Assembly (NCBI RefSeq): GCF_000328665.1
Contig: NC_019972.1
Location: 124,001 to 188,000 of the forward strand
Length of the DNA: 64,000 bases
Direction of reading: 5' to 3'
From: Methanomethylovorans hollandica DSM 15978
GTDB taxonomy: Archaea; Halobacteriota; Methanosarcinia; Methanosarcinales; Methanosarcinaceae
Both the position numbers and the translations under genes were made by a program. This document shows positions 1-64,000 of this stretch, in pieces (the stretch's first letter is position 1; each line of letters begins with the position of its first letter). Under the pieces are notes generated by a model. The model searched no databases and was not told the DNA's origin. It saw nothing but the letters and a program-made list of their open reading frames with translations.

Positions 1-2
1 TG

Positions 3-62
3 GACTTCAGTCTGAACAGGATAGATTCATATCTGGGGAGTGAGAAGGCTGTTGCGGAGTAA
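3..62 (+). CDS. 3' end of an unidentified gene (partial)
   Basis: The frame starting at base 3 is open to a TAA at 60-62 and encodes the last 19 residues of a protein, ending in NRIDSYLGSEKAVAE. The other two plus-strand frames have stops within these 60 bases. The rest of the gene lies outside the window, so no function can be assigned. It could also be a chance open stretch. Confidence 0.4.
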   Translation, partial: DFSLNRIDSYLGSEKAVAE

Positions 63-138
63 AAATATCATTAACAACTGATTTAGGTTACTTTATTTTA
101 TTCTTGAAAAACAAGTATTCATACAAAACATCAATATG

Positions 139-146
139 TTTATATG
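139..146 (+). promoter_or_regulatory. Archaeal TATA box for the toxin-antitoxin pair
   Basis: TTTATATG lies 25-32 bases before the ATG at 171, the normal distance from an archaeal TATA box to the transcription start. This suggests a leaderless mRNA that begins at or very near the ATG at 171, which is why that start is preferred over the ATG at 144, which sits next to the TATA box. Confidence 0.5.
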
Positions 147-170
147 CATAAGACTCGAAACTACTATAGT

Positions 171-368
171 ATGAAAAGTGCTCATATTTTCAAAAATCCT
201 CGCAGATCAGGAAGTAAAAAGGATGCGCCAAAAACAATATATCCTTCAGAGGATTCTTTGGATCCGGCATTTGTTAAAGAGGTCGAGCACAGAAGACAAG
301 AAGTCCAGAATGGAAAAGGTATTAGATTTGATACCGCAGAAGACCTTTTTACAAACCTTGAAAAATGA
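171..368 (+). CDS. Antitoxin of a type II toxin-antitoxin pair (RelB-like position)
   Basis: A small, charged protein of 65 residues from the ATG at 171 (74 if the ATG at 144 were used). It is encoded directly before a RelE-type toxin, with an ATGA overlap of 4 bases, the usual layout of antitoxin and toxin. The C-terminal part (IRFDTAEDLFTNLEK) looks like the toxin-binding tail of short archaeal antitoxins. I do not recognise a specific DNA-binding fold. The role is inferred from position: it would bind and neutralise the toxin at 365 and probably repress the shared promoter. Confidence 0.65.
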   Translation: MKSAHIFKNPRRSGSKKDAPKTIYPSEDSLDPAFVKEVEHRRQEVQNGKGIRFDTAEDLFTNLEK

Positions 369-628
369 CTTATCAGATCATCTTATCTCCTGATTTTGAG
401 AAAGATACAAAAGTCTTATTTAAAAAGGATCCTGCTCTATATGATCGTTTTAAGAAAACGGTTTATAATATATTGGAAAATCCGTTTTGTGGAAAGCCAC
501 TACGCAATGTGCTAAAAGGGCTTCGCAGAGTTCATGTTGGGCACTTTGTACTCATATACGAACTCGATGAAACCCATAGGACTATCACACTTTTGAGCTT
601 CACACATCACGATAAAGCATATAAATAA
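365..628 (+). CDS. RelE/ParE-family toxin (probable mRNA interferase)
   Basis: This 87-residue protein has the size and pattern of RelE/YafQ-type toxins: an N-terminal helix pair (residues 10-40), then GKPLRNVLKGLRRVHVGHFV around residues 42-61, then a strand with IYELDE and an ending of SFTHHDKAYK. The basic residues in LKGLRR and the C-terminal HHDKAYK correspond to the RNA-contacting and catalytic part of the fold. RelE proteins cut mRNA on the ribosome; ParE relatives poison gyrase, and the sequence alone does not settle which applies. It overlaps the antitoxin gene by 4 bases (ATGA), so the two are translated together. Confidence 0.8.
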   Translation: MTYQIILSPDFEKDTKVLFKKDPALYDRFKKTVYNILENPFCGKPLRNVLKGLRRVHVGHFVLIYELDETHRTITLLSFTHHDKAYK

Positions 629-694
629 CAAAAAACGCTATGCTTAAGTATGTTTTCACAAATTCGTATCTTCTCTATTTTTGATGGTGTAAAA

Positions 695-1825
695 TCACAT
701 TATATTGTAAAACTTTGTATTATAGATCTCAGCTATTTCCTTTTCTGCTTCAGGTACCAGCAGTTTGGTCACCATGGAGATAGAGCAAGAATCCAGGTCC
801 ATGAAAATCTTTGCGTTTTCCACTGCGGTAGATTTTGCAGAAAAAGAGCTCATGATATCCGATAGGTTCTCTCTTGTTATTGTTTCGGTCTGATCAGAAT
901 AAGTCTTTGTTTCCAAAAGGACAACGCACGGTTTCTGCACAATGTGCACTGCGATTATTTCTGGTCTCAACCACCGGGAATGCCTTTGTCGCAGTTCATG
1001 TACGATATTGGATGACATGGGATAATCTTTCACAAAAGCAACAATCTTATTGACCTCATCCATGATGTTGTGGATAATTTGCATGCGCAGATTCACACTG
1101 CCCTCATATTCCAGAGCTTTTTCTATGGAAACTGCCCTGAAAACTGCATTATCCATCTCCTCAGATGCACTTTCGACGTGGGTGAAGAACAGTCTCCACA
1201 ATGCAAGCAAAGAAAGTTCCGAGTTGTACGGGACGATCTCCATTACAGAAAGAGCGAATTTCAGGTATGCCTCCAGATCTTTAAGCGTTTTTGTAACTTC
1301 AACGATATCCGAGGAAATACCCAGGTTCATTTTGTTGCTCATCCTGTAATTCATCTCTTTGCCATACTCCTGCTCCATGCGAAGAAGGAGATTCTCAGTA
1401 TCTGCTCCGTAGAATGCATTGAATACCTGTATTGCAGCTTTCCTGTAAGCTTCTGCCCACTCCTTAGCAGGAGTATCAAAATACCCCGGATAATGAGGAT
1501 TAGGCACAAAGAACCATCCGGCGTGGACATGCATCTTTTTGAAATCATCAATGGTAAAGTCGCATTGCAGATCATTCTTCTGCAGATATTCAGCGAAGAA
1601 TTCGAGCTTTTGCTCATGACTGCTCAGGTAAGTTTCATAGTTGTTGTCATATTGGATGTACTTTTCATCAGGCGAGTAGTCTTGCTGCAGGTAAGTGGTT
1701 ATCGAGAACTCGATGGAATTGTCGAATGCTATACAGGCCATTGCCCTGTCAAAAGCAGTATCTTTTTTGAAATGCCATTCAGCCTGTGCTAATATTTCCA
1801 GAGAATCATATGGATATCTGTTCAT
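695..1825 (-). CDS. Uncharacterised protein, 376 aa (weak HEPN-like resemblance)
   Basis: I do not recognise this family. The start is placed at the ATG at 1825 because GGAGGGTTAAAA precedes it with ideal spacing; an in-frame ATG at 1870 has no such site. The protein is mostly helical, with no signal peptide or membrane segment. Residues around HVHAGWFFVP followed by AYRKAAIQVFNAFYGAD recall the helix with a conserved basic-histidine motif in HEPN-like proteins, but the motif is not canonical, so this is speculation. The C-terminal third has alternating strands (EIIAVHIVQKPCVVLLETKT), perhaps a separate domain. It lies next to the defence-like block on the same strand, separated from it by about 220 bases. 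Confidence 0.55.
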   Translation of the reverse strand: MNRYPYDSLEILAQAEWHFKKDTAFDRAMACIAFDNSIEFSITTYLQQDYSPDEKYIQYDNNYETYLSSHEQKLEFFAEYLQKNDLQCDFTIDDFKKMHVHAGWFFVPNPHYPGYFDTPAKEWAEAYRKAAIQVFNAFYGADTENLLLRMEQEYGKEMNYRMSNKMNLGISSDIVEVTKTLKDLEAYLKFALSVMEIVPYNSELSLLALWRLFFTHVESASEEMDNAVFRAVSIEKALEYEGSVNLRMQIIHNIMDEVNKIVAFVKDYPMSSNIVHELRQRHSRWLRPEIIAVHIVQKPCVVLLETKTYSDQTETITRENLSDIMSSFSAKSTAVENAKIFMDLDSCSISMVTKLLVPEAEKEIAEIYNTKFYNIM

Positions 1826-2046
1826 TTTTAACCCTCCAGCCCTGAAAGAAAGACAATGTATGTTTTTCATCGTTTTTTTGGTAATGATTTATATTTATGA
1901 GTTAATAGATAGTATATTATAGTGAATAGTAAGTATATAATTTTATCTATTTGTGTTTACAATTTAAGAGTATATCTAAAACGAATGTATATGAAGACTA
2001 CTCTAACATCAATAAAATTATACTGCAATAGGTTTAGTAATAAATC

Positions 2047-5000
2047 TTAATTATTTGTTTTTTCAACAAAAGCAGCTATTTTTTGCATATGTATGGGTTT
2101 ATAATATAGATATTGCTTTTTGCCTCCAACAACAACATCGATTATATAATAATCTCCCTTTCTTTCTTTAACTTCTTCAGGTGCAACTTCATAATTCAGT
2201 ATTTTTTTTGCAATTTTTAAAATATTGTCCAGATTTCTGTTTGGATGATTTTTCATTAAAGCATGGCAATTTGGACATAAACATATAACATTAAACTCCA
2301 TATTAGTCCATTCATGAGCATTTTCGGTCTCAACGATTCTATAAATGGAAAAATACGGTTGATTGCTACCTATATTTAATTTTGTGTTACATAACTGGCA
2401 ATGTCCTCTATATTGTTCAAATAAAAACTGTTTTGGATCGATGCTATCATATATTTCAGTTTTAATTAAGTGACTATTTTTTCTTTTGATTTTAATTCCA
2501 TCAAGCCGTTTATGGAATTTATCACTATATTTTTGACGGATTTTCTCTTCCTCTTCTGGAGAAACACTATTATCCCACCCGGAGTTATTTGTATTTTTGA
2601 AATAAGTTTTTCCATGTTTACTAAGAGATTTTTCGAACTTCTTCCGAATATCGGATGGTGATGATTTCTTTGGTAAATTTTCTTGTTTCTCCAATGTGCT
2701 TTCATTTTGAGTTCCAGACAGATGAGAAAATGAGGATTTCTTTGATAATTGTTTATGTTCTTCTAGTGTGCTCTCAGTTTCGTTTCCAAGTAGACTATAT
2801 ATTGATGATTTCTTTTGGGACTGCTTTGTTTTTTTCAAAGATGCGATTAGTTCTGGAAGTTTCATTCTATCTTCTTCGTCAAGTGACTGGATTTCATTAA
2901 TAATTCCCTCAAGTTCTGGACATTTTTCTTTTAAGTATTCAGCTACTTCTAACATAAATTGAGCCTTTAGTTTAAGTTTTTCTGCGAGAGTCTTAGCTTT
3001 TGGGCTTTTTATATTGAATTCATCTGGCAAATCTGATAACATTAAGTCTGATGGAAGATGGAAGTTATTTTCTTTGTCGGGAATCCATTGGTGTTCAGTT
3101 AGTAACTTACCTGCTTTTGAATACTCTTCTGATTTTGTAGAGTTCGAATAGTCTTGGCGACTTGAAGATTCAACTGTTCCAGAAATTATTTTGGAATTAT
3201 TCTCTAAAATACTCCATAAGATATGTGCTTTCTGGACAGTGATATTTTTTAAAGCATGTTCTAATCCTTCAATCTCACTATCTGGATCAAATCCATTTAA
3301 ACTTCGTTTATGCCAGCCATGCATACTAGAAATTGTAACATTTCCCCATTCGCTACATTTACAGGTAATATTTATTTGAGATTTACACCCCAACTTTTTA
3401 AATATAATTCTGTCTAAATTCAAATTGGAATATAAACTATCTAGAAGGTAAATATTAGAATTTTCTTCAAAAAAAGTCTCTATATCCCTGTGACCTGTAT
3501 ATTTTTCACCAAGATAGATTTCTAAAGGCTTCTTTAATAAAATTTCTCCTGTACAGATATTTTTTGCATATAATATTGGCGTTGTTCTTAATATCTCCAA
3601 CAACTCTCTTTTTCGGTCTGAATTTATTGATGATAGTATCGTTTTTGAAATCCACTCTATATGTTGTAAATGTACTTCTTTGTCAATTGGCAAGTTTTTA
3701 TCTTCTTTATAGAAAGGCAATATTATATCAATTATTTCTGCTATATCATCAGGTTTTTGTAATTCCAATTCTTCGAGAAATTCTTTTGCTTTTGGGTCGT
3801 TGGCAATGTTATCCTTTATAGTTGGAAAACGTTCTCTGAATTCGGATGGGAAATAAGCATTAGGTTTTCCTTCCTCACTAAAGGGAATAACATGGGAATT
3901 GTTGTCTAACCTTATGATTTCCTTTGATAGAAGAGGGCCTTTTTGATAATATTTCTTCCACAATGCTTTTTGATCTAAAAGAAAAATATAGAACTTTTTT
4001 ACCCATTCATCTGACTGCTTCTCAATAAAGTCAACAGAAAAATCCCTCGCAAACTTGTCTGGGTCGATTTCAGGAACAGAAAGTTCAGTAATTAAATAAG
4101 ATCGAAGTTCAGGAGTTTTATCTTTTGTAATAGTTCCATCAAGCCATTGAAGATTTTCACGATGCAACAAATCACTTATCTGTTTTGAAGATAATAATTC
4201 CCTTAATGATTGTGAGTTGGCTAATATTGCTTGTTTTGCAGTTACATATCCACCATTATATGTCGGAAGGAGAGCATTATCACCGAGGAATTTTTCTTTT
4301 ATTTTCTTGGATATAGGCAAAAAAGTAGAATTATACCTAAGTGCGTTGATATCTATTGAAAGAGTTTGTAAAAAAGAGACGTCAAGTAATTCCATTTCTT
4401 TAATTCTATCGAGACTCTCTGCAGTAAGAATAGCAATTTCTTCAATTAATAATTTATTCCAGTCATTACTAAATATATTATCACGGGAAGTGGTTGTTTG
4501 AAAATTACCTTGAATGAGGAAACTAAGGCCAGTTTTTTTATCTGTAGGGAAAAAAACCACTAACTGAGTGTTATCTGCAGAAATAATCTGTTCTTTTTTT
4601 GAGTTCTCGTCATTTTGAACTAAATATGCAATTTCTACACTCGATTTATTATTACACTCATTTGAAATTGTTCGGCTAAATTTAAGCCAGTTTTCAATAG
4701 ATATTACACTTACATTAGACTCTGAGTAAAGTATGGCTCTTGAGTATGTTGTTTCGTGGTTCGATTTTTTATAATATTTTCCATATGTTCCATCAATCTT
4801 CCACGTAATCTCCTCTATGTTTTTTAGGAATAAAAGTGTCCTTGCTCCAAGACCAATTAATTTAGATTTAATTTCCAAATAGGAATCTTTTTGGTTAATT
4901 TTATCGTTGTTCAGAGGTATTACAAAGAGAGTTTGGCCTTTAATTATGTCATTTCTCTGATTTATTGAATACGGATGCACGTAGTTTTTAATGCAGAAAC

Positions 5001-5388
5001 AATAATGTCCACTGTATATCTCAGGTGATTTGGTATATGCATAAACAGATTTAAAACCAATTCCAAACTTCCCAATTTGAGATATATCTTGTTTTTTAGT
5101 TCCACTGGCCAATCTGCAGATGCCTTTTATGTCTTCTTCATCAAAGGGTATTCCATTATGTCTTATCTCTAATCGATCATTATATAACTCGAAATGAACT
5201 GATTTTATACGTGTGTCTTCCTTATTTAATCTCTCATAAGCATCCTCAGCATTCTGTAAAAGTTCATATATAAAGTGAGTTTTTTCACTATAAAGTTCTG
5301 TCAGTAATGTAGGTCCATACTCATTTACAGCCGTACCATAAAGTCCAATATTTTCTTCTCTGATAACATCATAAATAACATTAGTCAT
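2047..5388 (-). CDS. Sacsin-type HATPase protein with C-terminal HNH-like zinc motif
   Basis: A protein of 1113 residues from the ATG at 5388; the upstream TTG at 5400 would overlap the SNF2 gene. The N-terminus carries a GHKL/Hsp90-type ATP-binding fold as in sacsin: an N-box YELLQNAEDA near residue 45, HNGIPF near 95 and IGKFGIGFKSVYAYT near 125. The middle is long and helical with no recognised domain. The C-terminus has CQLC near residue 995 and CPNCHALMKNHPNRN near 1035, a CxxC...CxxCH arrangement as in HNH endonucleases. It starts 5 bases after the SNF2 helicase stop, so the two are almost surely one operon. Proteins joining a sacsin-like ATPase to a nuclease occur in prokaryotic defence loci; an anti-phage or anti-plasmid role is inferred. 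Confidence 0.8.
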   Translation of the reverse strand: MTNVIYDVIREENIGLYGTAVNEYGPTLLTELYSEKTHFIYELLQNAEDAYERLNKEDTRIKSVHFELYNDRLEIRHNGIPFDEEDIKGICRLASGTKKQDISQIGKFGIGFKSVYAYTKSPEIYSGHYCFCIKNYVHPYSINQRNDIIKGQTLFVIPLNNDKINQKDSYLEIKSKLIGLGARTLLFLKNIEEITWKIDGTYGKYYKKSNHETTYSRAILYSESNVSVISIENWLKFSRTISNECNNKSSVEIAYLVQNDENSKKEQIISADNTQLVVFFPTDKKTGLSFLIQGNFQTTTSRDNIFSNDWNKLLIEEIAILTAESLDRIKEMELLDVSFLQTLSIDINALRYNSTFLPISKKIKEKFLGDNALLPTYNGGYVTAKQAILANSQSLRELLSSKQISDLLHRENLQWLDGTITKDKTPELRSYLITELSVPEIDPDKFARDFSVDFIEKQSDEWVKKFYIFLLDQKALWKKYYQKGPLLSKEIIRLDNNSHVIPFSEEGKPNAYFPSEFRERFPTIKDNIANDPKAKEFLEELELQKPDDIAEIIDIILPFYKEDKNLPIDKEVHLQHIEWISKTILSSINSDRKRELLEILRTTPILYAKNICTGEILLKKPLEIYLGEKYTGHRDIETFFEENSNIYLLDSLYSNLNLDRIIFKKLGCKSQINITCKCSEWGNVTISSMHGWHKRSLNGFDPDSEIEGLEHALKNITVQKAHILWSILENNSKIISGTVESSSRQDYSNSTKSEEYSKAGKLLTEHQWIPDKENNFHLPSDLMLSDLPDEFNIKSPKAKTLAEKLKLKAQFMLEVAEYLKEKCPELEGIINEIQSLDEEDRMKLPELIASLKKTKQSQKKSSIYSLLGNETESTLEEHKQLSKKSSFSHLSGTQNESTLEKQENLPKKSSPSDIRKKFEKSLSKHGKTYFKNTNNSGWDNSVSPEEEEKIRQKYSDKFHKRLDGIKIKRKNSHLIKTEIYDSIDPKQFLFEQYRGHCQLCNTKLNIGSNQPYFSIYRIVETENAHEWTNMEFNVICLCPNCHALMKNHPNRNLDNILKIAKKILNYEVAPEEVKERKGDYYIIDVVVGGKKQYLYYKPIHMQKIAAFVEKTNN

Positions 5389-5393
5389 AATTA

Positions 5394-8300
5394 TTACCAA
5401 ACCTTAATATGAACAATTGCTTCCAAATTATAATCTAGTGACAATTCTTGACGATGTTGTAGTTCATTGATTTTAGTTTTATGTTTTGCCTTTTTGCTAT
5501 CAATTCGACCTTTCATTAAACGTACAAATCTTTCATCAGGTGTTTTCCCCTCAGATCTTTGCTTTTCAATATACCGATTGAGACTTTCTTGTAGTTTTTC
5601 GACTTGTAGCTTACAGGACTGTGTTAAAGCAGTTATTCTACTATCAATTTTAAAACGATTTTCTTCTGAGGCAACACGCCTCTTTTCTTCCACAATTTCA
5701 TTAAGATAATCCATTGCAATCTCTAAGAGCTCATTAACATCAATATAATCAGATTCAATTGTTGTAGTACCATCAATAGAATCACATGCCAGCAAGCGAG
5801 GGATTTTTCCAAATAAAGTTCTATAAACTGTTTTTGTATTGATGTCGACAGGTAAGCCTAAAAATTCAATTTCTGTTCTCAAGCCTTCCATGCGCACTTC
5901 AAAAAGAAATACAATATATTCTCCATTTAAAATATATGATTCCGATGGATGAAGGTAAAATCTAAATATTTTATGCAATAGTTTTTCTTTTTCTAGCTGA
6001 TATGTCAAAAAGCGTGACCAATGTCCTGTAGGTGAGAGGAAAATATAATCCTGATAGGTTTCTGCGAGCTGCCCGTCAAAAATAACTTTTACTGGACTAG
6101 ACCCAAATAATGCTTTAAGCTCATTAAATGCACCTTCATTTCCAGGTTTCCTTGAAAAGGCTTCTAGTTGAGTGACAAGGCTTGGAGATAATTCTATAAT
6201 ACCACCGCTGTCATCAAGACTACTGAAAGTGCAACCTTCATGCATAGACAAATAGTTTTGTGTTAATTCTATGGCATCTGAAGGACTGATAAAATTTCCT
6301 TCAGAGATTCTATTTATTGGTTTAGTAAAGTAATCATCACTTAAAAGCTCTGTCCTGTATTTCTCAAATTGTTCGTATTCTGCTTTTGCTGCTTCGATAG
6401 CTTCCTGCAAACGTCGAGATATTTCATTTTTTTGTTCATCAGAAAGGCCTCCTGAAATTATTGCGGTTTGAATATCAGCAATCTCTGTGCCCATTATTGG
6501 TTCAAATGCGCCGATGCCTTCTTCTACTAAATTGATCCTGCGATATAGGCGGTCATAGATTTCCTCGTCAACTGAATTTTTAATAAACATATTTCCAACA
6601 ATTATCTTATCGGCAGTCTGTCCAAATCTATCAATTCTTCCAATTCTCTGTTCTATCCTCATTGGATTATATGGAAGATCATAATTGATTATTGCATGAC
6701 AGTATTGGAAATCAAGACCTTCTCCCCCAACTTCACTGGAAAGAAGAATATCAAAATCTCCATTTTTGAAAGAATCCATTGTCTTATACCTGTCTACAAC
6801 ATCCTGACCATTAGAATTTGAGGGAATGCTACCATGGATAATTCCAACACTATATCCATCCCTTTCAAGACTCTTTTTTAGGTACTCTAATGTCCTTACA
6901 AAAAAAGAAAATACTATTACTTGATGAGTTTCAGGATTTGAAATTACTTTATCAAGCATATGTTTAAACTGAGAATATTTGCTATCAATATTGCATCTTT
7001 TTTCCAGATCATCTAATAACACCTGAAAACTCTCTTTTAAAGTCGTGGGCAGTGCAGTATTACTGATTTCCAAATCATCTTCATAGTCATCGAGCTCAGA
7101 GGGATTTGGTAGATCGAATACTTTGTTTTCTTTTATGGAGGATTCAAGATAGTCCTTCATAGCTGGTATACAACTACTTATCATACGACGATAAGTGTTT
7201 GTAATAAATCCGAGTATTTGAGGATCTTTACCTATAGACAAATAATAATTTTGGATTACTTTTAATGCATGATCTTGAAACTTCAGTTCTTCCTTCGAAA
7301 GAGTTACCGGTAATTCTAAAACTTCTCTCTGAACTTGGTGTTCCAAAGCTTCTCTTTTTCTGGTTCGTGTGAATGAGTAGCTGAGCGGATTTAATGACAA
7401 TAACAAACGGTCATATCTAACGAATTCATCTGGAGACAGATTCTTATCCTGATTTAGTCTGTTGATTAGTTCTTTAATCTCTTCATGTTGCAATATGATT
7501 TTGCCTAAGGGATCCATTTCCAGTTCCATTATATGAGTAAATATCTCTTTTCTCTTTTCAACCAAGTTTTGAGACAATGAATGCCTTATGCGATTTATTT
7601 TAACAACTGGATTGTATAGGGCTTCAAATGTTGTTCTATCAGGAAAAGCAATGTTATTTAGAATATGCATCTGATTATACAAATCACCACTACTGAGATT
7701 CATAGGTGTAGCAGAAAGCATGAGCATCATTTCAGTCATATTTCCCAATAAGCTACCTAATTCATTACTGTCGGTATCAGTATTTCGCAGATGATGTGCT
7801 TCGTCGATTACCACCATACCAAATGTTGCTTCTTCTCTTTTTGAATCTAATTCAATTAAAAGATCAAGATATTCTCTTCTTCTGAATAACTGTAAACCAA
7901 CTACAAAAAAAGCATATTTTTTAGGAAAAATACCATCTTGTATAGTACTATTCAAAACATAATTGAGTTTTTTACCATCAAGTACTTCAAAATCAAGACG
8001 AAAACGTTCCTTCATCTCTCTTACCCATTTTCTTATGAGTGCATTGGGACATACTATTAAGATAGGAGTACTGTGTGTCAATTTTTCTCTTGCAAGCATT
8101 TCAGTTAAAATTATCCCCGTTTCAATAGTCTTTCCAACACCAACTTCATCAGCGATAAAAAGTCTCTCATCAGAATTTGGAGATATAAATTTCAATAAAG
8201 GCTTAAATTGATGTGGATTGAAAATAGTTTTACTACCAAGATAACTATAGAGGTTGCTTTCAAGAGGTTTCGAGAGTCGGAACCATGTTTGAAATATTTT

Positions 8301-8531
8301 ATATTGAGAACAACCTCCAAGATTTTCCGTATAGAAATTTTCCACTAGATTATCTTCTTGAACTGAATATGGTTCTAGATATTTCTCTGCAAAAGTGCGC
8401 GTTTTTCCTTCAACGGTTACTTGATAAGAATAACTTCGTGAGCCTTTAATTACTTTATTAATTGTCCCAATTTTGCCTGTACTAATAACTTTTACATTAT
8501 TACCTGCAATAAAAAGTGGCTCATTGGACAT
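5394..8531 (-). CDS. SNF2-family DNA-dependent ATPase (RapA/DrmD-like helicase)
   Basis: A two-lobed SNF2 ATPase. Walker A is GVGKT (about residues 131-135) in ADEVGVGKTIETGIIL, Walker B is DEAH (about 243-246), and motif III is SATP. The second lobe has IHGSI, GGEGLDFQ, and the arginine-finger motif RIEQRIGRIDRFGQ. The N-terminal 50 residues form a small beta domain, and the C-terminal 350 are charged and helical. The ATG at 8531 is chosen because GAGGTG precedes it by 5 bases. Such enzymes move along or remodel double-stranded DNA; close relatives are RapA and the SNF2 subunits of defence systems such as DISARM. Its gene overlaps the small ORF upstream and nearly touches the HATPase-HNH gene downstream, so the three are co-transcribed. 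Confidence 0.9.
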   Translation of the reverse strand: MSNEPLFIAGNNVKVISTGKIGTINKVIKGSRSYSYQVTVEGKTRTFAEKYLEPYSVQEDNLVENFYTENLGGCSQYKIFQTWFRLSKPLESNLYSYLGSKTIFNPHQFKPLLKFISPNSDERLFIADEVGVGKTIETGIILTEMLAREKLTHSTPILIVCPNALIRKWVREMKERFRLDFEVLDGKKLNYVLNSTIQDGIFPKKYAFFVVGLQLFRRREYLDLLIELDSKREEATFGMVVIDEAHHLRNTDTDSNELGSLLGNMTEMMLMLSATPMNLSSGDLYNQMHILNNIAFPDRTTFEALYNPVVKINRIRHSLSQNLVEKRKEIFTHIMELEMDPLGKIILQHEEIKELINRLNQDKNLSPDEFVRYDRLLLSLNPLSYSFTRTRKREALEHQVQREVLELPVTLSKEELKFQDHALKVIQNYYLSIGKDPQILGFITNTYRRMISSCIPAMKDYLESSIKENKVFDLPNPSELDDYEDDLEISNTALPTTLKESFQVLLDDLEKRCNIDSKYSQFKHMLDKVISNPETHQVIVFSFFVRTLEYLKKSLERDGYSVGIIHGSIPSNSNGQDVVDRYKTMDSFKNGDFDILLSSEVGGEGLDFQYCHAIINYDLPYNPMRIEQRIGRIDRFGQTADKIIVGNMFIKNSVDEEIYDRLYRRINLVEEGIGAFEPIMGTEIADIQTAIISGGLSDEQKNEISRRLQEAIEAAKAEYEQFEKYRTELLSDDYFTKPINRISEGNFISPSDAIELTQNYLSMHEGCTFSSLDDSGGIIELSPSLVTQLEAFSRKPGNEGAFNELKALFGSSPVKVIFDGQLAETYQDYIFLSPTGHWSRFLTYQLEKEKLLHKIFRFYLHPSESYILNGEYIVFLFEVRMEGLRTEIEFLGLPVDINTKTVYRTLFGKIPRLLACDSIDGTTTIESDYIDVNELLEIAMDYLNEIVEEKRRVASEENRFKIDSRITALTQSCKLQVEKLQESLNRYIEKQRSEGKTPDERFVRLMKGRIDSKKAKHKTKINELQHRQELSLDYNLEAIVHIKVW

Positions 8532-8763
8532 CAAAACACCTCATAAAATTATCAGTGTCCTGATATTTCCAGAACTTATCCACAGTTAGGAGATTGAATA
8601 GATTATTTCTCAATACTATTCTTAGTGCCAAATCCAACGTTCTCGCAGAAATTAGATTTGATTCTTTTAATTCAAATGAAAATTTCAACATAGCTGATCT
8701 AAAATGAAAATATAAGTCAACTTTATGAGAAATTAGTAATTCTAAGGCTTGCTTAATCCCCAT
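8521..8763 (-). CDS. Small protein of unknown function, 80 aa
   Basis: This small ORF ends 11 bases inside the start of the SNF2 gene, and its own start overlaps the tail of another reading frame upstream; such tight packing suggests a real operon member. The sequence is helical and hydrophobic-patterned (ALELLISHKVDLYFHF, LDLALRIVLRNNLFNLL), without cysteine motifs or membrane segments. I do not recognise a family. It may be a subunit or regulator of the SNF2/HATPase machinery. Confidence 0.55.
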   Translation of the reverse strand: MGIKQALELLISHKVDLYFHFRSAMLKFSFELKESNLISARTLDLALRIVLRNNLFNLLTVDKFWKYQDTDNFMRCFDVQ

Positions 8764-8909
8764 TTACGTGAAGCTGGCTCAAATTTATTGTAATCAATCA
8801 TTGAATTAGTATATTTATCCATCTCTTTTATTTGTTCACGAATTTTATGATTTTGATCTTCTATTTCTGATATTTTACTTTTTATGTCATTGACTCTCTC
8901 TAAGGTCAA
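8742..8909 (-). CDS. Short coiled-coil frame, 55 aa, or frameshifted tail of the coiled-coil gene
   Basis: A frame read from a TTG at 8909 encodes about 55 residues, beginning MTLERVNDIKSKISEIEDQ and continuing as a charged coiled coil before ending in RKWGLSKP. It overlaps the last residues of the coiled-coil gene upstream and the first codons of the 80-residue gene downstream. Because its heptad-like pattern carries straight on from the upstream protein, it may be that protein's real C-terminus, reached by a frameshift or lost by a one-base change. No clear ribosome binding site precedes the TTG. Confidence 0.35.
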   Translation of the reverse strand: MTLERVNDIKSKISEIEDQNHKIREQIKEMDKYTNSMIDYNKFEPASRKWGLSKP

Positions 8910-9507
8910 TCAGCCGTCTTAACTTTATTGTCCTCTCATTTGCTTCTTTTTTAATCTCTTTTGCTTCATTTTCTATAAACCACAATGGATCATTTTTTTC
9001 CAATCTTGAACATTCAACGTGTAAATCATGTAATTTCAATTTTAAATCTTCTAGATTATGTGAGTATAATTTGTGTATTTCTGACTCGGCAGAGTAGTAT
9101 GTTGTTGTTTCTGTTCTTTTCTGCTGCCTTCTAACCCATTCAGAAAACATTTGTTCAGACAATGTCCTTTCTTTTACAACTTTTTCTTTACGAGCATTTG
9201 CAGCTTTTAAGACTAACAATTTGCGTTCATATTCTTCATTAATCTCAGACTTCTTTTTTTCTACGGCTTGCATCTCTTCTTTTATCTCCCGCATCCTTTC
9301 TTCTTTTATTTTGTATTTAGAAGACTTTACATTTTTTTCTTTGCAAACATTGCTTATCTCTTCGTTCAACTTTTCAATCTCTTCTTCAGTCCTTTTGAGT
9401 TTAATTTTCAACTTCATAATTTTCATTTCATTATCCTTTATCAGTCCAAGTAATTCCTCCGTTGAAAGCCAGTGATGAATTTTTTCATTTTTAACCTGCT
9501 TACGCAT
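8887..9507 (-). CDS. Coiled-coil protein of unknown function
   Basis: About 206 residues from the ATG at 9507, preceded by AAAGGATG at good spacing (an ATG at 9516 overlaps that site). Nearly the whole protein is a long charged coiled coil rich in Glu and Lys (for example KLKIKLKRTEEEIEKLNEEI and MREIKEEMQAVEKKKSEI), with a short break near WVRRQQKRTETTTYY. No enzyme motif is visible. It is the first gene of the probable operon containing the small ORFs, SNF2 ATPase and HATPase-HNH protein, and may be a structural or sensing partner. The following frame (8742-8909) continues the coiled coil, so the gene may be frameshifted. Confidence 0.65.
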   Translation of the reverse strand: MRKQVKNEKIHHWLSTEELLGLIKDNEMKIMKLKIKLKRTEEEIEKLNEEISNVCKEKNVKSSKYKIKEERMREIKEEMQAVEKKKSEINEEYERKLLVLKAANARKEKVVKERTLSEQMFSEWVRRQQKRTETTTYYSAESEIHKLYSHNLEDLKLKLHDLHVECSRLEKNDPLWFIENEAKEIKKEANERTIKLRRLIDLRESQ

Positions 9508-9629
9508 ACCAATCATCCTTTACTATTCTTTTTTGAGAATGTTATGACAAGTTAAACTATTGAACTTGCTACTTATATAGTATCAATGTTTATTATCGGT
9601 GTTATGTCTTTAACCTTTAGAATGTTCTC

Positions 9630-12600
9630 TTACTTCCACTCGCATATCCCCTTATAATCACAGAAATAGCAGTTCGGCTGGACCTTCAGCTCAAAGTCCT
9701 CATCCAGTATCCCTTCAACAGCCCCTTTTACCTTTTCAAGGACCGCATCGACATTCTTAGCCTCGATATCTATAAGGGTCAGTTTAGCCACATTGGGATG
9801 CACATACAAGTGACCTGCTTTAACAGGCAGTTTTCCGTACTTTTCTTTCACTGCCAGACAATAAAGGGCGATCTGCACGTCTTCCTTAAGTTCGTTCTTT
9901 GTGTACGGTGTCTTATTCGTCTTGTAATCGATAACAATATAATCGCCGACAGGTGTCCTGTCCAGCCTGTCTATGAAACCCGTGAATGGCGATCCATTTA
10001 TGGAAAGGTCAAAACGTTCCTCTATTGCGACAGTTTCATTTGGATTTGTCTGCTCGAACTGGAACCAGAATTCTAACATCTGTTCCATTTTACTATGTTC
10101 TTGTTTTTCCTGGGTAGCCGATGGGAAGACCGAGCCATCCCAGGTATCATCAAGCATTTTCATAGCATCAGAGATTAGTGGTGTCTTACCTTGCATCTTC
10201 TGCCTTGCCATTTCCTCATAAATAGCATGCATCCCGGTACCCACCTTCAGATGTGTTTTGTGCGGAGTGGGTATATGTAAAATATTGTTGTACTTGAACT
10301 TCAGCGGACAATCAATATATTCTTTTATTTTTGATGCCGAGAATCTCATGGCAGGATCGACCAGAGCAGGTAACCTGTCATCAATAAGGTCCTGCAGTTC
10401 AGTGGGATCCTTCAAAGTGACCTGCATGAATCTATGCATATCAAAATTTGCAGGATCTCCACTTTGTTCCAGCTCCCTTAACTGCGCCAGTACAAGCAGG
10501 GATTCCAGGGCCTGCTTCAGCTGCCCTTGTCTGGCATACATGCTTACCATGGCCTCATACTCGTTCATCTTAAGCTGCAGAGGAGAATTTGCTGTAAGTC
10601 CGTATTGTCCCGTACTTGCAGTTGCATCGATCATTTCCACAAGCGTGTTCTGTGTATGATCGATATCTTCCAGGAACTGGCTTGGCTTTGAAGCATTAGA
10701 ATTTACCAGATACTTTTCAGGGAAGACCAGATACAACTTCTCTTTTGCCCGGGTCATGGCCACATAAGCAAGCCTTCTTTCTTCTTCAAGGTGCAGCACT
10801 TTCTCTTCTACACCCCGCTGTACTCCTTTTGCTAGCTTCAACGGTACAGTAAATGTTTTCTTCTGATGCTGTAATGGTAAATGCCGTGCAGCCATATCAC
10901 ATACGAAAACTGCTTTTGCTTCTTTACCTTTGGACTGATGGATGGTCATTATCTTTACAGTGTTCTCGTCTCCTGCTTCCCCATCCTCGATATCCATGTC
11001 AAAGACCAGTGCCATGTGTTCCATGACCTCTTCAAATTCTGAACCTCCACCGATCAGTTCAAGGTCTTCAACCATTCTTACAAGAGCGTTCAATACTTCG
11101 ATGTTCTTTCGGGATATTCTGGTATCTTCCTGTAATGCAGAACGATACAGGTCTGTCTTTTCTATGAGTAGATGCTTCAGGGTATCAGAAGGCACATGAT
11201 TCTTTTTATGCACTATCAGTTCCTGAATTCTGGTGATGATAGAAGATACAAGGTCCTTTTGGTCGATGTTGATATTATCGAGATGGTTCAGGAGAACTTC
11301 GTATATCCCGTCACCTATAGCATTATTATTCCGGGCAAGCTGCCTTGCCGTAATGTTGATCTTCTGCAGATTTTGCTCTTTTACTCCTTCCCTTGATAAC
11401 ACCTTTGCAAATGAAATCCCGTTATTGAAAGGGTCAGATACTATTCTCATATATGCAAGTGCTTCCTGGATGACAGGGAAATAGGTCAGCTGTAACCTTC
11501 CAACATCCTCTACTGGTATCATCTGCAGCCTCAGGGCTTCACTGAACTTTCTGCCATCATCTCTTTTGCGTGTAAGGATGTAAATGTCCCGAGGCTCAAT
11601 GCCTTCTTTTTCCACAAGCCTTTTTACTTCTCCTGCAACCCACTCAGCTTCACTTTCGTCATCAGGAGCTTTGACTACCTTTATCAGTTCACCGACACCA
11701 TTACTGGAGACAAGGTTCTTTTGTTCTCTCTCCGGATTTATCTCGATGAGCTGCTGAGAAATATCCACGATCTGTTCAGTAGATCTATAATTCACATCCA
11801 GGGTAACCTTCTCGAGAGAAGGATAGAAAGTTTTTAGCTGGCTGATATTTGAGAGATATGCACCTCTGAACCTGTAGATGCACTGGTCATCGTCTGCCAC
11901 ACAGGTAAGATTTCCCCCGTTGGCCATGAGATGAATAAGATGCAGCTGTGCATAATTAGTATCCTGGAATTCATCTACCAGGATGTGGTCATAACGGCTT
12001 CCTATTTTGTTTTTTACAAAAAGGTTGTTCTCCAGCAGATTACAGGCAAGGTGTATCATATCATCATAGTCGATGAAATTATTCTTCCATTTGTATTGCT
12101 GATAATGATAGTAGAATTTTGCAAGATCTCCGAGTTTAAGCAGTTGGTCAGTTTCATCGTCTGTAAGAGTAGCACCGGATGTAAGAGAAGTGGAAACGTA
12201 TGTTTCAAGTTCTTCAGGAGGGATAAGATGATCATGGAACTGTGAAACACCTTCCAGAAGACTTGTGATAAGGTCTGTGGGTTTGGAAGGAAGGGTAATA
12301 TGGTCAAACCCAAATAGATCAATGTTCTTTGTACCCCATACATGGGAATGTTCCTTTGAAATGAGCCTTGTCCCTCGATTGATACCCAGATCCAGTGAGA
12401 ACTCTCGAATAAGATCATTGCAGAAAGAATGGAATGTTGAGACCGTAATACCAGTGCCAACTCCAATGTCGTTTTCTATTCGGTTCTGCATTTCTCCAGC
12501 TGCTTTTTCTGAAAACGTGAGAGCAAGTATCCTGTCCGGAGATATTCCATCATTGATCAGTTTCAGTACTTTCTGTGTTATTGTTAATGTTTTCCCGGAT

Positions 12601-12677
12601 CCGGGGCCTGCAAGAATAAGCAGGGGACCAGAAGTATAAGATACTGCTTTTGATTGACCGGTATTTAGTTGAGACAT
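9630..12677 (-). CDS. UvrD/Rep-type helicase fused to a RecB-type nuclease
   Basis: 1015 residues with superfamily 1A helicase motifs: Q motif and Walker A GPGSGKT at 24-30, DEFQDT near 232, then YRFRGA, MTIHQSKGKEAKAVF and RRLAYVAMTRAKEKLYLVFP. The C-terminal 230 residues hold a PD-(D/E)xK nuclease, seen as FTGFIDRLDR and VIDYKTNK (near 915), with four cysteines (about C789, C1003, C1006 and C1012) placed as in the iron-sulphur nucleases AddB and Cas4. It therefore resembles a fused AddAB/RecB enzyme that unwinds and degrades DNA ends for repair or defence. AGGAGAAATAATA precedes the ATG. It lies about 100 bases upstream of the coiled-coil operon on the same strand, and could serve that system or act as a housekeeping repair enzyme. 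Confidence 0.92.
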   Translation of the reverse strand: MSQLNTGQSKAVSYTSGPLLILAGPGSGKTLTITQKVLKLINDGISPDRILALTFSEKAAGEMQNRIENDIGVGTGITVSTFHSFCNDLIREFSLDLGINRGTRLISKEHSHVWGTKNIDLFGFDHITLPSKPTDLITSLLEGVSQFHDHLIPPEELETYVSTSLTSGATLTDDETDQLLKLGDLAKFYYHYQQYKWKNNFIDYDDMIHLACNLLENNLFVKNKIGSRYDHILVDEFQDTNYAQLHLIHLMANGGNLTCVADDDQCIYRFRGAYLSNISQLKTFYPSLEKVTLDVNYRSTEQIVDISQQLIEINPEREQKNLVSSNGVGELIKVVKAPDDESEAEWVAGEVKRLVEKEGIEPRDIYILTRKRDDGRKFSEALRLQMIPVEDVGRLQLTYFPVIQEALAYMRIVSDPFNNGISFAKVLSREGVKEQNLQKINITARQLARNNNAIGDGIYEVLLNHLDNINIDQKDLVSSIITRIQELIVHKKNHVPSDTLKHLLIEKTDLYRSALQEDTRISRKNIEVLNALVRMVEDLELIGGGSEFEEVMEHMALVFDMDIEDGEAGDENTVKIMTIHQSKGKEAKAVFVCDMAARHLPLQHQKKTFTVPLKLAKGVQRGVEEKVLHLEEERRLAYVAMTRAKEKLYLVFPEKYLVNSNASKPSQFLEDIDHTQNTLVEMIDATASTGQYGLTANSPLQLKMNEYEAMVSMYARQGQLKQALESLLVLAQLRELEQSGDPANFDMHRFMQVTLKDPTELQDLIDDRLPALVDPAMRFSASKIKEYIDCPLKFKYNNILHIPTPHKTHLKVGTGMHAIYEEMARQKMQGKTPLISDAMKMLDDTWDGSVFPSATQEKQEHSKMEQMLEFWFQFEQTNPNETVAIEERFDLSINGSPFTGFIDRLDRTPVGDYIVIDYKTNKTPYTKNELKEDVQIALYCLAVKEKYGKLPVKAGHLYVHPNVAKLTLIDIEAKNVDAVLEKVKGAVEGILDEDFELKVQPNCYFCDYKGICEWK

Positions 12678-12697
12678 TATTATTTCTCCTGTAAATA

Positions 12698-13678
12698 TTA
12701 TTCTAGAATTTTAATCTCACACTCATAGGTTTCCATCAGATCATCGTAGAGAATTGTATCCTCTATGTTAGCATCTATTTTTGCATCTGATTCTTTCCCA
12801 AGCTTTGACATTACGCATGATCTTGAACGCATTACTCTTGGCACACCGGGTTTGATTTCCAGAGAAGTGTTAAAAGCTTCAACAGCTTTCTCATGCTCTC
12901 CGGCGTTAAGATGTGCTATTCCTTTGTAGTACCAGCTCTTGGAATTTCCCCAGTTAAGAGAAATTGCTTTCTCAATTGATTCCATAGCTTCTTTGTGTCT
13001 TGAAAGATGAGATAGTACGAAGCCTCTCTTTGTCAGTGCTTTTACATTAGTTGGGTCTAAGTTCAGTGCTTGATCGAAATATTCCAAAGCCTCTTCACAA
13101 CGATGTTCTTTTGAAAGGATATATCCTTTGCAGAACAATGAATCAGAATGCATCGGATTAATGGATAAAGCTCTTTCAATTGAATAATTGGCTTCTTTTG
13201 GCTGATCATTTTTGAGATGGGCTGCTCCTTTCCATGACCATGCAACGTAATTTCCCTGATCCAGTAAAAGCACCTTATTGAGGAAATCTATTGATTCCTC
13301 GTATTTTTCTAAAAGGAAAAATGCATTTGCTGTATTCATTCTATATTGTGGGATATCTGGTCTCAGTACGGTAGCCTTGCTTGAATACTCTATAGACTTT
13401 TCAAGGTTGCCTGCCCTCAAATAAGCAGAGCTTAGTGCAAAAAGAGCCCTGTGGTTAAAGGGTATAATACATATTGATTTCTCTAAGCAGTTAATAGCCT
13501 CGTCGTACCTGTGAGAGTTAAAGTAGGCAATACCTTTTCCGTAAAGTGTAGTTGATGAATCTGATTCTGAACTTTTGGATTTGTCAAAGGCCTGAATAGC
13601 TTCTTCATATTGTTTGAGTTTCAGAAGTAAACATGCTTTTTCATGCCATTCCTCAGCACTTTTAGGCTGCATGTTCAC
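12698..13678 (-). CDS. TPR-repeat protein, probably the 3' part of a frameshifted gene
   Basis: 326 residues from an ATG at 13678 form about eight or nine tetratricopeptide repeats (for example YEEAIQAFDKSKS, YDEAINCLEKSI, CEEALEYFDQALNLDPTN). TPR proteins act as protein-protein scaffolds. The ATG has no good ribosome binding site, and the same frame stays open upstream to a TAA at 13874-13876, encoding convincing TPR-like sequence (RLAESFYKEGSLPNAIFDIK, ALSFEPENHRCKDL). That extension overlaps the end of the upstream cold-shock gene, which switches to nonsense there. The two were most likely one gene of about 840 codons, now in two frames. Confidence 0.75.
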   Translation of the reverse strand: MNMQPKSAEEWHEKACLLLKLKQYEEAIQAFDKSKSSESDSSTTLYGKGIAYFNSHRYDEAINCLEKSICIIPFNHRALFALSSAYLRAGNLEKSIEYSSKATVLRPDIPQYRMNTANAFFLLEKYEESIDFLNKVLLLDQGNYVAWSWKGAAHLKNDQPKEANYSIERALSINPMHSDSLFCKGYILSKEHRCEEALEYFDQALNLDPTNVKALTKRGFVLSHLSRHKEAMESIEKAISLNWGNSKSWYYKGIAHLNAGEHEKAVEAFNTSLEIKPGVPRVMRSRSCVMSKLGKESDAKIDANIEDTILYDDLMETYECEIKILE

Positions 13679-13782
13679 TATTTGCTTTTTACCTTTAATC
13701 TGCTTTGAGCTGTATTCTTCGTCCCACTTTTTGCAGAGATCTTTACATCTGTGGTTCTCTGGTTCAAATGATAAAGCCTCTT

Positions 13783-15213
13783 TTATATCAAAAATAGCAT
13801 TTGGTAAACTGCCTTCTTTATAGAAGGATTCGGCCAGTCTAATAATATATCCATTATCTCGTATGGCAATATCTTACAAGCTGTGTATTGCCCCTCAGAA
13901 CCTGTTGAAGGTTCAAAGAGAACTTTAATTTCATTTCCCCATTGGACGGTATTTGTCTGAGATCTAATTCCATCATCCAAGATATCCTTATAATAGAAAT
14001 ATCGCTCAGTTCCATTAGTATCTCTTATGAACCCAAATCCTCTGTCATGTTTATATGAATAAATACTACCACATTTCAGATCAAGTTCTTTGAATACAAC
14101 TTCCGTTTCATAAGGTTGAGTTTCATTATCATGTGTCTCAATTACATATTTAGAGTGAAGCAGTTCATTCAATGCATTGGTATCAGCATCATATTCTAGA
14201 TTTGGATGTAAAGGCAAACCTTCTAGTATTGATTCCAGCAGATCGATAACGGAGAAATTATCAAAGGATTGTATCCCAAGAAGATCTTTTAGTTTCAAGG
14301 CTTTTTTATGCATTTTATTTTCTATTAGTACAAGCATCAAGGAACCAATCATCAGATCGTACTTTTCTTTATTTGACTCGTTGAAATTGTTCTCTAGAAA
14401 ACCGAAAGTTGTTGCCACCACATTTTTAAATATGTAATAATTCTCGGAATTTATGGCCGACACACAGAATTGTTTCCAGGAGATTATGTCCTCCCATGGT
14501 GAAACGACATTGAAATAGAGCCCCAGATCGTAATATACTTCTTCGTTAGTATTAGATTTAAATGCTTCACAGGCTGCATTGTATATGAATTCAGACTTTG
14601 GTTCTTTTAGAAATGCTTTTTTAAATTCGCAGGAAGCTTTTTCATGCTCGTTGACTAGTGAATAGAACATTCCTGCCTTGTAATTGAAAGCACTATGTTG
14701 AGGATATTTTTGTGCCAGTTCCAATAGTTCAGAAGCTAGGTACGATAACTGTGATAAATTGTTCTTTTTAAGTGAGGAATGATACTGGTCGTTTATCCTG
14801 TTCCATTTTCTTTTATCATCCTGTACATTGTTAGTTATAATGCCTGAAGGAAATTCCATTTTTATGTCTTTAAATCTGAGTTCATTTTCTTTTAGATCAC
14901 CCAGGATCTTACTGATATCCTGCATTAAAGAAAATTGTTCGAATAAATATTCATCTTCATTTGATTTGTTCAAGCTGTCGTTTTTTTCTATAATTACATC
15001 TGAAGTGATATTCTGGACTTCGGCAGGGGAGAAACATTCAACTTCCCACATGCCTATGATACGATGAGCTACACCATATACATGTGTTTCATTCTTTATT
15101 ATGATGTAATCGTTACCGGTAATCTTGACCGATCCCTTTATTTTATCTCCGTTTTGCAAAAGAATAGTTATCTTCTCACTGTTTTTCAGGTAATTATCCA
15201 GTTCTTTGAACAT
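13783..15213 (-). CDS. Sm-like/TPR/cold-shock-domain protein, 5' part of a frameshifted gene
   Basis: About 476 residues from the ATG at 15213 (GGTGG 5 bases before). Residues 1-60 look like a small beta-barrel (KITILLQNGDKIKGSVKITG, similar to Sm/Lsm folds). The middle is helical and TPR-like (SAFNYKAGMFYSLVNEHEKA). Near residue 385 there is a cold-shock-type domain with GSIYSYKHDRGFGFI and FYYKDI, which in this family binds RNA or single-stranded DNA. After GQYTACKILPYE the frame runs into about 25 unconvincing residues and stops, while the minus-one frame carries TPR sequence joining the gene at 12698. A one-base deletion, sequencing error or programmed frameshift are all possible. The divergent neighbour is the CARF regulator. 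Confidence 0.75.
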   Translation of the reverse strand: MFKELDNYLKNSEKITILLQNGDKIKGSVKITGNDYIIIKNETHVYGVAHRIIGMWEVECFSPAEVQNITSDVIIEKNDSLNKSNEDEYLFEQFSLMQDISKILGDLKENELRFKDIKMEFPSGIITNNVQDDKRKWNRINDQYHSSLKKNNLSQLSYLASELLELAQKYPQHSAFNYKAGMFYSLVNEHEKASCEFKKAFLKEPKSEFIYNAACEAFKSNTNEEVYYDLGLYFNVVSPWEDIISWKQFCVSAINSENYYIFKNVVATTFGFLENNFNESNKEKYDLMIGSLMLVLIENKMHKKALKLKDLLGIQSFDNFSVIDLLESILEGLPLHPNLEYDADTNALNELLHSKYVIETHDNETQPYETEVVFKELDLKCGSIYSYKHDRGFGFIRDTNGTERYFYYKDILDDGIRSQTNTVQWGNEIKVLFEPSTGSEGQYTACKILPYEIMDILLDWPNPSIKKAVYQMLFLI

Positions 15214-15225
15214 CCTAACCACCAT

Positions 15226-15559
15226 TATATTAAGTAGTTACTAAATATAATAATTTTGCTATTTTTAATTGTTATTCTATTCTTTTTTCTGAACAGATGC
15301 ATGCCGGATCACGATCCACAGAGGTTTTATGTACATGATCCGGTAGCATCAAACTCATTTGTTTCAGAGTAGTTATATTTCGCACTACCATCCACTATTC
15401 ACAGTTAGATGATTAATATCAAACTGTGAATGTTTACTATGTACAGTATATGTATGATATATAACTTTTGATTTAATTCCTGAATTGTGGCTGTTATTTT
15501 TGGATTGGTTAGTCTGAACATCCATAGAAATATATAGTATCTATAATAATATTTGATCA
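15226..15559. promoter_or_regulatory. Divergent intergenic region with two inverted repeats
   Basis: This 334-base gap separates the minus-strand cold-shock/TPR gene from the plus-strand CARF regulator. It holds two long-spaced inverted repeats. CCGGATCA at 15304-15311 pairs with TGATCCGG at 15336-15343. ATTCACAGTT at 15397-15406 pairs perfectly with AACTGTGAAT at 15422-15431. A TATA-like TATATAGTAT at 15531-15540 lies about 26 bases before the regulator's ATG. The repeats could be operators for the CARF-HTH protein itself. No gene is seen here. Confidence 0.45.
15531..15540 (+). promoter_or_regulatory. TATA box of the CARF-HTH gene
   Basis: TATATAGTAT is centred about 25 bases before the ATG at 15560, the normal distance from an archaeal TATA box to the transcription start, so the mRNA is probably leaderless. 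No ribosome binding site precedes the ATG, which fits. Confidence 0.5.
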
Positions 15560-16159
15560 ATGACAGACCATACTCTTATCACTACATTATATACTCTTGA
15601 ACCAGTACTCATCTGTGTTACAAGGCTTTCTCCATCTAAAATAATTATCTTGACAGAAGAAGACACAGCTGAAAAAAAAGCTCAGGCGGAACAGATCCTG
15701 GAGGCTACTTTTGGTAAGGTCATAGAGATTAAAAAGGCAGTTACTTCTCTTTATGATCCTGTAAGAGTTGCTCAAGATGTAGCAGCTTTGATCGAAAAGG
15801 AACATGCTCAGGGAAGAAAAGTGCAGATAAATGTTTCCGGAGGCAGGAAGCCCCAGGCTTTTGGTGCTCTATTTGGTGCCTATGCACGTAGTGACATGGT
15901 AGCACGGATAGTGTATGTTACTGAGGAAGATAATTTCATCATCGATTTCCCTGTACTTAGTTTTAATATCTCTCCAACAAAGAAGATGATTTTAGAACTT
16001 GTCCAGAATGGCACAGTTGCAGTCGAGTCTATAGCAATGAGTGTAGGCATCTCTAAAGGAATGGCTTATAATCACCTAAGGGAACTGAAATCCATGGGAT
16101 ATATCACTGACGGGGATGGATATAAGATAACTGATTCCGGTAGACTTGCTGTGATATGA
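15560..16159 (+). CDS. CARF-domain winged-helix regulator (Csa3-like)
   Basis: 199 residues. Residues 1-125 form a Rossmann-like CARF domain: a first strand and helix (TLITTLYTLEPVL), then KIIILTEED, then the ligand-loop motif INVSGGRKPQAFGALFGAY near residue 92. Residues 135-199 are a winged helix (AVESIAMSVGISKGMAYNHLRELKSMGYI). This is the architecture of Csa3, which senses cyclic oligoadenylate or related nucleotides and controls CRISPR or defence genes. No CRISPR array or cas gene is in the window, so its targets are elsewhere or are the divergent neighbour and the minus-strand defence-like block. The inverted repeats just upstream are candidate binding sites. Confidence 0.82.
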   Translation: MTDHTLITTLYTLEPVLICVTRLSPSKIIILTEEDTAEKKAQAEQILEATFGKVIEIKKAVTSLYDPVRVAQDVAALIEKEHAQGRKVQINVSGGRKPQAFGALFGAYARSDMVARIVYVTEEDNFIIDFPVLSFNISPTKKMILELVQNGTVAVESIAMSVGISKGMAYNHLRELKSMGYITDGDGYKITDSGRLAVI

Positions 16160-16420
16160 GGGGCCTTTTAGTTTTTGTAGGCAAAGTTCTGGAACAAAGT
16201 AAGTGTTGAGTCAGAGAATTTTGAAAAACTTGTTTGACACGAAGCTGCTGAATGAAATATAACTGGTAAAGATGTGGATGGCAGAGGACCGGAAGCCTGC
16301 GGAAGTGTTGCTTGAAAATAATAGGGAAAAATAGCGATTGAAAGGCATAATTGGAAGTAATTATCATGATGGAGATTGAAATTAGAAATTGTTATAATAC
16401 GTAGTTCACTTAAATCTACA
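16160..16420. other. Intergenic region without recognised gene
   Basis: About 260 bases between the CARF regulator and the terminator of the convergent surface-protein gene. Short open frames exist on both strands, but none has a ribosome binding site or a recognisable protein pattern. I see nothing supported here. Confidence 0.4.
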
Positions 16421-16453
16421 TGAAAAAAAGACAGAGCGAATGTATATTCGCTC
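16421..16453 (-). terminator. Terminator hairpin of the surface hydrolase gene
   Basis: GAGCGAATGTATATTCGCTC (16434-16453) is a perfect 8-base-pair stem. On the minus strand it is followed by a run of seven T residues (16422-16428), directly after the stop codon at 16459. The same hairpin, with the same flank, follows the large surface gene at 23143. Confidence 0.75.
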
Positions 16454-16458
16454 ATATG

Positions 16459-19011
16459 TTAACGTGTTATAGTTAACTTTGGTTTCTGTGCATCATTTGA
16501 TACCTCAGAACTGTAGAACGCAATGTAATTTCCACTTTCTGTCTTTGCTTTCAGGAAGAAGCCAGTGTTCTTGTATTTACCACTTACATATTCTTTGACA
16601 AGCTGGGTTACATCAAATTCATAATATTTGTTATCAGGTGCTTTACTACCTGCAAATGTTAGTGAAGCATATGGAGTAGTACCTTGTGACACACCGTTCT
16701 TATCGAACCAATTTCCTCCTGCATTACTCCACGGAGTACCAGAAGCCCGGTTGTTCCAGGTAACATATTTGGGATCCCATTCCACTGGCCTGTAAACTTC
16801 TACTACAGTATCAGAAGTGCGGGTAGCTGCTGCAGGATAATACCAGTAAAGCGAGAGAGTTGCTTTAGATATTGTATCTGTTGTCTTGTACGCACTAAGA
16901 TCGAACAACAATACATCTCTGGAGCTACTTGTGCTTCTTCCAACATCAAGGTAGGTAGTAGTCGAAAGAACAGTAGTTGGAGAAGATTGTCTCAGTCGGT
17001 TGTCGTAAGTAGGTATATAAGAGACAGAACTTGGTGTATTACTAACAACTACTTTTAATGTATCTGTGGATTTCTGTCCTGCTGTATCTGTAACAGTTAG
17101 AGTTACAGTGTAAGTGCCTGCTATAGTATACGTTTTTGAAGTAGTCTTTGTAGTTGCATCAGCGTTTATTCCATTTGACACATCGAAATCCCATGAATAC
17201 GAAGCTATACCTTTGTCATCAGTTGAAGCACTTGCATCAAAACTTACAGCTGAACCAACCGTTGCAGTCTTGTCAGCGCCTGCATTTGCAACAGGAGCAT
17301 AATCTATAGAAGTTGAACCTGAAGATGGTGTAATGGTTAATTTAGGTCTCATTACAGCATTTGAATATTCTGAACTGTAGAATGCAATATAGTTTCCACT
17401 TTCAGTCTTTGCTTTGATGAAGAAACCAGTGTTCTTGTATTTGCCACTTACATACTCCTTTACTAACTGAGTGACATCAAACTCATGGTACTTGTTATCA
17501 GGCACAGTGCCAGCAGAGAATGTTACTGATGCATAAGGTGTAGTACCTTGAGATACTGCATTCTTATCATACCAGTTTCCACCTGCTATACTCCAAAGAG
17601 TTCCTGATGCCCTTGAGTTCCAGCTCACATATTTTGGGTCCCATTCAACAGGCCTGTATACTTCAACTACAGTATCAGAAGTATGGGTAGCACCTGCAGG
17701 GTAATACCAATATAGTGAGAGAGTTGCCTTTGATATTATATCAGTTGTCTTGTAAGCACTAAGGTCGAAAAACATCAAATCCCTGCTACACGATGTACTT
17801 TTTCCAACATCGAGGTAGGTAGTAGTGGAAAGAACACTCGTTGGAGAAGATTGTCTCAGTCGGTTGTCGTACTTAGGAATGTAAGAAACAGAAACAGCTG
17901 GACTTGTTGTATTTAATGCCTGCTTGATGACCCAGTATGCTGGTTTTTTGGTACCGTTGTCGTGAATTAGACCAAAGTAGTATTCTGTGTTAAGTTTTTC
18001 AGTAGTAGATATTTTCTTATCAAAAAGGTTGAATGGGAAAAACGCACCTAAAAACTCTTTTTTGTTATAGAATTCTATTGCTTGTCTGAACATTTCTTCC
18101 TGAGCTTCTTCGCTCATATAGTCAGACCCATAGTTAAAAACACCCTCTGTGATGATTTCAAACTTAGAGCCGGGTCCATATGTTGGAGCACCATATTCAG
18201 TGATCCATATTTTTTTGTCACTGTCCCCATTTTTCACCATTATTTCACGAACTGAATCAATAGACTTCCATCCATTCCACTCAACTTCACTATTTGGAGC
18301 TGCAGGATAGGTATATGGATGTAAAGCTATGGCATCAAAATAGCCTTTTGCTCCTGCTTCATAAAGCGAGTTTATAAAATCTACAGGAGAAATATTATTG
18401 TCCTTAGTAACTGCCATTGCCAACCCACCTGATATAACCCTAGCATTTGGGTTTCCTTCTTTAATTGCAGTGTATGATAGCTTTAACAATTCAGCATAAC
18501 TTTCTGCATTTGAGGCAGGGTACCATCCACCTTCAAGATTTGGCTCATTCCAGATTTCAAAGTATTCTATTGGTCCATAGGCAGATTCTTTATATCTTAT
18601 GGCTACTTGCTTGGCAAAGTAGGCAAAATCTTCGAACTCTTTAGGGGGAGATTGGCGATTCTCATTATAAAGGCCTTCCTGAATAGCCCATTCTGGGGGC
18701 AGATGTATTATTATAAGAGATTTGATGCCATATTTTTGAGCAGTTTTTGCTACTTTATCAGATGTCTCCCAGTTATAGATTCCACGTTCCTTTTCGACAG
18801 CTCTCCATTCAATGTCCCATCTGACCCAAGTTACTCCTAGTTGTGTTAGGTTTTGGAAATATTTATCCAGATTTTGTTGATCCAGATACGTCAAATCACC
18901 ACCTGCAGCAATTCCAACATTCGATGACAATGTACTTGCACTTGAACTTGCAGAAAGCAGTATTGCAACCAATACAGCCAAGAGAACACTTTCGATTAGT
19001 TTTAATGTCAT
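16459..19011 (-). CDS. Secreted glycoside-hydrolase-like protein with PKD and two disaggregatase-related repeats
   Basis: 850 residues. A signal peptide occupies about 1-27. Residues 30-375 form a (beta/alpha)8 barrel of glycoside hydrolase clan A type (GH39/GH5-like), with acid/base Glu156 in FEIWNEPN and probable nucleophile Glu272 in WITEYG. There follow a DNRLR disaggregatase-related repeat (about 375-565), a PKD domain (about 570-655) and a second DNRLR repeat (about 660-850). Methanosarcina disaggregatase separates cell aggregates by attacking the matrix polysaccharide, and these repeats are named after it; a role in cutting or binding the cell's own polysaccharide coat is likely. GAGGAG precedes the ATG. 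It lacks an anchor sequence, so it may be released or held by the repeats. Confidence 0.88.
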   Translation of the reverse strand: MTLKLIESVLLAVLVAILLSASSSASTLSSNVGIAAGGDLTYLDQQNLDKYFQNLTQLGVTWVRWDIEWRAVEKERGIYNWETSDKVAKTAQKYGIKSLIIIHLPPEWAIQEGLYNENRQSPPKEFEDFAYFAKQVAIRYKESAYGPIEYFEIWNEPNLEGGWYPASNAESYAELLKLSYTAIKEGNPNARVISGGLAMAVTKDNNISPVDFINSLYEAGAKGYFDAIALHPYTYPAAPNSEVEWNGWKSIDSVREIMVKNGDSDKKIWITEYGAPTYGPGSKFEIITEGVFNYGSDYMSEEAQEEMFRQAIEFYNKKEFLGAFFPFNLFDKKISTTEKLNTEYYFGLIHDNGTKKPAYWVIKQALNTTSPAVSVSYIPKYDNRLRQSSPTSVLSTTTYLDVGKSTSCSRDLMFFDLSAYKTTDIISKATLSLYWYYPAGATHTSDTVVEVYRPVEWDPKYVSWNSRASGTLWSIAGGNWYDKNAVSQGTTPYASVTFSAGTVPDNKYHEFDVTQLVKEYVSGKYKNTGFFIKAKTESGNYIAFYSSEYSNAVMRPKLTITPSSGSTSIDYAPVANAGADKTATVGSAVSFDASASTDDKGIASYSWDFDVSNGINADATTKTTSKTYTIAGTYTVTLTVTDTAGQKSTDTLKVVVSNTPSSVSYIPTYDNRLRQSSPTTVLSTTTYLDVGRSTSSSRDVLLFDLSAYKTTDTISKATLSLYWYYPAAATRTSDTVVEVYRPVEWDPKYVTWNNRASGTPWSNAGGNWFDKNGVSQGTTPYASLTFAGSKAPDNKYYEFDVTQLVKEYVSGKYKNTGFFLKAKTESGNYIAFYSSEVSNDAQKPKLTITR

Positions 19012-19277
19012 GATCCACTCCTCTTATTATACCATGTAACCCATAATTATTAAATCGATGTTAATAGAAAACTGGTCTGTAGAAATCCTGCTAATTCAAA
19101 CAATAATTCATGGCAATAAAATATTGAATGTAGTTTCAATATCGATGTTTTTGACGAATTCTAGCTAAAGCTATTAATTTCAATTGTTTTCTACAAAGCC
19201 AAAAAATACCTATTTTAAAAGAACGGTGCCAAAAGTAACAGAAAAGCACCAAACTTTAAATAGGGCACACATCTACT

Positions 19278-19931
19278 TTATTGAATATTAACAACGTAAT
19301 AGTTCTTGATATTGGATTCCCTGGTAGTTCCAGTATATGATATGCAATGCCTTGCTACTGCTTTGTCATTTAGATAATTTTGATCCCACACGTTTAGTCC
19401 AGTACTAGAAGGATTGCCATATAGTGCTGTATGACCACTATATACATAGCGACCTTTTGTCGAATCATATATAAAAGTGGCTATCGCTGTTCCAATTGGT
19501 ATAGTTGGGTCTACCTTTCCATTTTTCACAACTGCCCTTCCTCTATACCATGAACCTGTTGCTATATTTGGGGTTTTAGTGACAGCTTTTACAAAAGCTA
19601 CACATTGTCCATCGAAATTTGCTTGTGATGCTGGTCGGCTTGTTACTTCATTCACCTTTATAACATTGGAATATTGCTTGGCTAAAGGGAAATATTTAGA
19701 TATTGCTGTCCGCTTGACAACATCAAAATTAGAAGTGGAGTCATACATGAGGTATTCATGTAAGGGATTTGTTTGGTATGTTTTCCATTGTGCCTGAGAA
19801 CCAGCCAAGAAATTAATATTGGCTGTTGTTGCCTTTAATTCTGCTGCCTGGACTGGTGCAATTGCAATCGCAAATACACACAATAACAAAACACCTATTC
19901 TGGTTATTCCTTCCAACCTTTTTACATTCAT
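19278..19931 (-). CDS. Secreted BPSL0067/CHAP-like protein
   Basis: 217 residues with a signal peptide (about 1-29, ending APVQAA) and a C-terminal papain-like fold of the BPSL0067 type: the nucleophile cysteine in NFDGQCVAFVKAV, then WYRGRAV, IGTAIATF, a probable catalytic histidine in YSGHTALYG and LNVWDQNY. Such proteins are amidases or peptidases related to CHAP and NlpC/P60 enzymes; here the natural substrate is unknown, since this type of archaeon has no murein. The N-terminal 80 residues carry no known domain. AGGAGG precedes the ATG. It may act on surface proteins or on the walls of competing cells. Confidence 0.75.
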   Translation of the reverse strand: MNVKRLEGITRIGVLLLCVFAIAIAPVQAAELKATTANINFLAGSQAQWKTYQTNPLHEYLMYDSTSNFDVVKRTAISKYFPLAKQYSNVIKVNEVTSRPASQANFDGQCVAFVKAVTKTPNIATGSWYRGRAVVKNGKVDPTIPIGTAIATFIYDSTKGRYVYSGHTALYGNPSSTGLNVWDQNYLNDKAVARHCISYTGTTRESNIKNYYVVNIQ

Positions 19932-20480
19932 ATTTAGTCCTCCTATTCATGCAAGCGCTTCATTAAGTGGATCAGCAGATTTTCATTACAATATACTACC
20001 TTTCCATGATACGCTTGTACTACATTTTGTCTTAGTTCTAATCTCCTCTTTATCGAATACCTATAATAAGGAGAATAGTTGAACAATATCTAGTTATCTC
20101 CATATAGGTATAATTTTAGAATATACTTTATAGTAAATAATCATTTCCCTCCATTTTGGAGGATAATAGAACATTATATTTCTAATTTTACTTTGGTTGA
20201 TAAAAACAAAGACAACAAATCAGACGAAAAACAAACTGTTCACCAGTTAAAAAAGATATAGAATAGGATAGTTTTCTAATCATCTAAATATATGAATTCA
20301 AAGTGCTCATAATTCACCCTCATCATACGATAAAGAAACCACCACAATAACAAAATAAAAAAAACATTCGAGACTATGCTAAAATTTTATCCGTTTAATT
20401 TAAATAGCATTGAAATGGAGCAAATATCCTCCATTTAGGAGGAGTAGTTTTATTTACTAATATTACTGTCTGTTTTCTAA
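19932..20480. other. Long AT-rich intergenic region with two copies of a 15-base palindrome
   Basis: About 550 bases between divergent genes with no convincing ORF. CCTCCATTTTGGAGG at 20148-20162 and CCTCCATTTAGGAGG at 20428-20442 are near-identical palindromes 280 bases apart; the second lies 38 bases before the ATG at 20481. They look like operator sites for a dimeric regulator. Confidence 0.5.
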
Positions 20481-20984
20481 ATGTATTTAGTAATTTGTAA
20501 TTACGATTCTGATTCAGAAAGAAAGAGAATCGAATATGTATTTAGTAAGTCTTCATCAGAAGCAGATGATGTCAGAAAAATTCAAGGTATTACACGAATA
20601 ATAAATGATAATGATATTGAAAATCTTTTATCAGATCTATACCTACGTACATCCGCACATAACGTTTCAGTATATAAGATCTCCAAAGTTGAAGTGGATA
20701 ACTTACCTGAAACAAGGAAAATCAAATTTCAACTGAACAAATCTAAGGAAGCTGTAGATTCATTTATCAATTATTTATTAGCTCAAAAAAAAGCTATATA
20801 TAAAAACTCTATTGGTAATACAAAATATTATGAATCTGCCACAAGAAGAGGGTATGCACAAATAAGAGTGAATATAAATGAAACACTTGAGTCTGTAGAA
20901 GTTCAAGTTGAAATTAATTCCGAGGAACCAAATAGATCCCATTTAATCAATTTTTTTACTGAAGAAATTGAACTGTTTAGATAA
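20481..20984 (+). CDS. Uncharacterised protein, 167 aa
   Basis: I do not recognise this family. The protein is soluble, without signal peptide or cysteine motif, and mixes strands and helices: an N-terminal IleCysAsnTyrAsp strand, a helix with SEADDVRKIQGI, and a C-terminal part with RGYAQIRVNINETLESVEVQ and then EEIELFR. It is the first of two or three plus-strand genes in a row and ends 31 bases before the next start. A palindrome just upstream suggests a regulated promoter. Confidence 0.6.
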   Translation: MYLVICNYDSDSERKRIEYVFSKSSSEADDVRKIQGITRIINDNDIENLLSDLYLRTSAHNVSVYKISKVEVDNLPETRKIKFQLNKSKEAVDSFINYLLAQKKAIYKNSIGNTKYYESATRRGYAQIRVNINETLESVEVQVEINSEEPNRSHLINFFTEEIELFR

Positions 20985-21014
20985 AGTGTCTAAGGATTGA
21001 TAAGAGGTGCCAAT

Positions 21015-21572
21015 GTGAAATATGGTAAAGATGCTAGTTCTGAAAATAGAGAGATTTATATAAGTATTCTAAGTCCTGTCAATGTAGTGTTGAGAAAAGG
21101 GTATCAAGATTTGTTACATGAAGATGATTTTAAAAGAATACTACTCTGGAATAAGTTAGAAGAATCAAGGCAGGTTTTAGAAGAAACTACAAGTATTAGT
21201 TTGGATGAATATCATCATTTTGAAAATAAAATTGCTTTGGCACGGTTAAAGTTAGCTACTACTTTTCATAATAATAGCGATTTTTCTAATATAACAAAAA
21301 ATTTTACTGAACATGAATTTGAATTTTTTTTGATAATTGAAGAGTTTCGTATTTTTGATAGTTATTCAATTGAGGAAATTAAAAAAAATATTAAATCTAA
21401 AGACAGTAAAATATACGAATCAATCAAGAGCCATGTTGAGAAAATGAAAATTTCTAGCTACAAAATATTTGAGAACTATGAAATAAGAGAATCAATTGCT
21501 CACGCCATCAATGATTCTTATAAGGAAAGAACAGAAAAAATAGAGACGGCTTTAGTTGAATATCTATACTAA
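21015..21572 (+). CDS. Uncharacterised helical protein, 185 aa
   Basis: The start is taken as the GTG at 21015, because AGGTG precedes it by 5 bases; a TTG at 20997 is in frame but has no such site. The protein is almost wholly helical, with many charged residues (FKRILLWNKLEESRQVLEET, KIALARLKLATTF, SIKSHVEKMKISSYKIF). No family, signal peptide or membrane segment is recognised. It probably belongs with the 167-residue protein upstream, and the FGE-like membrane protein starts 45 bases after it. Confidence 0.55.
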   Translation: MKYGKDASSENREIYISILSPVNVVLRKGYQDLLHEDDFKRILLWNKLEESRQVLEETTSISLDEYHHFENKIALARLKLATTFHNNSDFSNITKNFTEHEFEFFLIIEEFRIFDSYSIEEIKKNIKSKDSKIYESIKSHVEKMKISSYKIFENYEIRESIAHAINDSYKERTEKIETALVEYLY

Positions 21573-21616
21573 AAATATCTTGATTTTATTTAATTTATAA
21601 ATATATGGGTGGGAAG

Positions 21617-23005
21617 ATGGATAAAATGGGTCAAGGAAACAATCGAAATCGGGAACTAGCCGCCTTAGATATTATACAAACCCTCAATATACTGAAAGAG
21701 AAATGTTCTACGAATCAGAACGTTTTTTCTATATGCCTTACTCTTGATATACTATCTTCTAAGTTAACCAATAAGACTAGTTTAAAGAATATTGATGTAT
21801 TAAAAAGTATGTTAGTGTCGACTTATGATGATTCTGATGTTCCAAAAGAATACGATAAAAAAAAGATAGTTGAGGTATGTAATTTCATAGAAGAGACATA
21901 TAAATCCAATCTCATTCATGAGGTAATTGATAATATTGATAATAAATACAATTCAAACTTCATTGAAGAAAAAGAAATGAAACACAATACCCAGTGTGTA
22001 GAGTGTAAAAATACGATAGATTCAGCAAATAGATTACTAATTTGTAAGGACTGTGGCGCACATTTTTGTGAAACATGTGAAACTTGGTTCAGAGGATCGA
22101 GAAAAGCTGGTGAATCGCCATTATGTAAAAAATGTTTCAACCCAAATGAAAGTCAAATATCTCAAATTAAAAAAATATTTAATAGGAAGAAACCATTCAG
22201 CATTATATTAACTGTAATAATAATGTTGTGTATTATTGGGATTATACTAAATGGTATAGGGTTTTTGCAGATTAATATAAAAGAAAATCAAACACAAAAT
22301 TTGAGCTCACAGCATGAACTGGTAAATAAGTTCGGAATGCACTTTATATTAGTTCCGAAAGGAAGCTTTTTAATGGGTTCCGAGTTAGATAGCAGCGAAA
22401 AGCCAGTCAGAGAGGTCACTTTTACAAAACAATTCTACATCGGCAAATATGAAATTACTCAACAACAATGGACTAATATAACTGGTACTAAAAATCCTTC
22501 TTATTTCCAACTACCTAACATTGGACAGATGGAAACTAATAGGCCTGTAGAAAATGTAACATGGAGTATGGCTCAAGAGTTCATTGCTAAATTGAATGAA
22601 AAAGATCCAACTCATAAATATCGTTTACCTACCGAGGCAGAATGGGAATATGCTTGTAGAGCTGGAACAAATGAAGAAAACGAATTTGACTTAGCTGATT
22701 ATGGTTGGTACAAAGAGAATTCAGGTTTTGAAACACATATAGTAGGCAGTAAACTGCCAAATGCTTGGGGTATCTATGATATGCATGGGAATGTAATCGA
22801 ATGGGTACAAGATAAGTGGCATTGGAATTACGATGGTGCTCCGATCGATGGTAGTGCTTGGGAAGATGGTAATAGTTCCGCTAGGGTAGGAAGGGGTGGG
22901 AGCAATAGCTGTGAGTCCATATGGTGTAGGTCGGCTTTTCGTAATGGATACGAACCCAACGTCACCGATGGAAGCTATGGTTTTCGTTTAGTAATGGAAA
23001 TCTAA
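21617..23005 (+). CDS. Membrane-anchored formylglycine-generating-enzyme-like protein with zinc-ribbon
   Basis: About 462 residues from the ATG at 21617, preceded by GGTGGGAAG. The N-terminal 120 residues are helical. An eight-cysteine zinc region follows (CVEC, CKDC, CETC, CKKC), then one transmembrane segment (about 196-222) and a C-terminal SUMF1/FGE domain (about 235-462: KFGMHFILVPKGSFLMGSE, YRLPTEAEWEYACRAGT, WGIYDMHGNVIEW). The end contains GGSNSCESIWCRSAFR, with two cysteines five apart as in the copper-binding pair of true formylglycine-generating enzymes. The predicted topology places this domain outside the cell. It may oxidise a cysteine in a partner protein, or simply be a sugar- or protein-binding relative. 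Confidence 0.82.
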   Translation: MDKMGQGNNRNRELAALDIIQTLNILKEKCSTNQNVFSICLTLDILSSKLTNKTSLKNIDVLKSMLVSTYDDSDVPKEYDKKKIVEVCNFIEETYKSNLIHEVIDNIDNKYNSNFIEEKEMKHNTQCVECKNTIDSANRLLICKDCGAHFCETCETWFRGSRKAGESPLCKKCFNPNESQISQIKKIFNRKKPFSIILTVIIMLCIIGIILNGIGFLQINIKENQTQNLSSQHELVNKFGMHFILVPKGSFLMGSELDSSEKPVREVTFTKQFYIGKYEITQQQWTNITGTKNPSYFQLPNIGQMETNRPVENVTWSMAQEFIAKLNEKDPTHKYRLPTEAEWEYACRAGTNEENEFDLADYGWYKENSGFETHIVGSKLPNAWGIYDMHGNVIEWVQDKWHWNYDGAPIDGSAWEDGNSSARVGRGGSNSCESIWCRSAFRNGYEPNVTDGSYGFRLVMEI

Positions 23006-23105
23006 TAACTAATGATAATATAACCATGCTGATTTCAGCAATGATGTTTAAAATACCTCGCAAAAACTCAAAAAAATACCATCCCAAATTTAACTATATC
23101 TACAT

Positions 23106-23137
23106 GAAAAAAAGGCAGAGCGAATGTATATTCGCTC
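23106..23137 (-). terminator. Terminator hairpin of the giant LVIVD/DNRLR gene
   Basis: GAGCGAATGTATATTCGCTC at 23118-23137, followed on the minus strand by seven T residues. It lies six bases after the stop codon at 23143 and matches the terminator at 16421-16453, including the flanking TCTACATGAAAAAAA. Confidence 0.75.
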
Positions 23138-23142
23138 ATATG

Positions 23143-26100
23143 TTAATGTGATATAGTTAACTTAGGTCTCTGTGCAGCATTTGATGCCTCAGAACTGTAG
23201 AATGCAATGTAATTTCCGCTTTCTGTCTTTGCCTTGAGGAAGAATCCAGTGTTCTTGTATTTACCACTTACATATTCCTGCACGAGCTGAGTTACATCAA
23301 AATCATAGTACTTGTTACCAGGTACTGTTCCAGCTGGGAATGTTATTGATGCGTAAGGTGCAGTACCCTGAGCAACTGCGTTCTTATCATACCAGCTTCC
23401 TCCTGCATTGTTCCATGAAGTTCCAGAAATTCTAGAATTCCAGGTCACATACTTTGGATCCCATTCCACTGGTCTGTAGACCTCAACTACAGTGTCAGAA
23501 GTACGTGTCTTACCTGCCGGGTAATACCAATAGAGAGACAGAGCTGCTTTGGATATGGTATCTGTGGTTTTGTAGCTGCTCAGATCGAACATCATTACCT
23601 CTCTTGCAGTAGATGAACTACGTCCAATATCAAGATAGGTGGTTGTAGAAAGTACAGTGGTTGGAGTATCTGAACGCAATCTGTTGTCATATAGAGGTGC
23701 ATAAGAAACTGAGCTTACTGGATTACTGACAGTTACCTGCAGTGTGTCTGTAGACTTTTGTCCGGAAGTATCTGTAACTGTAAGTGTTACAATGTAAGTG
23801 CCTATAGCCGTGTATGTTTTCGAAGCTGTCTTTGTAGTCGCATCAGCAGTTATGCCATTTGATTGATCAAAGTCCCATGAATAAGAAGTTATACCTTTGT
23901 CATCAGTTGAAGCACTGGCATCAAATGTCACAGCTGAACCTACTGTCGCAGTCTTATCGTCACCTGCATTTGCGATTGGCGGGTTATCGACTGAACTACT
24001 GACAACTACTTTCATTGTATCCGTAGCTTTCTGTCCAGCAGTGTCTGTGACTGTAAGCGTGACAGTATATGTTCCTGTGCCAGTGTATACGTGGGTAGCT
24101 GTGATTCCACTGGCTTCTGAAGCGATACCATTTGATACATCGAAATCCCACGAATAAGATGCAATTCCCTTATCATCAGTAGACAGGCCTGCATCAAAAT
24201 TAACCATAGAGTTTGTTGTGGCAGTTTTATCAGCCCCTGCATTTGCAACCGGCGGATTATCTACCGCAGTTGATCCTGAAACTGAAGTTACTGTTAACTT
24301 TGGCCTCATCGCAGAGTTTGAATATTCTGAGCTATAGAACGCAATGTAATTGCCACCCTCAGTTTTTGCTTTCAGGAAGAAACCTGTGTTCTTGTATTTG
24401 CCACTTGCATATTCCTGTACAAGCTGTGTAACATCAAATTCGTAGTATTTGTTATCAGGCATTGAACTACCTGCAAAGGTCATTGATGCATAAGGTGTAG
24501 TTCCCTGAGCAATTGCATTTTTATCGAACCAGTTTCCACCTGCAGTGGCCCAGGGAGTGCCAGACATTCTGGAATTCCAGGTCACATATTTTGGGTCCCA
24601 TTCCACTGGTCTATATATTTCAACGACTGTATCTGATGTACGAGTAGCACCTGCAGGATAATACCAATAGAGTGACAGAGTAGCTTTTGATATTGTGTCG
24701 GTTGTTTTATAGCTACTTAGATCGAACATCATCACATCTCTATAACTGGAAGTAGTTTTTCCAATGTCTACATAGGTGGTAGTGGAAAGCACAGTAGTTG
24801 GAGATGACTCACGTATTCTATTGTCATATGTCGGCGCATATGTAACTGTGCTTGCTGGTGTTGTTGCAGCACTTACAATTACCTGTACCGTATCCGTAGA
24901 CTTCTGACCAATTGTATCAGTGACAGTAAGTGTTACAGTGTAAGTTCCAGCTGCAGTATATGTCTTTATAGCACTCACTGTGTTTGATTCGGAAGTTATG
25001 CCATTTGATGAATCGAAATCCCATGAATAAGATGCTATGCCCTTATCATCAGTAGACAGGCTTGCATCAAATGTGACAACAGAGCCCGCAACTGCAGTTT
25101 TATCGGCTCCTGCATTTGCAACAGGAACAGTATCTGTGGAAGTAGAGCCTGAAGTAGATGTTATAGTTAACTTTGGTTTCATTGCAGCGTTTGAATATTC
25201 TGAGCTATAGAACGCAATATAATTGCCGCTTTCTGTTTTTGCCTTTATAAAAAAACCAGTGTTCTTATACTTGCCACTGACATACTCCTGTACAAGCTGA
25301 GTGACATCAAAATCATAGTATTTATTGTCAGGAACTTTGCTACCTGCAAATGTCAATGAAGCATATGGTGTAGCACCCTGAGAAACTCCATTTTTATCAA
25401 ACCAGTTACCTCCTCTGTTTGTCCATGCCACACCTGACATTCTGGAGTTCCATGTCACATATTTCGGATCCCATTCAACTGGCCTGTAAATCTCAACTAC
25501 AGTATCAGATGCACGAGTAGCACCTGCTGGATAATACCAGTAGAGTGAAAGAGTTGCTTTGGAGATCGTATCTGTTGTCTTGTACTTGCTGAGGTCGAAT
25601 AGCATTACATCTCTGCAAGTAGCTGATGTCTTTCCAACATCAAGATATGTAGTAGTGGAAAGAACAGAAGTTGCTGATAGATCCCGTAGTCGGTTGTCAT
25701 AGAGAGGTGTGTAAGAGAGAGTGGTTGGAGTTGCTGCGGGTTTAACAACTACCTGTAATGTGTCTGAGGAAATCTGTCCACTTGTGTCAGTCACAGTAAG
25801 TGTGACAGTATAGGTTCCTGCAGTTGTATATGTCTTTGTTGCAGTTATGCCACTTGCTTCGGAAGTTATACCATTTGACTCATCAAAATCCCAAGAATAA
25901 GATGTGATACCTATATCGTCAGTTGATGTACTGGCATCGAAAGTTACAGCAGAACCAGTTGTGGTATTCTTATCAGTTCCTGCATTCGCAACTGGTGGGT
26001 TATCAACAGAACTTGAAGGGAGATCCGCACGAATAATGTAAAGGTCACCAGCAGCTAGATATACATAATTTCCCGATACTTCAACATCCGTTGAAAAACT

Positions 26101-28968
26101 TCCAATATCATAAATACCCATAATTTTTGGTGATGATGGATCACTGATATTTATAATCCTAAGACCGCTATACTGCCCGGTGACGTAGACATAATTTCCA
26201 TCTACAGCAATATCCTGTAAAGTATCCTGTGAATAATCAGTAATGTAGCTGCCTACAAGTGTTGGTGATGAAGGATTATTCACATCCACAATCTCAAGAT
26301 TATTGTAGCTACCGATATAATTGTTTACAGCTATATAGGCATAATTGTTTGCTATAGCAACATCTTTTACAGAGCCACCAGCAGGGTATATACCAACAAG
26401 TTTTGGAGAGGCAGGATTTCTAATATCCACAATTTCAAGATAACCAGAACCACTGTTATAATTATTTACAGCTATGTATGCATAATTACCTTCTATAGCA
26501 ATGTCTCCTCCAGAACCACCAGCATTAGTATAGCTTCCTACACGTCTTGGTGATGATGGGTTGGTGATGTCAACAATATCAAGATAACCACGGTTAACAT
26601 CATTGAAGTAAAAGTTATTGGTTACGTATGCATAGTTGCCTGATACTGCAACACCTGTTATATCCAAATCAGTATCATAAGTGCCTATAAGTGTCGGTGA
26701 TGATGGATTACTTACATCCACAATTTCAAGACCGTCGTCATCGCCTATATATGCATAATTACCTACTATGACGATATCCCATGCAACAGTGCTATAAGTG
26801 CTGCTCATAAGCTTTGGAGAGGATAGGTCTTTTATATCTACAATGGAAAGATAATGATTGCTAGCTACGTTATCGTTCAGTAAGTAGGCATAGTTTCCTG
26901 ATACAGCGACAGAGTGTGCTGAACCATACCTGTTATAATAATTCCCAGCAATAGTTGGAGAGGATGGATTGCTAATGTCAACAATGGAAAAACCAGTATA
27001 TGCTTCATCATCATCATCACCAATTACATATGCATATTTGCCTGCTACAACAATATGATTATTGGATTCAGCACCAGCACCACTACTGCCTACTATTTCT
27101 GGTGATGACGGATTATTGACATCATAAATAAATATGTCACCCCCTCCATTGTAAACTACATATGCATAATTTCCTACTACAGCAATATCAGATGCACTAA
27201 GATACTCTTGATAATAACTGCTCTTAAGAGTTGGTGATGATGGATTACTTATATCAACAATTGAAAATCCAGCATTATAATTATTAGAATCAAAGGTAAT
27301 TAAATACGCGTAATTGCCTGCTACAGTAACCTTCTCTACAGAACCATCAGCATTAGTATAGATGCCCACAAGTCTTGAAGATGATGGAGTTCTGACATCT
27401 ATAATATCGAGATTATTGCCATTAGTTAAATATACATAATTTCCTGCTACAGCAATATCTCCAATACTGCCAGAAGCATCATAACTGCCTGCAAGCTTTG
27501 GTGATGAAGGATTTGTAATATCTATAATCAAAAGAGAACTGCTGTAGCTACTATCTGAATAGATGCTATTGATTATATAGGCATAATTGCCAGATAAAAC
27601 AACATCTTCTGCATCATCAGTATCATAATTCCCTACTATTTTTGGTGACGTTGGAGTGCTTATATCTACAATAAGAATACCCTTGTCAGAATCGGCAATG
27701 TAAGCATAATTTCCCGCTACAGCAATATCTTTGATAGAAGATGGTGTAAGAACCCTACCCACTTCTGATGGATTTGAAACATTAGTAATATCTACTACAG
27801 CAAGAGTTCTCCCTTCGCCAATGTATGCATAATTTCCTGACACTGCCATATATTTAATATATCCACCAAACAGGCCAACTAAGTCTATGTTAATCTCATC
27901 TGTTGTTGTTGATGTTACTGCTTGATCACTTACAGTTGTAGGATTGACGTTCCCGTTGTTATCTACAGTTTGGATACCTATTCTGTGTACCGTTCCTTCT
28001 GCAAAACCTGTTGCGTTATATGACTGGCCGGTCGTGGTTGTAATAAATGTTCCATCGATGTAAATCATTACAAAGCTAAAATCTGTAGTTGGGTTAGTCC
28101 ATGTCCAGTTTATCCAGCTTGTTCCAGTAGCACTTTCTTTAAGATTAGTAGCAGAATCAACTCCGGTTTCTATAGCTGAATCGAATGTTATTTCAGCTGC
28201 TTGGAGGGTAATTAATGCCTGGTTTACTTGAGTTTGTGTTGCAGTTGTACTGTAAGCAACTGTCTGTGCAGTTGCAATTGCTGCCCGAAAAGCATCTATT
28301 GCTGTTTGTGGATACTGCCCAATTCCAGTTCCTGCTACTGCAGCAGCTATTTTTGTATCTGCAGATGTAATGGATGCTGTCAATGCAGCTTTATCAATGG
28401 ATGTGATTCTTGAAACATCAAATATTGTTTGAGCTGCTTGCAGAGTAGTAACAGCCTGATTAATCTGTGTTTGCGTTGCGGTTGTACTATCAGCAACAGT
28501 TTGTGCGGTATTTATTGCTGTCTGGAATGTAGTTATTGCAGATTGTGGGTATTGTCCTATCTCTGTCCCTGCAACGGCAGTACTTACTTTTGTGTTAGCT
28601 GTAGTAATTGCTGCATTCAGAGCAGTTTTGTCCAATGCAATAACGTTGATATTTATAGTCTTACTTATAGTTTCGCCATTAGCTTCTGCATGAAATATTA
28701 CGCTGTAAGGACTTTCAGCTGCAGTACCAGTAGCTGGTGCCCAGCTGAAAGTGTTTGAAGCAAAATTAGCTCCTGTTGGAAGTGTTGCTTGATCAACTGT
28801 TATTATGGCATTAATGTCATCAGTAGCCACAGTAAAACTCAGTAGACTGTTCTCAGTAACTGTTTGATCACCAGTTGTAATTGTAAGTGCAGAGCCGATT
28901 CCTGCTGTCATCAAAAGGGAAAATAATATAATGCCTAAAAAGAGCAGGCGATTCAGTCTTATTTGCAT
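23143..28968 (-). CDS. Giant secreted surface protein: Ig-like, FIVAR, FN3-like, LVIVD propellers, PKD and DNRLR repeats
   Basis: About 1941 residues from the ATG at 28968 (GGTGGT 5 bases before). A signal peptide covers about 1-27. Next come a putative Ig-type domain (about 30-110), two FIVAR-like three-helix modules (about 112-265, QTAINTAQTVADSTTATQTQ), an FN3-like domain (about 275-350), then a long run of LVIVD-type beta-propeller repeats (about 355-985; GNYAYI...LEIVDISNPSSP). The C-terminal half has four PKD domains and three DNRLR disaggregatase-related repeats (near 1085, 1375 and 1755). Such proteins form the surface layer or mediate adhesion in Methanosarcina relatives. No PGF-CTERM or membrane anchor is seen. 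Confidence 0.88.
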   Translation of the reverse strand: MQIRLNRLLFLGIILFSLLMTAGIGSALTITTGDQTVTENSLLSFTVATDDINAIITVDQATLPTGANFASNTFSWAPATGTAAESPYSVIFHAEANGETISKTININVIALDKTALNAAITTANTKVSTAVAGTEIGQYPQSAITTFQTAINTAQTVADSTTATQTQINQAVTTLQAAQTIFDVSRITSIDKAALTASITSADTKIAAAVAGTGIGQYPQTAIDAFRAAIATAQTVAYSTTATQTQVNQALITLQAAEITFDSAIETGVDSATNLKESATGTSWINWTWTNPTTDFSFVMIYIDGTFITTTTGQSYNATGFAEGTVHRIGIQTVDNNGNVNPTTVSDQAVTSTTTDEINIDLVGLFGGYIKYMAVSGNYAYIGEGRTLAVVDITNVSNPSEVGRVLTPSSIKDIAVAGNYAYIADSDKGILIVDISTPTSPKIVGNYDTDDAEDVVLSGNYAYIINSIYSDSSYSSSLLIIDITNPSSPKLAGSYDASGSIGDIAVAGNYVYLTNGNNLDIIDVRTPSSSRLVGIYTNADGSVEKVTVAGNYAYLITFDSNNYNAGFSIVDISNPSSPTLKSSYYQEYLSASDIAVVGNYAYVVYNGGGDIFIYDVNNPSSPEIVGSSGAGAESNNHIVVAGKYAYVIGDDDDEAYTGFSIVDISNPSSPTIAGNYYNRYGSAHSVAVSGNYAYLLNDNVASNHYLSIVDIKDLSSPKLMSSTYSTVAWDIVIVGNYAYIGDDDGLEIVDVSNPSSPTLIGTYDTDLDITGVAVSGNYAYVTNNFYFNDVNRGYLDIVDITNPSSPRRVGSYTNAGGSGGDIAIEGNYAYIAVNNYNSGSGYLEIVDIRNPASPKLVGIYPAGGSVKDVAIANNYAYIAVNNYIGSYNNLEIVDVNNPSSPTLVGSYITDYSQDTLQDIAVDGNYVYVTGQYSGLRIINISDPSSPKIMGIYDIGSFSTDVEVSGNYVYLAAGDLYIIRADLPSSSVDNPPVANAGTDKNTTTGSAVTFDASTSTDDIGITSYSWDFDESNGITSEASGITATKTYTTAGTYTVTLTVTDTSGQISSDTLQVVVKPAATPTTLSYTPLYDNRLRDLSATSVLSTTTYLDVGKTSATCRDVMLFDLSKYKTTDTISKATLSLYWYYPAGATRASDTVVEIYRPVEWDPKYVTWNSRMSGVAWTNRGGNWFDKNGVSQGATPYASLTFAGSKVPDNKYYDFDVTQLVQEYVSGKYKNTGFFIKAKTESGNYIAFYSSEYSNAAMKPKLTITSTSGSTSTDTVPVANAGADKTAVAGSVVTFDASLSTDDKGIASYSWDFDSSNGITSESNTVSAIKTYTAAGTYTVTLTVTDTIGQKSTDTVQVIVSAATTPASTVTYAPTYDNRIRESSPTTVLSTTTYVDIGKTTSSYRDVMMFDLSSYKTTDTISKATLSLYWYYPAGATRTSDTVVEIYRPVEWDPKYVTWNSRMSGTPWATAGGNWFDKNAIAQGTTPYASMTFAGSSMPDNKYYEFDVTQLVQEYASGKYKNTGFFLKAKTEGGNYIAFYSSEYSNSAMRPKLTVTSVSGSTAVDNPPVANAGADKTATTNSMVNFDAGLSTDDKGIASYSWDFDVSNGIASEASGITATHVYTGTGTYTVTLTVTDTAGQKATDTMKVVVSSSVDNPPIANAGDDKTATVGSAVTFDASASTDDKGITSYSWDFDQSNGITADATTKTASKTYTAIGTYIVTLTVTDTSGQKSTDTLQVTVSNPVSSVSYAPLYDNRLRSDTPTTVLSTTTYLDIGRSSSTAREVMMFDLSSYKTTDTISKAALSLYWYYPAGKTRTSDTVVEVYRPVEWDPKYVTWNSRISGTSWNNAGGSWYDKNAVAQGTAPYASITFPAGTVPGNKYYDFDVTQLVQEYVSGKYKNTGFFLKAKTESGNYIAFYSSEASNAAQRPKLTISH

Positions 28969-28980
28969 TTGTACCACCAA

Positions 28981-29386
28981 TCTATTGTAAACAAATATGA
29001 TCCTCTTTTTTTGTTGAATAATCGTCGATAATTACAGTTGAGTATTATTTAAACTTTGTTTAAAAGTTCGAGTAAAGATAATATATTAACTTAGTGATGC
29101 ATCGTTGATTACGTGTGAACTACCACTCAGCTAAAGACTGAGCAGCTTCCTGTTTCATTCCTTGAATCATCGTTTACAAAATCCAGCATATTAACGCTTT
29201 GTCAATCGAAAGAAACTAAACCATATTGCCCTTGGAAAGAAATTAATGCAAAAAATTACATAATAAAAATATATTTTGATTGGCAATTTTTATTAAGTAT
29301 GTTTAAATAGTACCTTACCCCATATAATTTTATGGGTATTCGCTAAGGTAGCTGTAAGTTCCCTATAAATGGTGGAGAGGGAGTGT
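28981..29386. other. Intergenic region holding a stray IS605-type right end
   Basis: About 400 bases between divergent surface-protein genes. Apart from the IS605-end-like sequence at 29115-29162 and AT-rich promoter-like stretches, I see no gene. GGTGGAGAGGGAG at 29360-29372 is the probable ribosome binding site of the truncated LVIVD gene that follows. Confidence 0.45.
29115..29162 (-). repeat. Solo IS200/IS605-family right-end remnant
   Basis: Read on the minus strand this is GAATGAAACAGGAAGC, then a stem-loop (CTCAG...CTGAG) and GGTAGTTCAC. It matches the 3' end of the tnpB element at 34141-34184 except that the hairpin bases differ. No transposase gene accompanies it. It is probably the relic of a tnpB-type insertion, or a small non-autonomous derivative. 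Confidence 0.6.
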
Positions 29387-29725
29387 ATGCAAATCAGATC
29401 GATTAGATCGATCTATTCTGGAATAGTATTGATGTTCCTGCTACTGACTGCAGGAATCAATTCCGAAAATTATGTTAATGTGGATTTCATCAGTTTTTTT
29501 GACGGAGATGTCTTCGGTGTTGATGTAGATGGGGACTATGCATATATTGGCGAAGGCCAGGACCATGTAGTGCTGGATCTCACTGATTTATCCAAACCAT
29601 CAGAAGTAATGGGAACAATTACTCCACCAGAAGTGCTTGATTTTGCCGTAGAAAGTGATTGTGTCTATGTGTCCGGCGATGGTCTTTTGATCGTGGATAT
29701 CACTGCTCCCCCCCAACATATTTGA
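29387..29725 (+). pseudogene. Truncated LVIVD-repeat surface protein
   Basis: About 112 residues from the ATG at 29387: a signal peptide (VLMFLLLTAGINS) and roughly two LVIVD-type blades (GVDVDGDYAYIGEGQDHVVL, CVYVSGDGLLIVDIT), closely resembling the start of the propeller regions in the proteins at 23143 and 38308. It ends abruptly after a C7 run (GCTCCCCCCC) at 29708. Those proteins are more than ten times longer, so this is most likely a 5' fragment left by deletion. It might still be expressed as a short secreted protein. Confidence 0.65.
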
Positions 29726-29774
29726 TTTTTTATATAAGTATGGAATGAGTTATAGGTAAAGGAATGGTAGTAAA

Positions 29775-32447
29775 ATGAGTAACTATACAAATAATTTCAG
29801 TATAAACTCCGTGAAAAGCAGTAAAATAGCAATATTAGTAGCTGCTTTAGTTATTTTTGCGGTTATGCCAGCATTAGTACAGGCAGCAGTTCCTGCAGAA
29901 CAGTGGAATAAGACATTTGGTGGAATCTTGGACGACAGTGCAAATTCAGTCCAGAAAACTTCGGATGGAGGATACATAATAGCAGGAACAACTTCTTCGT
30001 ATGGAGCCGGTGGATTTGATGCTTGGTTGATAAAAGTTGACAGTAGTGGTAACCAGATATGGAATAAGACATTTGGTGGGACCTTGGATGATAAAGCAAA
30101 TTCAGTCCAGAAGACTTCAGATGAAGGATACATAATAGCAGGAACAACTTCTTCGTATGGAGCCGGTGGATCTGATGCTTGGCTGATAAAAGTTGACAGT
30201 AGTGGTAACCAGTCATGGAATAAGACATTTGGTGGAACCTTGGATGACAGTGCAAATTCAGTCCAGAAGACTGCGGATGGGGGGTACATAATAGCAGCTA
30301 CGAACTCTTCCTACGACAGTATTATGGGTGCTGCTTGGTTGATCAAAGTTGATAGTAATGGTAACCAGCAGTGGAATAATACTTTTTTTAAAACTGATGA
30401 TAGTAACACCGATTATCAAGCGTCTTCCGTCAGTCAGACTTCAGAAGGAGGATACATCATAGCAGGTTGGGTTGAGATGCCAGCTGCTAATGATAATTTT
30501 TGGTTAAGCAAAGTTGATAGTAGTGGTAATCAGATATGGAGTAAGACTTATAATGGATTTGCAGGTGGTTATGATCAGGCACATTCAGTTCAGCAGACCT
30601 CTGAAGGAGGCTATATACTCGCAGGAGTTGCTGGGGGAGATATGGGAGATCCGGATGCTGCTTGGTTAGTAAAAACTGATAGCAATGGTAACATAACGTG
30701 GGATAAGAGATTTGGTGGAGGAAATGAGACTGATGTTTCTGGTTGTGCATATTCGGTCCAGCTGACAGGGGATGGGGGATACATAATAGCAGGGACGACT
30801 CGGTCGTACGGAGCCGGTTCCGAAGATAATGCTTGGTTGATCAAAGTTGATAGTAATGGTAACCAGCAGTGGAATAAGACTTTTGGTGAAACCTTAGATG
30901 ATAGTGCAAATTCCGTTCAGCAGACTTCGGATGGAGGATATATAATTGCAGGAGAGACCATGTCGTACGGAGCTGGTTCCGAAGATGCTTGGTTGATCAA
31001 AGTTGCACCTGATATATCTACAATTTCTTCTATGACTCCTACCCATGACAACAGGCTACGTCAGTCATCTCCGAACACTGTCCTTTCCAGTACTGCCTAT
31101 CTTGATATTGGGAAAAGTGCATATCGTTGCAGGGATGTGATGTTGTTTGATCTTAGCATGTACAATAATACGACAATATCTAAGGCAACCCTCTCGCTCT
31201 ACTGGTACTATCCTGCAGGTGCAACACGTACATCCGATACTGTAGTAGAGGTATACAGGCCAATGCAGTGGGATCCACAGTATGTTACCTGGAACTCCAG
31301 GATGTCTGGAACTCCGTGGGATACGGCAGGAGGGAACTGGTTCGATAAGAATGGTGTTGATCAGGGTACCACACCATATGCATCGGTGACATTCCCCGCG
31401 AGTGTAGTGCCTGATAACAGATATTATGAGTTTGATGTCACAGAACTTGTACAGGAATATGTAAGTGGTGATTATGACAACACTGGTTTCTTCCTCAAGG
31501 CAAAAACAGAGAGCAGTAATTACATAGCCTTCTACAGTTCGGATTGGTCCAACGCTGATCAGAGACCGAAATTGACCATAACTACAACATCGGTTACTGT
31601 GGATAATCCACCAGTTGCCGAAGCAGGTCCTAACCAGATTGCTACTACAGGCTCAGTAGTTACGTTCAATGGCAGTGCTTCAACTGATGATAAGGGCATA
31701 GTCTCATACTCATGGGACTTCGATGCTGCAGATGGTATAACCACTGAAGCAACCGAAGTGATGGTTACTAAAACCTACGCAACTGCAGGGAATTACACTG
31801 TGACACTCACTGTCACTGATAATGGTGGCCAAAACGATTCAGACACAATGCAGGCAGTTGTCGGTAGCCAGGTAACAACTATCGCTTATACACCAGAGTA
31901 TGATAACAGGCTACGTCAGTCATCTCCGAACACTGTCCTTTCCAGTACTGACTATCTTGATATTGGGAAAAGTGCATATCGTTGCAGGGATGTGATGTTG
32001 TTCGATCTTAGCATGTATAATAATACGACAATATCTAAGGCAACCCTCTCGCTCTACTGGTACTATCCTGCAGGTGCAACACGTACATCCGATACTGTAG
32101 TAGAGGTATACAGGCCAATGCAGTGGGATCCACAGTATGTTACCTGGAACTCCAGGATGTCTGGAACTCCGTGGGATACGGCAGGAGGGAACTGGTTCGA
32201 TAAGAATGGTGTTGATCAGGGTACCACACCATATGCATCGGTGACATTCCCTGCGAGTGTAGTGCCTGATAACAGATATTATGAGTTTGATGTCACAGAA
32301 CTTGTACAGGAATATGTAAGTGGTGATTATGACAACACTGGTTTCTTCCTCAAGGCAAAGGCAGAGGGCGGTAATTACATAGCCTTCTATAGCTCGGAGT
32401 GGCCAAACGTCGACCAGAGACCGAAGTTGACCATAACATCGTCCTGA
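29775..32447 (+). CDS. Secreted propeller-repeat protein with PKD and two disaggregatase-related repeats
   Basis: 890 residues. A signal peptide spans about 1-38 (membrane stretch IAILVAALVIFAVMPALVQA). Residues 40-413 are seven or eight repeats of about 50 residues with the core WNKTFGGTLDD, then GGYIIAGTTSSYGAG and DAWLIKVDSSGN, a beta-propeller type common in archaeal surface proteins. There follow a DNRLR repeat (about 418-605), a PKD domain (608-695) and a second DNRLR repeat (700-890). The two DNRLR repeats are nearly identical at DNA level, 855 bases apart, implying recent duplication or gene conversion. Its role is probably adhesion or matrix formation. Confidence 0.85.
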   Translation: MSNYTNNFSINSVKSSKIAILVAALVIFAVMPALVQAAVPAEQWNKTFGGILDDSANSVQKTSDGGYIIAGTTSSYGAGGFDAWLIKVDSSGNQIWNKTFGGTLDDKANSVQKTSDEGYIIAGTTSSYGAGGSDAWLIKVDSSGNQSWNKTFGGTLDDSANSVQKTADGGYIIAATNSSYDSIMGAAWLIKVDSNGNQQWNNTFFKTDDSNTDYQASSVSQTSEGGYIIAGWVEMPAANDNFWLSKVDSSGNQIWSKTYNGFAGGYDQAHSVQQTSEGGYILAGVAGGDMGDPDAAWLVKTDSNGNITWDKRFGGGNETDVSGCAYSVQLTGDGGYIIAGTTRSYGAGSEDNAWLIKVDSNGNQQWNKTFGETLDDSANSVQQTSDGGYIIAGETMSYGAGSEDAWLIKVAPDISTISSMTPTHDNRLRQSSPNTVLSSTAYLDIGKSAYRCRDVMLFDLSMYNNTTISKATLSLYWYYPAGATRTSDTVVEVYRPMQWDPQYVTWNSRMSGTPWDTAGGNWFDKNGVDQGTTPYASVTFPASVVPDNRYYEFDVTELVQEYVSGDYDNTGFFLKAKTESSNYIAFYSSDWSNADQRPKLTITTTSVTVDNPPVAEAGPNQIATTGSVVTFNGSASTDDKGIVSYSWDFDAADGITTEATEVMVTKTYATAGNYTVTLTVTDNGGQNDSDTMQAVVGSQVTTIAYTPEYDNRLRQSSPNTVLSSTDYLDIGKSAYRCRDVMLFDLSMYNNTTISKATLSLYWYYPAGATRTSDTVVEVYRPMQWDPQYVTWNSRMSGTPWDTAGGNWFDKNGVDQGTTPYASVTFPASVVPDNRYYEFDVTELVQEYVSGDYDNTGFFLKAKAEGGNYIAFYSSEWPNVDQRPKLTITSS
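31048..31590 (+). repeat. Intragenic near-identical direct repeat, copy A
   Basis: The sequence from about 31048 recurs 855 bases later (31903-32443) with only scattered substitutions over about 480 bases, for example GCC to GAC in the codon after AGTACT. Divergence rises at the 3' end. The copies encode the two DNRLR repeats of the same protein. Confidence 0.85.
31903..32443 (+). repeat. Intragenic near-identical direct repeat, copy B
   Basis: Second copy of the repeat that starts at 31048, within the same gene. Other DNRLR repeats in this window match at protein level but are clearly more diverged at DNA level, so this pair is young or homogenised. Confidence 0.85.
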
Positions 32448-32491
32448 GGACGGAAGATACAAGCAGCCAGAAAAGCGGAACTATTGATTGG

Positions 32492-32523
32492 GAGCGAAAA
32501 TAATTCGCTTCACTTCATTTTTT
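32492..32523 (+). terminator. Probable terminator of the propeller/DNRLR gene
   Basis: AGCGAA and TTCGCT form a six-base stem around AATAA, followed by CACTTCATTTTTT. It resembles the stronger GAGCGAAT...ATTCGCTC hairpins after other surface genes in this window. Confidence 0.5.
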
Positions 32524-32563
32524 AGTTCCACTTTATAACATTGAAGCAAGAAGACCACTGGTT

Positions 32564-32980
32564 TCAACCAGTGGATGAATTGCGACCTCTATTCGATGTT
32601 CCTTCAATGTATTTTTTAATCGTTTCTGCAGAGACATTTCCATGAGTTCCAATATAATAACTAGGTGACCACATGTGATTTCCCCAAAACTTTCTTCTAC
32701 GGAGCTGGGGGAATTTCTCAAATACTCTCTTGGCAGTTACACCTTTCATGACTTTAACAATGTCTGTGGGTGCTACAAACGGCGGTGCTGATAAGAAGAG
32801 ATGAATATGTTCTGGCATTACTTCCAGTTCGATCACAGTCCACTCTTTTGAATCGGCTATGGTTCTTATCTGGTCATCCATAAATTGTTTTACTTCGTCT
32901 GTCATCACCTGATTTCTGTATTTTGTACACCATACTATATGGTAGTTAATTTCATAGACTGCTGAACTGGAATATGTCAT
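32564..32980 (-). CDS. tnpA: IS200/IS605 TnpA transposase (HUH Y1)
   Basis: 138 residues, normal length for the family. The HUH motif is seen as MPEHIHLFLSAPP (HIH) and the catalytic tyrosine lies in SPSYYIGTHGNVS, followed by the helix ETIKKYIEGT. The N-terminus HIVWCTKYRNQ is typical. The enzyme cuts and joins single-stranded transposon ends at their hairpins. The gene's 3' end runs into the left-end hairpin of the element, and it is transcribed away from tnpB, with start codons 53 bases apart. Confidence 0.95.
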   Translation of the reverse strand: MTYSSSAVYEINYHIVWCTKYRNQVMTDEVKQFMDDQIRTIADSKEWTVIELEVMPEHIHLFLSAPPFVAPTDIVKVMKGVTAKRVFEKFPQLRRRKFWGNHMWSPSYYIGTHGNVSAETIKKYIEGTSNRGRNSSTG

Positions 32981-33033
32981 ATTTACCTATAGGTGCAAAA
33001 CGTATATGAGCATTGTGAGCATATTAGTATGTA

Positions 33034-34179
33034 ATGCTGAAAACATACAAGTTCAGATTATATCCTACAACCCAGCAAGTGTTCGTTCTGAACAAAACAC
33101 TTGATGTATGTAGACATATCTATAATGAGTTTTTAGCAGACCGTCGAAATGCATACGATAGATGCAATCAAAGTCTGTCTACCATGGATCAGTTATATCA
33201 GGTCCAGTATCTTGAATTTGACACTGATGTGCATTCTCAGGTTAAACAAGATGTCATTAGACGGTTGGGTAAATCGTTTGATGCGTTTTTTAGAAGATGT
33301 AAAAAAGGGGAAACAAAACCAGGATATCCAAGGTTCCGGGGAAAAAATAGGTATAGCAGTTTCAGTTATCCACAATCTGGTTTCAAGATATCTGGAAAGA
33401 AACTGAAACTCTCGAAGATTGGTGATATCAAAATCGTTCTACATCGTAAAATAGAGGGAAAGATTAAAACTTGCTCTATTATAAAGGATGGAAAATCGTG
33501 GTATGCCTGTTTCTCTGTAGAAGTTAAACCTAAAAGATCAATTGAGCCTGCTAAATCTATTGGTGTTGATGTTGGGCTGAATGCTGTTGTCACATTAAGT
33601 GATGGTACAAAGATCGAAGCTCCCGGATACTATCGGAAAATAGAAGATAAGCTTAAAAGACAACAGCGTTCTCTTAGTCGCAAGAAATTATATTCCAATA
33701 ACTGGAAAAAGCAGTCCGATAAAGTATCTCATGCTCACAAAGTGATTTTCAATAAGAGGAGTGATTTTAACCACAAACTTAGCAGGATTCTTGTTGACAA
33801 CTATGACCTGGTGGTCTTTGAAGATTTGAATATCAGGAATATGGTCCAGAACTCTAAGTTGTCGAAGTCAATACATGATGCAGCATGGGGTAAACTAATT
33901 CAGTATACGATGTACAAAGCGGAAGAAGCTGGTAAGATCGTTGAGTTAGTTGCACCTCACAATACATCTCAAAACTGTAGTTCTTGTGGCATAAAAGTGA
34001 GTAAAACACTTGCTACACGAATACACAGATGTCCAAACTGTGGATTAGTGTTGGATAGAGATCATAACGCTGCTATTAATATTCTCAATTTAGCCGTAGG
34101 GACTACGGTAAAAGCCTGTGGAGTTGAGCCGTTAGGCTCAGCAATGAAACAGGAAGCCACCTGTTTCAACAGGTGGTAG
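33034..34179 (+). CDS. tnpB: TnpB, RNA-guided nuclease of the IS605 element
   Basis: 381 residues, a typical full-length TnpB. An N-terminal helix-turn-helix domain begins MLKTYKFRLYPT. The RuvC catalytic acids are present: Asp179 in GVDVGLN, Glu263 in VVFEDLNIRNM and Asp343 in RDHNAAIN. A zinc ribbon with CSSCG and CPNCG lies before the last motif. TnpB proteins cut DNA guided by an RNA made from the right end of the element and so help retain it. All key residues are intact, which suggests activity. The last codons overlap the right-end hairpin. Confidence 0.95.
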   Translation: MLKTYKFRLYPTTQQVFVLNKTLDVCRHIYNEFLADRRNAYDRCNQSLSTMDQLYQVQYLEFDTDVHSQVKQDVIRRLGKSFDAFFRRCKKGETKPGYPRFRGKNRYSSFSYPQSGFKISGKKLKLSKIGDIKIVLHRKIEGKIKTCSIIKDGKSWYACFSVEVKPKRSIEPAKSIGVDVGLNAVVTLSDGTKIEAPGYYRKIEDKLKRQQRSLSRKKLYSNNWKKQSDKVSHAHKVIFNKRSDFNHKLSRILVDNYDLVVFEDLNIRNMVQNSKLSKSIHDAAWGKLIQYTMYKAEEAGKIVELVAPHNTSQNCSSCGIKVSKTLATRIHRCPNCGLVLDRDHNAAINILNLAVGTTVKACGVEPLGSAMKQEATCFNRW

Positions 34180-34200
34180 TTCACATTTAACCAGATTTCT
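34080..34200 (+). ncRNA. Candidate omega (right-end) RNA guide of TnpB
   Basis: In TnpB systems the guide RNA spans the 3' end of tnpB and the right end, with the guide just beyond. Here the region has several stable stems (CCGTAGGGACTACGG, GAGCCGTTAGGCTC, and CCACCTGTT/AACAGGTGG at 34157-34176) and ends in GTAGTTCAC at 34184. The guide would then begin ATTTAACCAGATTTCTTGG from 34185. This is inferred from family knowledge. Confidence 0.45.
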
Positions 34201-34553
34201 TGGCAGCGCATCTAAAACACTGTAAAATCACCTTTCAAGCCACAGCCACCCATTCCTGTGACAGCACTTCTGCCTGCATCAGCACTGTTCGAGTAGCTTT
34301 CTCCTGCTTGTCCGGTAACGTAGGATACGCTTCACAAGCACATGCATTTGTGCACGTACATTCTCACAAACGGTCCAGTGGAGTGGCTTCATTTAAGAGT
34401 TATTCGGTGAATGTACGCTCTGTCATGTTCCTCCAGCTTCAGCCTCTTGCATTTCTTTTAGTGTTTTTCCTTTGTTATTCTTCCATTCGATAAGACCGTT
34501 AGCACTGCGCCCAAGATGGACGCCTGCAGCTGTGGAAGGTGAGGAAAAAGTAT
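34185..34553. other. Intergenic region with a degenerate conserved block
   Basis: Between the two insertion elements there is no convincing gene. Bases 34249-34320 are clearly related to 43815-43880: both contain ATTCCTGTGACA and CACTTCTGC, followed by GCACTGTT and CTTGTCC. Read on the minus strand the block gives TGQAGESYSNSADAGRS, possibly the decayed end of a surface-protein gene. Confidence 0.4.
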
Positions 34554-35610
34554 AGAGAATTTCGATAAACCTTCTCTCTCCTTTATAACATCCTGCTAAA
34601 ATATAAATAATTGCTAAGTAAATTAATAATTATGGATGATTTAACTGATTTTGCTCTTAACGAAGAATACAAACGTCTTCAATCTGTTGGAGATAAGCTT
34701 GCTGAAATCGAATCATTGATTGACTGGAAACCATTTCGTCCCATTCTTGAATCGATGTATTCTAATAAAACAGCTTCAGGCGGATGGCCTGAAGATGACG
34801 TTATTGTGATGTTTAAAATGCTAGTACTACAACAATGGCATGGTCTTTCTGATGCTGAACTTGAGAGACAGTGCATCGATAGAATATCCTTCAGGAAATT
34901 TCTTTCATTTCCTGAATATGTACCAGACAGTACAACTGTCTGGTCATTCCGCAAGAGAATCATCGATAATGGAAAAGAAGAACAAATATGGACTGAAATG
35001 CAGAAGCAGCTTGATGCTCTTGGATTGAAGATCAAAAAAGGAATGATCCAGGATGCTACTTTTATCCATTCAACTCCAGGACATGCTAAAGCAGATGAAC
35101 CGAGAGGAAAAGAAGCAAAAACAAGAAGAAGTAAGGATGGAACCTGGACAAAGAAAGGCGGTAAATCCTTTTTTGGTTACAAGCTCCACACGATCATCGA
35201 TAAGGATCATGAATTGATCAGAAGATTCAAAACAACAACTGCATCGGTTCATGATTCTCAGATAGATCTCTCTGAGTTGAATGAAGTTGTGTACAGAGAT
35301 AGAGGATACTTCGGAGCAATTGCAAAAGGTTTTGCAGCAACCATGCAAAGAGCTGTGAGAGGACATCCATTAGAAATAGGTGATATCCTGAGGAACAAAA
35401 GGATCAGTATCCAAAGAGTTCCAGCAGAACGAGTATATTCTGTGGTCAAAGAAGTATTCAATGCAGGAAAAGTTCTTGTTACAACTGTGGAAAGAGTAAA
35501 TGTAAAGATGCTTATGACAGCTTTTTGCTTTAACTTACATCAACTGAAGACGCTCAAACATAAAAGAATTATTTAGGATAGCGGTAGCTATCCTAAAATC
35601 AAGGAAAAAA
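34554..35610 (+). mobile_element. IS5-type insertion element, intact copy
   Basis: The left end GAGAATTTCGATAAACC and the right-end palindrome TAGGATAGCGGTAGCTATCCTA are also found around the second copy (50892-54102), which fixes the approximate element limits: left near 34554 and right near AAGGAAAAAA at 35610. Clear terminal inverted repeats were not found by eye. It carries one intact transposase gene and abuts the 5' end of an FGE-like gene. Confidence 0.75.
34632..35576 (+). CDS. IS5-family DDE transposase
   Basis: 314 residues from the ATG at 34632 (a TTG at 34611 is in frame but less likely). The N-terminal part has the usual VMFKMLVLQQWHGLSDAELE and the region DSTTVWSFRKRI. The catalytic domain has IQDATFIHS (first Asp), VVYRDRGYFG (second Asp) and a probable Glu in the region AERVYSVVKEVFNAG. 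It is intact and full length, so probably functional. A disrupted copy of the same gene is present at 50926-54024. Confidence 0.92.
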   Translation: MDDLTDFALNEEYKRLQSVGDKLAEIESLIDWKPFRPILESMYSNKTASGGWPEDDVIVMFKMLVLQQWHGLSDAELERQCIDRISFRKFLSFPEYVPDSTTVWSFRKRIIDNGKEEQIWTEMQKQLDALGLKIKKGMIQDATFIHSTPGHAKADEPRGKEAKTRRSKDGTWTKKGGKSFFGYKLHTIIDKDHELIRRFKTTTASVHDSQIDLSELNEVVYRDRGYFGAIAKGFAATMQRAVRGHPLEIGDILRNKRISIQRVPAERVYSVVKEVFNAGKVLVTTVERVNVKMLMTAFCFNLHQLKTLKHKRII

Positions 35611-35627
35611 CGTTAATTTTTCCAGTA

Positions 35628-36473
35628 TTGGTCGTTATTGTACTTGCAGGCTACTGGATGTTATCACCACTGCTGGTGGACGATTCTTACAATCAGACTA
35701 CTGTTGTGTCCCAGAACACCAAGGTTGTTACTTCTTCACTAGCTGCCACAGACAACAAGACCATCACTAATACTGGATATCAGGAAAACATGGAAACTTA
35801 CACCAATTCTATCGGTATGGAGTTCGTGCTCATCCCTTCAGGTGAGTTTGAGATGGGTTCAGATGATAGATATCCTGGTGAAATGCCCGTTCATGAAGTG
35901 ACCATCAAAAATGCCTACTACCTTGGCAAGTATGAAGTTACCCAAGAGCAGTGGGTTGAGATAATGGGTGATAACCCTTCGAAATTCGAAGGTGATAGTA
36001 ATCCCGTTGAGTGTGTGTCATGGGATGATGTGCAGGAATTTGTTAAGAAGCTGAACGCAAAGGAAGGTACTGACAAATACCGTCTCCCCACCGAAGCAGA
36101 GTGGGAGTACGCCTGCAGAGCAGGCACGGCCACGACTTATTCCTTTGGAGACGACGAATCAAAGTTGAGTGACTATGTCTGGTATTATGAAAATGCAGGG
36201 AGTAAAACTACTCATCCGGTGGGCCAAAAGAATCCGAATCCTTGGGGATTGTATGATATGCATGGAAATGTCTGGGAATGGTGTCAAGACAGATGGCATC
36301 ATTCTTACAACGGTGCTCCGACTGATGGTAGTGCTTGGGAAGCTGATGGTACATCCTCTCGGGTCATTCGCGGCGGCAGCTGGAACCGCCTTGTCGGGAG
36401 CTGCTATCGTTACGGATACGTCCAGGACAGCAGCATAAACGACCTCGGTTTCCGTATTGTTAGGGAAGTGTAG
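35628..36473 (+). CDS. FGE/SUMF1-like protein, 5' end cut by an insertion element
   Basis: 281 residues from a TTG at 35628. The frame is open only back to a TAG at the IS5 right end, and there is no ATG: the visible upstream codons give KEKTLIFPVLVVIVLAGYW, a typical membrane anchor whose start codon has been replaced by insertion-element sequence. The SUMF1 domain (about 60-281) has NSIGMEFVLIPSGEFEMGSD, YRLPTEAEWEYACRAGT and WGLYDMHGNVWEW. At the end, GGSWNRLVGSCYRYGY keeps only the second of the two cysteines of true formylglycine enzymes. It may be silent or expressed from an insertion-element promoter. Confidence 0.75.
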   Translation: MVVIVLAGYWMLSPLLVDDSYNQTTVVSQNTKVVTSSLAATDNKTITNTGYQENMETYTNSIGMEFVLIPSGEFEMGSDDRYPGEMPVHEVTIKNAYYLGKYEVTQEQWVEIMGDNPSKFEGDSNPVECVSWDDVQEFVKKLNAKEGTDKYRLPTEAEWEYACRAGTATTYSFGDDESKLSDYVWYYENAGSKTTHPVGQKNPNPWGLYDMHGNVWEWCQDRWHHSYNGAPTDGSAWEADGTSSRVIRGGSWNRLVGSCYRYGYVQDSSINDLGFRIVREV

Positions 36474-36607
36474 CTACTTAAGGCCTTACAACCTTGCGAT
36501 TTTATTGCAAGATCCTGTACGAGAAAGAAACGCGGTGTGCAAGATGCACTGGAAAATACAGGAACTTTGCATAAACTTACAAATTTAAAAATTTGCAAAT
36601 TGACTCT
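36474..36607. other. Short gap before the zeta-like operon
   Basis: The gap contains AAATTTAAAAATTT at 36581-36594, an AT-rich palindromic stretch 14-27 bases before the ATG at 36608 that could act as a TATA element, and nothing else I recognise. Confidence 0.35.
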
Positions 36608-36751
36608 ATGCTAAATAATCCACAAGTGGTAGGTAATATCTGGCGAATGATAGAAGACAGCTGCTCTTCTGTAGCTACTACAGTTTATAGAGGTCTCACT
36701 AAGATATACTGGAACATTGTAAAACCTATTCATGAGGAGATACTTATGTGA
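36608..36751 (+). CDS. Small protein, 47 aa, first gene of the zeta-like operon
   Basis: An ORF from ATG 36608 to TGA 36751 begins MLNNPQVVGNIWRMIEDS and ends IHEEILM. It overlaps the next gene by 4 bases (ATGTGA, with GTG as the next start). The family is not recognised. The reason to believe it is the chain of overlaps leading to the P-loop kinase gene. It may encode a small antitoxin or leader peptide, and it contains the ribosome binding site of the next gene. Confidence 0.4.
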   Translation: MLNNPQVVGNIWRMIEDSCSSVATTVYRGLTKIYWNIVKPIHEEILM

Positions 36752-36918
36752 GCGCGAGCCGAGTATTGAAAAGAGCTTCTCTTATTAATGATAAGAGAAT
36801 TGAGTTGGACACCTTTTCTGGATCTAATTCCGATGTTTTTCTAATTAACACAAATGTATTTATGCCAATGCCTGATATAACGACACATGACAAATTTGCT
36901 AAACGGGGGAATCTATAG
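36748..36918 (+). CDS. Small protein, 56 aa, second gene of the zeta-like operon
   Basis: The GTG start at 36748 has a strong ribosome binding site, GAGGAG, 8 bases before it (36734-36739). The protein begins VSASRVLKRASLIND and has a central IELDTFSGSNSDVFLI. It overlaps the next gene by one base (TAG/GTG). I do not recognise a family. Its position between a small gene and a basic gene in front of a zeta-like kinase suggests part of an antitoxin or a regulatory component. Confidence 0.5.
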   Translation: MSASRVLKRASLINDKRIELDTFSGSNSDVFLINTNVFMPMPDITTHDKFAKRGNL

Positions 36919-37151
36919 TGCGATTAGCAAATAATATACGAAAACGTGAAAAAAGAGAGACTAAAGACATTGCGAGAATCGCAAAAAAAGCCTCCAGCAA
37001 TGCGATAAGGAATGCATTTAGCCATGGAAGATCGGTAACAGTTCAACAAGGCAAAAAGATAGTTAAACTGTATCCAAACGGACATACTGAAGTCATTATG
37101 ACAATCGAGAATATATCAGTAATGCCGGAAAAAAGGCGATACCAGCTATGA
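36918..37151 (+). CDS. Small basic protein, 77 aa, possible antitoxin
   Basis: It starts with the GTG at 36918, inside the stop of the gene before, and overlaps the kinase gene by 4 bases (ATGA). The protein is strongly basic at its N-terminus (NIRKREKRETKDIARIAKKA) and ends with a strand-rich part (QQGKKIVKLYPNGHTEVIM). Small proteins directly before COG4185/zeta-type kinases are often their antitoxins, so that role is inferred; the family itself is not recognised. Confidence 0.65.
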   Translation: MRLANNIRKREKRETKDIARIAKKASSNAIRNAFSHGRSVTVQQGKKIVKLYPNGHTEVIMTIENISVMPEKRRYQL

Positions 37152-37861
37152 AACGTATGAGAGTATTTGCAGGACCAAATGGGTCAGGCAAAACAACGTT
37201 GGTTAGCCAGTTTATCAAAGAAAGACCTAAACTGATTAATCCACATCACCATATTAATCCTGATGATCTTAATTCCATTGATGTACTTGATTTTGATAAA
37301 TTTGGGTTAAAAGTTGATGAGAACGATTTTCGGGATTTCGTCTTCCACTCCCCCTTTTTTGACCATAGTAGCATTGACATCAAAGATATCAAAATCGAAG
37401 ACAACTGTTTTAATGTAATTAACAAAAATTCCTATACTGGTGCACTGCTAGCTGATTTTCTAAGACATTGCTTCATAAAAACAGATGAACCATTGTTTTC
37501 ATATGAAACGGTATTGTCACACCCATCTAAAGTAGATTTCCTTGAAACTGCAAAGAACAATGGATGGTTAGTATATTTATATTTTATAAGCACGGTAGAT
37601 TTCCATATTAATTGCGATCGTGTGAAAGAAAGAGCATTGGGTGGAAAACATGACGTTCCTCCTGAGAAAATCCAAAGTAGGTATCCACGGTCACTTGATA
37701 ATCTATTCATGGCTTTGCCACATTGCAGAAGGGCATATATTTTTGACAATTCAAGTGAGATGCGGTTGATAGCTGAGAAAAAGCCAGACAATTCATTAAT
37801 ATTAAATGAAGACAAAATTCCAAAATGGCTATACGAATATGTTCTATCAAAAATTGAATGA
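37148..37861 (+). CDS. Zeta-toxin-like P-loop kinase (COG4185 type)
   Basis: 237 residues. The P-loop is GPNGSGKT at residues 9-16. Later motifs fit the zeta/COG4185 group: DFLETAKNNGWLVYLYFIST, then a lid region with RVKERALGGKHDVPPEKI and RYPRSLDNL, and AYIFDNSS near the end. Zeta kinases phosphorylate a nucleotide sugar (UDP-GlcNAc) and are toxins held in check by an antitoxin; archaeal members are less well known and could have another substrate. The gene is the last of four tightly overlapping genes, which strongly suggests a toxin-antitoxin or defence operon. Confidence 0.78.
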   Translation: MKRMRVFAGPNGSGKTTLVSQFIKERPKLINPHHHINPDDLNSIDVLDFDKFGLKVDENDFRDFVFHSPFFDHSSIDIKDIKIEDNCFNVINKNSYTGALLADFLRHCFIKTDEPLFSYETVLSHPSKVDFLETAKNNGWLVYLYFISTVDFHINCDRVKERALGGKHDVPPEKIQSRYPRSLDNLFMALPHCRRAYIFDNSSEMRLIAEKKPDNSLILNEDKIPKWLYEYVLSKIE

Positions 37862-38307
37862 TTTATGTCCGGAAAAGTCTCTGCATGTTTACGGATGATT
37901 TCTATAAAAACCCATTTTTAACCTATCATTTATAAATAGTAAGGACAATTTTCAAATACCGGATTTTTCGAAATCTTCTATATTATTAGGCATACAACTG
38001 TGTGTATATTTAACGACTTCAGTTGAAGACTAAACTGCTTCTTCTGCCCAATTGATAAGAGGTTTTCAAAATTTAATTTTTGGGTATGTGAATGCAAACA
38101 TTAGCATTTAATAATATATTAATGAGTTAAAAACTTTTTAGATATGTATATATACTAGACGCATTCCATTATAAAATATAACATGAAGATGTTAAAGTTT
38201 TTGAACATACAATATACTTTCACACCTTGATGTAGTCTAAATTGGAAGTAGGAGTTGGGGATAGGGTAACTCTAAATTTTCTATTGATTGTGTAGCTGGT
38301 GGTACAA
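37862..38307. other. Intergenic region with a weak IS605-end-like stem
   Basis: About 445 bases without a convincing gene. Bases 38013-38052 (ACTTCAGTTGAAGACTAAAC, then GCTTCTTCTG) weakly resemble the stray IS605 right end at 29115. The end of the region holds GGTGGT, the ribosome binding site of the large surface protein. Confidence 0.4.
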
Positions 38308-41300
38308 ATGCGAATCAAGTTGATCAGATTAATTCTTTTTGGGATAGTATTACTTTTAGTAATGATGACTGTGGGAATAGGTTCATCTGAAAAAATAAAT
38401 GTACAACAAGTAGGCAGTTTTGGCAGTGATCGAGAAATTGGAGACATAGAGGTAGTTGGAAATTATGCTTATGTCTTACAGCTCGGTGATCTTGTTGTAT
38501 TAAGTGTAACTGATCCAACAAACCCAGTAGAAGTAAGTCGTATAACTCCACCAACAAATACAGGTTTTGGTAGTATTACTTCATCTGATAAATATATCTA
38601 TGTCGCTGCTTCTGACTATTCAATTGGTACCACTCTTATGATATACGATATTAATAATCCGACTACACCAAAACTTGTAGGCCAATACACTAATCCTGAT
38701 TCTACAGAAATTATAGAGGTATCTAATGATTATGCATATTTACTAAGTTATGGAAAAGGTTGTTTTATTCTGGATGTTAGTAATCCTGTATCACCACAAC
38801 TAGTAGGACAGTATATTCTTAATGATATTACGAATCTTGACGTATCTGATCAATATCTACATTTAGTAGCTGGTCATTATTTAAACGGTAATTCCCAGAC
38901 TGGCTCTTTCATGGTTCTAGATATAAGTAATCAAGCAGAACCAAAGCTTGTAGGACAGTATACTAACAGTTATATTTTTAATGATGTTGCGGTTTCTGGC
39001 CAATATGTATATTTGGCCAATGGTGCGAATGGCCTTATAGTTCTAGACATTAGTAATCCGACAATACCTCAACTTGTAGGAAAGCTGAGTGTAACTGGTA
39101 GTGATACAGAACAAGTTGTTATATCGGCTAAATATGCCTATGTGCTTAACTCGGATAGTGATGTATATTCTCTTGAAATTGCAAATATTGCTAATCCTAA
39201 AGTACCAACACTTGTAGATCAGGATTATTATACTAGTTATCCTGAAGATCCAGTAGAACATTATTCTGCATTTGATGGATGTGGCATTGGTGCTGTATCT
39301 GGTAATTATATATATATGATTCCCGAGTACGGTGGCCTATCTATTTTGAAAACTGAAATTCAGGATGATGGACCAACTGAAGGATCTTTAGTCCAAGTGC
39401 AAGGCAGTTCTGATGTCTACCTTATAGAAAATGGAATGAAATGCCATTTTACGTCTCCCGAAGCTCTTGAGTGGAACGGGTACAGTTTCAGTAATGTAAT
39501 TCAGGTTTCAAGTGAGATGTTAATTTCCATTCCAGATGGCGCTGATATAAGCATCACTCAGGCTATAATAGACAAATATCATGCACTTGGTGGTTCTCCA
39601 ATATTTGGACAACCAGTAGGTACAGGTGAGTTGGATGGAGAGAGTGATAGTGTAGGGAATTATTGTTCATACGTGAATTTCCAGAACGGTGCTATAGATT
39701 GTTTTAAGAACGGCCCACATACTGGAGAAGCGTATGCTATATTTAATCCATTGTTCACAAAATGGGGACAACTTGGATATGGAGCAGGTACTCTCGGTTA
39801 TCCAATAGAAGCGATGTCTGAGCCTCAGATCTCTAAATATGGAACATTGTTTAGATATCAGACTTTTTCAAACGGAGGTCAGAGCGGTGCTCTTGAATAT
39901 AACATCAATTCAGGGGAAGTAGTGGAGATACACGGTGCAATCTTTGCAAAATGGGGTACCTTGGGTTATGCAAACAGTGTTCTGGGTCTTGTTACAAGTG
40001 ATGAAAGAGATGCTGTAACGTCCTTTAAGGGCACAACTGGCAAAGTGAGTGACTTTGAGAATGGACACCTTCACTGGCATGGTAGTGGCGATCATTATAT
40101 GGCCACTTATATGACTTACGGAGAACTGGATGAACTATATGCAATTGTAGGTGGTACTGCAAGTGGATTGGGTTTCCCAATAATGGACCAAGAAGAAAGA
40201 GAGGGACATGAATACTGTGAATTTGAAGGTGGCAAGATTGAGTGGGATGATTCAACAAGTGCTTATGTTGTAAAATTAAACAATGTTGATTCTACTATAA
40301 AAGTGGGTGAAGGCGCTACTCCCACAGAGATTACACAAAAGTTTCTTGAAGCCTATGAACGAAATGGAGGATTAAGTGTATTGGGCGAACCAACTACAGT
40401 GGTTCATGAAGCTTTCGGATATCAAGTACAAGACTTCCCAGGAGCATCTGGCATTCCGGGGGGGGTGATCATGTACAATCCCATAAGAAATAACGCTTCT
40501 TATATCCATGGTGCAATTTGGGAAAAGTACTATAATTATCCAGATAAAGCTCAATTAGGACCTGTGGCAGAAGATGAAAAGGAAGCTGCAAAATCCCCCC
40601 AGGGAACAACAGGAAGGTACTCAAAGTTTGAGACAGGCACTATACATTGGATAAGTAATCAAAATGATGAAAACACAGGTCATCCTCAGAGGGGCCAAGC
40701 ATTTGTTACTTATGGTAAACTTGATGAAGTATATACCAATTTGCATGGAACATATAGCGATTTAGGATTCCCCGTGATGAATCAATTAGATAGAAGTGGT
40801 CATGGGTACTGTGATTTTGAAGCTGGATATATTGAATGGGATAAGACCGAAAATATGTATAAATCATTTATATATTCATTCGGTAAAATTAATGTCTATA
40901 CAGATCAGGATGCTTCAAAATTTGCATTATTAAAAGAAGGAAATTTTCTTTTATCAGGAAGTGGTAAAAGTTGGAATGATGAGCTACCAGTTGGGAAATA
41001 TATGATTTATTTTTATGGTGTAGATAACTATTACTCTAAACCACAAGCTTTTACTCTTACCACTAGCGGCATTGACATACACGCAACTTATTTTAAATTA
41101 TTGGGAGAAGAAATATCACAATATCACAAAAATGATTATTATGGTGCATTAGTGATACCTAAAGAATTGTTCCCTGAAGGGGATGGTAATGCTATACCTA
41201 TATACGTTCCTGAAGTTGTGGATAATACGAATGTTGTTCGAGAGGAAGGAGATTGGAAAAATGTACGTACAATATCCCAAAAATTATCTGATTTTGATTG

Positions 41301-43008
41301 GAGTGCATTTGCAACTGGTGCTATAACCGGCATGTCACCATATGAAGAGTCTCCATACTATAATGATGCTGCATATATGAATTTCAAACACAATTCAGTT
41401 GCATCAAGTGCTGAGCTATTTTCATCAATAGCATATAGTGCAAATTCAGCTACCCAAACATTTGAGATAGATATTACCATTCAGAGTAATTCAAGAAATG
41501 ATTTTAGAGCCGTAATCAGTTTAAGAAACAGAGCTTATGGGGACTTTATAGATCAATGGGTAGATAAAGGTTACGTATATAAAGATGGTAAGAAGTGGAC
41601 TATAGACCCTCGTCACAAGGATGATAATAAAGTGGTATATGTTTCTTTGGATAGAGATACTAATAATATTCTTTACACGCCAATTGTATATTCAGGTGAC
41701 AGAATAGATTTTCGTTACTATTTTGATGGATCTGGTGATGGTATTAGTGTCAATGGTGAGAACTATGTGAGATTTATGTCTTTTGTGGTTTCACCTAGTG
41801 AATCAAAATATGTAAGGGAAACAATTTCTCCAATGTATTTTGTATCTAACTCTCGAGATGTGTTTTACGTCCATAGTCCTTGTGATATTGCTGTCTATAA
41901 TCCCCAGTCGAAATGTACAGGAATAGTAGATGGAAATGTAAAAGAAGAGATTCCAAATTCTTTTTGCATTGTTGATGAGAAACGGGTAGTAATTTATAAT
42001 TCTACGGATAAATATAGTTGCACTTTAATAGGAACAGATAATGGAACATATGGATTAGATATTGTTTCTTTTAAGGACTTTAATACCAGTATTATTCAAG
42101 CTCTCGATATTCCAGTAACAGTAGGAAATGTTCATCAATATACTGTTGACTGGTACAATCTTTCTAAAGGAGAGATGGGTGTTTTCATTAACATTGATAA
42201 TGATAATGATGGAGTATTCGAGAAAACAATTAAAACAGATAATACCATGATAACTGCAACTACTTTTTCCGATTCTAAAAGTGGCGGCGGTGGTGGCGGA
42301 AGCAGTGGGAGCAGCACCAGCAGTAAGAGTAGTAGCAGTGGTGGCGGAGGAGGCGGTGCAGGCTCTGCCGAAGACTATGCAAATGTAGCAATGAAAGATG
42401 TTGACACCCAGTACCTGAAAATGAATGCAAATGTAACCTATGAGTTCACAAGAGAAGGTAATCCCATCCAATCAGTTAGCTTCTATTCTCTCAAGAACTC
42501 AGGAGAGATTACATCCACTATAGAAGTGCTGAACAACAGATCAAAGCTGGTGAACAGCACCCCTGAAGGCTCCATCTATAAATATGTCAATATCTGGGTG
42601 GGTAAATCAGGGTTTGCCACTGCAGCTAACATTAAGGATGCTAAGGTAAGGTTCAAGGTCAACGACTCTTGGCTCCAGGATATGGCACTAAGTCCAGAAG
42701 ACGTTAAGCTGCAGAGACATAATGGAACTGGATGGGAAATATTGCCAACTACCATCCAAAACAATACCTCCGGTTATGTGATATTCGAGTCTCGGACACC
42801 TGGCTTTTCGCCATTTGCTATTACTGCTGAAAAATTGCTTGCTTCTTCTACAGGTGACAATATGGATGTAAAGTCTACTGAGACAGAGGATGTTGGTATG
42901 AATGGAACGCAACCCAAAAAGACTCCAGGATTTGGATTCAGTATGGCCATTCTTATAATCGGAGTATTTGCAGGTGGATATGTGTACTTGAAGAGACGAC
43001 AAAATTGA
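38308..43008 (+). CDS. PGF-CTERM surface protein with LVIVD and LGFP repeats
   Basis: About 1566 residues from the ATG at 38308, preceded by GGTGGT as in the paralogue at 28968. Signal peptide about 1-28; LVIVD-type propeller repeats about 30-350; LGFP repeats about 430-870 (KWGQLGYGAGTLGYP, TASGLGFPIMDQEEREGHEY); an uncharacterised beta-rich part to about 1320; a Gly/Ser-rich linker (about 1325-1352); a PGF-pre-PGF domain (about 1365-1515); and a C-terminal PGF motif, hydrophobic segment and KRRQN tail, the signal for archaeosortase cleavage and lipid anchoring. LGFP modules bind cell-wall glycans in bacteria. It is probably an anchored surface adhesin or S-layer-associated protein. A hairpin at 43017 follows. 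Confidence 0.9.
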   Translation: MRIKLIRLILFGIVLLLVMMTVGIGSSEKINVQQVGSFGSDREIGDIEVVGNYAYVLQLGDLVVLSVTDPTNPVEVSRITPPTNTGFGSITSSDKYIYVAASDYSIGTTLMIYDINNPTTPKLVGQYTNPDSTEIIEVSNDYAYLLSYGKGCFILDVSNPVSPQLVGQYILNDITNLDVSDQYLHLVAGHYLNGNSQTGSFMVLDISNQAEPKLVGQYTNSYIFNDVAVSGQYVYLANGANGLIVLDISNPTIPQLVGKLSVTGSDTEQVVISAKYAYVLNSDSDVYSLEIANIANPKVPTLVDQDYYTSYPEDPVEHYSAFDGCGIGAVSGNYIYMIPEYGGLSILKTEIQDDGPTEGSLVQVQGSSDVYLIENGMKCHFTSPEALEWNGYSFSNVIQVSSEMLISIPDGADISITQAIIDKYHALGGSPIFGQPVGTGELDGESDSVGNYCSYVNFQNGAIDCFKNGPHTGEAYAIFNPLFTKWGQLGYGAGTLGYPIEAMSEPQISKYGTLFRYQTFSNGGQSGALEYNINSGEVVEIHGAIFAKWGTLGYANSVLGLVTSDERDAVTSFKGTTGKVSDFENGHLHWHGSGDHYMATYMTYGELDELYAIVGGTASGLGFPIMDQEEREGHEYCEFEGGKIEWDDSTSAYVVKLNNVDSTIKVGEGATPTEITQKFLEAYERNGGLSVLGEPTTVVHEAFGYQVQDFPGASGIPGGVIMYNPIRNNASYIHGAIWEKYYNYPDKAQLGPVAEDEKEAAKSPQGTTGRYSKFETGTIHWISNQNDENTGHPQRGQAFVTYGKLDEVYTNLHGTYSDLGFPVMNQLDRSGHGYCDFEAGYIEWDKTENMYKSFIYSFGKINVYTDQDASKFALLKEGNFLLSGSGKSWNDELPVGKYMIYFYGVDNYYSKPQAFTLTTSGIDIHATYFKLLGEEISQYHKNDYYGALVIPKELFPEGDGNAIPIYVPEVVDNTNVVREEGDWKNVRTISQKLSDFDWSAFATGAITGMSPYEESPYYNDAAYMNFKHNSVASSAELFSSIAYSANSATQTFEIDITIQSNSRNDFRAVISLRNRAYGDFIDQWVDKGYVYKDGKKWTIDPRHKDDNKVVYVSLDRDTNNILYTPIVYSGDRIDFRYYFDGSGDGISVNGENYVRFMSFVVSPSESKYVRETISPMYFVSNSRDVFYVHSPCDIAVYNPQSKCTGIVDGNVKEEIPNSFCIVDEKRVVIYNSTDKYSCTLIGTDNGTYGLDIVSFKDFNTSIIQALDIPVTVGNVHQYTVDWYNLSKGEMGVFINIDNDNDGVFEKTIKTDNTMITATTFSDSKSGGGGGGSSGSSTSSKSSSSGGGGGGAGSAEDYANVAMKDVDTQYLKMNANVTYEFTREGNPIQSVSFYSLKNSGEITSTIEVLNNRSKLVNSTPEGSIYKYVNIWVGKSGFATAANIKDAKVRFKVNDSWLQDMALSPEDVKLQRHNGTGWEILPTTIQNNTSGYVIFESRTPGFSPFAITAEKLLASSTGDNMDVKSTETEDVGMNGTQPKKTPGFGFSMAILIIGVFAGGYVYLKRRQN

Positions 43009-43016
43009 TCAGTATA

Positions 43017-43038
43017 CCCCTGTACAGAAGTACAGGGG
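43017..43038 (+). terminator. Hairpin after the PGF-CTERM gene
   Basis: CCCCTGTAC and GTACAGGGG form a perfect nine-base stem with an AGAA loop, starting 8 bases after the stop codon at 43008. Only a weak T tract follows, so it may act as an RNA stabiliser as well as a terminator. Confidence 0.55.
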
Positions 43039-43122
43039 AATTTACGGTTTAATTTGAACACTGCAAAAAAGCAGATATTGGCTCATTGGACATTAATTAC
43101 AATACTGTAGGAGAGGATAATT

Positions 43123-43740
43123 GTGAGAACTAAAAGACTTATAATTCTGGCTATAGTGGTTATTGCTATTTTTAGTGCAGGATGCAATGACAAAGTAAAT
43201 GAAGAGGCTCTAAGTTGGAATCAAAAAGGAAATGAATATTATAGCTATGGTTTAGATGAAGAGGCAATAGGAGCTTACGAGAAAGCCACTGAGATCGATC
43301 CAGAGTATGCTGATGCTTGGTACAATATGGGTGAAATCCATCTTGAGCACGGTGATTACGAAGAAGCACTTGTGGCATTTGATAATGTCGTTGAACTTGA
43401 GCCAAAGAATTCATCTGCATGGTATTACAAAAGTTTATCGCTTGCCAATATAGGCGAAAATCAAGGTTCGAGACAAAGTTTCGAAGGGGCAATAGTTGCA
43501 TTAGATAAAGCTATTGAACTTGATTCGCAAAATGAAACATTATGGGATACAAAAACTTGGGTCTTAACAGAACTTGGCAGCTATGAAGAAGCAATAGAAT
43601 CTTGTGATAAGGTAATAGATATTAATCCAGAAAATGCAGATGCATGGAATATGAAGGGTAGTTTACTTCATGAACTTGGTCGAACTGAAGAAGCTCAAAT
43701 ATGTAAAGATAAGGCTAAAAAATTGGGATATGGTAGCTAA
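43123..43740 (+). CDS. TPR-repeat lipoprotein
   Basis: 205 residues with a lipoprotein signal (MRTKRLIILAIVVIAIFSAGC; lipobox FSAGC, lipidated Cys21), so the protein is predicted to sit on the outer face of the membrane. Four to five TPR units follow (EEAIGAYEKATEIDPEYADA, YEEALVAFDNVVELEPKNSS, YEEAIESCDKVIDINPENAD). TPR proteins serve as docking platforms. It starts about 110 bases after the PGF-CTERM surface protein, after a hairpin, and probably has its own promoter. Confidence 0.85.
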   Translation: MRTKRLIILAIVVIAIFSAGCNDKVNEEALSWNQKGNEYYSYGLDEEAIGAYEKATEIDPEYADAWYNMGEIHLEHGDYEEALVAFDNVVELEPKNSSAWYYKSLSLANIGENQGSRQSFEGAIVALDKAIELDSQNETLWDTKTWVLTELGSYEEAIESCDKVIDINPENADAWNMKGSLLHELGRTEEAQICKDKAKKLGYGS

Positions 43741-44091
43741 ATATCCAAATTCTATTTTTTACGACTTCCTTCTTTCACATTCCATACCAATACAACACCT
43801 TCAGTTTACTGTTGCCTATTCCTGTGACAACACTTCTGCTTGTGTCGCACTGTTTGAATGGCCTTGTCCAGTGATGCAATATTCTCTGCAAAAGCTCGCA
43901 TATAGAACAGGTTTGTTCTGGAAACCCCTTTCATATCAGGTATTTCCGACTCAGCTTATTGACTTCTCTATAAAAAAACGTATTTAGTAATAAAAAACAA
44001 ATTGCTCCGGAAGTTGAAAATAGATAAGTCCTATAGAATCAAAAAGTAAAATTTTTAAATCATACAGTAATACGTCTAAGGGGTTTAAAGT
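43741..44091. other. Intergenic region with a conserved degenerate block
   Basis: About 350 bases without a credible gene. Bases 43815-43880 are homologous to 34249-34320 (shared ATTCCTGTGACA and CACTTCTGC). AAGGGGTTTAAAGT before 44092 is the ribosome binding site of the next gene. Confidence 0.4.
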
Positions 44092-45009
44092 ATGGGGGAT
44101 TGCTTGGAACAATATGAAGTGAATAGATTTTTTGTGAAGCCTACCAAGAGTGAAGATAGAAAAGAAGCAAAAGACAATTATGTTGTATGCGTAAATTCTA
44201 ACACAAAAAAAAGATTAGATCTTGGAAAGTTTGCAGTTGTTAGTACTTGTTGCGAGGAAATTAAACAAACACTCCATGTTCACTGTCAAGTTATACTCGA
44301 TAGTACATTATTAAACAATGAAGTAAAACTTGATGAGACATTAAGAACCGCTCTAGCTTTTCCATGTGAATATGTGGATTATGCGAAACATACTGTAGAA
44401 ATCTATCCATTGGACCTAACGTTACTTCAACTACTAAACGAATATATTTCTCGTTTACTTGGTAGAAGATATTTATTTTTCCGTGTTTGTAGAGCTGATA
44501 GTCTTGACATGGATAAAACATATGCAAGAGTCAATTTGGAATCAATCAAGTTACTTGGTACAACAGAAGGTAATAATCTTATTCTCGAAAATGCTATAAA
44601 GAACGAAAATAACCGTTATACTTTGAAAAAGATCTCTCTCCAAGTTTATGAATTAACTCCAGAGATTCAGAAAGTAAGAGATGGTTTACAGAGAAGATAC
44701 CCTTATAGATTTCCATCTTTGGAAAAGGTGTTGCCAGTTGAACAAGATATTTGGCCTATTTTATTTGATTTATATGTAAGAGAAGAACTGAATCTAGAAG
44801 TATTAGATCCGTTGAAAGTAAGAAGAGATTTGTTAAGTATATTCCTTAGGGAATTCAGAGAATTTGGTATACTTTTTTTCCTAACATCACTTACAATAAC
44901 AACACTTTTGCCCAATAATCAGATGACATGGAAATTATTAGCTTTAATTTCTTCTTTTATAGTCTCATTGTCATTAACATTGATTAATATCAAAGAGAGA
45001 GTAAAATAA
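44092..45009 (+). CDS. Uncharacterised membrane protein, 305 aa
   Basis: I do not recognise the family with confidence. The soluble N-terminal 240 residues include RADSLDMDKTYARVN and then ESIKLLGTTEGNNLILE, which recall a double-psi beta-barrel as in the N-domain of Cdc48-like proteins; this is only a pattern resemblance. The C-terminus has two hydrophobic segments (about 255-272 and 280-297, FGILFFLTSLTITTLL and LLALISSFIVSLSLTLI), a hairpin that would place the soluble domain in the cytoplasm. It converges with the OLD-family nuclease gene. Confidence 0.65.
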   Translation: MGDCLEQYEVNRFFVKPTKSEDRKEAKDNYVVCVNSNTKKRLDLGKFAVVSTCCEEIKQTLHVHCQVILDSTLLNNEVKLDETLRTALAFPCEYVDYAKHTVEIYPLDLTLLQLLNEYISRLLGRRYLFFRVCRADSLDMDKTYARVNLESIKLLGTTEGNNLILENAIKNENNRYTLKKISLQVYELTPEIQKVRDGLQRRYPYRFPSLEKVLPVEQDIWPILFDLYVREELNLEVLDPLKVRRDLLSIFLREFREFGILFFLTSLTITTLLPNNQMTWKLLALISSFIVSLSLTLINIKERVK

Positions 45010-45103
45010 ATCGACAGCAAACTGAATTTTAAATCCGTTACATTTATATTCTGCACTGAGTTTTTAAGTTTGTAAATTTACAAATTTTAAAACAATTATT
45101 ATT

Positions 45104-47185
45104 CTAATTTTCTATTGCACAGCGCACATATTCTTCAAATTCTTGAACGTCTAGATATTTGGAAAGATCTTCTTTGTTATCAATTACCCTTGTCACAATT
45201 TCAAATATTCGTATTTCTTTTGAGCCCCTTATACTATTACCATCAGATGTTAAATAATCCTCTAGTTCACCCTTTTCTAAAACGAAAACATTGTTAGATT
45301 TTAGGGTTTTTATAAATGCTTTCATTTTTGCATATATTTCCTGATCTTCTTTTAATACCAAGTAGTTTGCTTTGTTCCTTAAATTTGGCTTTAGGTGCAT
45401 CCAAAGATCAAGGAGTTCATCTCTTACTGTCTCATCGGTTTCCCATTTTTCCATCAGATTACAAAAGGCTTTTGCATCCAGGGATTCTGCAGGTTTAAGT
45501 AACCTAGAGTTGATTTTTTCAGTTTTCTTCCATTTATTTTCTTCATTTTCTAGTAATGTACGTACTTTACTTCTGATTATAGACAATTCATTACTATTGA
45601 AATAAACAATGTCTCTTAGGTTTTCCAAATCTTTCAATATAAAATCAAGATCTGCAAGTGCAAACCATTTAATATTAAGGCTTTTGGCAATCTGGATGTA
45701 TTTTGCTATGTTGCCTTTACCATTTGCCCGAATTACAGAAATATTGTTTTTATCCAAATATGAACTTTGATCCATTATTTTATCAGCTATTAAAGGTATA
45801 AATCGTTCCTCTGCTCCTTCGACAATTAGTATTTTTTCTGAAAAGAACAATTCGTTATTTTGTTTCCAATTAAAAATCTGCTTTTTCTTAAATTCAGTTC
45901 CATCATCAATGTTGACTTTATATTGACATGTACATCCATTTTCTTTTCGTATCACTGTTATATTGTTTATATATTCTGGCTTAATGAAATCAGAAGAATG
46001 TGTTGTTATTATAACTTGATTCTGTGCATCATTAAATGTTATAAAATCTTCAAACACCTGAAGTATAGATCTTCGTCCTTGAGGATGTAGATATAATTCG
46101 GGTTCTTCAACTACAAGCAATGAGCTATTTTTATGAAATGTCGAGCAATAATAACAAAAAGCACTTATTATAAACGCACTCTGAATTCCAGATCCTTTGT
46201 TGGATATAAGTGACTTATATCCATCATCAACAAATACATTGATTGACTTGTATATGTCATCTTTTGTGTCTGTAGAAAATTGGAATGAAAAATCACAGTC
46301 CTGAAAAGTCATATCCATGTTTTGTTTAATATTAACCGTAATGTCTTCAAACAACTCATTACCAACAGTATTAACTGATTGGAATAACCGGTTCATTGTT
46401 TCAGAATATGACAAAGTCTGAGCATTATCCTGATTTTGTATTTTTTTGTCTTTGTTTTCATCCCATATCCGCTTGATAAGTTTTCCATACCATGACCAGT
46501 TGTTAATTTTTAATTGCTTCTCTGGGTCTCGAAATGATGGAATAACAGCACTATTTATTAAAGAATCTCTAAACTCACTGTTAAGTCCCCAACACCTATA
46601 TGCTGCATTATCTGTTTTCATTATAAAAGAAAAATCTTTTTGGATTATTTCTCCGGAGTTATCTTTTTTAACATACAATAGTATCCAGGCTTCTTTTATT
46701 TGTTTGAAATAGGAATTTAAATTATAGTTGGTATCATTGGGCTTTGCATATACCTTTTTACTATATTTGTATCCCCACGGAATAAAATCTGTACAATCAT
46801 CCAGATCAGTTTCTATATTGATTTTGAGAGCATTGTTAATATCAAGTTTATTTTCAGATACTAGAAATGGTTCGCAGTTTAGTTTTGCCATCCACAATCC
46901 TTTGATTTCAGCAATTTGATTTGAGAAACTACCATCTAATTTTGCAAGTACCCAAAAGTATCCATCATCGACTTCTTTTTCCTGTTCCTTGTATTTAAAA
47001 AAATCTTTATCCTCAAAAACAAGGTAGGTTGGATATTTGTCTCCAAAAAGTAAGTTTAATGCGCTGATTATATTACTTTTACCAGCATTGTTTTTACCCA
47101 CAATCAGATTCATGCCATTTTGGAAATCAATATCAACATGGTTTATGCTTCTGTAGTTTTTAATTATTAATTTTGATATGTACAC
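45104..47185 (-). CDS. OLD-family ATP-dependent endonuclease (AAA ATPase plus TOPRIM)
   Basis: 693 residues, GTG start. The N-terminus has an SMC/ABC-type ATPase with Walker A GKNNAGKS (30-37), a signature-like GSGIQSAFIIS near 327 and Walker B LLVVEEPELYLHP near 352. The C-terminal half is a TOPRIM nuclease domain: EKILIVEGAEERFIP near 448 and LADLDF near 508. OLD proteins cut DNA and are found as phage-exclusion factors and, with a UvrD-type partner, as Gabija (GajA). No partner lies adjacent here: the neighbours are a HEAT-repeat membrane protein (divergent) and a membrane protein (convergent). It may be a stand-alone class 1 OLD nuclease. Confidence 0.88.
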   Translation of the reverse strand: MYISKLIIKNYRSINHVDIDFQNGMNLIVGKNNAGKSNIISALNLLFGDKYPTYLVFEDKDFFKYKEQEKEVDDGYFWVLAKLDGSFSNQIAEIKGLWMAKLNCEPFLVSENKLDINNALKINIETDLDDCTDFIPWGYKYSKKVYAKPNDTNYNLNSYFKQIKEAWILLYVKKDNSGEIIQKDFSFIMKTDNAAYRCWGLNSEFRDSLINSAVIPSFRDPEKQLKINNWSWYGKLIKRIWDENKDKKIQNQDNAQTLSYSETMNRLFQSVNTVGNELFEDITVNIKQNMDMTFQDCDFSFQFSTDTKDDIYKSINVFVDDGYKSLISNKGSGIQSAFIISAFCYYCSTFHKNSSLLVVEEPELYLHPQGRRSILQVFEDFITFNDAQNQVIITTHSSDFIKPEYINNITVIRKENGCTCQYKVNIDDGTEFKKKQIFNWKQNNELFFSEKILIVEGAEERFIPLIADKIMDQSSYLDKNNISVIRANGKGNIAKYIQIAKSLNIKWFALADLDFILKDLENLRDIVYFNSNELSIIRSKVRTLLENEENKWKKTEKINSRLLKPAESLDAKAFCNLMEKWETDETVRDELLDLWMHLKPNLRNKANYLVLKEDQEIYAKMKAFIKTLKSNNVFVLEKGELEDYLTSDGNSIRGSKEIRIFEIVTRVIDNKEDLSKYLDVQEFEEYVRCAIEN

Positions 47186-47321
47186 CCGAAATACACCAGC
47201 TATCAGTCTCTATTTTTTACAATTATTTCTTTGGAACTTGAAACTATTTAACTGTACTTCATACCATAAGATTTGAAATGCAATTTGAAGATGTACTTCT
47301 CTGCAAGGATAGAAACAATAA

Positions 47322-47330
47322 ATTTATAAA
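47322..47330 (+). promoter_or_regulatory. TATA box of the HEAT-repeat gene
   Basis: ATTTATAAA is centred about 30 bases before the ATG at 47356. With no ribosome binding site before that ATG, a leaderless or nearly leaderless mRNA is likely. Confidence 0.45.
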
Positions 47331-47355
47331 CAGTTAACTATCACTTTATACGTGA

Positions 47356-49737
47356 ATGCCAGCGGATCAGGAAGAAATACACAGGTTAAGTTTGAGTGAA
47401 GATAAAGAAGATAGGGCAAAGGCTATAGTGCTAATTGAAAACGAATTTGAAAATTTACCTGACAAGTATGACGCATGGAATGATCTCATTAGATTGGTGA
47501 ATGATGAAATTTGGAGTAATAAAGTAAATGCAATTAACTTTGTATCTAGTGCTTTTAAATATCTTCCTGACAAATCTATTGCTTGGTCTGATTTCATTAG
47601 ACTCGTGGGAGATGAGGATAAGGATATATATATAAATTTTCAAGTTTCTTATCTTCTATTTTCCGCTTTCAAATATACTCCTAATAAATATGTTGCTTTA
47701 TCTGATTTACATCGTCTAACGATTGCTAGTCATTATTCTGTTAGAGAAATTGCTGCTTGTATCCTTGGTAGAGTGTTTCCTTCCATATCTGAAGAGTATA
47801 AATATGCTGCTTGGTCTGATTTACATATTCTAACATGTGATCTGCATTATGAGGTTAGACGAAAAGTTATTCATAGCCTTGCTTATGCTTTTGAACATAT
47901 TCCTGAAGAACAGAAGTCTGAGGCTTGGGAGGATTTACATAGGCTAACAAGTGATGAAGATGACTTCGTTAGAAGCAATACTCCTGATCTCCTAAGTATT
48001 ATTTTTTCTTCTTTCCCCGAAGAATGCAAGTTTCTTGCTTGGGAGGATTTACATAGGCTAACAAATGATGAATATTGTTGGGTTAGGACACATGCTTCTT
48101 CTTCTCTTGGTGTTTCTTTTAAGTACATTCCTGACAAATCCGTTGCTTTTTCTGACCTACATCGTCTAACAAGTGATGAAAGTCGTTGGGTTAAAGAAAG
48201 TGTTGTTTATGCTCTATTTTTTGCTTTTGAAAATGTTCCTGACAAATCTACTGCCTACAGTGATATAGTTAGATTAAAAAGTGATCCGGATTCATGTGTT
48301 CGTACAAAAGTTGCTGAGTACATTGGTTCGTATTTTTCTTCGATTCCAGATGAATACAAGTCAGCTGTCTTGTCCGATCTGCATAGTCTACTAATTGATG
48401 GGGACACATATGTTAGAATGTATGCATATTATTCTCTTGGGAAAATTTCGATACATGAAGCTTCTAAATCATCAAATGAAGCTGATTCTAGAATCTTGTT
48501 GGATAAAGCAATCCAATATTTTGAAAAATCCGTAAAAGAAGGTCCTTGGGAAAGCCCTGCGACATTTTGTAGTTTCTTTTATCGTTCTTTTGACGATGTT
48601 TTGTTCAAGAAAGTACATCCAAAAAATGTAGAGAAGGATTATATTGCAGCTGCTAAAATATGGAGCCGCGATTCTGAGACCAAACATAAACTTATAGAAG
48701 CTGTTGAACAACTATCTAAAGCTCTAGAAATAGCATACGATGCTCGTGAATCTGGTAGCGATTGGCAAGAAACACTAAAACGTTGCTCAGATATCTGTAA
48801 TTATGCTGAACAATTGATGAATGATAACAAAGATAAAACACCTGCTGCACATAGTTTGTATAAGATAGCTAAGCCATCTTTTGATAAAAGAATAACAGAA
48901 CTTATTGATAAATTGAAGGAAACAGCAGATATTGCTTACGATAAATCGCGGAATACTCCTGCTGAACCGATTGCTTCTTTCATTAAAGAGGAAATATACG
49001 GGTGGAGAGTTGAAAATCAAGTTCAAATGGAAAAGAGTCTTAATAACTTACTTTTTAGCCTAAAAACACAGATCCCTAATATTCCTGAAACTAAATTTAT
49101 TTATGAAAAAATAGATGAGATAAAGAGTTATAAGATCGTTGAAGACCAGATTGCAGCTCTTATATCATTGATTCCTTTGATTCTACAGATGTCCATAGAA
49201 TCAAAATTAAATATTATTATAGAGAACCAAAACAAAACTTTTGATAAAGTAACTCAAATCGATAAAACAACAAGTGACACAAATGAAACAGTTACTCGAA
49301 CCGAAAGTAAGGTTGATTCAATCCTCCAAACTGTTACTGAACTAAAAGAGATTGCATCTAAGTTAAAGGCAGAAGGAAATGAAAAAGGAAGCCAGGACGT
49401 CAATGATATAGCTGATAAAATCAAGGTTTTACTGGAAAATAAAGATCCTAAAGAGATGACCCTTTTTATCGAAAAACTCCAAAAAGAAGTACCAGATATC
49501 TTTGAGGAAATCGAAAAATCCACTGCTCCTAAAGATGTGAAAGAAAAAGCAAAAATAGGTTTGAAAGACAAAATGATGGAAACTGGAAAGAGTATTACAT
49601 TTGCTGTTGCTACAAACTGGATTGCTACTTATTTACCTTCTATCATAACTGCTGGTGTCTCTGGACTTTTAGTTCCGGGTATCATACTTGCTGTTTTGGT
49701 ATCAATTGTGAATTTGAGAAATCAAGATCTAAAATAA
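47356..49737 (+). CDS. HEAT-repeat protein with coiled coil and C-terminal membrane segment
   Basis: 793 residues. Residues 10-365 hold about nine HEAT-like repeats of 38-40 residues, with the core DKSVAFSDLHRLTSDESRWV and a following helix of small and aromatic residues. Residues 370-600 are helical and TPR-like (LLDKAIQYFEKSVKEGP). Residues 610-730 form a coiled coil (TSDTNETVTRTESKVDSILQ), and a hydrophobic C-terminal region (about 745-787, GLLVPGIILAVLVSIV) probably enters the membrane. No enzyme motif is seen. Its start region is divergent from the OLD nuclease. Large HEAT proteins with membrane ends are common in methanosarcinal archaea; its function is unknown, perhaps sensing. Confidence 0.75.
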   Translation: MPADQEEIHRLSLSEDKEDRAKAIVLIENEFENLPDKYDAWNDLIRLVNDEIWSNKVNAINFVSSAFKYLPDKSIAWSDFIRLVGDEDKDIYINFQVSYLLFSAFKYTPNKYVALSDLHRLTIASHYSVREIAACILGRVFPSISEEYKYAAWSDLHILTCDLHYEVRRKVIHSLAYAFEHIPEEQKSEAWEDLHRLTSDEDDFVRSNTPDLLSIIFSSFPEECKFLAWEDLHRLTNDEYCWVRTHASSSLGVSFKYIPDKSVAFSDLHRLTSDESRWVKESVVYALFFAFENVPDKSTAYSDIVRLKSDPDSCVRTKVAEYIGSYFSSIPDEYKSAVLSDLHSLLIDGDTYVRMYAYYSLGKISIHEASKSSNEADSRILLDKAIQYFEKSVKEGPWESPATFCSFFYRSFDDVLFKKVHPKNVEKDYIAAAKIWSRDSETKHKLIEAVEQLSKALEIAYDARESGSDWQETLKRCSDICNYAEQLMNDNKDKTPAAHSLYKIAKPSFDKRITELIDKLKETADIAYDKSRNTPAEPIASFIKEEIYGWRVENQVQMEKSLNNLLFSLKTQIPNIPETKFIYEKIDEIKSYKIVEDQIAALISLIPLILQMSIESKLNIIIENQNKTFDKVTQIDKTTSDTNETVTRTESKVDSILQTVTELKEIASKLKAEGNEKGSQDVNDIADKIKVLLENKDPKEMTLFIEKLQKEVPDIFEEIEKSTAPKDVKEKAKIGLKDKMMETGKSITFAVATNWIATYLPSIITAGVSGLLVPGIILAVLVSIVNLRNQDLK

Positions 49738-49923
49738 GGCGATTGATAATGATTTTTGGACAGCAGTTTTGACTGCTTCTCTATCCCTTTGTCCTAACCA
49801 ACGCCCTTTAGAAAATATAAATAGGAGTTGTTTATATTTGGCTATGTTCAAAGTGATTAAACTAGTCTATTTACCCACCAGGAAAAGCAAAAAAAGTAGT
49901 AAGAAAAGAATACCTGCAATAAT

Positions 49924-50532
49924 TCAGGTTTCTGAGACAAAGATCTCCTTGACAGGCTGCAAGGAATCAAGATCAATATCTATTCCATAGCGTTCTACAA
50001 ATTCCCGGGTTCCGATACGATCCGGGGTCCAGTCCAAAAACCACATTTTAGATACAATTTTTCGAGTAAGGATTGGCTCATTGCGTTTCACAGCTTCATC
50101 TGGAGCTATATCTAAGTTCGAAATCCACCGCAGCTTGTTAATACCAGCTTCCTGCGAGCCACGTATGAAGGCGTAGAACGCACTTTCCATCCGGCTGATA
50201 GTTTCAGCTGCAGTCTTTCCAGAGGGCATTGCACGGAACCTGTAAGGGCGGAGTTTATGCTGCAGGCACCACTGCTCAAGTAAGACAGCATGTAAGGAAG
50301 GAAGCAGATAAGCATGGAGCTGATGAGGAAAATCAATGTGCAGAAGGGAATCAAGGATCCCGGGATAATAATAGCGGTATTCCTGCAGGCTGGTTCTCCG
50401 TACATGTATCCTGCCGTTTAATCCCATATCCTTGGGAGTGTGGGTATGCAGTACCCTGCGGGGAATAGGGGTATCGCTGTTGATTAGTACCATTTCGATG
50501 GTGGCTGCATTCCATTTCTTTTGGTTCGTCAT
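49924..50532 (-). CDS. Uncharacterised protein, 202 aa
   Basis: I do not recognise this protein. It is soluble, with many aromatic and basic residues (RTSLQEYRYYYPGILDSLLH, MWFLDWTPDRIGTREFVERY), and a bias in base composition that differs a little from the AT-rich neighbours. No signal peptide, membrane segment or metal motif is visible. It stands alone between the HEAT-repeat gene and a decayed insertion element, so it may be recently acquired or a remnant. Confidence 0.5.
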   Translation of the reverse strand: MTNQKKWNAATIEMVLINSDTPIPRRVLHTHTPKDMGLNGRIHVRRTSLQEYRYYYPGILDSLLHIDFPHQLHAYLLPSLHAVLLEQWCLQHKLRPYRFRAMPSGKTAAETISRMESAFYAFIRGSQEAGINKLRWISNLDIAPDEAVKRNEPILTRKIVSKMWFLDWTPDRIGTREFVERYGIDIDLDSLQPVKEIFVSET

Positions 50533-50891
50533 ATTTACACTATATTTGTTCTAATTTTATATTAGTGTATGGCATTTTGCCTATGTTTTTCTCCGACCAA
50601 GTATTCAAAAGTCTATAGGAATATGGCATATCCTACCTGCTACCTCCCCATTGAACCCAAAAAAGATATCAGAAAAACATACCTCTTTGAATCTGGACAG
50701 CAAAATGATCAAAATTACCCTTTGTTGATAAAAAAGATGCTTTTTACTACATGGGTGGTAAAAATATACTAATTTATTTTTGGTATTTTTCATACAGAAG
50801 AGGATTCTGATTAACCCTCTGTTTTTTATGTCACCATAAATTTGAAGTGGCATTTATTCTCTTTATCTCTGTTTTTGCTTCGTTTCTTTCA
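50533..50891. other. AT-rich gap between the 202-residue gene and the second IS5 copy
   Basis: About 360 bases. Short open frames exist on both strands, but none has a ribosome binding site or recognisable sequence. I see nothing supported here. Confidence 0.4.
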
Positions 50892-51772
50892 TTTTTTCCT
50901 TGTTTTTAGGATAGCGGAAGCTATCCTAAATAATTCCTTTATGTTTGAGTGTCTTCAACTGATGTAAGTTAAAGCAAAAAGCCGTCATCAACATCTTTAC
51001 ATTTACTCTTTCCACAGTTGTAACAAGAACTTTTCCTGCATTAAATACTTCTTTGACCACAGAATATACTCGTTCTCCTGGAGCTCTCTGACTACTGATC
51101 TTTCGTTCCTCAGGAGATCGCTTATTTCTAATGGATGTCCTCTCACAGCTCTCTGCATTGTTGCAGCAAAACCTTTTGCAATTGCTCCGAAATACCCTCT
51201 ATCTCTGTATACAACTTCATTCAATTCAGAGAGATCTATCTGAGAATCATGAACCGATGCAGTTGTTGTTTTGAATCTTCTGATCAATTCATAATCCTTA
51301 TCGATGATTGTGTGGAGCTTGTAACCAAAAATGATCTACTACCTTTTTTTGTCCAGGTTCCATCTTTACTTCGTCTTGTTTTTGCTTCTTTTCCTCTAGG
51401 TTCATCTGCTTTAACATGTCCCGGATTTGAATGGATGAAAGTAGCATCCTGGATCATTCCTTTTTTGATATTCAATCCTAGAGCATCAAGCTGCTTCTGC
51501 ATTTCAGTCCATATTTGCTCTTCTTTTCCATTATCGACAATCCTCTTCCGAAATGACCAGACAGTTGTACTGTCTGGTACATATTCAGGGAATGAAAGAA
51601 ATTTCCGGAAGGAGATTCTATCAATGCATTGTCGCTCAAGTTCAGCATCAGAAAGATCATGCCATTGTTGTAGTACAAGTATTTTGAACATCACAATAAC
51701 ATCAGCTTCAGGCCTACCGCCTGAAGCTGTTGTCGAATAAGAAAGAGCGATTACTCGCTCTCCCTCTTCTAA

Positions 51773-51806
51773 GAACCGTACGTGCGACTTTCATCGCATA
51801 CGGCTC
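51773..51806 (-). ncRNA. Group II intron domain V
   Basis: A 34-nucleotide hairpin beginning GAGCCGTATGCGATGAAAGT and closing with ACGGTTC, the catalytic domain V of group II introns. Its length and its GAAA tetraloop are typical, which supports a catalytically competent ribozyme. Confidence 0.85.
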
Positions 51807-51864
51807 AAGCATTCTATAACCCTTTCTGTATCGGGCAGCTGTTAGACATTCTGTGATAGTTACT

Positions 51865-53343
51865 CTACAACACTTGTTTCTGCTTTCTCAGATAGTTTGT
51901 TCTCCATTTGAAGTATTCTTTGTCTATATAGGGGTTCTTATCCATTTTTATACATGGATGTCTTATAATCTTCGTATCCGTGAAAGATTTAAGTTTAAGC
52001 CCCTCTGCAGAGAATACCCAGTTCCTTGACCCTATCCCATGCCAATATCGATTTACTATCCATTGGTGAGATTTGTCTGGATGGCGCCTTTTAGCCCACG
52101 TCCATAGCATATTCCATAATCTGAAATCAAGCTTACTGAACGTCTCTTTAGCAACTGCTGAGCGATGGTATTCGCTCCATCCAACAATAATAAGGTTAAG
52201 TTTCTCAATGAGAGAACTTTGGGACAAAGCCTTCCCTTTCTTAATCACGTTACTTATACTTTTTGTGATTGTCGCAATAGATTTGTTCGAGGGTTTGATT
52301 AGGAGTTTACCGTTGTATTTCCGGAAATTCCATCCCAGAAAATCAAATCCATCGTCTATATGGGAGATAAGGGTTTTCTCACGAGATAGTTCCAGTCCTC
52401 TATCCTTTAAGAATAGTCTGATAATCTCAGCAATATCTTTAGCTACTTTCTCTGAATCTGCAGTGACGATGAAATCGTCTGCATATCTCACAAAATTGAC
52501 TTTATGAGGGTTATACCCATTTTTGTTGATAGTTCCCCTCTTGTTTGTATGGTACTTTGTTGCTATTGCCTTTTCCATACCATCCAATGTGATATTCGCC
52601 AAGGTTGGAGATATTAGGCCACCTTGCGCAGTGCCTGCTTTGGTAGGATTCAGATGTCTGTTGTAGACATAACCAGCTTTAAGGAATTGCTTTAAGATTG
52701 ACTTATCCATAAGAATATTGTTCAGGAGCCATTCGTGATTTATATGGTCAAAACATCCTTTAATGTCACCTTCCAGAATCCATTGAGCTGAGTTCCTTTT
52801 GCTCAAACATGTGAACAATTGGGCTTTTGCATCCTGTGAACTTCGATGTTTGCGAAATCCAAAAGATGCTCTGTCTGCAGTGGTTTCTGCTATTGGGTTT
52901 AGGACAAGAGCATATAATGCCTGCATTGCTCTATCGTACATTGTAGGAATGCTTAGTGGTCGTTTTTTCTTCTTCCCAGTTTTCTCAATATAGATTCGTC
53001 TCAATGGTTTGGCTTTGTAGTTCTTACCAGATAATTCCAGAACAGCTTTTATATTGGAGGTAGATGTTGTCCACTTTTCTCCATCAATTCCAGCTGTTCT
53101 TTTACCTCTGTTCTGTGTTACCTTCTTTACTGCCAGTAATTTGGCATGAAAAGAGTTGGTAAGCAAATATTGTAGCCGTTTAACTAAATGCCACTTCTTT
53201 TGTCTAACCGCTTTTACAATTCGGGTTTGCAGCTTATTAACGTTCTTTCCGACTGTTTTCCAATCGATTTGTTCCCATTTGTTTGGGATTGAATTGTCTG
53301 CAAGCCTCTCACCTGACGGTGTCGTTGAGTGTCTTGCATTCAT
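51865..53343 (-). CDS. ltrA: Group II intron reverse transcriptase/maturase
   Basis: 492 residues from the ATG at 53343, which has AGGAGG 8 bases before it; earlier in-frame starts lack such a site. The reverse-transcriptase domain contains [47 protein letters not shown] and the catalytic FVRYADDF. A maturase (GIIM) domain follows ([18 protein letters not shown]). The protein ends at YLRKQKQVL, where many relatives continue into an HNH endonuclease domain with CxxC motifs, so this one is endonuclease-free. Such enzymes help the intron splice and use nascent replication strands to move. Confidence 0.93.
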
Positions 53344-54201
53344 AAGTTTGCCTCCTTTCATGTAATAGAACACCTACGGTAAGTCTGCTCCCTTTCGGAA
53401 TAAGGCAAATTTTGAACCTCTATGCATTCCATTACAGAATGCCATTCGCTTTTTACCGTTTCCTTTATCCCCTGTGCCATTGTTCATTCTCACAAATTCA
53501 CTACCTTTTTTTTAGAGGAGCACATGGGACTTACCAAGTTCTACAATACGAATAATCACGGAAACCTTAGAAGCCATCTATAGGCCGGGAATCTATTGTC
53601 CATTCGCCATAATGTTAATAAAGCCATTATGACCAGATTCCTTACCTTTTGGTTAAAGCGTGTCATTCCATTTCGCTTATCTGTATTAACGACCCTTAAG
53701 ATGGTTCGCATTATGCTCTTCATAATTTCCTTAACCTAGCAGTTAGTCAAGGATTGGAATTCCTTGCTTCCTACATTGTCCTATGAGCTTCATACTTTGA
53801 CGTTACCACCAACGCATGTCATAGTAGGTTTATCCCGAGTGGAAGGGATAGCTATAAAGCAATTCATAATGTAGCTTCTTGTCGCACCTATTATTATACA
53901 TCGATTCGAGAATAGGACGAAATGGTTTCCAGTCTATTAATGATTCTATTTCAGCAAGCTTGTCACCAACAGACTGAAGGCGTTTATATTTTTCATTAAG
54001 TGCAAAACCAATTAAATCATTCATGTTTATTAATTTACTTTGCTATTGGTTATATTTTAGTAGGATGTTATGCTGGGGAGAATAGGTTTATCGAAATTCT
54101 CCAATGTTTTGTATTAAAATAATTCCAAAAACAAATAGAAAAAATTAAATATGAACGTCTAATCAGTTTACACATAATTTGAATTCGGAAGGAACACAAC
54201 A

Positions 54202-57200
54202 ATGGAATCAAAATACGTTAACAAGATAAGGACAACATCAATATTATTATCAATCCTCTTTTTTGTGTTAATGAGTTCCCCTATAGTACATGCTGAAACT
54301 TACTCGCTTGTTAAACAATGGGGTTCTACTGGTAATAGTACTGGACAATTCAACAACCCATCAGCTGTTACAGTCGACTCATATGGAAATGTTTATGTTG
54401 CAGATGCAAACAATTACCGTATTCAGAAGTTTGATAATAATGGAGCTTTTATAAATAGTTTTGAGACTTGGTATAAATCTCAATTTCATATCCATCCTCG
54501 TGGTGTTGCGGTTGATTCTTCGGGCTATATTTATACATCGGGTTGTGGTGGAAATGGTGGTATTGCAGGTGCAGCGTATGGAATTCGTTATGGTACTGTA
54601 TATCATAAATATGATAATAATGGAAATCTAGTCAGTGAAGTGTATCCAAATGGAGCTATGGGATTTTACTACTCAGTCTACTTACCCTGGGAAACTGCCG
54701 TAGATAAATTTGGTAATGTATATGTGAGTGATGTAACTAATGGTTATGTTGATAAATTTAATAATGGTATTTGTATGTCCGCATTTCAGAATCGGTCAAT
54801 TTCTGGTTCCGATTCAAAGTTTAGTATAGATTCATTGGGCAATTATTATATTATATATGGAGGATTTATTAATAAGTTTGATAGTAATGGTAATTTCATT
54901 ACTAAAATTGGATCATCTGGATCAGGTGACGGGCAAATAAGAGATCCAGTCGCAGTAGCTGTAGATGATTCTGGGAACATTTATGTCGTTGATTGTCAGC
55001 AAAAAGACTATACTCTAAAAGAATACTATCGAATTGAAGTATTCGATACAAATTATAAATTTATTACTCAATGGCAATTATCTTCGAATTTCTCTAATAT
55101 CTACAATAGCGATATTGCTGTTGATTCTACAGGTAATGTTTTTGTTGTTGAGAGCTACAATAATCGGATTTATAAATATGCTCCAACAAATTCAGTGAAT
55201 CCTGCAGCAAACTTCACTAGCAATATCACAGAAGGTTATACTCCTCTTTCTGTCAAGTTCACAGATACAAGTACGGGATCACCGACTTCCTGGCTATGGG
55301 ACTTTGGAGATGGAAATACTTCTACTGAACAGAATCCTACATATACTTACTACAAGTCTGGAAACTACACCGTCACATTGACTGCAAGCAATTCAGAAGG
55401 GACAGATAGTACCAGCCAGACTATAAGTGTAAATGATATAGACTTTAAAGTCAATCCACAGAAGATTCGTATTTCTGATAAAGTGGAATTCAACGCATCC
55501 CAATATATAAGTTCAACAGGAGGAGGCATTACTTGGGACTTTGGCGATGGTAAAACAGATTTATCAAATAACCCAATCGTTTATCATAATTATTCAGAAC
55601 CAGGGTCATATACTGCAAAAATAACGATTACAGACTCAAAAGGTAATGTAGCAACGAAATCTCAATTTGTCAATGTTACTATTCCTGTAGTTCTCGTACA
55701 CGGATTCATGAGTTCATCAGAAACGTGGGTGGATATGTCCAGTGCACTGCAGAAAAATGGATTCGAAGTATGGAATTTTGATTATGGAATTTATAGTACT
55801 CAAAATCCGCAAGATATTGCTCCAAAGCTTTCTGACTTTATTGAGGGAAAAAGAAATGATCTAACATATAATGGGCAGAAATATAACGGAAAAATTGACA
55901 TTGTCTGTCATTCGATGGGATCAATAGTCTCTCGACTGTATATGGAGCATTATCAAGGAGGCATCCATGGAAAAGATGTTCGCCAGTGGATTGGAATTGC
56001 TCCAGCTCATGGTGGTTCTGCTGGCGCAGATATATATATACCAGTCGGACAAGTTAAGTCTCAAATTCTGTTAAACTTTATGCAAGCGACTCCTCCTGAA
56101 TATTATGCGTTTTATCAACAAATCGGCCTAGCTGTAAATGAACTTAAAACGGATAGTAATTCAGTAAAATCACTCGCTTCAGGATCCCTATCTCCAACTA
56201 CTAAATATCGAGTTCTTGTCGGATGGAATCCAACACACTCTTCACAATTCGGAGGCAATTTATTATCAGCTACACTTGCAAAAAACACATCCCGACCTGA
56301 TCCCTATTATTGGACTGACTCTGGCGACATGATTGTAGCGACAGCACAAAGTTATGATCAACGTATTAAAAATTTTGAAGCTTTTCCGATTAATGGAAAT
56401 CTTGGAGATTCCCCTGCAGAAGAGTTTGACCATATACATATAATTAAATCACCAACCGTTATCCAATATGTTATTGATTGTCTGAAAGATATCAATAAAC
56501 CTTCCTCGAATAAATTACCACCGGATAATGAAGTTTCATTCTTAACAGTCGTGAATAGAGACATTAAAGGTTACATAGGTACTAAAGCGCAACAAGTAAC
56601 CGGTTATTTGGGTACAAAAGTGCAACAGATAAAATTCTTTGTTTCTGGTTTCTTTTCTATGGGTTCAGATTCGATTTCTAATTTGAGAGTAGAGTCCAAT
56701 AGTATAACAATTGATCAAGAAACTTCTAGTTCTCAGGAAAAGGTGCTATCCATTTTGCTTGAATGGGATGAAGGTGATATTGCGGTGAATTTGATGTCTC
56801 CTAGTGGAATTGAATATTCCGCAGAATCTCATCCATATAATGTATGGTATTTAAAGGAAGGAAAGTTGCTATATTATATTATCACTGATCCAGAAAGTGG
56901 AAATTGGACTGTAAATTTGATTCCTGAAGAGTATCCTGGTCATGATATGCACTATAACCTTACCTACTGGGTTGAGGATTCCAATAGTGGTGTGTTGAAT
57001 GGTTTTCCAGTAGCCAATTTTAGTACCAACATAACTACTGGCTACGTACCGCTTACAGTACAGTTTACCGACTTATCGGAAAATGCAACTTCATGGAAAT
57101 GGGACTTCGGAGATGGAGCAGCTTCTACCGAACAGGATCCTCTGCATATCTATACCAAAGAAGGGAACTATACAATTGTACTTAATTCAAGCAATTCAAT

Positions 57201-59847
57201 TGGATACAGTACAAAGCAAACAACAATTGCAGTAAAAAGCAATTCTGCGAGCACAAGTACAGCTTCATATGCACCTACATACGACAACAGGCTACGTTCA
57301 GCTTCTCCTACCAGTGTGCTTTCTACAACTACTTATCTTGATATCGGAAGAAGTTCAGCTACTGTAAGAGATGTGATGTTATTTGATCTGAGCAGCTATA
57401 AGACAACTGATACGATATCAAAAGCCACTCTTTCGTTGTATTGGTATTATCCAGCAGGAGCTACACGTACTTCTGATACTGTAGTCGAAGTTTATAGACC
57501 AGTTGAATGGGATCCAAAGTATGTTACATGGAATTCCAGAGCATCTGGTGTATCATGGACAACAGCAGGAGGAAGCTGGTATGATAAGAATGCAGTATCT
57601 CAAGGAACTACACCTTATGCATCAATTACATTCCCTGCCAGCACAGTGCCTGATAACAAATACTATGACTTTGATGTCACACAGCTTGTGCAGGAATATG
57701 TCAGTGGAAAATACAAGAACACTGGTTTCTTCCTCAAAGCAAAGACTGAAAGTGGAAATTATATTGCATTCTATAGTGCCGAGGCATCGAATACTGCAGT
57801 CAGACCAAAGCTAACTGTAACTTCAACTTCAGGATCTACTGCAGTAGATAATCTACCAGTGGCTAATGCAGGAGCTGATAAGACTGCCATGGCCGGATCT
57901 ACTGTTATTTTCAATGCAAGTGCATCTACAGATGACAAAGGTATAGCATCTTATTCCTGGGACTTTGATTTATCTAATGGAATAACAGCAGAAGCAACAA
58001 CAATGACAGCTTCTCATATCTACCCTGTAGCTGGTACTTATACTGCAACCTTGACTGTTATCGATACATCAGGGCAGGTATCTACAGATACAGTACAGGT
58101 AACTGTGAGTGAAATGTCAGTCGATAATCCACCAATTGCAAATGCAGGTATTGATAAGACTGTAACTGTTGGATCATCTGTGACCTTCGATGGAAGTGCA
58201 TCTACTGATGACAAGGGTATTGCATCTTATTCCTGGGACTTTGACTTGTCGAATGGAATAACAACTGAAGCAACTACAATGGCAGCTTCTCATATTTACG
58301 CATCTCCAGGAACCTATACTGTAACCTTAACTGTTACTGATACTGCAGGACATGTAGCAACTGATACACTACAGGTAGTTGTCAGCAGTGCTACCAGTAC
58401 AACTACAGCTTCATATTCACCAACATATGATAACAGACTGCGTTCAGCTTCTCCTACCAGTGTGCTTTCTACAACCACTTATCTTGATATTGGACGTAGT
58501 TCAGCCACTGTAAGAGATGTGATGCTGTTTGATCTAAGCAGCTATAAGACCACAGATACGATATCGAAAGCAACTCTGTCTTTGTATTGGTATTATCCAG
58601 CAGGGTCAACACGCACTTCTGATACTATAGTTGAAGTTTATAGGCCAGTTGAATGGGATCCAAAGTATGTGACCTGGAACTCAAGGACATCTGGTACCCT
58701 TTGGACTACTGTAGGTGGAAACTGGTACGATAAGAATGCAGTATCTCAGGGTACTACACCATATGCATCAGCAACATTCGCTGCTGGTACTATACCTGAT
58801 AACAAGTACTATGACTTTGATGTAACTCAGCTTGTGCAGGAATATGTCAGTGGCAAATACAAGAACACTGGTTTCTTCCTGAAAGCAAAGACTGAAAGTG
58901 GAAACTATATTGCTTTCTATAGTGCTGAGGCATCGAATACTGCTGTAAGACCAAAGCTAACTATAACTTCAGCTTCAGGATCAACTACTGTAGATAATCT
59001 GCCGGTTGCAAATGCAGGAGCTGATAAAACAGCTACTGTTGGAACATCTGTGACCTTTGATGCTAGTGCTTCAACTGATGATAAGGGCATAGCTTCTTAT
59101 TCCTGGGACTTTGATTTATCCAATGGAATTACAGCAGAAGCGGCTACAATGATAGCTTCCAAGACATATACTGCAACAGGTACATACACTGTAACCCTGA
59201 CTGTCACAGATACAGTAGGTCAAAAGTCTACAGATACAGTGCAGGTAGTTGTCAGCAGTGCTTCCAGTCCAGTTAGTACTGTCTCATATACACCGACATA
59301 CGATAATAGACTGCGTTCAGCTTCTCCTACCAGTGTGCTTTCTACAACCACTTATCTTGATATAGGAAGGAGTTCAGCTACCGTAAGAGATGTGATGCTA
59401 TTCGATCTTAGTAGCTACAAGACTACAGATACGATCTCAAAAGCTACTCTGTCGCTCTATTGGTATTATCCGGTAGGAACGACACGTACTTCTGATACCG
59501 TAGTCGAAGTATACAGGCCTGTTGAATGGGATCCAAAGTATGTTACATGGAACTCAAGAATGTCCGGTGTATCATGGACTACAGCAGGTGGAAGTTGGTA
59601 TGATAAGAATGCAGTATCTCAAGGTACTACGCCTTATGCATCGGTGACATTTACAGGCACTAAATTACCTGATAACAAGTATTATGACTTTGATGTCACT
59701 CAGCTTGTACAGGAGTATGTAAGCGGTAAGTACAAGAACACTGGATTCTTCCTGAAAGCAAGAACAGAAAGTGGCAATTACATTGCGTTCTACAGCTTAG
59801 AGTCTTCAAATGCTGCTGTAAGACCGAAGTTAACTATAACAAGTTAA
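54202..59847 (+). CDS. Giant secreted protein: NHL-type propeller, PKD, lipase-like hydrolase and three disaggregatase-related repeats
   Basis: 1881 residues. Signal peptide about 1-30; NHL-type propeller about 32-330 (QFNNPSAVTVDSYGNVYVAD); two PKD domains (334-490); an alpha/beta hydrolase (about 494-760) with oxyanion region VVLVHGF, nucleophile Ser571 in VCHSMGS and probable catalytic His744 or His746 in FDHIHI; a PKD domain (about 934-1015); then DNRLR repeats near 1020-1205, 1403-1590 and 1693-1881 with three PKD domains between. The hydrolase could be an esterase or lipase working outside the cell. A lipase inside an adhesin-like scaffold is unusual. GGAACACAACA precedes the ATG. No anchor sequence is seen. 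Confidence 0.88.
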   Translation: MESKYVNKIRTTSILLSILFFVLMSSPIVHAETYSLVKQWGSTGNSTGQFNNPSAVTVDSYGNVYVADANNYRIQKFDNNGAFINSFETWYKSQFHIHPRGVAVDSSGYIYTSGCGGNGGIAGAAYGIRYGTVYHKYDNNGNLVSEVYPNGAMGFYYSVYLPWETAVDKFGNVYVSDVTNGYVDKFNNGICMSAFQNRSISGSDSKFSIDSLGNYYIIYGGFINKFDSNGNFITKIGSSGSGDGQIRDPVAVAVDDSGNIYVVDCQQKDYTLKEYYRIEVFDTNYKFITQWQLSSNFSNIYNSDIAVDSTGNVFVVESYNNRIYKYAPTNSVNPAANFTSNITEGYTPLSVKFTDTSTGSPTSWLWDFGDGNTSTEQNPTYTYYKSGNYTVTLTASNSEGTDSTSQTISVNDIDFKVNPQKIRISDKVEFNASQYISSTGGGITWDFGDGKTDLSNNPIVYHNYSEPGSYTAKITITDSKGNVATKSQFVNVTIPVVLVHGFMSSSETWVDMSSALQKNGFEVWNFDYGIYSTQNPQDIAPKLSDFIEGKRNDLTYNGQKYNGKIDIVCHSMGSIVSRLYMEHYQGGIHGKDVRQWIGIAPAHGGSAGADIYIPVGQVKSQILLNFMQATPPEYYAFYQQIGLAVNELKTDSNSVKSLASGSLSPTTKYRVLVGWNPTHSSQFGGNLLSATLAKNTSRPDPYYWTDSGDMIVATAQSYDQRIKNFEAFPINGNLGDSPAEEFDHIHIIKSPTVIQYVIDCLKDINKPSSNKLPPDNEVSFLTVVNRDIKGYIGTKAQQVTGYLGTKVQQIKFFVSGFFSMGSDSISNLRVESNSITIDQETSSSQEKVLSILLEWDEGDIAVNLMSPSGIEYSAESHPYNVWYLKEGKLLYYIITDPESGNWTVNLIPEEYPGHDMHYNLTYWVEDSNSGVLNGFPVANFSTNITTGYVPLTVQFTDLSENATSWKWDFGDGAASTEQDPLHIYTKEGNYTIVLNSSNSIGYSTKQTTIAVKSNSASTSTASYAPTYDNRLRSASPTSVLSTTTYLDIGRSSATVRDVMLFDLSSYKTTDTISKATLSLYWYYPAGATRTSDTVVEVYRPVEWDPKYVTWNSRASGVSWTTAGGSWYDKNAVSQGTTPYASITFPASTVPDNKYYDFDVTQLVQEYVSGKYKNTGFFLKAKTESGNYIAFYSAEASNTAVRPKLTVTSTSGSTAVDNLPVANAGADKTAMAGSTVIFNASASTDDKGIASYSWDFDLSNGITAEATTMTASHIYPVAGTYTATLTVIDTSGQVSTDTVQVTVSEMSVDNPPIANAGIDKTVTVGSSVTFDGSASTDDKGIASYSWDFDLSNGITTEATTMAASHIYASPGTYTVTLTVTDTAGHVATDTLQVVVSSATSTTTASYSPTYDNRLRSASPTSVLSTTTYLDIGRSSATVRDVMLFDLSSYKTTDTISKATLSLYWYYPAGSTRTSDTIVEVYRPVEWDPKYVTWNSRTSGTLWTTVGGNWYDKNAVSQGTTPYASATFAAGTIPDNKYYDFDVTQLVQEYVSGKYKNTGFFLKAKTESGNYIAFYSAEASNTAVRPKLTITSASGSTTVDNLPVANAGADKTATVGTSVTFDASASTDDKGIASYSWDFDLSNGITAEAATMIASKTYTATGTYTVTLTVTDTVGQKSTDTVQVVVSSASSPVSTVSYTPTYDNRLRSASPTSVLSTTTYLDIGRSSATVRDVMLFDLSSYKTTDTISKATLSLYWYYPVGTTRTSDTVVEVYRPVEWDPKYVTWNSRMSGVSWTTAGGSWYDKNAVSQGTTPYASVTFTGTKLPDNKYYDFDVTQLVQEYVSGKYKNTGFFLKARTESGNYIAFYSLESSNAAVRPKLTITS

Positions 59848-59852
59848 GATAT

Positions 59853-59886
59853 GAGCGAATGTACATTCGCTCTCCCTTTTTTTTCT
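59853..59886 (+). terminator. Terminator of the lipase/DNRLR gene
   Basis: GAGCGAATGTACATTCGCTC (59853-59872) is a perfect stem followed by CC and nine T residues. It is the same hairpin family, differing in one loop base, as those at 16434 and 23118. Confidence 0.85.
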
Positions 59887-59999
59887 TTTCATATCATCAA
59901 GTGTAAAAAATGTATGATCGACTAAATACTCATTCCTCTTACCAGGTACATTTATACTTCAGTAGCAATATATAATTATTCATTGCAAGGAGATAAATC

Positions 60000-61694
60000 A
60001 TGAAAACTGGAGCAAGTATAGAGGCAAAAGAATATCCTGTAAGTAAAGTATTTAGTAGCGATTATTCGTTTGTTATACCAAATTATCAACGCCCATATTC
60101 ATGGAAAATTGATCATGTAGAAGCACTTCTTGATGATATATCATACTTTGCTTTTCAAGATGATCAAGTTGAGGAATTGAAACCCTATTTTCTTGGAAGC
60201 ATAGTTCTAATTAAAAAGACCGAGAGATCTAATTACGAAGTTATTGATGGACAGCAACGACTGACGACTCTTACTATCCTCCTATCGGTAATTAGAGAAA
60301 TATTAAATGATAGTGAAGCACAGAAGGTATTAACTGATTTAATTTATGACAAAGAGAGTTTTATAACAGGCACTAAGGCTAATTATAGACTACAGCTAAG
60401 GAGAAAAGATCAAGATTTCTTTAACCAATATATCCAAAGAGAAAATGGTCTAAAAGAAATACCACAAGAAGTTATCCTTAGCGATAGTCAAACAAACATC
60501 AGAGAGAATACAGCATATTTGTTAAAGAGACTACAAGACGAATATACAGAACAAAAAATTAAAACGCTTGCTGCATATATTGTTCAAAAATGCTTTTTTG
60601 TTGTTGTATCCACTCCCGATGAAGAATCTGCCTTTAGAATTTTCTCTGTTCTGAACGATCGTGGAATGCAACTTTCAAATGCCGATATCCTGAAAGCTGA
60701 AATAATTGGAGAAATACAGGGAGCAAAAGAACAGGATGTATACTCTCAAAAATGGGAGGATCAGGAAGAAGAGATTGGACGTGAAGACTTTAATAATCTG
60801 TTTGCCTACATCAGAATGATACATCTAAAAACAAAACCAAAAGAAACGATTCTCAAAGAAATCCGTGATTATGTTAAACCTAAAGACAAACCCAAAGATT
60901 TCATTGACAATGAGCTAATTCCATATATCCAAGCATTCCAAGACATAAAGAACTCATCTTTTGAATCCTCTACACATGCTGAAACCGTAAATCAGTATCT
61001 AAACTGGTTAAATCAGTTAGATAATAATGACTGGGTTCCTCCTGCTTTAAGTTATATTGCAAAGTGGAGAAAAAAGGATACAAAAAAAATTGTTGATTTC
61101 TTAACACTACTTGAAAGATTGGCTTTTGGAATACAGGTTATGAGATTTGATATCAATCGTCGAATTGAGAAGTATGGAAAGATCCTCGATGCAATTGAAA
61201 AAGAAGATGAGAATCCTGAGATATTAAAGGTTAGTCTTTCTTTAACACCTGAAGAAAAAATAAAAATAATCAATGGTTTAGATGGCGAAGTTTACAATAC
61301 TCAATTCTGTAAATATCTCCTATTGCGAATAGATGAAAACCTCTCAGATGGCAGTGCTCATTACAATTATCCTATTCTATCCATTGAACATGTATTGCCA
61401 CAAAATCCAAAGCCAGATAGTGAGTGGATGAGACTTTTCCCTTCAGAAGAAGAGCGCAAATCTTTAATAAATCGTTTAGGCAATTTAGTATTGCTTTCCC
61501 GTCGAAAAAATTCAATTGCACAGAATTATGATTTTGAGAAGAAGAAAACAAGTTATTTTACAAGCGGAGGGGTGGCTCCACTTCCTTTAACAACTACAGT
61601 CATTCGTACAGAGAAATGGACCCCCGACGAAATAGTTTCAAGACAAAAGACCTATATTGAGATGTGTATTAAAATTTGGAACTTGAATACGTAA
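60000..61694 (+). CDS. DUF262/DUF1524 protein (GmrSD-like type IV restriction)
   Basis: 564 residues, with AAGGAG 8 bases before the ATG. The N-terminal DUF262 domain has IPNYQRPYSW (27-36) and VIDGQQRLTTL (81-91), the ParB/sulfiredoxin-like NTP-binding signature of GmrS. The C-terminal DUF1524 domain has SIEHVLPQNP near 460 and LGNLVLLSRRKNSIAQNYDF, the His-Me/HNH nuclease core of GmrD. The fused GmrSD form cuts glucosylated or otherwise modified phage DNA in an NTP-dependent way; related single proteins serve in phosphorothioate and BREX-type defence. It lies alone, convergent with a two-winged-helix membrane protein, so a stand-alone anti-phage role is likely. Confidence 0.88.
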   Translation: MKTGASIEAKEYPVSKVFSSDYSFVIPNYQRPYSWKIDHVEALLDDISYFAFQDDQVEELKPYFLGSIVLIKKTERSNYEVIDGQQRLTTLTILLSVIREILNDSEAQKVLTDLIYDKESFITGTKANYRLQLRRKDQDFFNQYIQRENGLKEIPQEVILSDSQTNIRENTAYLLKRLQDEYTEQKIKTLAAYIVQKCFFVVVSTPDEESAFRIFSVLNDRGMQLSNADILKAEIIGEIQGAKEQDVYSQKWEDQEEEIGREDFNNLFAYIRMIHLKTKPKETILKEIRDYVKPKDKPKDFIDNELIPYIQAFQDIKNSSFESSTHAETVNQYLNWLNQLDNNDWVPPALSYIAKWRKKDTKKIVDFLTLLERLAFGIQVMRFDINRRIEKYGKILDAIEKEDENPEILKVSLSLTPEEKIKIINGLDGEVYNTQFCKYLLLRIDENLSDGSAHYNYPILSIEHVLPQNPKPDSEWMRLFPSEEERKSLINRLGNLVLLSRRKNSIAQNYDFEKKKTSYFTSGGVAPLPLTTTVIRTEKWTPDEIVSRQKTYIEMCIKIWNLNT

Positions 61695-61709
61695 GAAGAA
61701 CGATAATCT

Positions 61710-61748
61710 GTGAACTACCACTCAAATAAAGACTGAGTGATAGTTCAC
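61710..61748. terminator. Bidirectional hairpin between convergent genes, IS605-end-like
   Basis: GTGAACTACCACTCA at 61710-61724 pairs with TGAGTGATAGTTCAC at 61734-61748, a 15-base stem with one G-U/mismatch position. It overlaps the stop of the minus-strand gene at 61745. The left arm and loop (AATAAAGACTGAG) match the stray IS605 right end at 29115, so the terminator may derive from a transposon end. Confidence 0.6.
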
Positions 61749-62452
61749 GCCATTTCTTCGAAGTATGGAACCATATCCGGGTGAAAATTCTCATCCAAGA
61801 AATACCGAGTAAATTTTCCATTTGGTTCTGTAACTAAGTATCCAAACTCTTTTAGTTTTTGAACATGTGTACTAATAGTGCTTCTTGCAAGTCCTAATTC
61901 TTCAGATATCTCTTTATTTGTTATACCCGGATTTTCGTATATTAACCAGCATATCTTTTTACAGGTAATTCCCTGTAAGTAAGGTTCGATCTCTCGAGAA
62001 TAGATGTTGTTCAATACATTATGTTCTTTTGAAAATAGGTTAATGTAGTTCCCGTTTTTTAATAATACGATTTTTCCAGCTTCTTTAAGAACGCTTATAT
62101 GGTATCGGACAGTTCCTCTTTTAAGTCTTAAGTCCCTTTTAACGGAATTAACAGTAATTCCGGGATTTCTTTCAATGAATTGGAGAATCTTCAGGCGATT
62201 ATCATTATTTTCATCTTTTATCCTTGCGATTAATATCGCAGACAGCTTCCAACCGAGGGCTAAGACAAGTGAACTAATGGTTATTAATTGTAAAGAGAGT
62301 GGCAAATCCCAGAAAGTGATATTGGCATCTGCACCACTGTCATCATTGATCAAATTTGGATCCGGTTGGGTTAGAATTACATAATCTTTACAATAGCAAG
62401 GCGATGTGAAAAAAAAGAAAAGAATTATTGTTGCCAGAAGTATTCTTTTCAT
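61745..62452 (-). CDS. Membrane protein with two winged-helix domains (transcription regulator)
   Basis: 235 residues. A signal-like hydrophobic N-terminus (LLATIILFFFFTSPCYC) and a second membrane segment near 52-74 (LQLITISSLVLALGW) are followed by two winged-helix domains: about 82-145 (ILQFIERNPGITVNSVKRDL) and about 165-228 (IYENPGITNKEISEELGLAR). Such tandem winged-helix membrane regulators are common in methanosarcinal archaea and are thought to relay outside signals to DNA; no DNA target is known here. It lies 12 bases after the small secreted-protein gene on the same strand, probably one operon. Confidence 0.82.
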   Translation of the reverse strand: MKRILLATIILFFFFTSPCYCKDYVILTQPDPNLINDDSGADANITFWDLPLSLQLITISSLVLALGWKLSAILIARIKDENNDNRLKILQFIERNPGITVNSVKRDLRLKRGTVRYHISVLKEAGKIVLLKNGNYINLFSKEHNVLNNIYSREIEPYLQGITCKKICWLIYENPGITNKEISEELGLARSTISTHVQKLKEFGYLVTEPNGKFTRYFLDENFHPDMVPYFEEMA

Positions 62453-62464
62453 ATTCTATAACCT

Positions 62465-62920
62465 TTAGATCGAATAGTCTTCAGTTCCACTAACCGAGTA
62501 ACCGTATACTTTGTATCGCCAAGTTCCTTTTTCTATACCATTACTATTAGTAATGTATATTCTAATCCTTCCATTAATTGTTCCATCTGCAGAATCATAA
62601 TAAGTTCCTATACAGTAATTACTTGGATTATATATACTAAGTCTTAGAGAATCACTTGTATCTCCCCAGTTCAAGTTAACAGTCATGCTTTGAATATTCG
62701 TGCTAACTGTCTTACTATGCCAGTTTGTTTCTCCTTGAGTTATGGTATCATATGTTGATTTGATTCCAATATCATTATCTGCTAGTTCTGCAGGAATTAT
62801 CTTGTATCCGAGGTCCGATGCAGAAATCAAAGAGAATTCATCTTCTGTATCAGATGTGCTTGCTCCTGCTACCGTAATGAACAGCAAAAATACTACAAAT
62901 CCCATTATTATCCTATTCAA
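62465..62920 (-). CDS. Small secreted beta-rich protein, 151 aa
   Basis: A TTG start at 62920 is chosen because AAGGAG lies about 9 bases before it. A signal peptide (MGFVVFLLFITVAGAS) precedes a beta-rich domain (SMTVNLNWGDTSDSLRLSIY, GRIRIYITNSNGIEKGTWRY), which resembles small pre-peptidase or jelly-roll domains on archaeal surfaces. No catalytic residues are recognised. It is co-directional with, and 12 bases before, the two-winged-helix membrane protein, which could sense or respond to it. Confidence 0.7.
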   Translation of the reverse strand: MNRIIMGFVVFLLFITVAGASTSDTEDEFSLISASDLGYKIIPAELADNDIGIKSTYDTITQGETNWHSKTVSTNIQSMTVNLNWGDTSDSLRLSIYNPSNYCIGTYYDSADGTINGRIRIYITNSNGIEKGTWRYKVYGYSVSGTEDYSI

Positions 62921-63247
62921 TCTTTATTCTCCTTGTTTATTGATTTTTGCAATAAGTATTGAAGTCAAACAAAGTATATAAGAATTTTAGCCATTGACCG
63001 AATTGAGAAAAAAAATAAATAGTGGGTGAATATACTATTAGAAGAGAATCAATATATTAGGAAATGGGTGATGCGCTGATCACCCATTTTTATGGATTCA
63101 ACCCCCTAATCGAGGGTTTTTACTCATCCTCTACCCCATAGTTGCTGTTTCTTGTTTTAAGGTTCGTTTTTGATATTAATATCTAGGCACCCACAATATA
63201 AATAAATTATGGCCTTTACTCGAATTGAGAATCTGGGATATAGTAAG
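62921..63247. other. Intergenic region with two hairpins
   Basis: No gene is seen. AAATGGGTGAT at 63062-63072 and ATCACCCATTT at 63079-63089 form a perfect 11-base stem that can act in both directions and probably ends the minus-strand gene at 63248. ACCCCCTAATCGAGGGTTTTT follows near 63101, a second weaker stem with a T run on the plus strand. Confidence 0.5.
63062..63089 (-). terminator. Hairpin downstream of the 72-residue gene
   Basis: An 11-base perfect stem (AAATGGGTGAT/ATCACCCATTT) with a six-base loop. It lies 160 bases after the stop of the 72-residue gene on the minus strand; the plus strand also has TTTTTA after it. Confidence 0.45.
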
Positions 63248-63466
63248 TTATATTGTTCCTGTGTTGTAGCTGGGAGTTATAGTTGTGCCCGCAATTGTAT
63301 TGTGTGAACTGCCTGGAGATGCAATGTTAAATGGAAGATCAGAAAATACATTGATCTGGACAAGTGGTTTATCTGTAGCATTTGCTATTACTATTCCAAC
63401 AGATAGTGTCAATACTAAAAGTACTGCAAGTGAGGATAATATTAATTTGTGGTTACTGCTCAGCAT
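63248..63466 (-). CDS. Small secreted protein, 72 aa
   Basis: AAGGTG precedes the ATG. A signal peptide or membrane anchor (LILSSLAVLLVLTLSVGIVIA) is followed by 45 residues rich in Thr, Ser and Pro (FNIASPGSSHNTIAGTTITP). I do not recognise a family. It is likely exported or anchored. Confidence 0.55.
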   Translation of the reverse strand: MLSSNHKLILSSLAVLLVLTLSVGIVIANATDKPLVQINVFSDLPFNIASPGSSHNTIAGTTITPSYNTGTI

Positions 63467-63573
63467 AAAAGCACCTTATAATACATCATCATACAAATTT
63501 AAATATCTGTCGCAAAGAAAAAATGAGATCAATTTTGAATTGCCTTTTAATATCTTAAGATTAGAAAACGTAT

Positions 63574-63999
63574 CTAAAATTTGGATGAATCTAATATGAA
63601 CCATGATTTATCGGGGATCCTGCTGAACTTATATTCATTTCCATTAACTCGGTATGTATAAAGTGTTTTTTTATTCTTGATAGCATCAGCAATAAGAAAA
63701 TAATTAATGTTATAATAGACATTGATTATCATAGCAATTATTCCAGCAAGAGGAGACCAGTACCATAGGAATAATGCAAGAATCGTGAAGATAACCACCT
63801 TTAAAGAATGATATGCAAATGTTCTTGGATATATCCACGATATGAGTGATTTTTTCAAGTACTCTTGTTCTTTTGCAGGGGGATATTTGTCAGACAATAT
63901 GTTTACTGAGAGAATATTCAAGAAATAGTAAGTAAGGTAGAGATCATCATGAGGATACCAGTCACGTTCATTCTTAGCATTCAATCGTCTTTTTTTCAT
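63574..63999 (-). CDS. Uncharacterised membrane protein, 141 aa (start at window edge)
   Basis: The ATG at 63997-63999 lies at the end of the window, so the true start may be further upstream. Two hydrophobic segments (about 68-83, VVIFTILALFLWYWSP, and about 86-105, GIIAMIINVYYNINYFLIA) suggest a small membrane protein with a charged N-terminal domain (KYPPAKEQEYLKKS). I do not recognise a family. Confidence 0.6.
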   Translation of the reverse strand: MKKRRLNAKNERDWYPHDDLYLTYYFLNILSVNILSDKYPPAKEQEYLKKSLISWIYPRTFAYHSLKVVIFTILALFLWYWSPLAGIIAMIINVYYNINYFLIADAIKNKKTLYTYRVNGNEYKFSRIPDKSWFILDSSKF

Positions 64000-64000
64000 G

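Follow-up and report, generated by a model that had tools for sequence, protein, structure and literature searches.

Comparative sequence analysis indicates that an SNF2 ATPase gene and a sacsin-like ATPase gene form a conserved pair across bacteria and archaea, with no obligatory third gene. The copy described here lies in a 64,000-nucleotide stretch of Methanomethylovorans hollandica DSM 15978 (the window), and it is proposed with moderate confidence that the two ATPase genes there constitute a genome-surveillance system, whose most probable targets are phages or plasmids. A first-pass annotation had grouped four or five minus-strand genes into one unit. Inspection of the open reading frames found every one of them present as claimed, but the conserved unit consists of SNF2 and sacsin alone. 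These occupy open frames at 5394–8534 and 2047–5400, respectively, with sacsin downstream of SNF2 at exactly the 5-base spacing reported. The ATG at 5388 is the likely start of sacsin because of homology to the relatives G058 and L040. The features of the locus are as follows.

2047–5388, minus strand: sacsin/Hsp90-like GHKL ATPase (core gene 2), 1113 aa, start ATG at 5388 (alternative TTG at 5400)
2251–2400, minus strand: EcoKMcrA-type HNH remnant at the sacsin C-terminus, with CQLC and CPNC present and HH changed to YR
5044–5277, minus strand: GHKL nucleotide-binding motifs ELLQNAED (N-box), HNGIPF and GKFGIGF, from motif reading
5394–8531, minus strand: SNF2/RapA-type ATPase, DrmD-like (core gene 1), 1045 aa, start ATG at 8531, without a fused effector
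8521–8763, minus strand: 80-aa ORF overlapping the SNF2 start, homologue-free
8532–8568, minus strand: vestige of a linker, which in G058 connects SNF2 with a PLD nuclease domain; DNA similarity ends here, with two 1-base gaps
8887–9516, minus strand: coiled-coil ORF, 209 aa; no pair locus carries a supported homologue
9630–12677, minus strand: UvrD helicase with PD-(D/E)XK nuclease (Pfam), a facultative neighbour and possible effector in trans

The association of the two genes is apparent from searches begun with either one. Among loci selected on sacsin, the two genes are adjacent on the same strand at some 30 loci spread over many bacterial phyla. In a controlled count, 28 SNF2 homologues were found among the 277 genes that lie no more than two positions from sacsin, versus 2 among 644 genes farther out (Fisher P = 2e-13); all 28 are co-directional with sacsin, and most overlap it or lie within 11 bases of it. 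Searches that start from SNF2 recover sacsin directly downstream of 10 of 10 homologues in nine archaeal genomes. Furthermore, the distance matrices of the two proteins are correlated (Mantel r = 0.58, with 0 of 5000 permutations as high), and the window sacsin falls within a supported set of 36 rows, of which 28 are SNF2-linked and none is UvrD-linked. No recurrent third gene was found at the pair loci, where no Pfam family is represented in more than 4 of 115 neighbours. The distribution of the SNF2 family is very patchy, with members in 9 of the phylum's 393 genomes, and among 150 relatives only G058 holds a close form of the window pair.

The window SNF2 protein matches the Pfam families SNF2-rel_dom (5.7e-22) and Helicase_C (3e-23) and retains intact motifs, including ADEVGVGKT (Walker A), DEAH, SAT and QRIGRIDR (motif VI); its best solved relative is RapA. 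Comparison with its relatives indicates that the N-terminal effector of this protein is interchangeable, being a HEPN RNase, a PLD nuclease or nothing. A Swt1-like HEPN RNase (HEPN_Swt1) is fused to the SNF2 N-terminus at 11 bacterial loci, where RNRW and a final His are invariant, and also in three archaea. A PLD nuclease is fused to SNF2 in G058 and L040, which are the nearest SNF2 relatives (80% and 55%, respectively), and the window protein nests inside them. Moreover, the DNA similarity between the window and G058 breaks off inside the PLD linker, where there are two 1-base gaps. As read from these alignments, the window SNF2 has lost an ancestral N-terminal PLD. The same observations would fit a window locus that is a decaying remnant of a PLD-SNF2 and sacsin system, non-functional or tolerated after loss of its nuclease. 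This reading is considered unlikely, as both large ORFs are full length, the SNF2 motifs are intact and bare SNF2-sacsin pairs are common, including those of L157 and L158, the relatives next in closeness. Partial decay of the window copy may have occurred.

The sacsin ORF matches Pfam SACS (2.6e-18) and, in profile comparison, solved sacsin domains (3.9e-17), and its predicted model bears a likeness to the N and middle domains of Hsp90. The N-box ELLQNAED and the G2 motif GKFGIGF are intact in the window protein. The Asp of motif II (DxGxG) is replaced by His (HNGIPF), and this His is invariant throughout the clade (32 of 32 aligned sequences). Consequently, ATP binding by the sacsin protein is assumed here. 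The first-pass annotation had also assigned this protein an HNH-like nuclease end. An EcoKMcrA-type domain is indeed present, as the C-terminal profile of the family matches EcoKMcrA (E = 1.5e-8) as well as TagI and the zinc Cys pairs CQLC and CPNC are conserved, but an active nuclease is not supported: EcoKMcrA PYLEVHH aligns with PYFSIYR in the window, so that the catalytic His (the second of HH) is gone. This general-base His is likewise missing in 25 of 29 family members. A structure search with the C-terminal domain returned HNH nucleases as its best, non-significant matches (E = 0.013). Because the zinc ligands are kept but the catalytic His is lost, the C-terminal zinc finger probably functions as a reader rather than as a nuclease.

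In the proposed surveillance mechanism, the SNF2 motor would travel along invading DNA, and the Hsp90-like ATPase would serve as a clamp gated by ATP, reading either the DNA or a stalled complex, partly through the McrA-derived zinc finger and perhaps by sensing base modification. ATP-driven closure of the clamp would then license an effector, which in relatives would be a fused domain, either HEPN, for abortive RNA cleavage, or PLD, for DNA cleavage. Since the fused PLD has been lost in the window, the effector there would act in trans, with the neighbouring UvrD-PDDEXK protein as the obvious candidate, or the pair would remodel or block on its own, as the other bare pairs would likewise have to do. 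Whether SNF2 and sacsin constitute, more broadly, an undescribed and widespread two-gene immune module is judged to be evenly balanced; such a module would combine a constant sensor (motor, clamp and dead-McrA reader) with an effector (HEPN RNase, PLD DNase or trans nuclease) that is swapped by lineage. If this is correct, an Hsp90/sacsin-type ATPase would be tied to DNA surveillance with swappable RNase or DNase effectors, and the question of whether a chaperone-like ATPase senses DNA or proteins would become testable. The domain swaps predict a single sensor core able to drive either RNA or DNA cleavage.

A defence role for the pair, as first proposed, is likely; we infer it from the patchy distribution and from the defence-like company of the pair in the window (OLD, DUF262 and CARF genes). 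Elsewhere, the defence-like neighbours of some pair loci comprise McrBC, HsdR, HsdS and HerA, and Mre11/Rad50-like genes. No clean empty site was found, because the 3′ flank (1–2040) has no match in 30 relatives and the 5′ flank is matched there only by one 73% stretch and by repetitive fragments at scattered places. A virus-borne system was rejected, as IMG/VR gave two distant relatives only. Points against the surveillance reading include a defence enrichment that is only mild when all pair loci are taken together, the location of two archaeal pairs amid apparently housekeeping genes, the restriction of the close form to one genome among the relatives, the lost PLD and the motif-II His. The mild enrichment also bears on a housekeeping or DNA-repair module, in which RapA-like recycling of stalled polymerase would be coupled to an Hsp90-like chaperone and immunity would play no part. 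Such a role would agree with RapA as the best solved SNF2 relative, with the Mre11/Rad50-like genes that adjoin two archaeal pairs and with this housekeeping-like setting of two pairs, but it is improbable given the patchiness of the SNF2 family, the toxin-type HEPN and PLD fusions, and the likeness to TmtA and DrmD.

The likeness to TmtA is substantial. The sacsin ORF matches the PADLOC TmtA profile PDLC03972 at 2.1e-75 over residues 31–807 (positions 32–824 of 1302 in the profile), and an SNF2-linked archaeal relative, L153, scores 501 bits. The Tiamat system is described as consisting of one gene, and these scores would suit a plain Tiamat in which the sacsin protein works by itself, with SNF2 often found next to it. 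This reading is improbable, however, as SNF2 is far commoner beside sacsin than elsewhere and co-varies with it, and the conservation of the pair argues against the sacsin of this clade acting as a single gene. In addition, the likeness extends over the N-terminal 70% of the window sacsin, and the full-length TmtA architecture is not reproduced: residues 808–1117 have no match, and the C-terminal part is an HNH-derived zinc finger. The conserved unit here is the pair with SNF2.

The remaining genes of the run were also considered as members. The coiled coil was rejected as a component because a homologue occurs at no pair locus; no supported homologue was found in relatives either, the lone weak match among 150 relatives (G083, E = 2e-4) being of coiled-coil quality. 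A one-unit shift in an AG repeat would make this ORF about 50 residues longer. The 80-aa ORF has no profile matches and marginal matches only (best E = 0.007), which contain stops or lie within long unrelated frames, and it is probably outside the system. The earlier inclusion of the coiled-coil and small ORFs is accordingly not supported. The UvrD-PDDEXK gene, previously suggested as a possible member, is directly downstream of the pair in L158, adjoins sacsin in L016 and lies less than 5 kb from sacsin in L015. Against its membership, nine copies (L124–L132) occur in relatives without SNF2 or sacsin nearby, for which reason it was rejected as an obligatory partner, and the UvrD-linked sacsins of bacteria form a branch separate from the window sacsin. 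It is a facultative neighbour of the pair, and its membership is only weakly supported. One larger defence operon that takes in the coiled coil, UvrD-PDDEXK, SNF2 and sacsin genes, all co-directional, would explain the tight packing and the three UvrD associations, but is very improbable in view of the homologue-free ORFs, the nine pairless UvrD copies and the finding of no UvrD beside SNF2-linked sacsins in the bacterial set.

Of the named systems, DISARM is related through SNF2, which aligns over its full length with the PADLOC DrmD profile PDLC02623 (2.6e-122). Its score against NCBIfam DISARM_DrmD (NF038317) is 300 bits, below the cut-off of 610, and its partner here is a sacsin-like ATPase. 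DrmB (NF038324) has no match in the whole genome, with control genomes positive, and neither DrmA nor a DNA methyltransferase was found among the ten larger proteins of 1–16200 and ten further window ORFs. DISARM was rejected on the absence of DrmB, in agreement with the first-pass annotation. Azaca was rejected as the ZacC-SNF2 match is weak (4e-20) and the sacsin matches no Zac profile, and type III R-M-like sacsin-UvrD-methylase systems as they involve another sacsin clade without the zinc finger. Gabija (GajB) does not fit the UvrD gene, as no GajA match was obtained among the 1–16200 proteins and the UvrD protein has its own PDDEXK; the OLD/GajA-like gene is some 32 kb distant. Each core protein thus separately resembles a named component, and the pair corresponds to no PADLOC system and to no description in the literature searched (preprints were outside its scope). 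Within these sources, the claim of an undescribed system holds for the pair, qualified by the relationships to TmtA and DrmD and by one published precedent. In that precedent, GHKL (MORC/paraMORC) and SF2-helicase operons were predicted to be restriction-like (Iyer, Abhiman and Aravind 2008, PMC2292703). In these operons, too, a GHKL ATPase is encoded alongside a helicase of the SWI2/SNF2 type and nucleases of the HNH or HKD type, but the families involved are MORC/paraMORC and DNA methylases are often present; the available sections of that paper describe neither sacsin-type proteins nor SNF2 with swappable HEPN/PLD domains. DUF499-centred BREX-related systems (PMC12839542) similarly join a RapA-like SNF2 helicase to a large partner ATPase, and in one type an HKD (PLD) nuclease is fused to the RapA-like SNF2, but the partner is an AAA+ DUF499 ATPase accompanied by an N6-methylase, and sacsin and Hsp90 are unmentioned. 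A fusion of Swt1-like HEPN to SWI2/SNF2, listed in PMC3710099, resembles the 11 bacterial pair loci, with no sacsin neighbour reported in the available part of that source. Should the pair prove to be immune, the DrmD (DISARM) and TmtA (Tiamat) families would form one functional unit, which automated annotation would then be splitting across two systems.

Five minus-strand open reading frames are present at the coordinates given, namely those of the candidate undescribed defence operon that the first-pass annotation placed at 2047-9507 and the UvrD gene proposed as a possible member; the claimed spacing between the SNF2 stop codon and the sacsin ATG is exactly 5 bases. Domain searches assign three of them:

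2047-5388, minus strand: sacsin/Hsp90-like GHKL ATPase (Pfam SACS, 2.6e-18; PADLOC TmtA, 2.1e-75)
5394-8531, minus strand: SNF2 ATPase (domain searches; PADLOC DrmD, 2.6e-122)
9630-12677, minus strand: UvrD with PD-(D/E)XK (domain search)

The full-length model of the sacsin protein (pLDDT 78, pTM 0.55) resembles the N-terminal and middle domains of Hsp90. Family searches with the 80-aa open reading frame and the coiled-coil protein returned generic coiled-coil matches only. The coiled-coil frame (8887-9516) terminates at a AGAGAGAG repeat, where one more AG unit would lengthen it by about 50 residues; this end could reflect an assembly error, slippage or decay. Directly downstream of the sacsin gene is a 391-aa protein (695-1870, minus strand) without a match in any library searched.

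Conservation of the SNF2-sacsin pair is near certain. Among 150 relatives, a close sacsin homologue (67%) was found only in genome G058, where it directly follows an SNF2 gene 80% identical to that of the window. A sacsin alignment searched against 84,980 species genomes located 80 loci. With plasmid loci and G058 added, 30 sacsin loci have an SNF2 homologue within three genes and 28 others a UvrD at that distance, with both together in no locus. SNF2 genes make up 28 of the 277 genes within two genes of sacsin versus 2 of 644 at greater distance (P 2e-13). Each of these 28 shares the strand of sacsin, and the majority overlap or abut it. Pairwise distances of the two proteins are correlated (r = 0.58; 0 of 5000 permutations as high), and in the tree the window sacsin falls within a supported 36-row set comprising 28 SNF2-linked rows, no UvrD-linked row and 8 without a visible partner, several of these at contig ends.

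Because these loci had been picked by sacsin, a reverse test was started at SNF2. From 393 genomes of the phylum, 10 SNF2 genes of the window's family were recovered in 9 genomes (G058, G029 and G081 among them), each followed immediately by a sacsin-type gene. When 150 relatives were searched less strictly, G040 also appeared, with an SNF2 gene that stands without sacsin and has a DUF262-like gene upstream; consequently, the linkage is strong, not absolute. The minimal unit is two genes, as no third gene recurs (at most 4 of 115 neighbours in bacterial pair loci have one Pfam family in common) and the pair stands in G029 and G081 without further defence genes next to it. Thus SNF2 and sacsin do stay together in relatives, whereas the coiled-coil gene and the 80-aa frame, both missing beside the G058 pair, drop out as operon members. 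In two archaeal families, an Mre11-like phosphoesterase and Rad50-like ATPase gene pair lies directly upstream of SNF2-sacsin (locus L155, 4375-8813; locus L158, 11690-16128).

The UvrD gene occurs in 10 of 59 other relatives searched, and the nine neighbourhoods fetched contain neither SNF2 nor sacsin. It adjoins a sacsin gene in G073 (L016) and G353 (L158) and lies less than 5 kb away in G058. At L158 a UvrD-PDDEXK close to the window's is directly downstream of the pair. The gene behaves like a mobile defence-island gene and not a fixed member, and may cooperate with the pair. It shares a co-directional run with a 480-aa protein (13783-15225, minus strand) that has a weakly Hfq-like N-terminus and a cold-shock C-terminus. 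A second clade of sacsin proteins, which lacks the zinc finger (L070-L118, about 28 loci), is linked to UvrD-PDDEXK, to an N6/N4 DNA methylase in 22 of 28 loci and, in 19 of 28, to a ResIII-type helicase; it seems to represent a distinct system resembling type III R-M.

The HNH-like end of the sacsin protein is borne out by relatedness: a profile built on family C-termini matches EcoKMcrA (1.5e-8) and TagI (9e-8), and the zinc cysteines are retained. Nuclease activity is unsupported, since EcoKMcrA PYLEVHH reads PYFSIYR in the window, replacing the metal and general-base histidines. Of the 29 members of the SNF2-linked set that bear the zinc finger, 25 lack the general base; the four that retain it are Chloroflexota pairs with SNF2 downstream. 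HNH nucleases are the top matches of the modelled domain, without significance. We read this domain as a former McrA-type nuclease retained as a putative reader; its binding to modified DNA is conjecture.

Effector domains are found on SNF2. A Swt1-like HEPN domain occupies its N-terminus in 11 bacterial loci, with RNRW and the final His (Rx4H) invariant, and HEPN is also found there in three archaeal loci. A PLD domain takes this position in G058 and a Bacteroidales locus (L040), and SNF2 is bare at many other loci, including the window. In the SNF2 tree the window protein is nested between two relatives that carry PLD. At the DNA level, the match to G058 ends 37 bases upstream of the window's SNF2 start, within the former PLD linker; the simplest reading is that PLD was lost in this lineage. 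The bare pair is probably functional, as the next closest relatives (L157, L158) are both bare.

An immune role of the pair is likely, given its patchy distribution, the toxin-type nuclease fusions, the kinship to TmtA and DrmD, and the OLD, DUF262, CARF and toxin-antitoxin genes also in the window. Against this, bacterial pair surroundings are only mildly defence-enriched and two archaeal pairs sit among apparent housekeeping genes. We lean towards a two-ATPase surveillance system, in which an SNF2 motor and an Hsp90-like clamp would license a nuclease effector, with less confidence in this mechanism than in the immune role. Other features of the window are:

144-628, plus strand: ParE/RelE-family toxin; small upstream ORF a possible antitoxin
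15560-16159, plus strand: Csa3/CARF-type regulator (CARF3, 1.7e-92); no cas genes among scanned neighbours
16421-17890, inside ORF 16459-19011: 1.4-kb stretch with many copies in the same genome and genus (68-79% identity)
45104-47185, minus strand: OLD-family ATPase/nuclease (PADLOC Old, 1.5e-62)
51865-53373, minus strand: reverse transcriptase, probably of group II intron origin (type judged by eye)
60000-61694, plus strand: DUF262-type protein (PADLOC Orf5, 2.9e-177; HEC-06 also matched)

Restriction-like operons that combine a GHKL ATPase, SF2 helicase and nuclease were put forward as a general idea in 2008 (PMC2292703), an HEPN-SNF2 fusion is listed in PMC3710099, and PMC12839542 has a partner ATPase alongside a RapA-like SNF2 with HKD; the passages found of these three papers contain no description of the SNF2-sacsin pair. 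DISARM is rejected, as the whole genome has no DrmB and the DrmD equivalog cut-off was missed. The initial view that no named system matches holds in part: the window sacsin has its ATPase region in common with Tiamat TmtA over 70% of its length and differs from it at the C-terminus.
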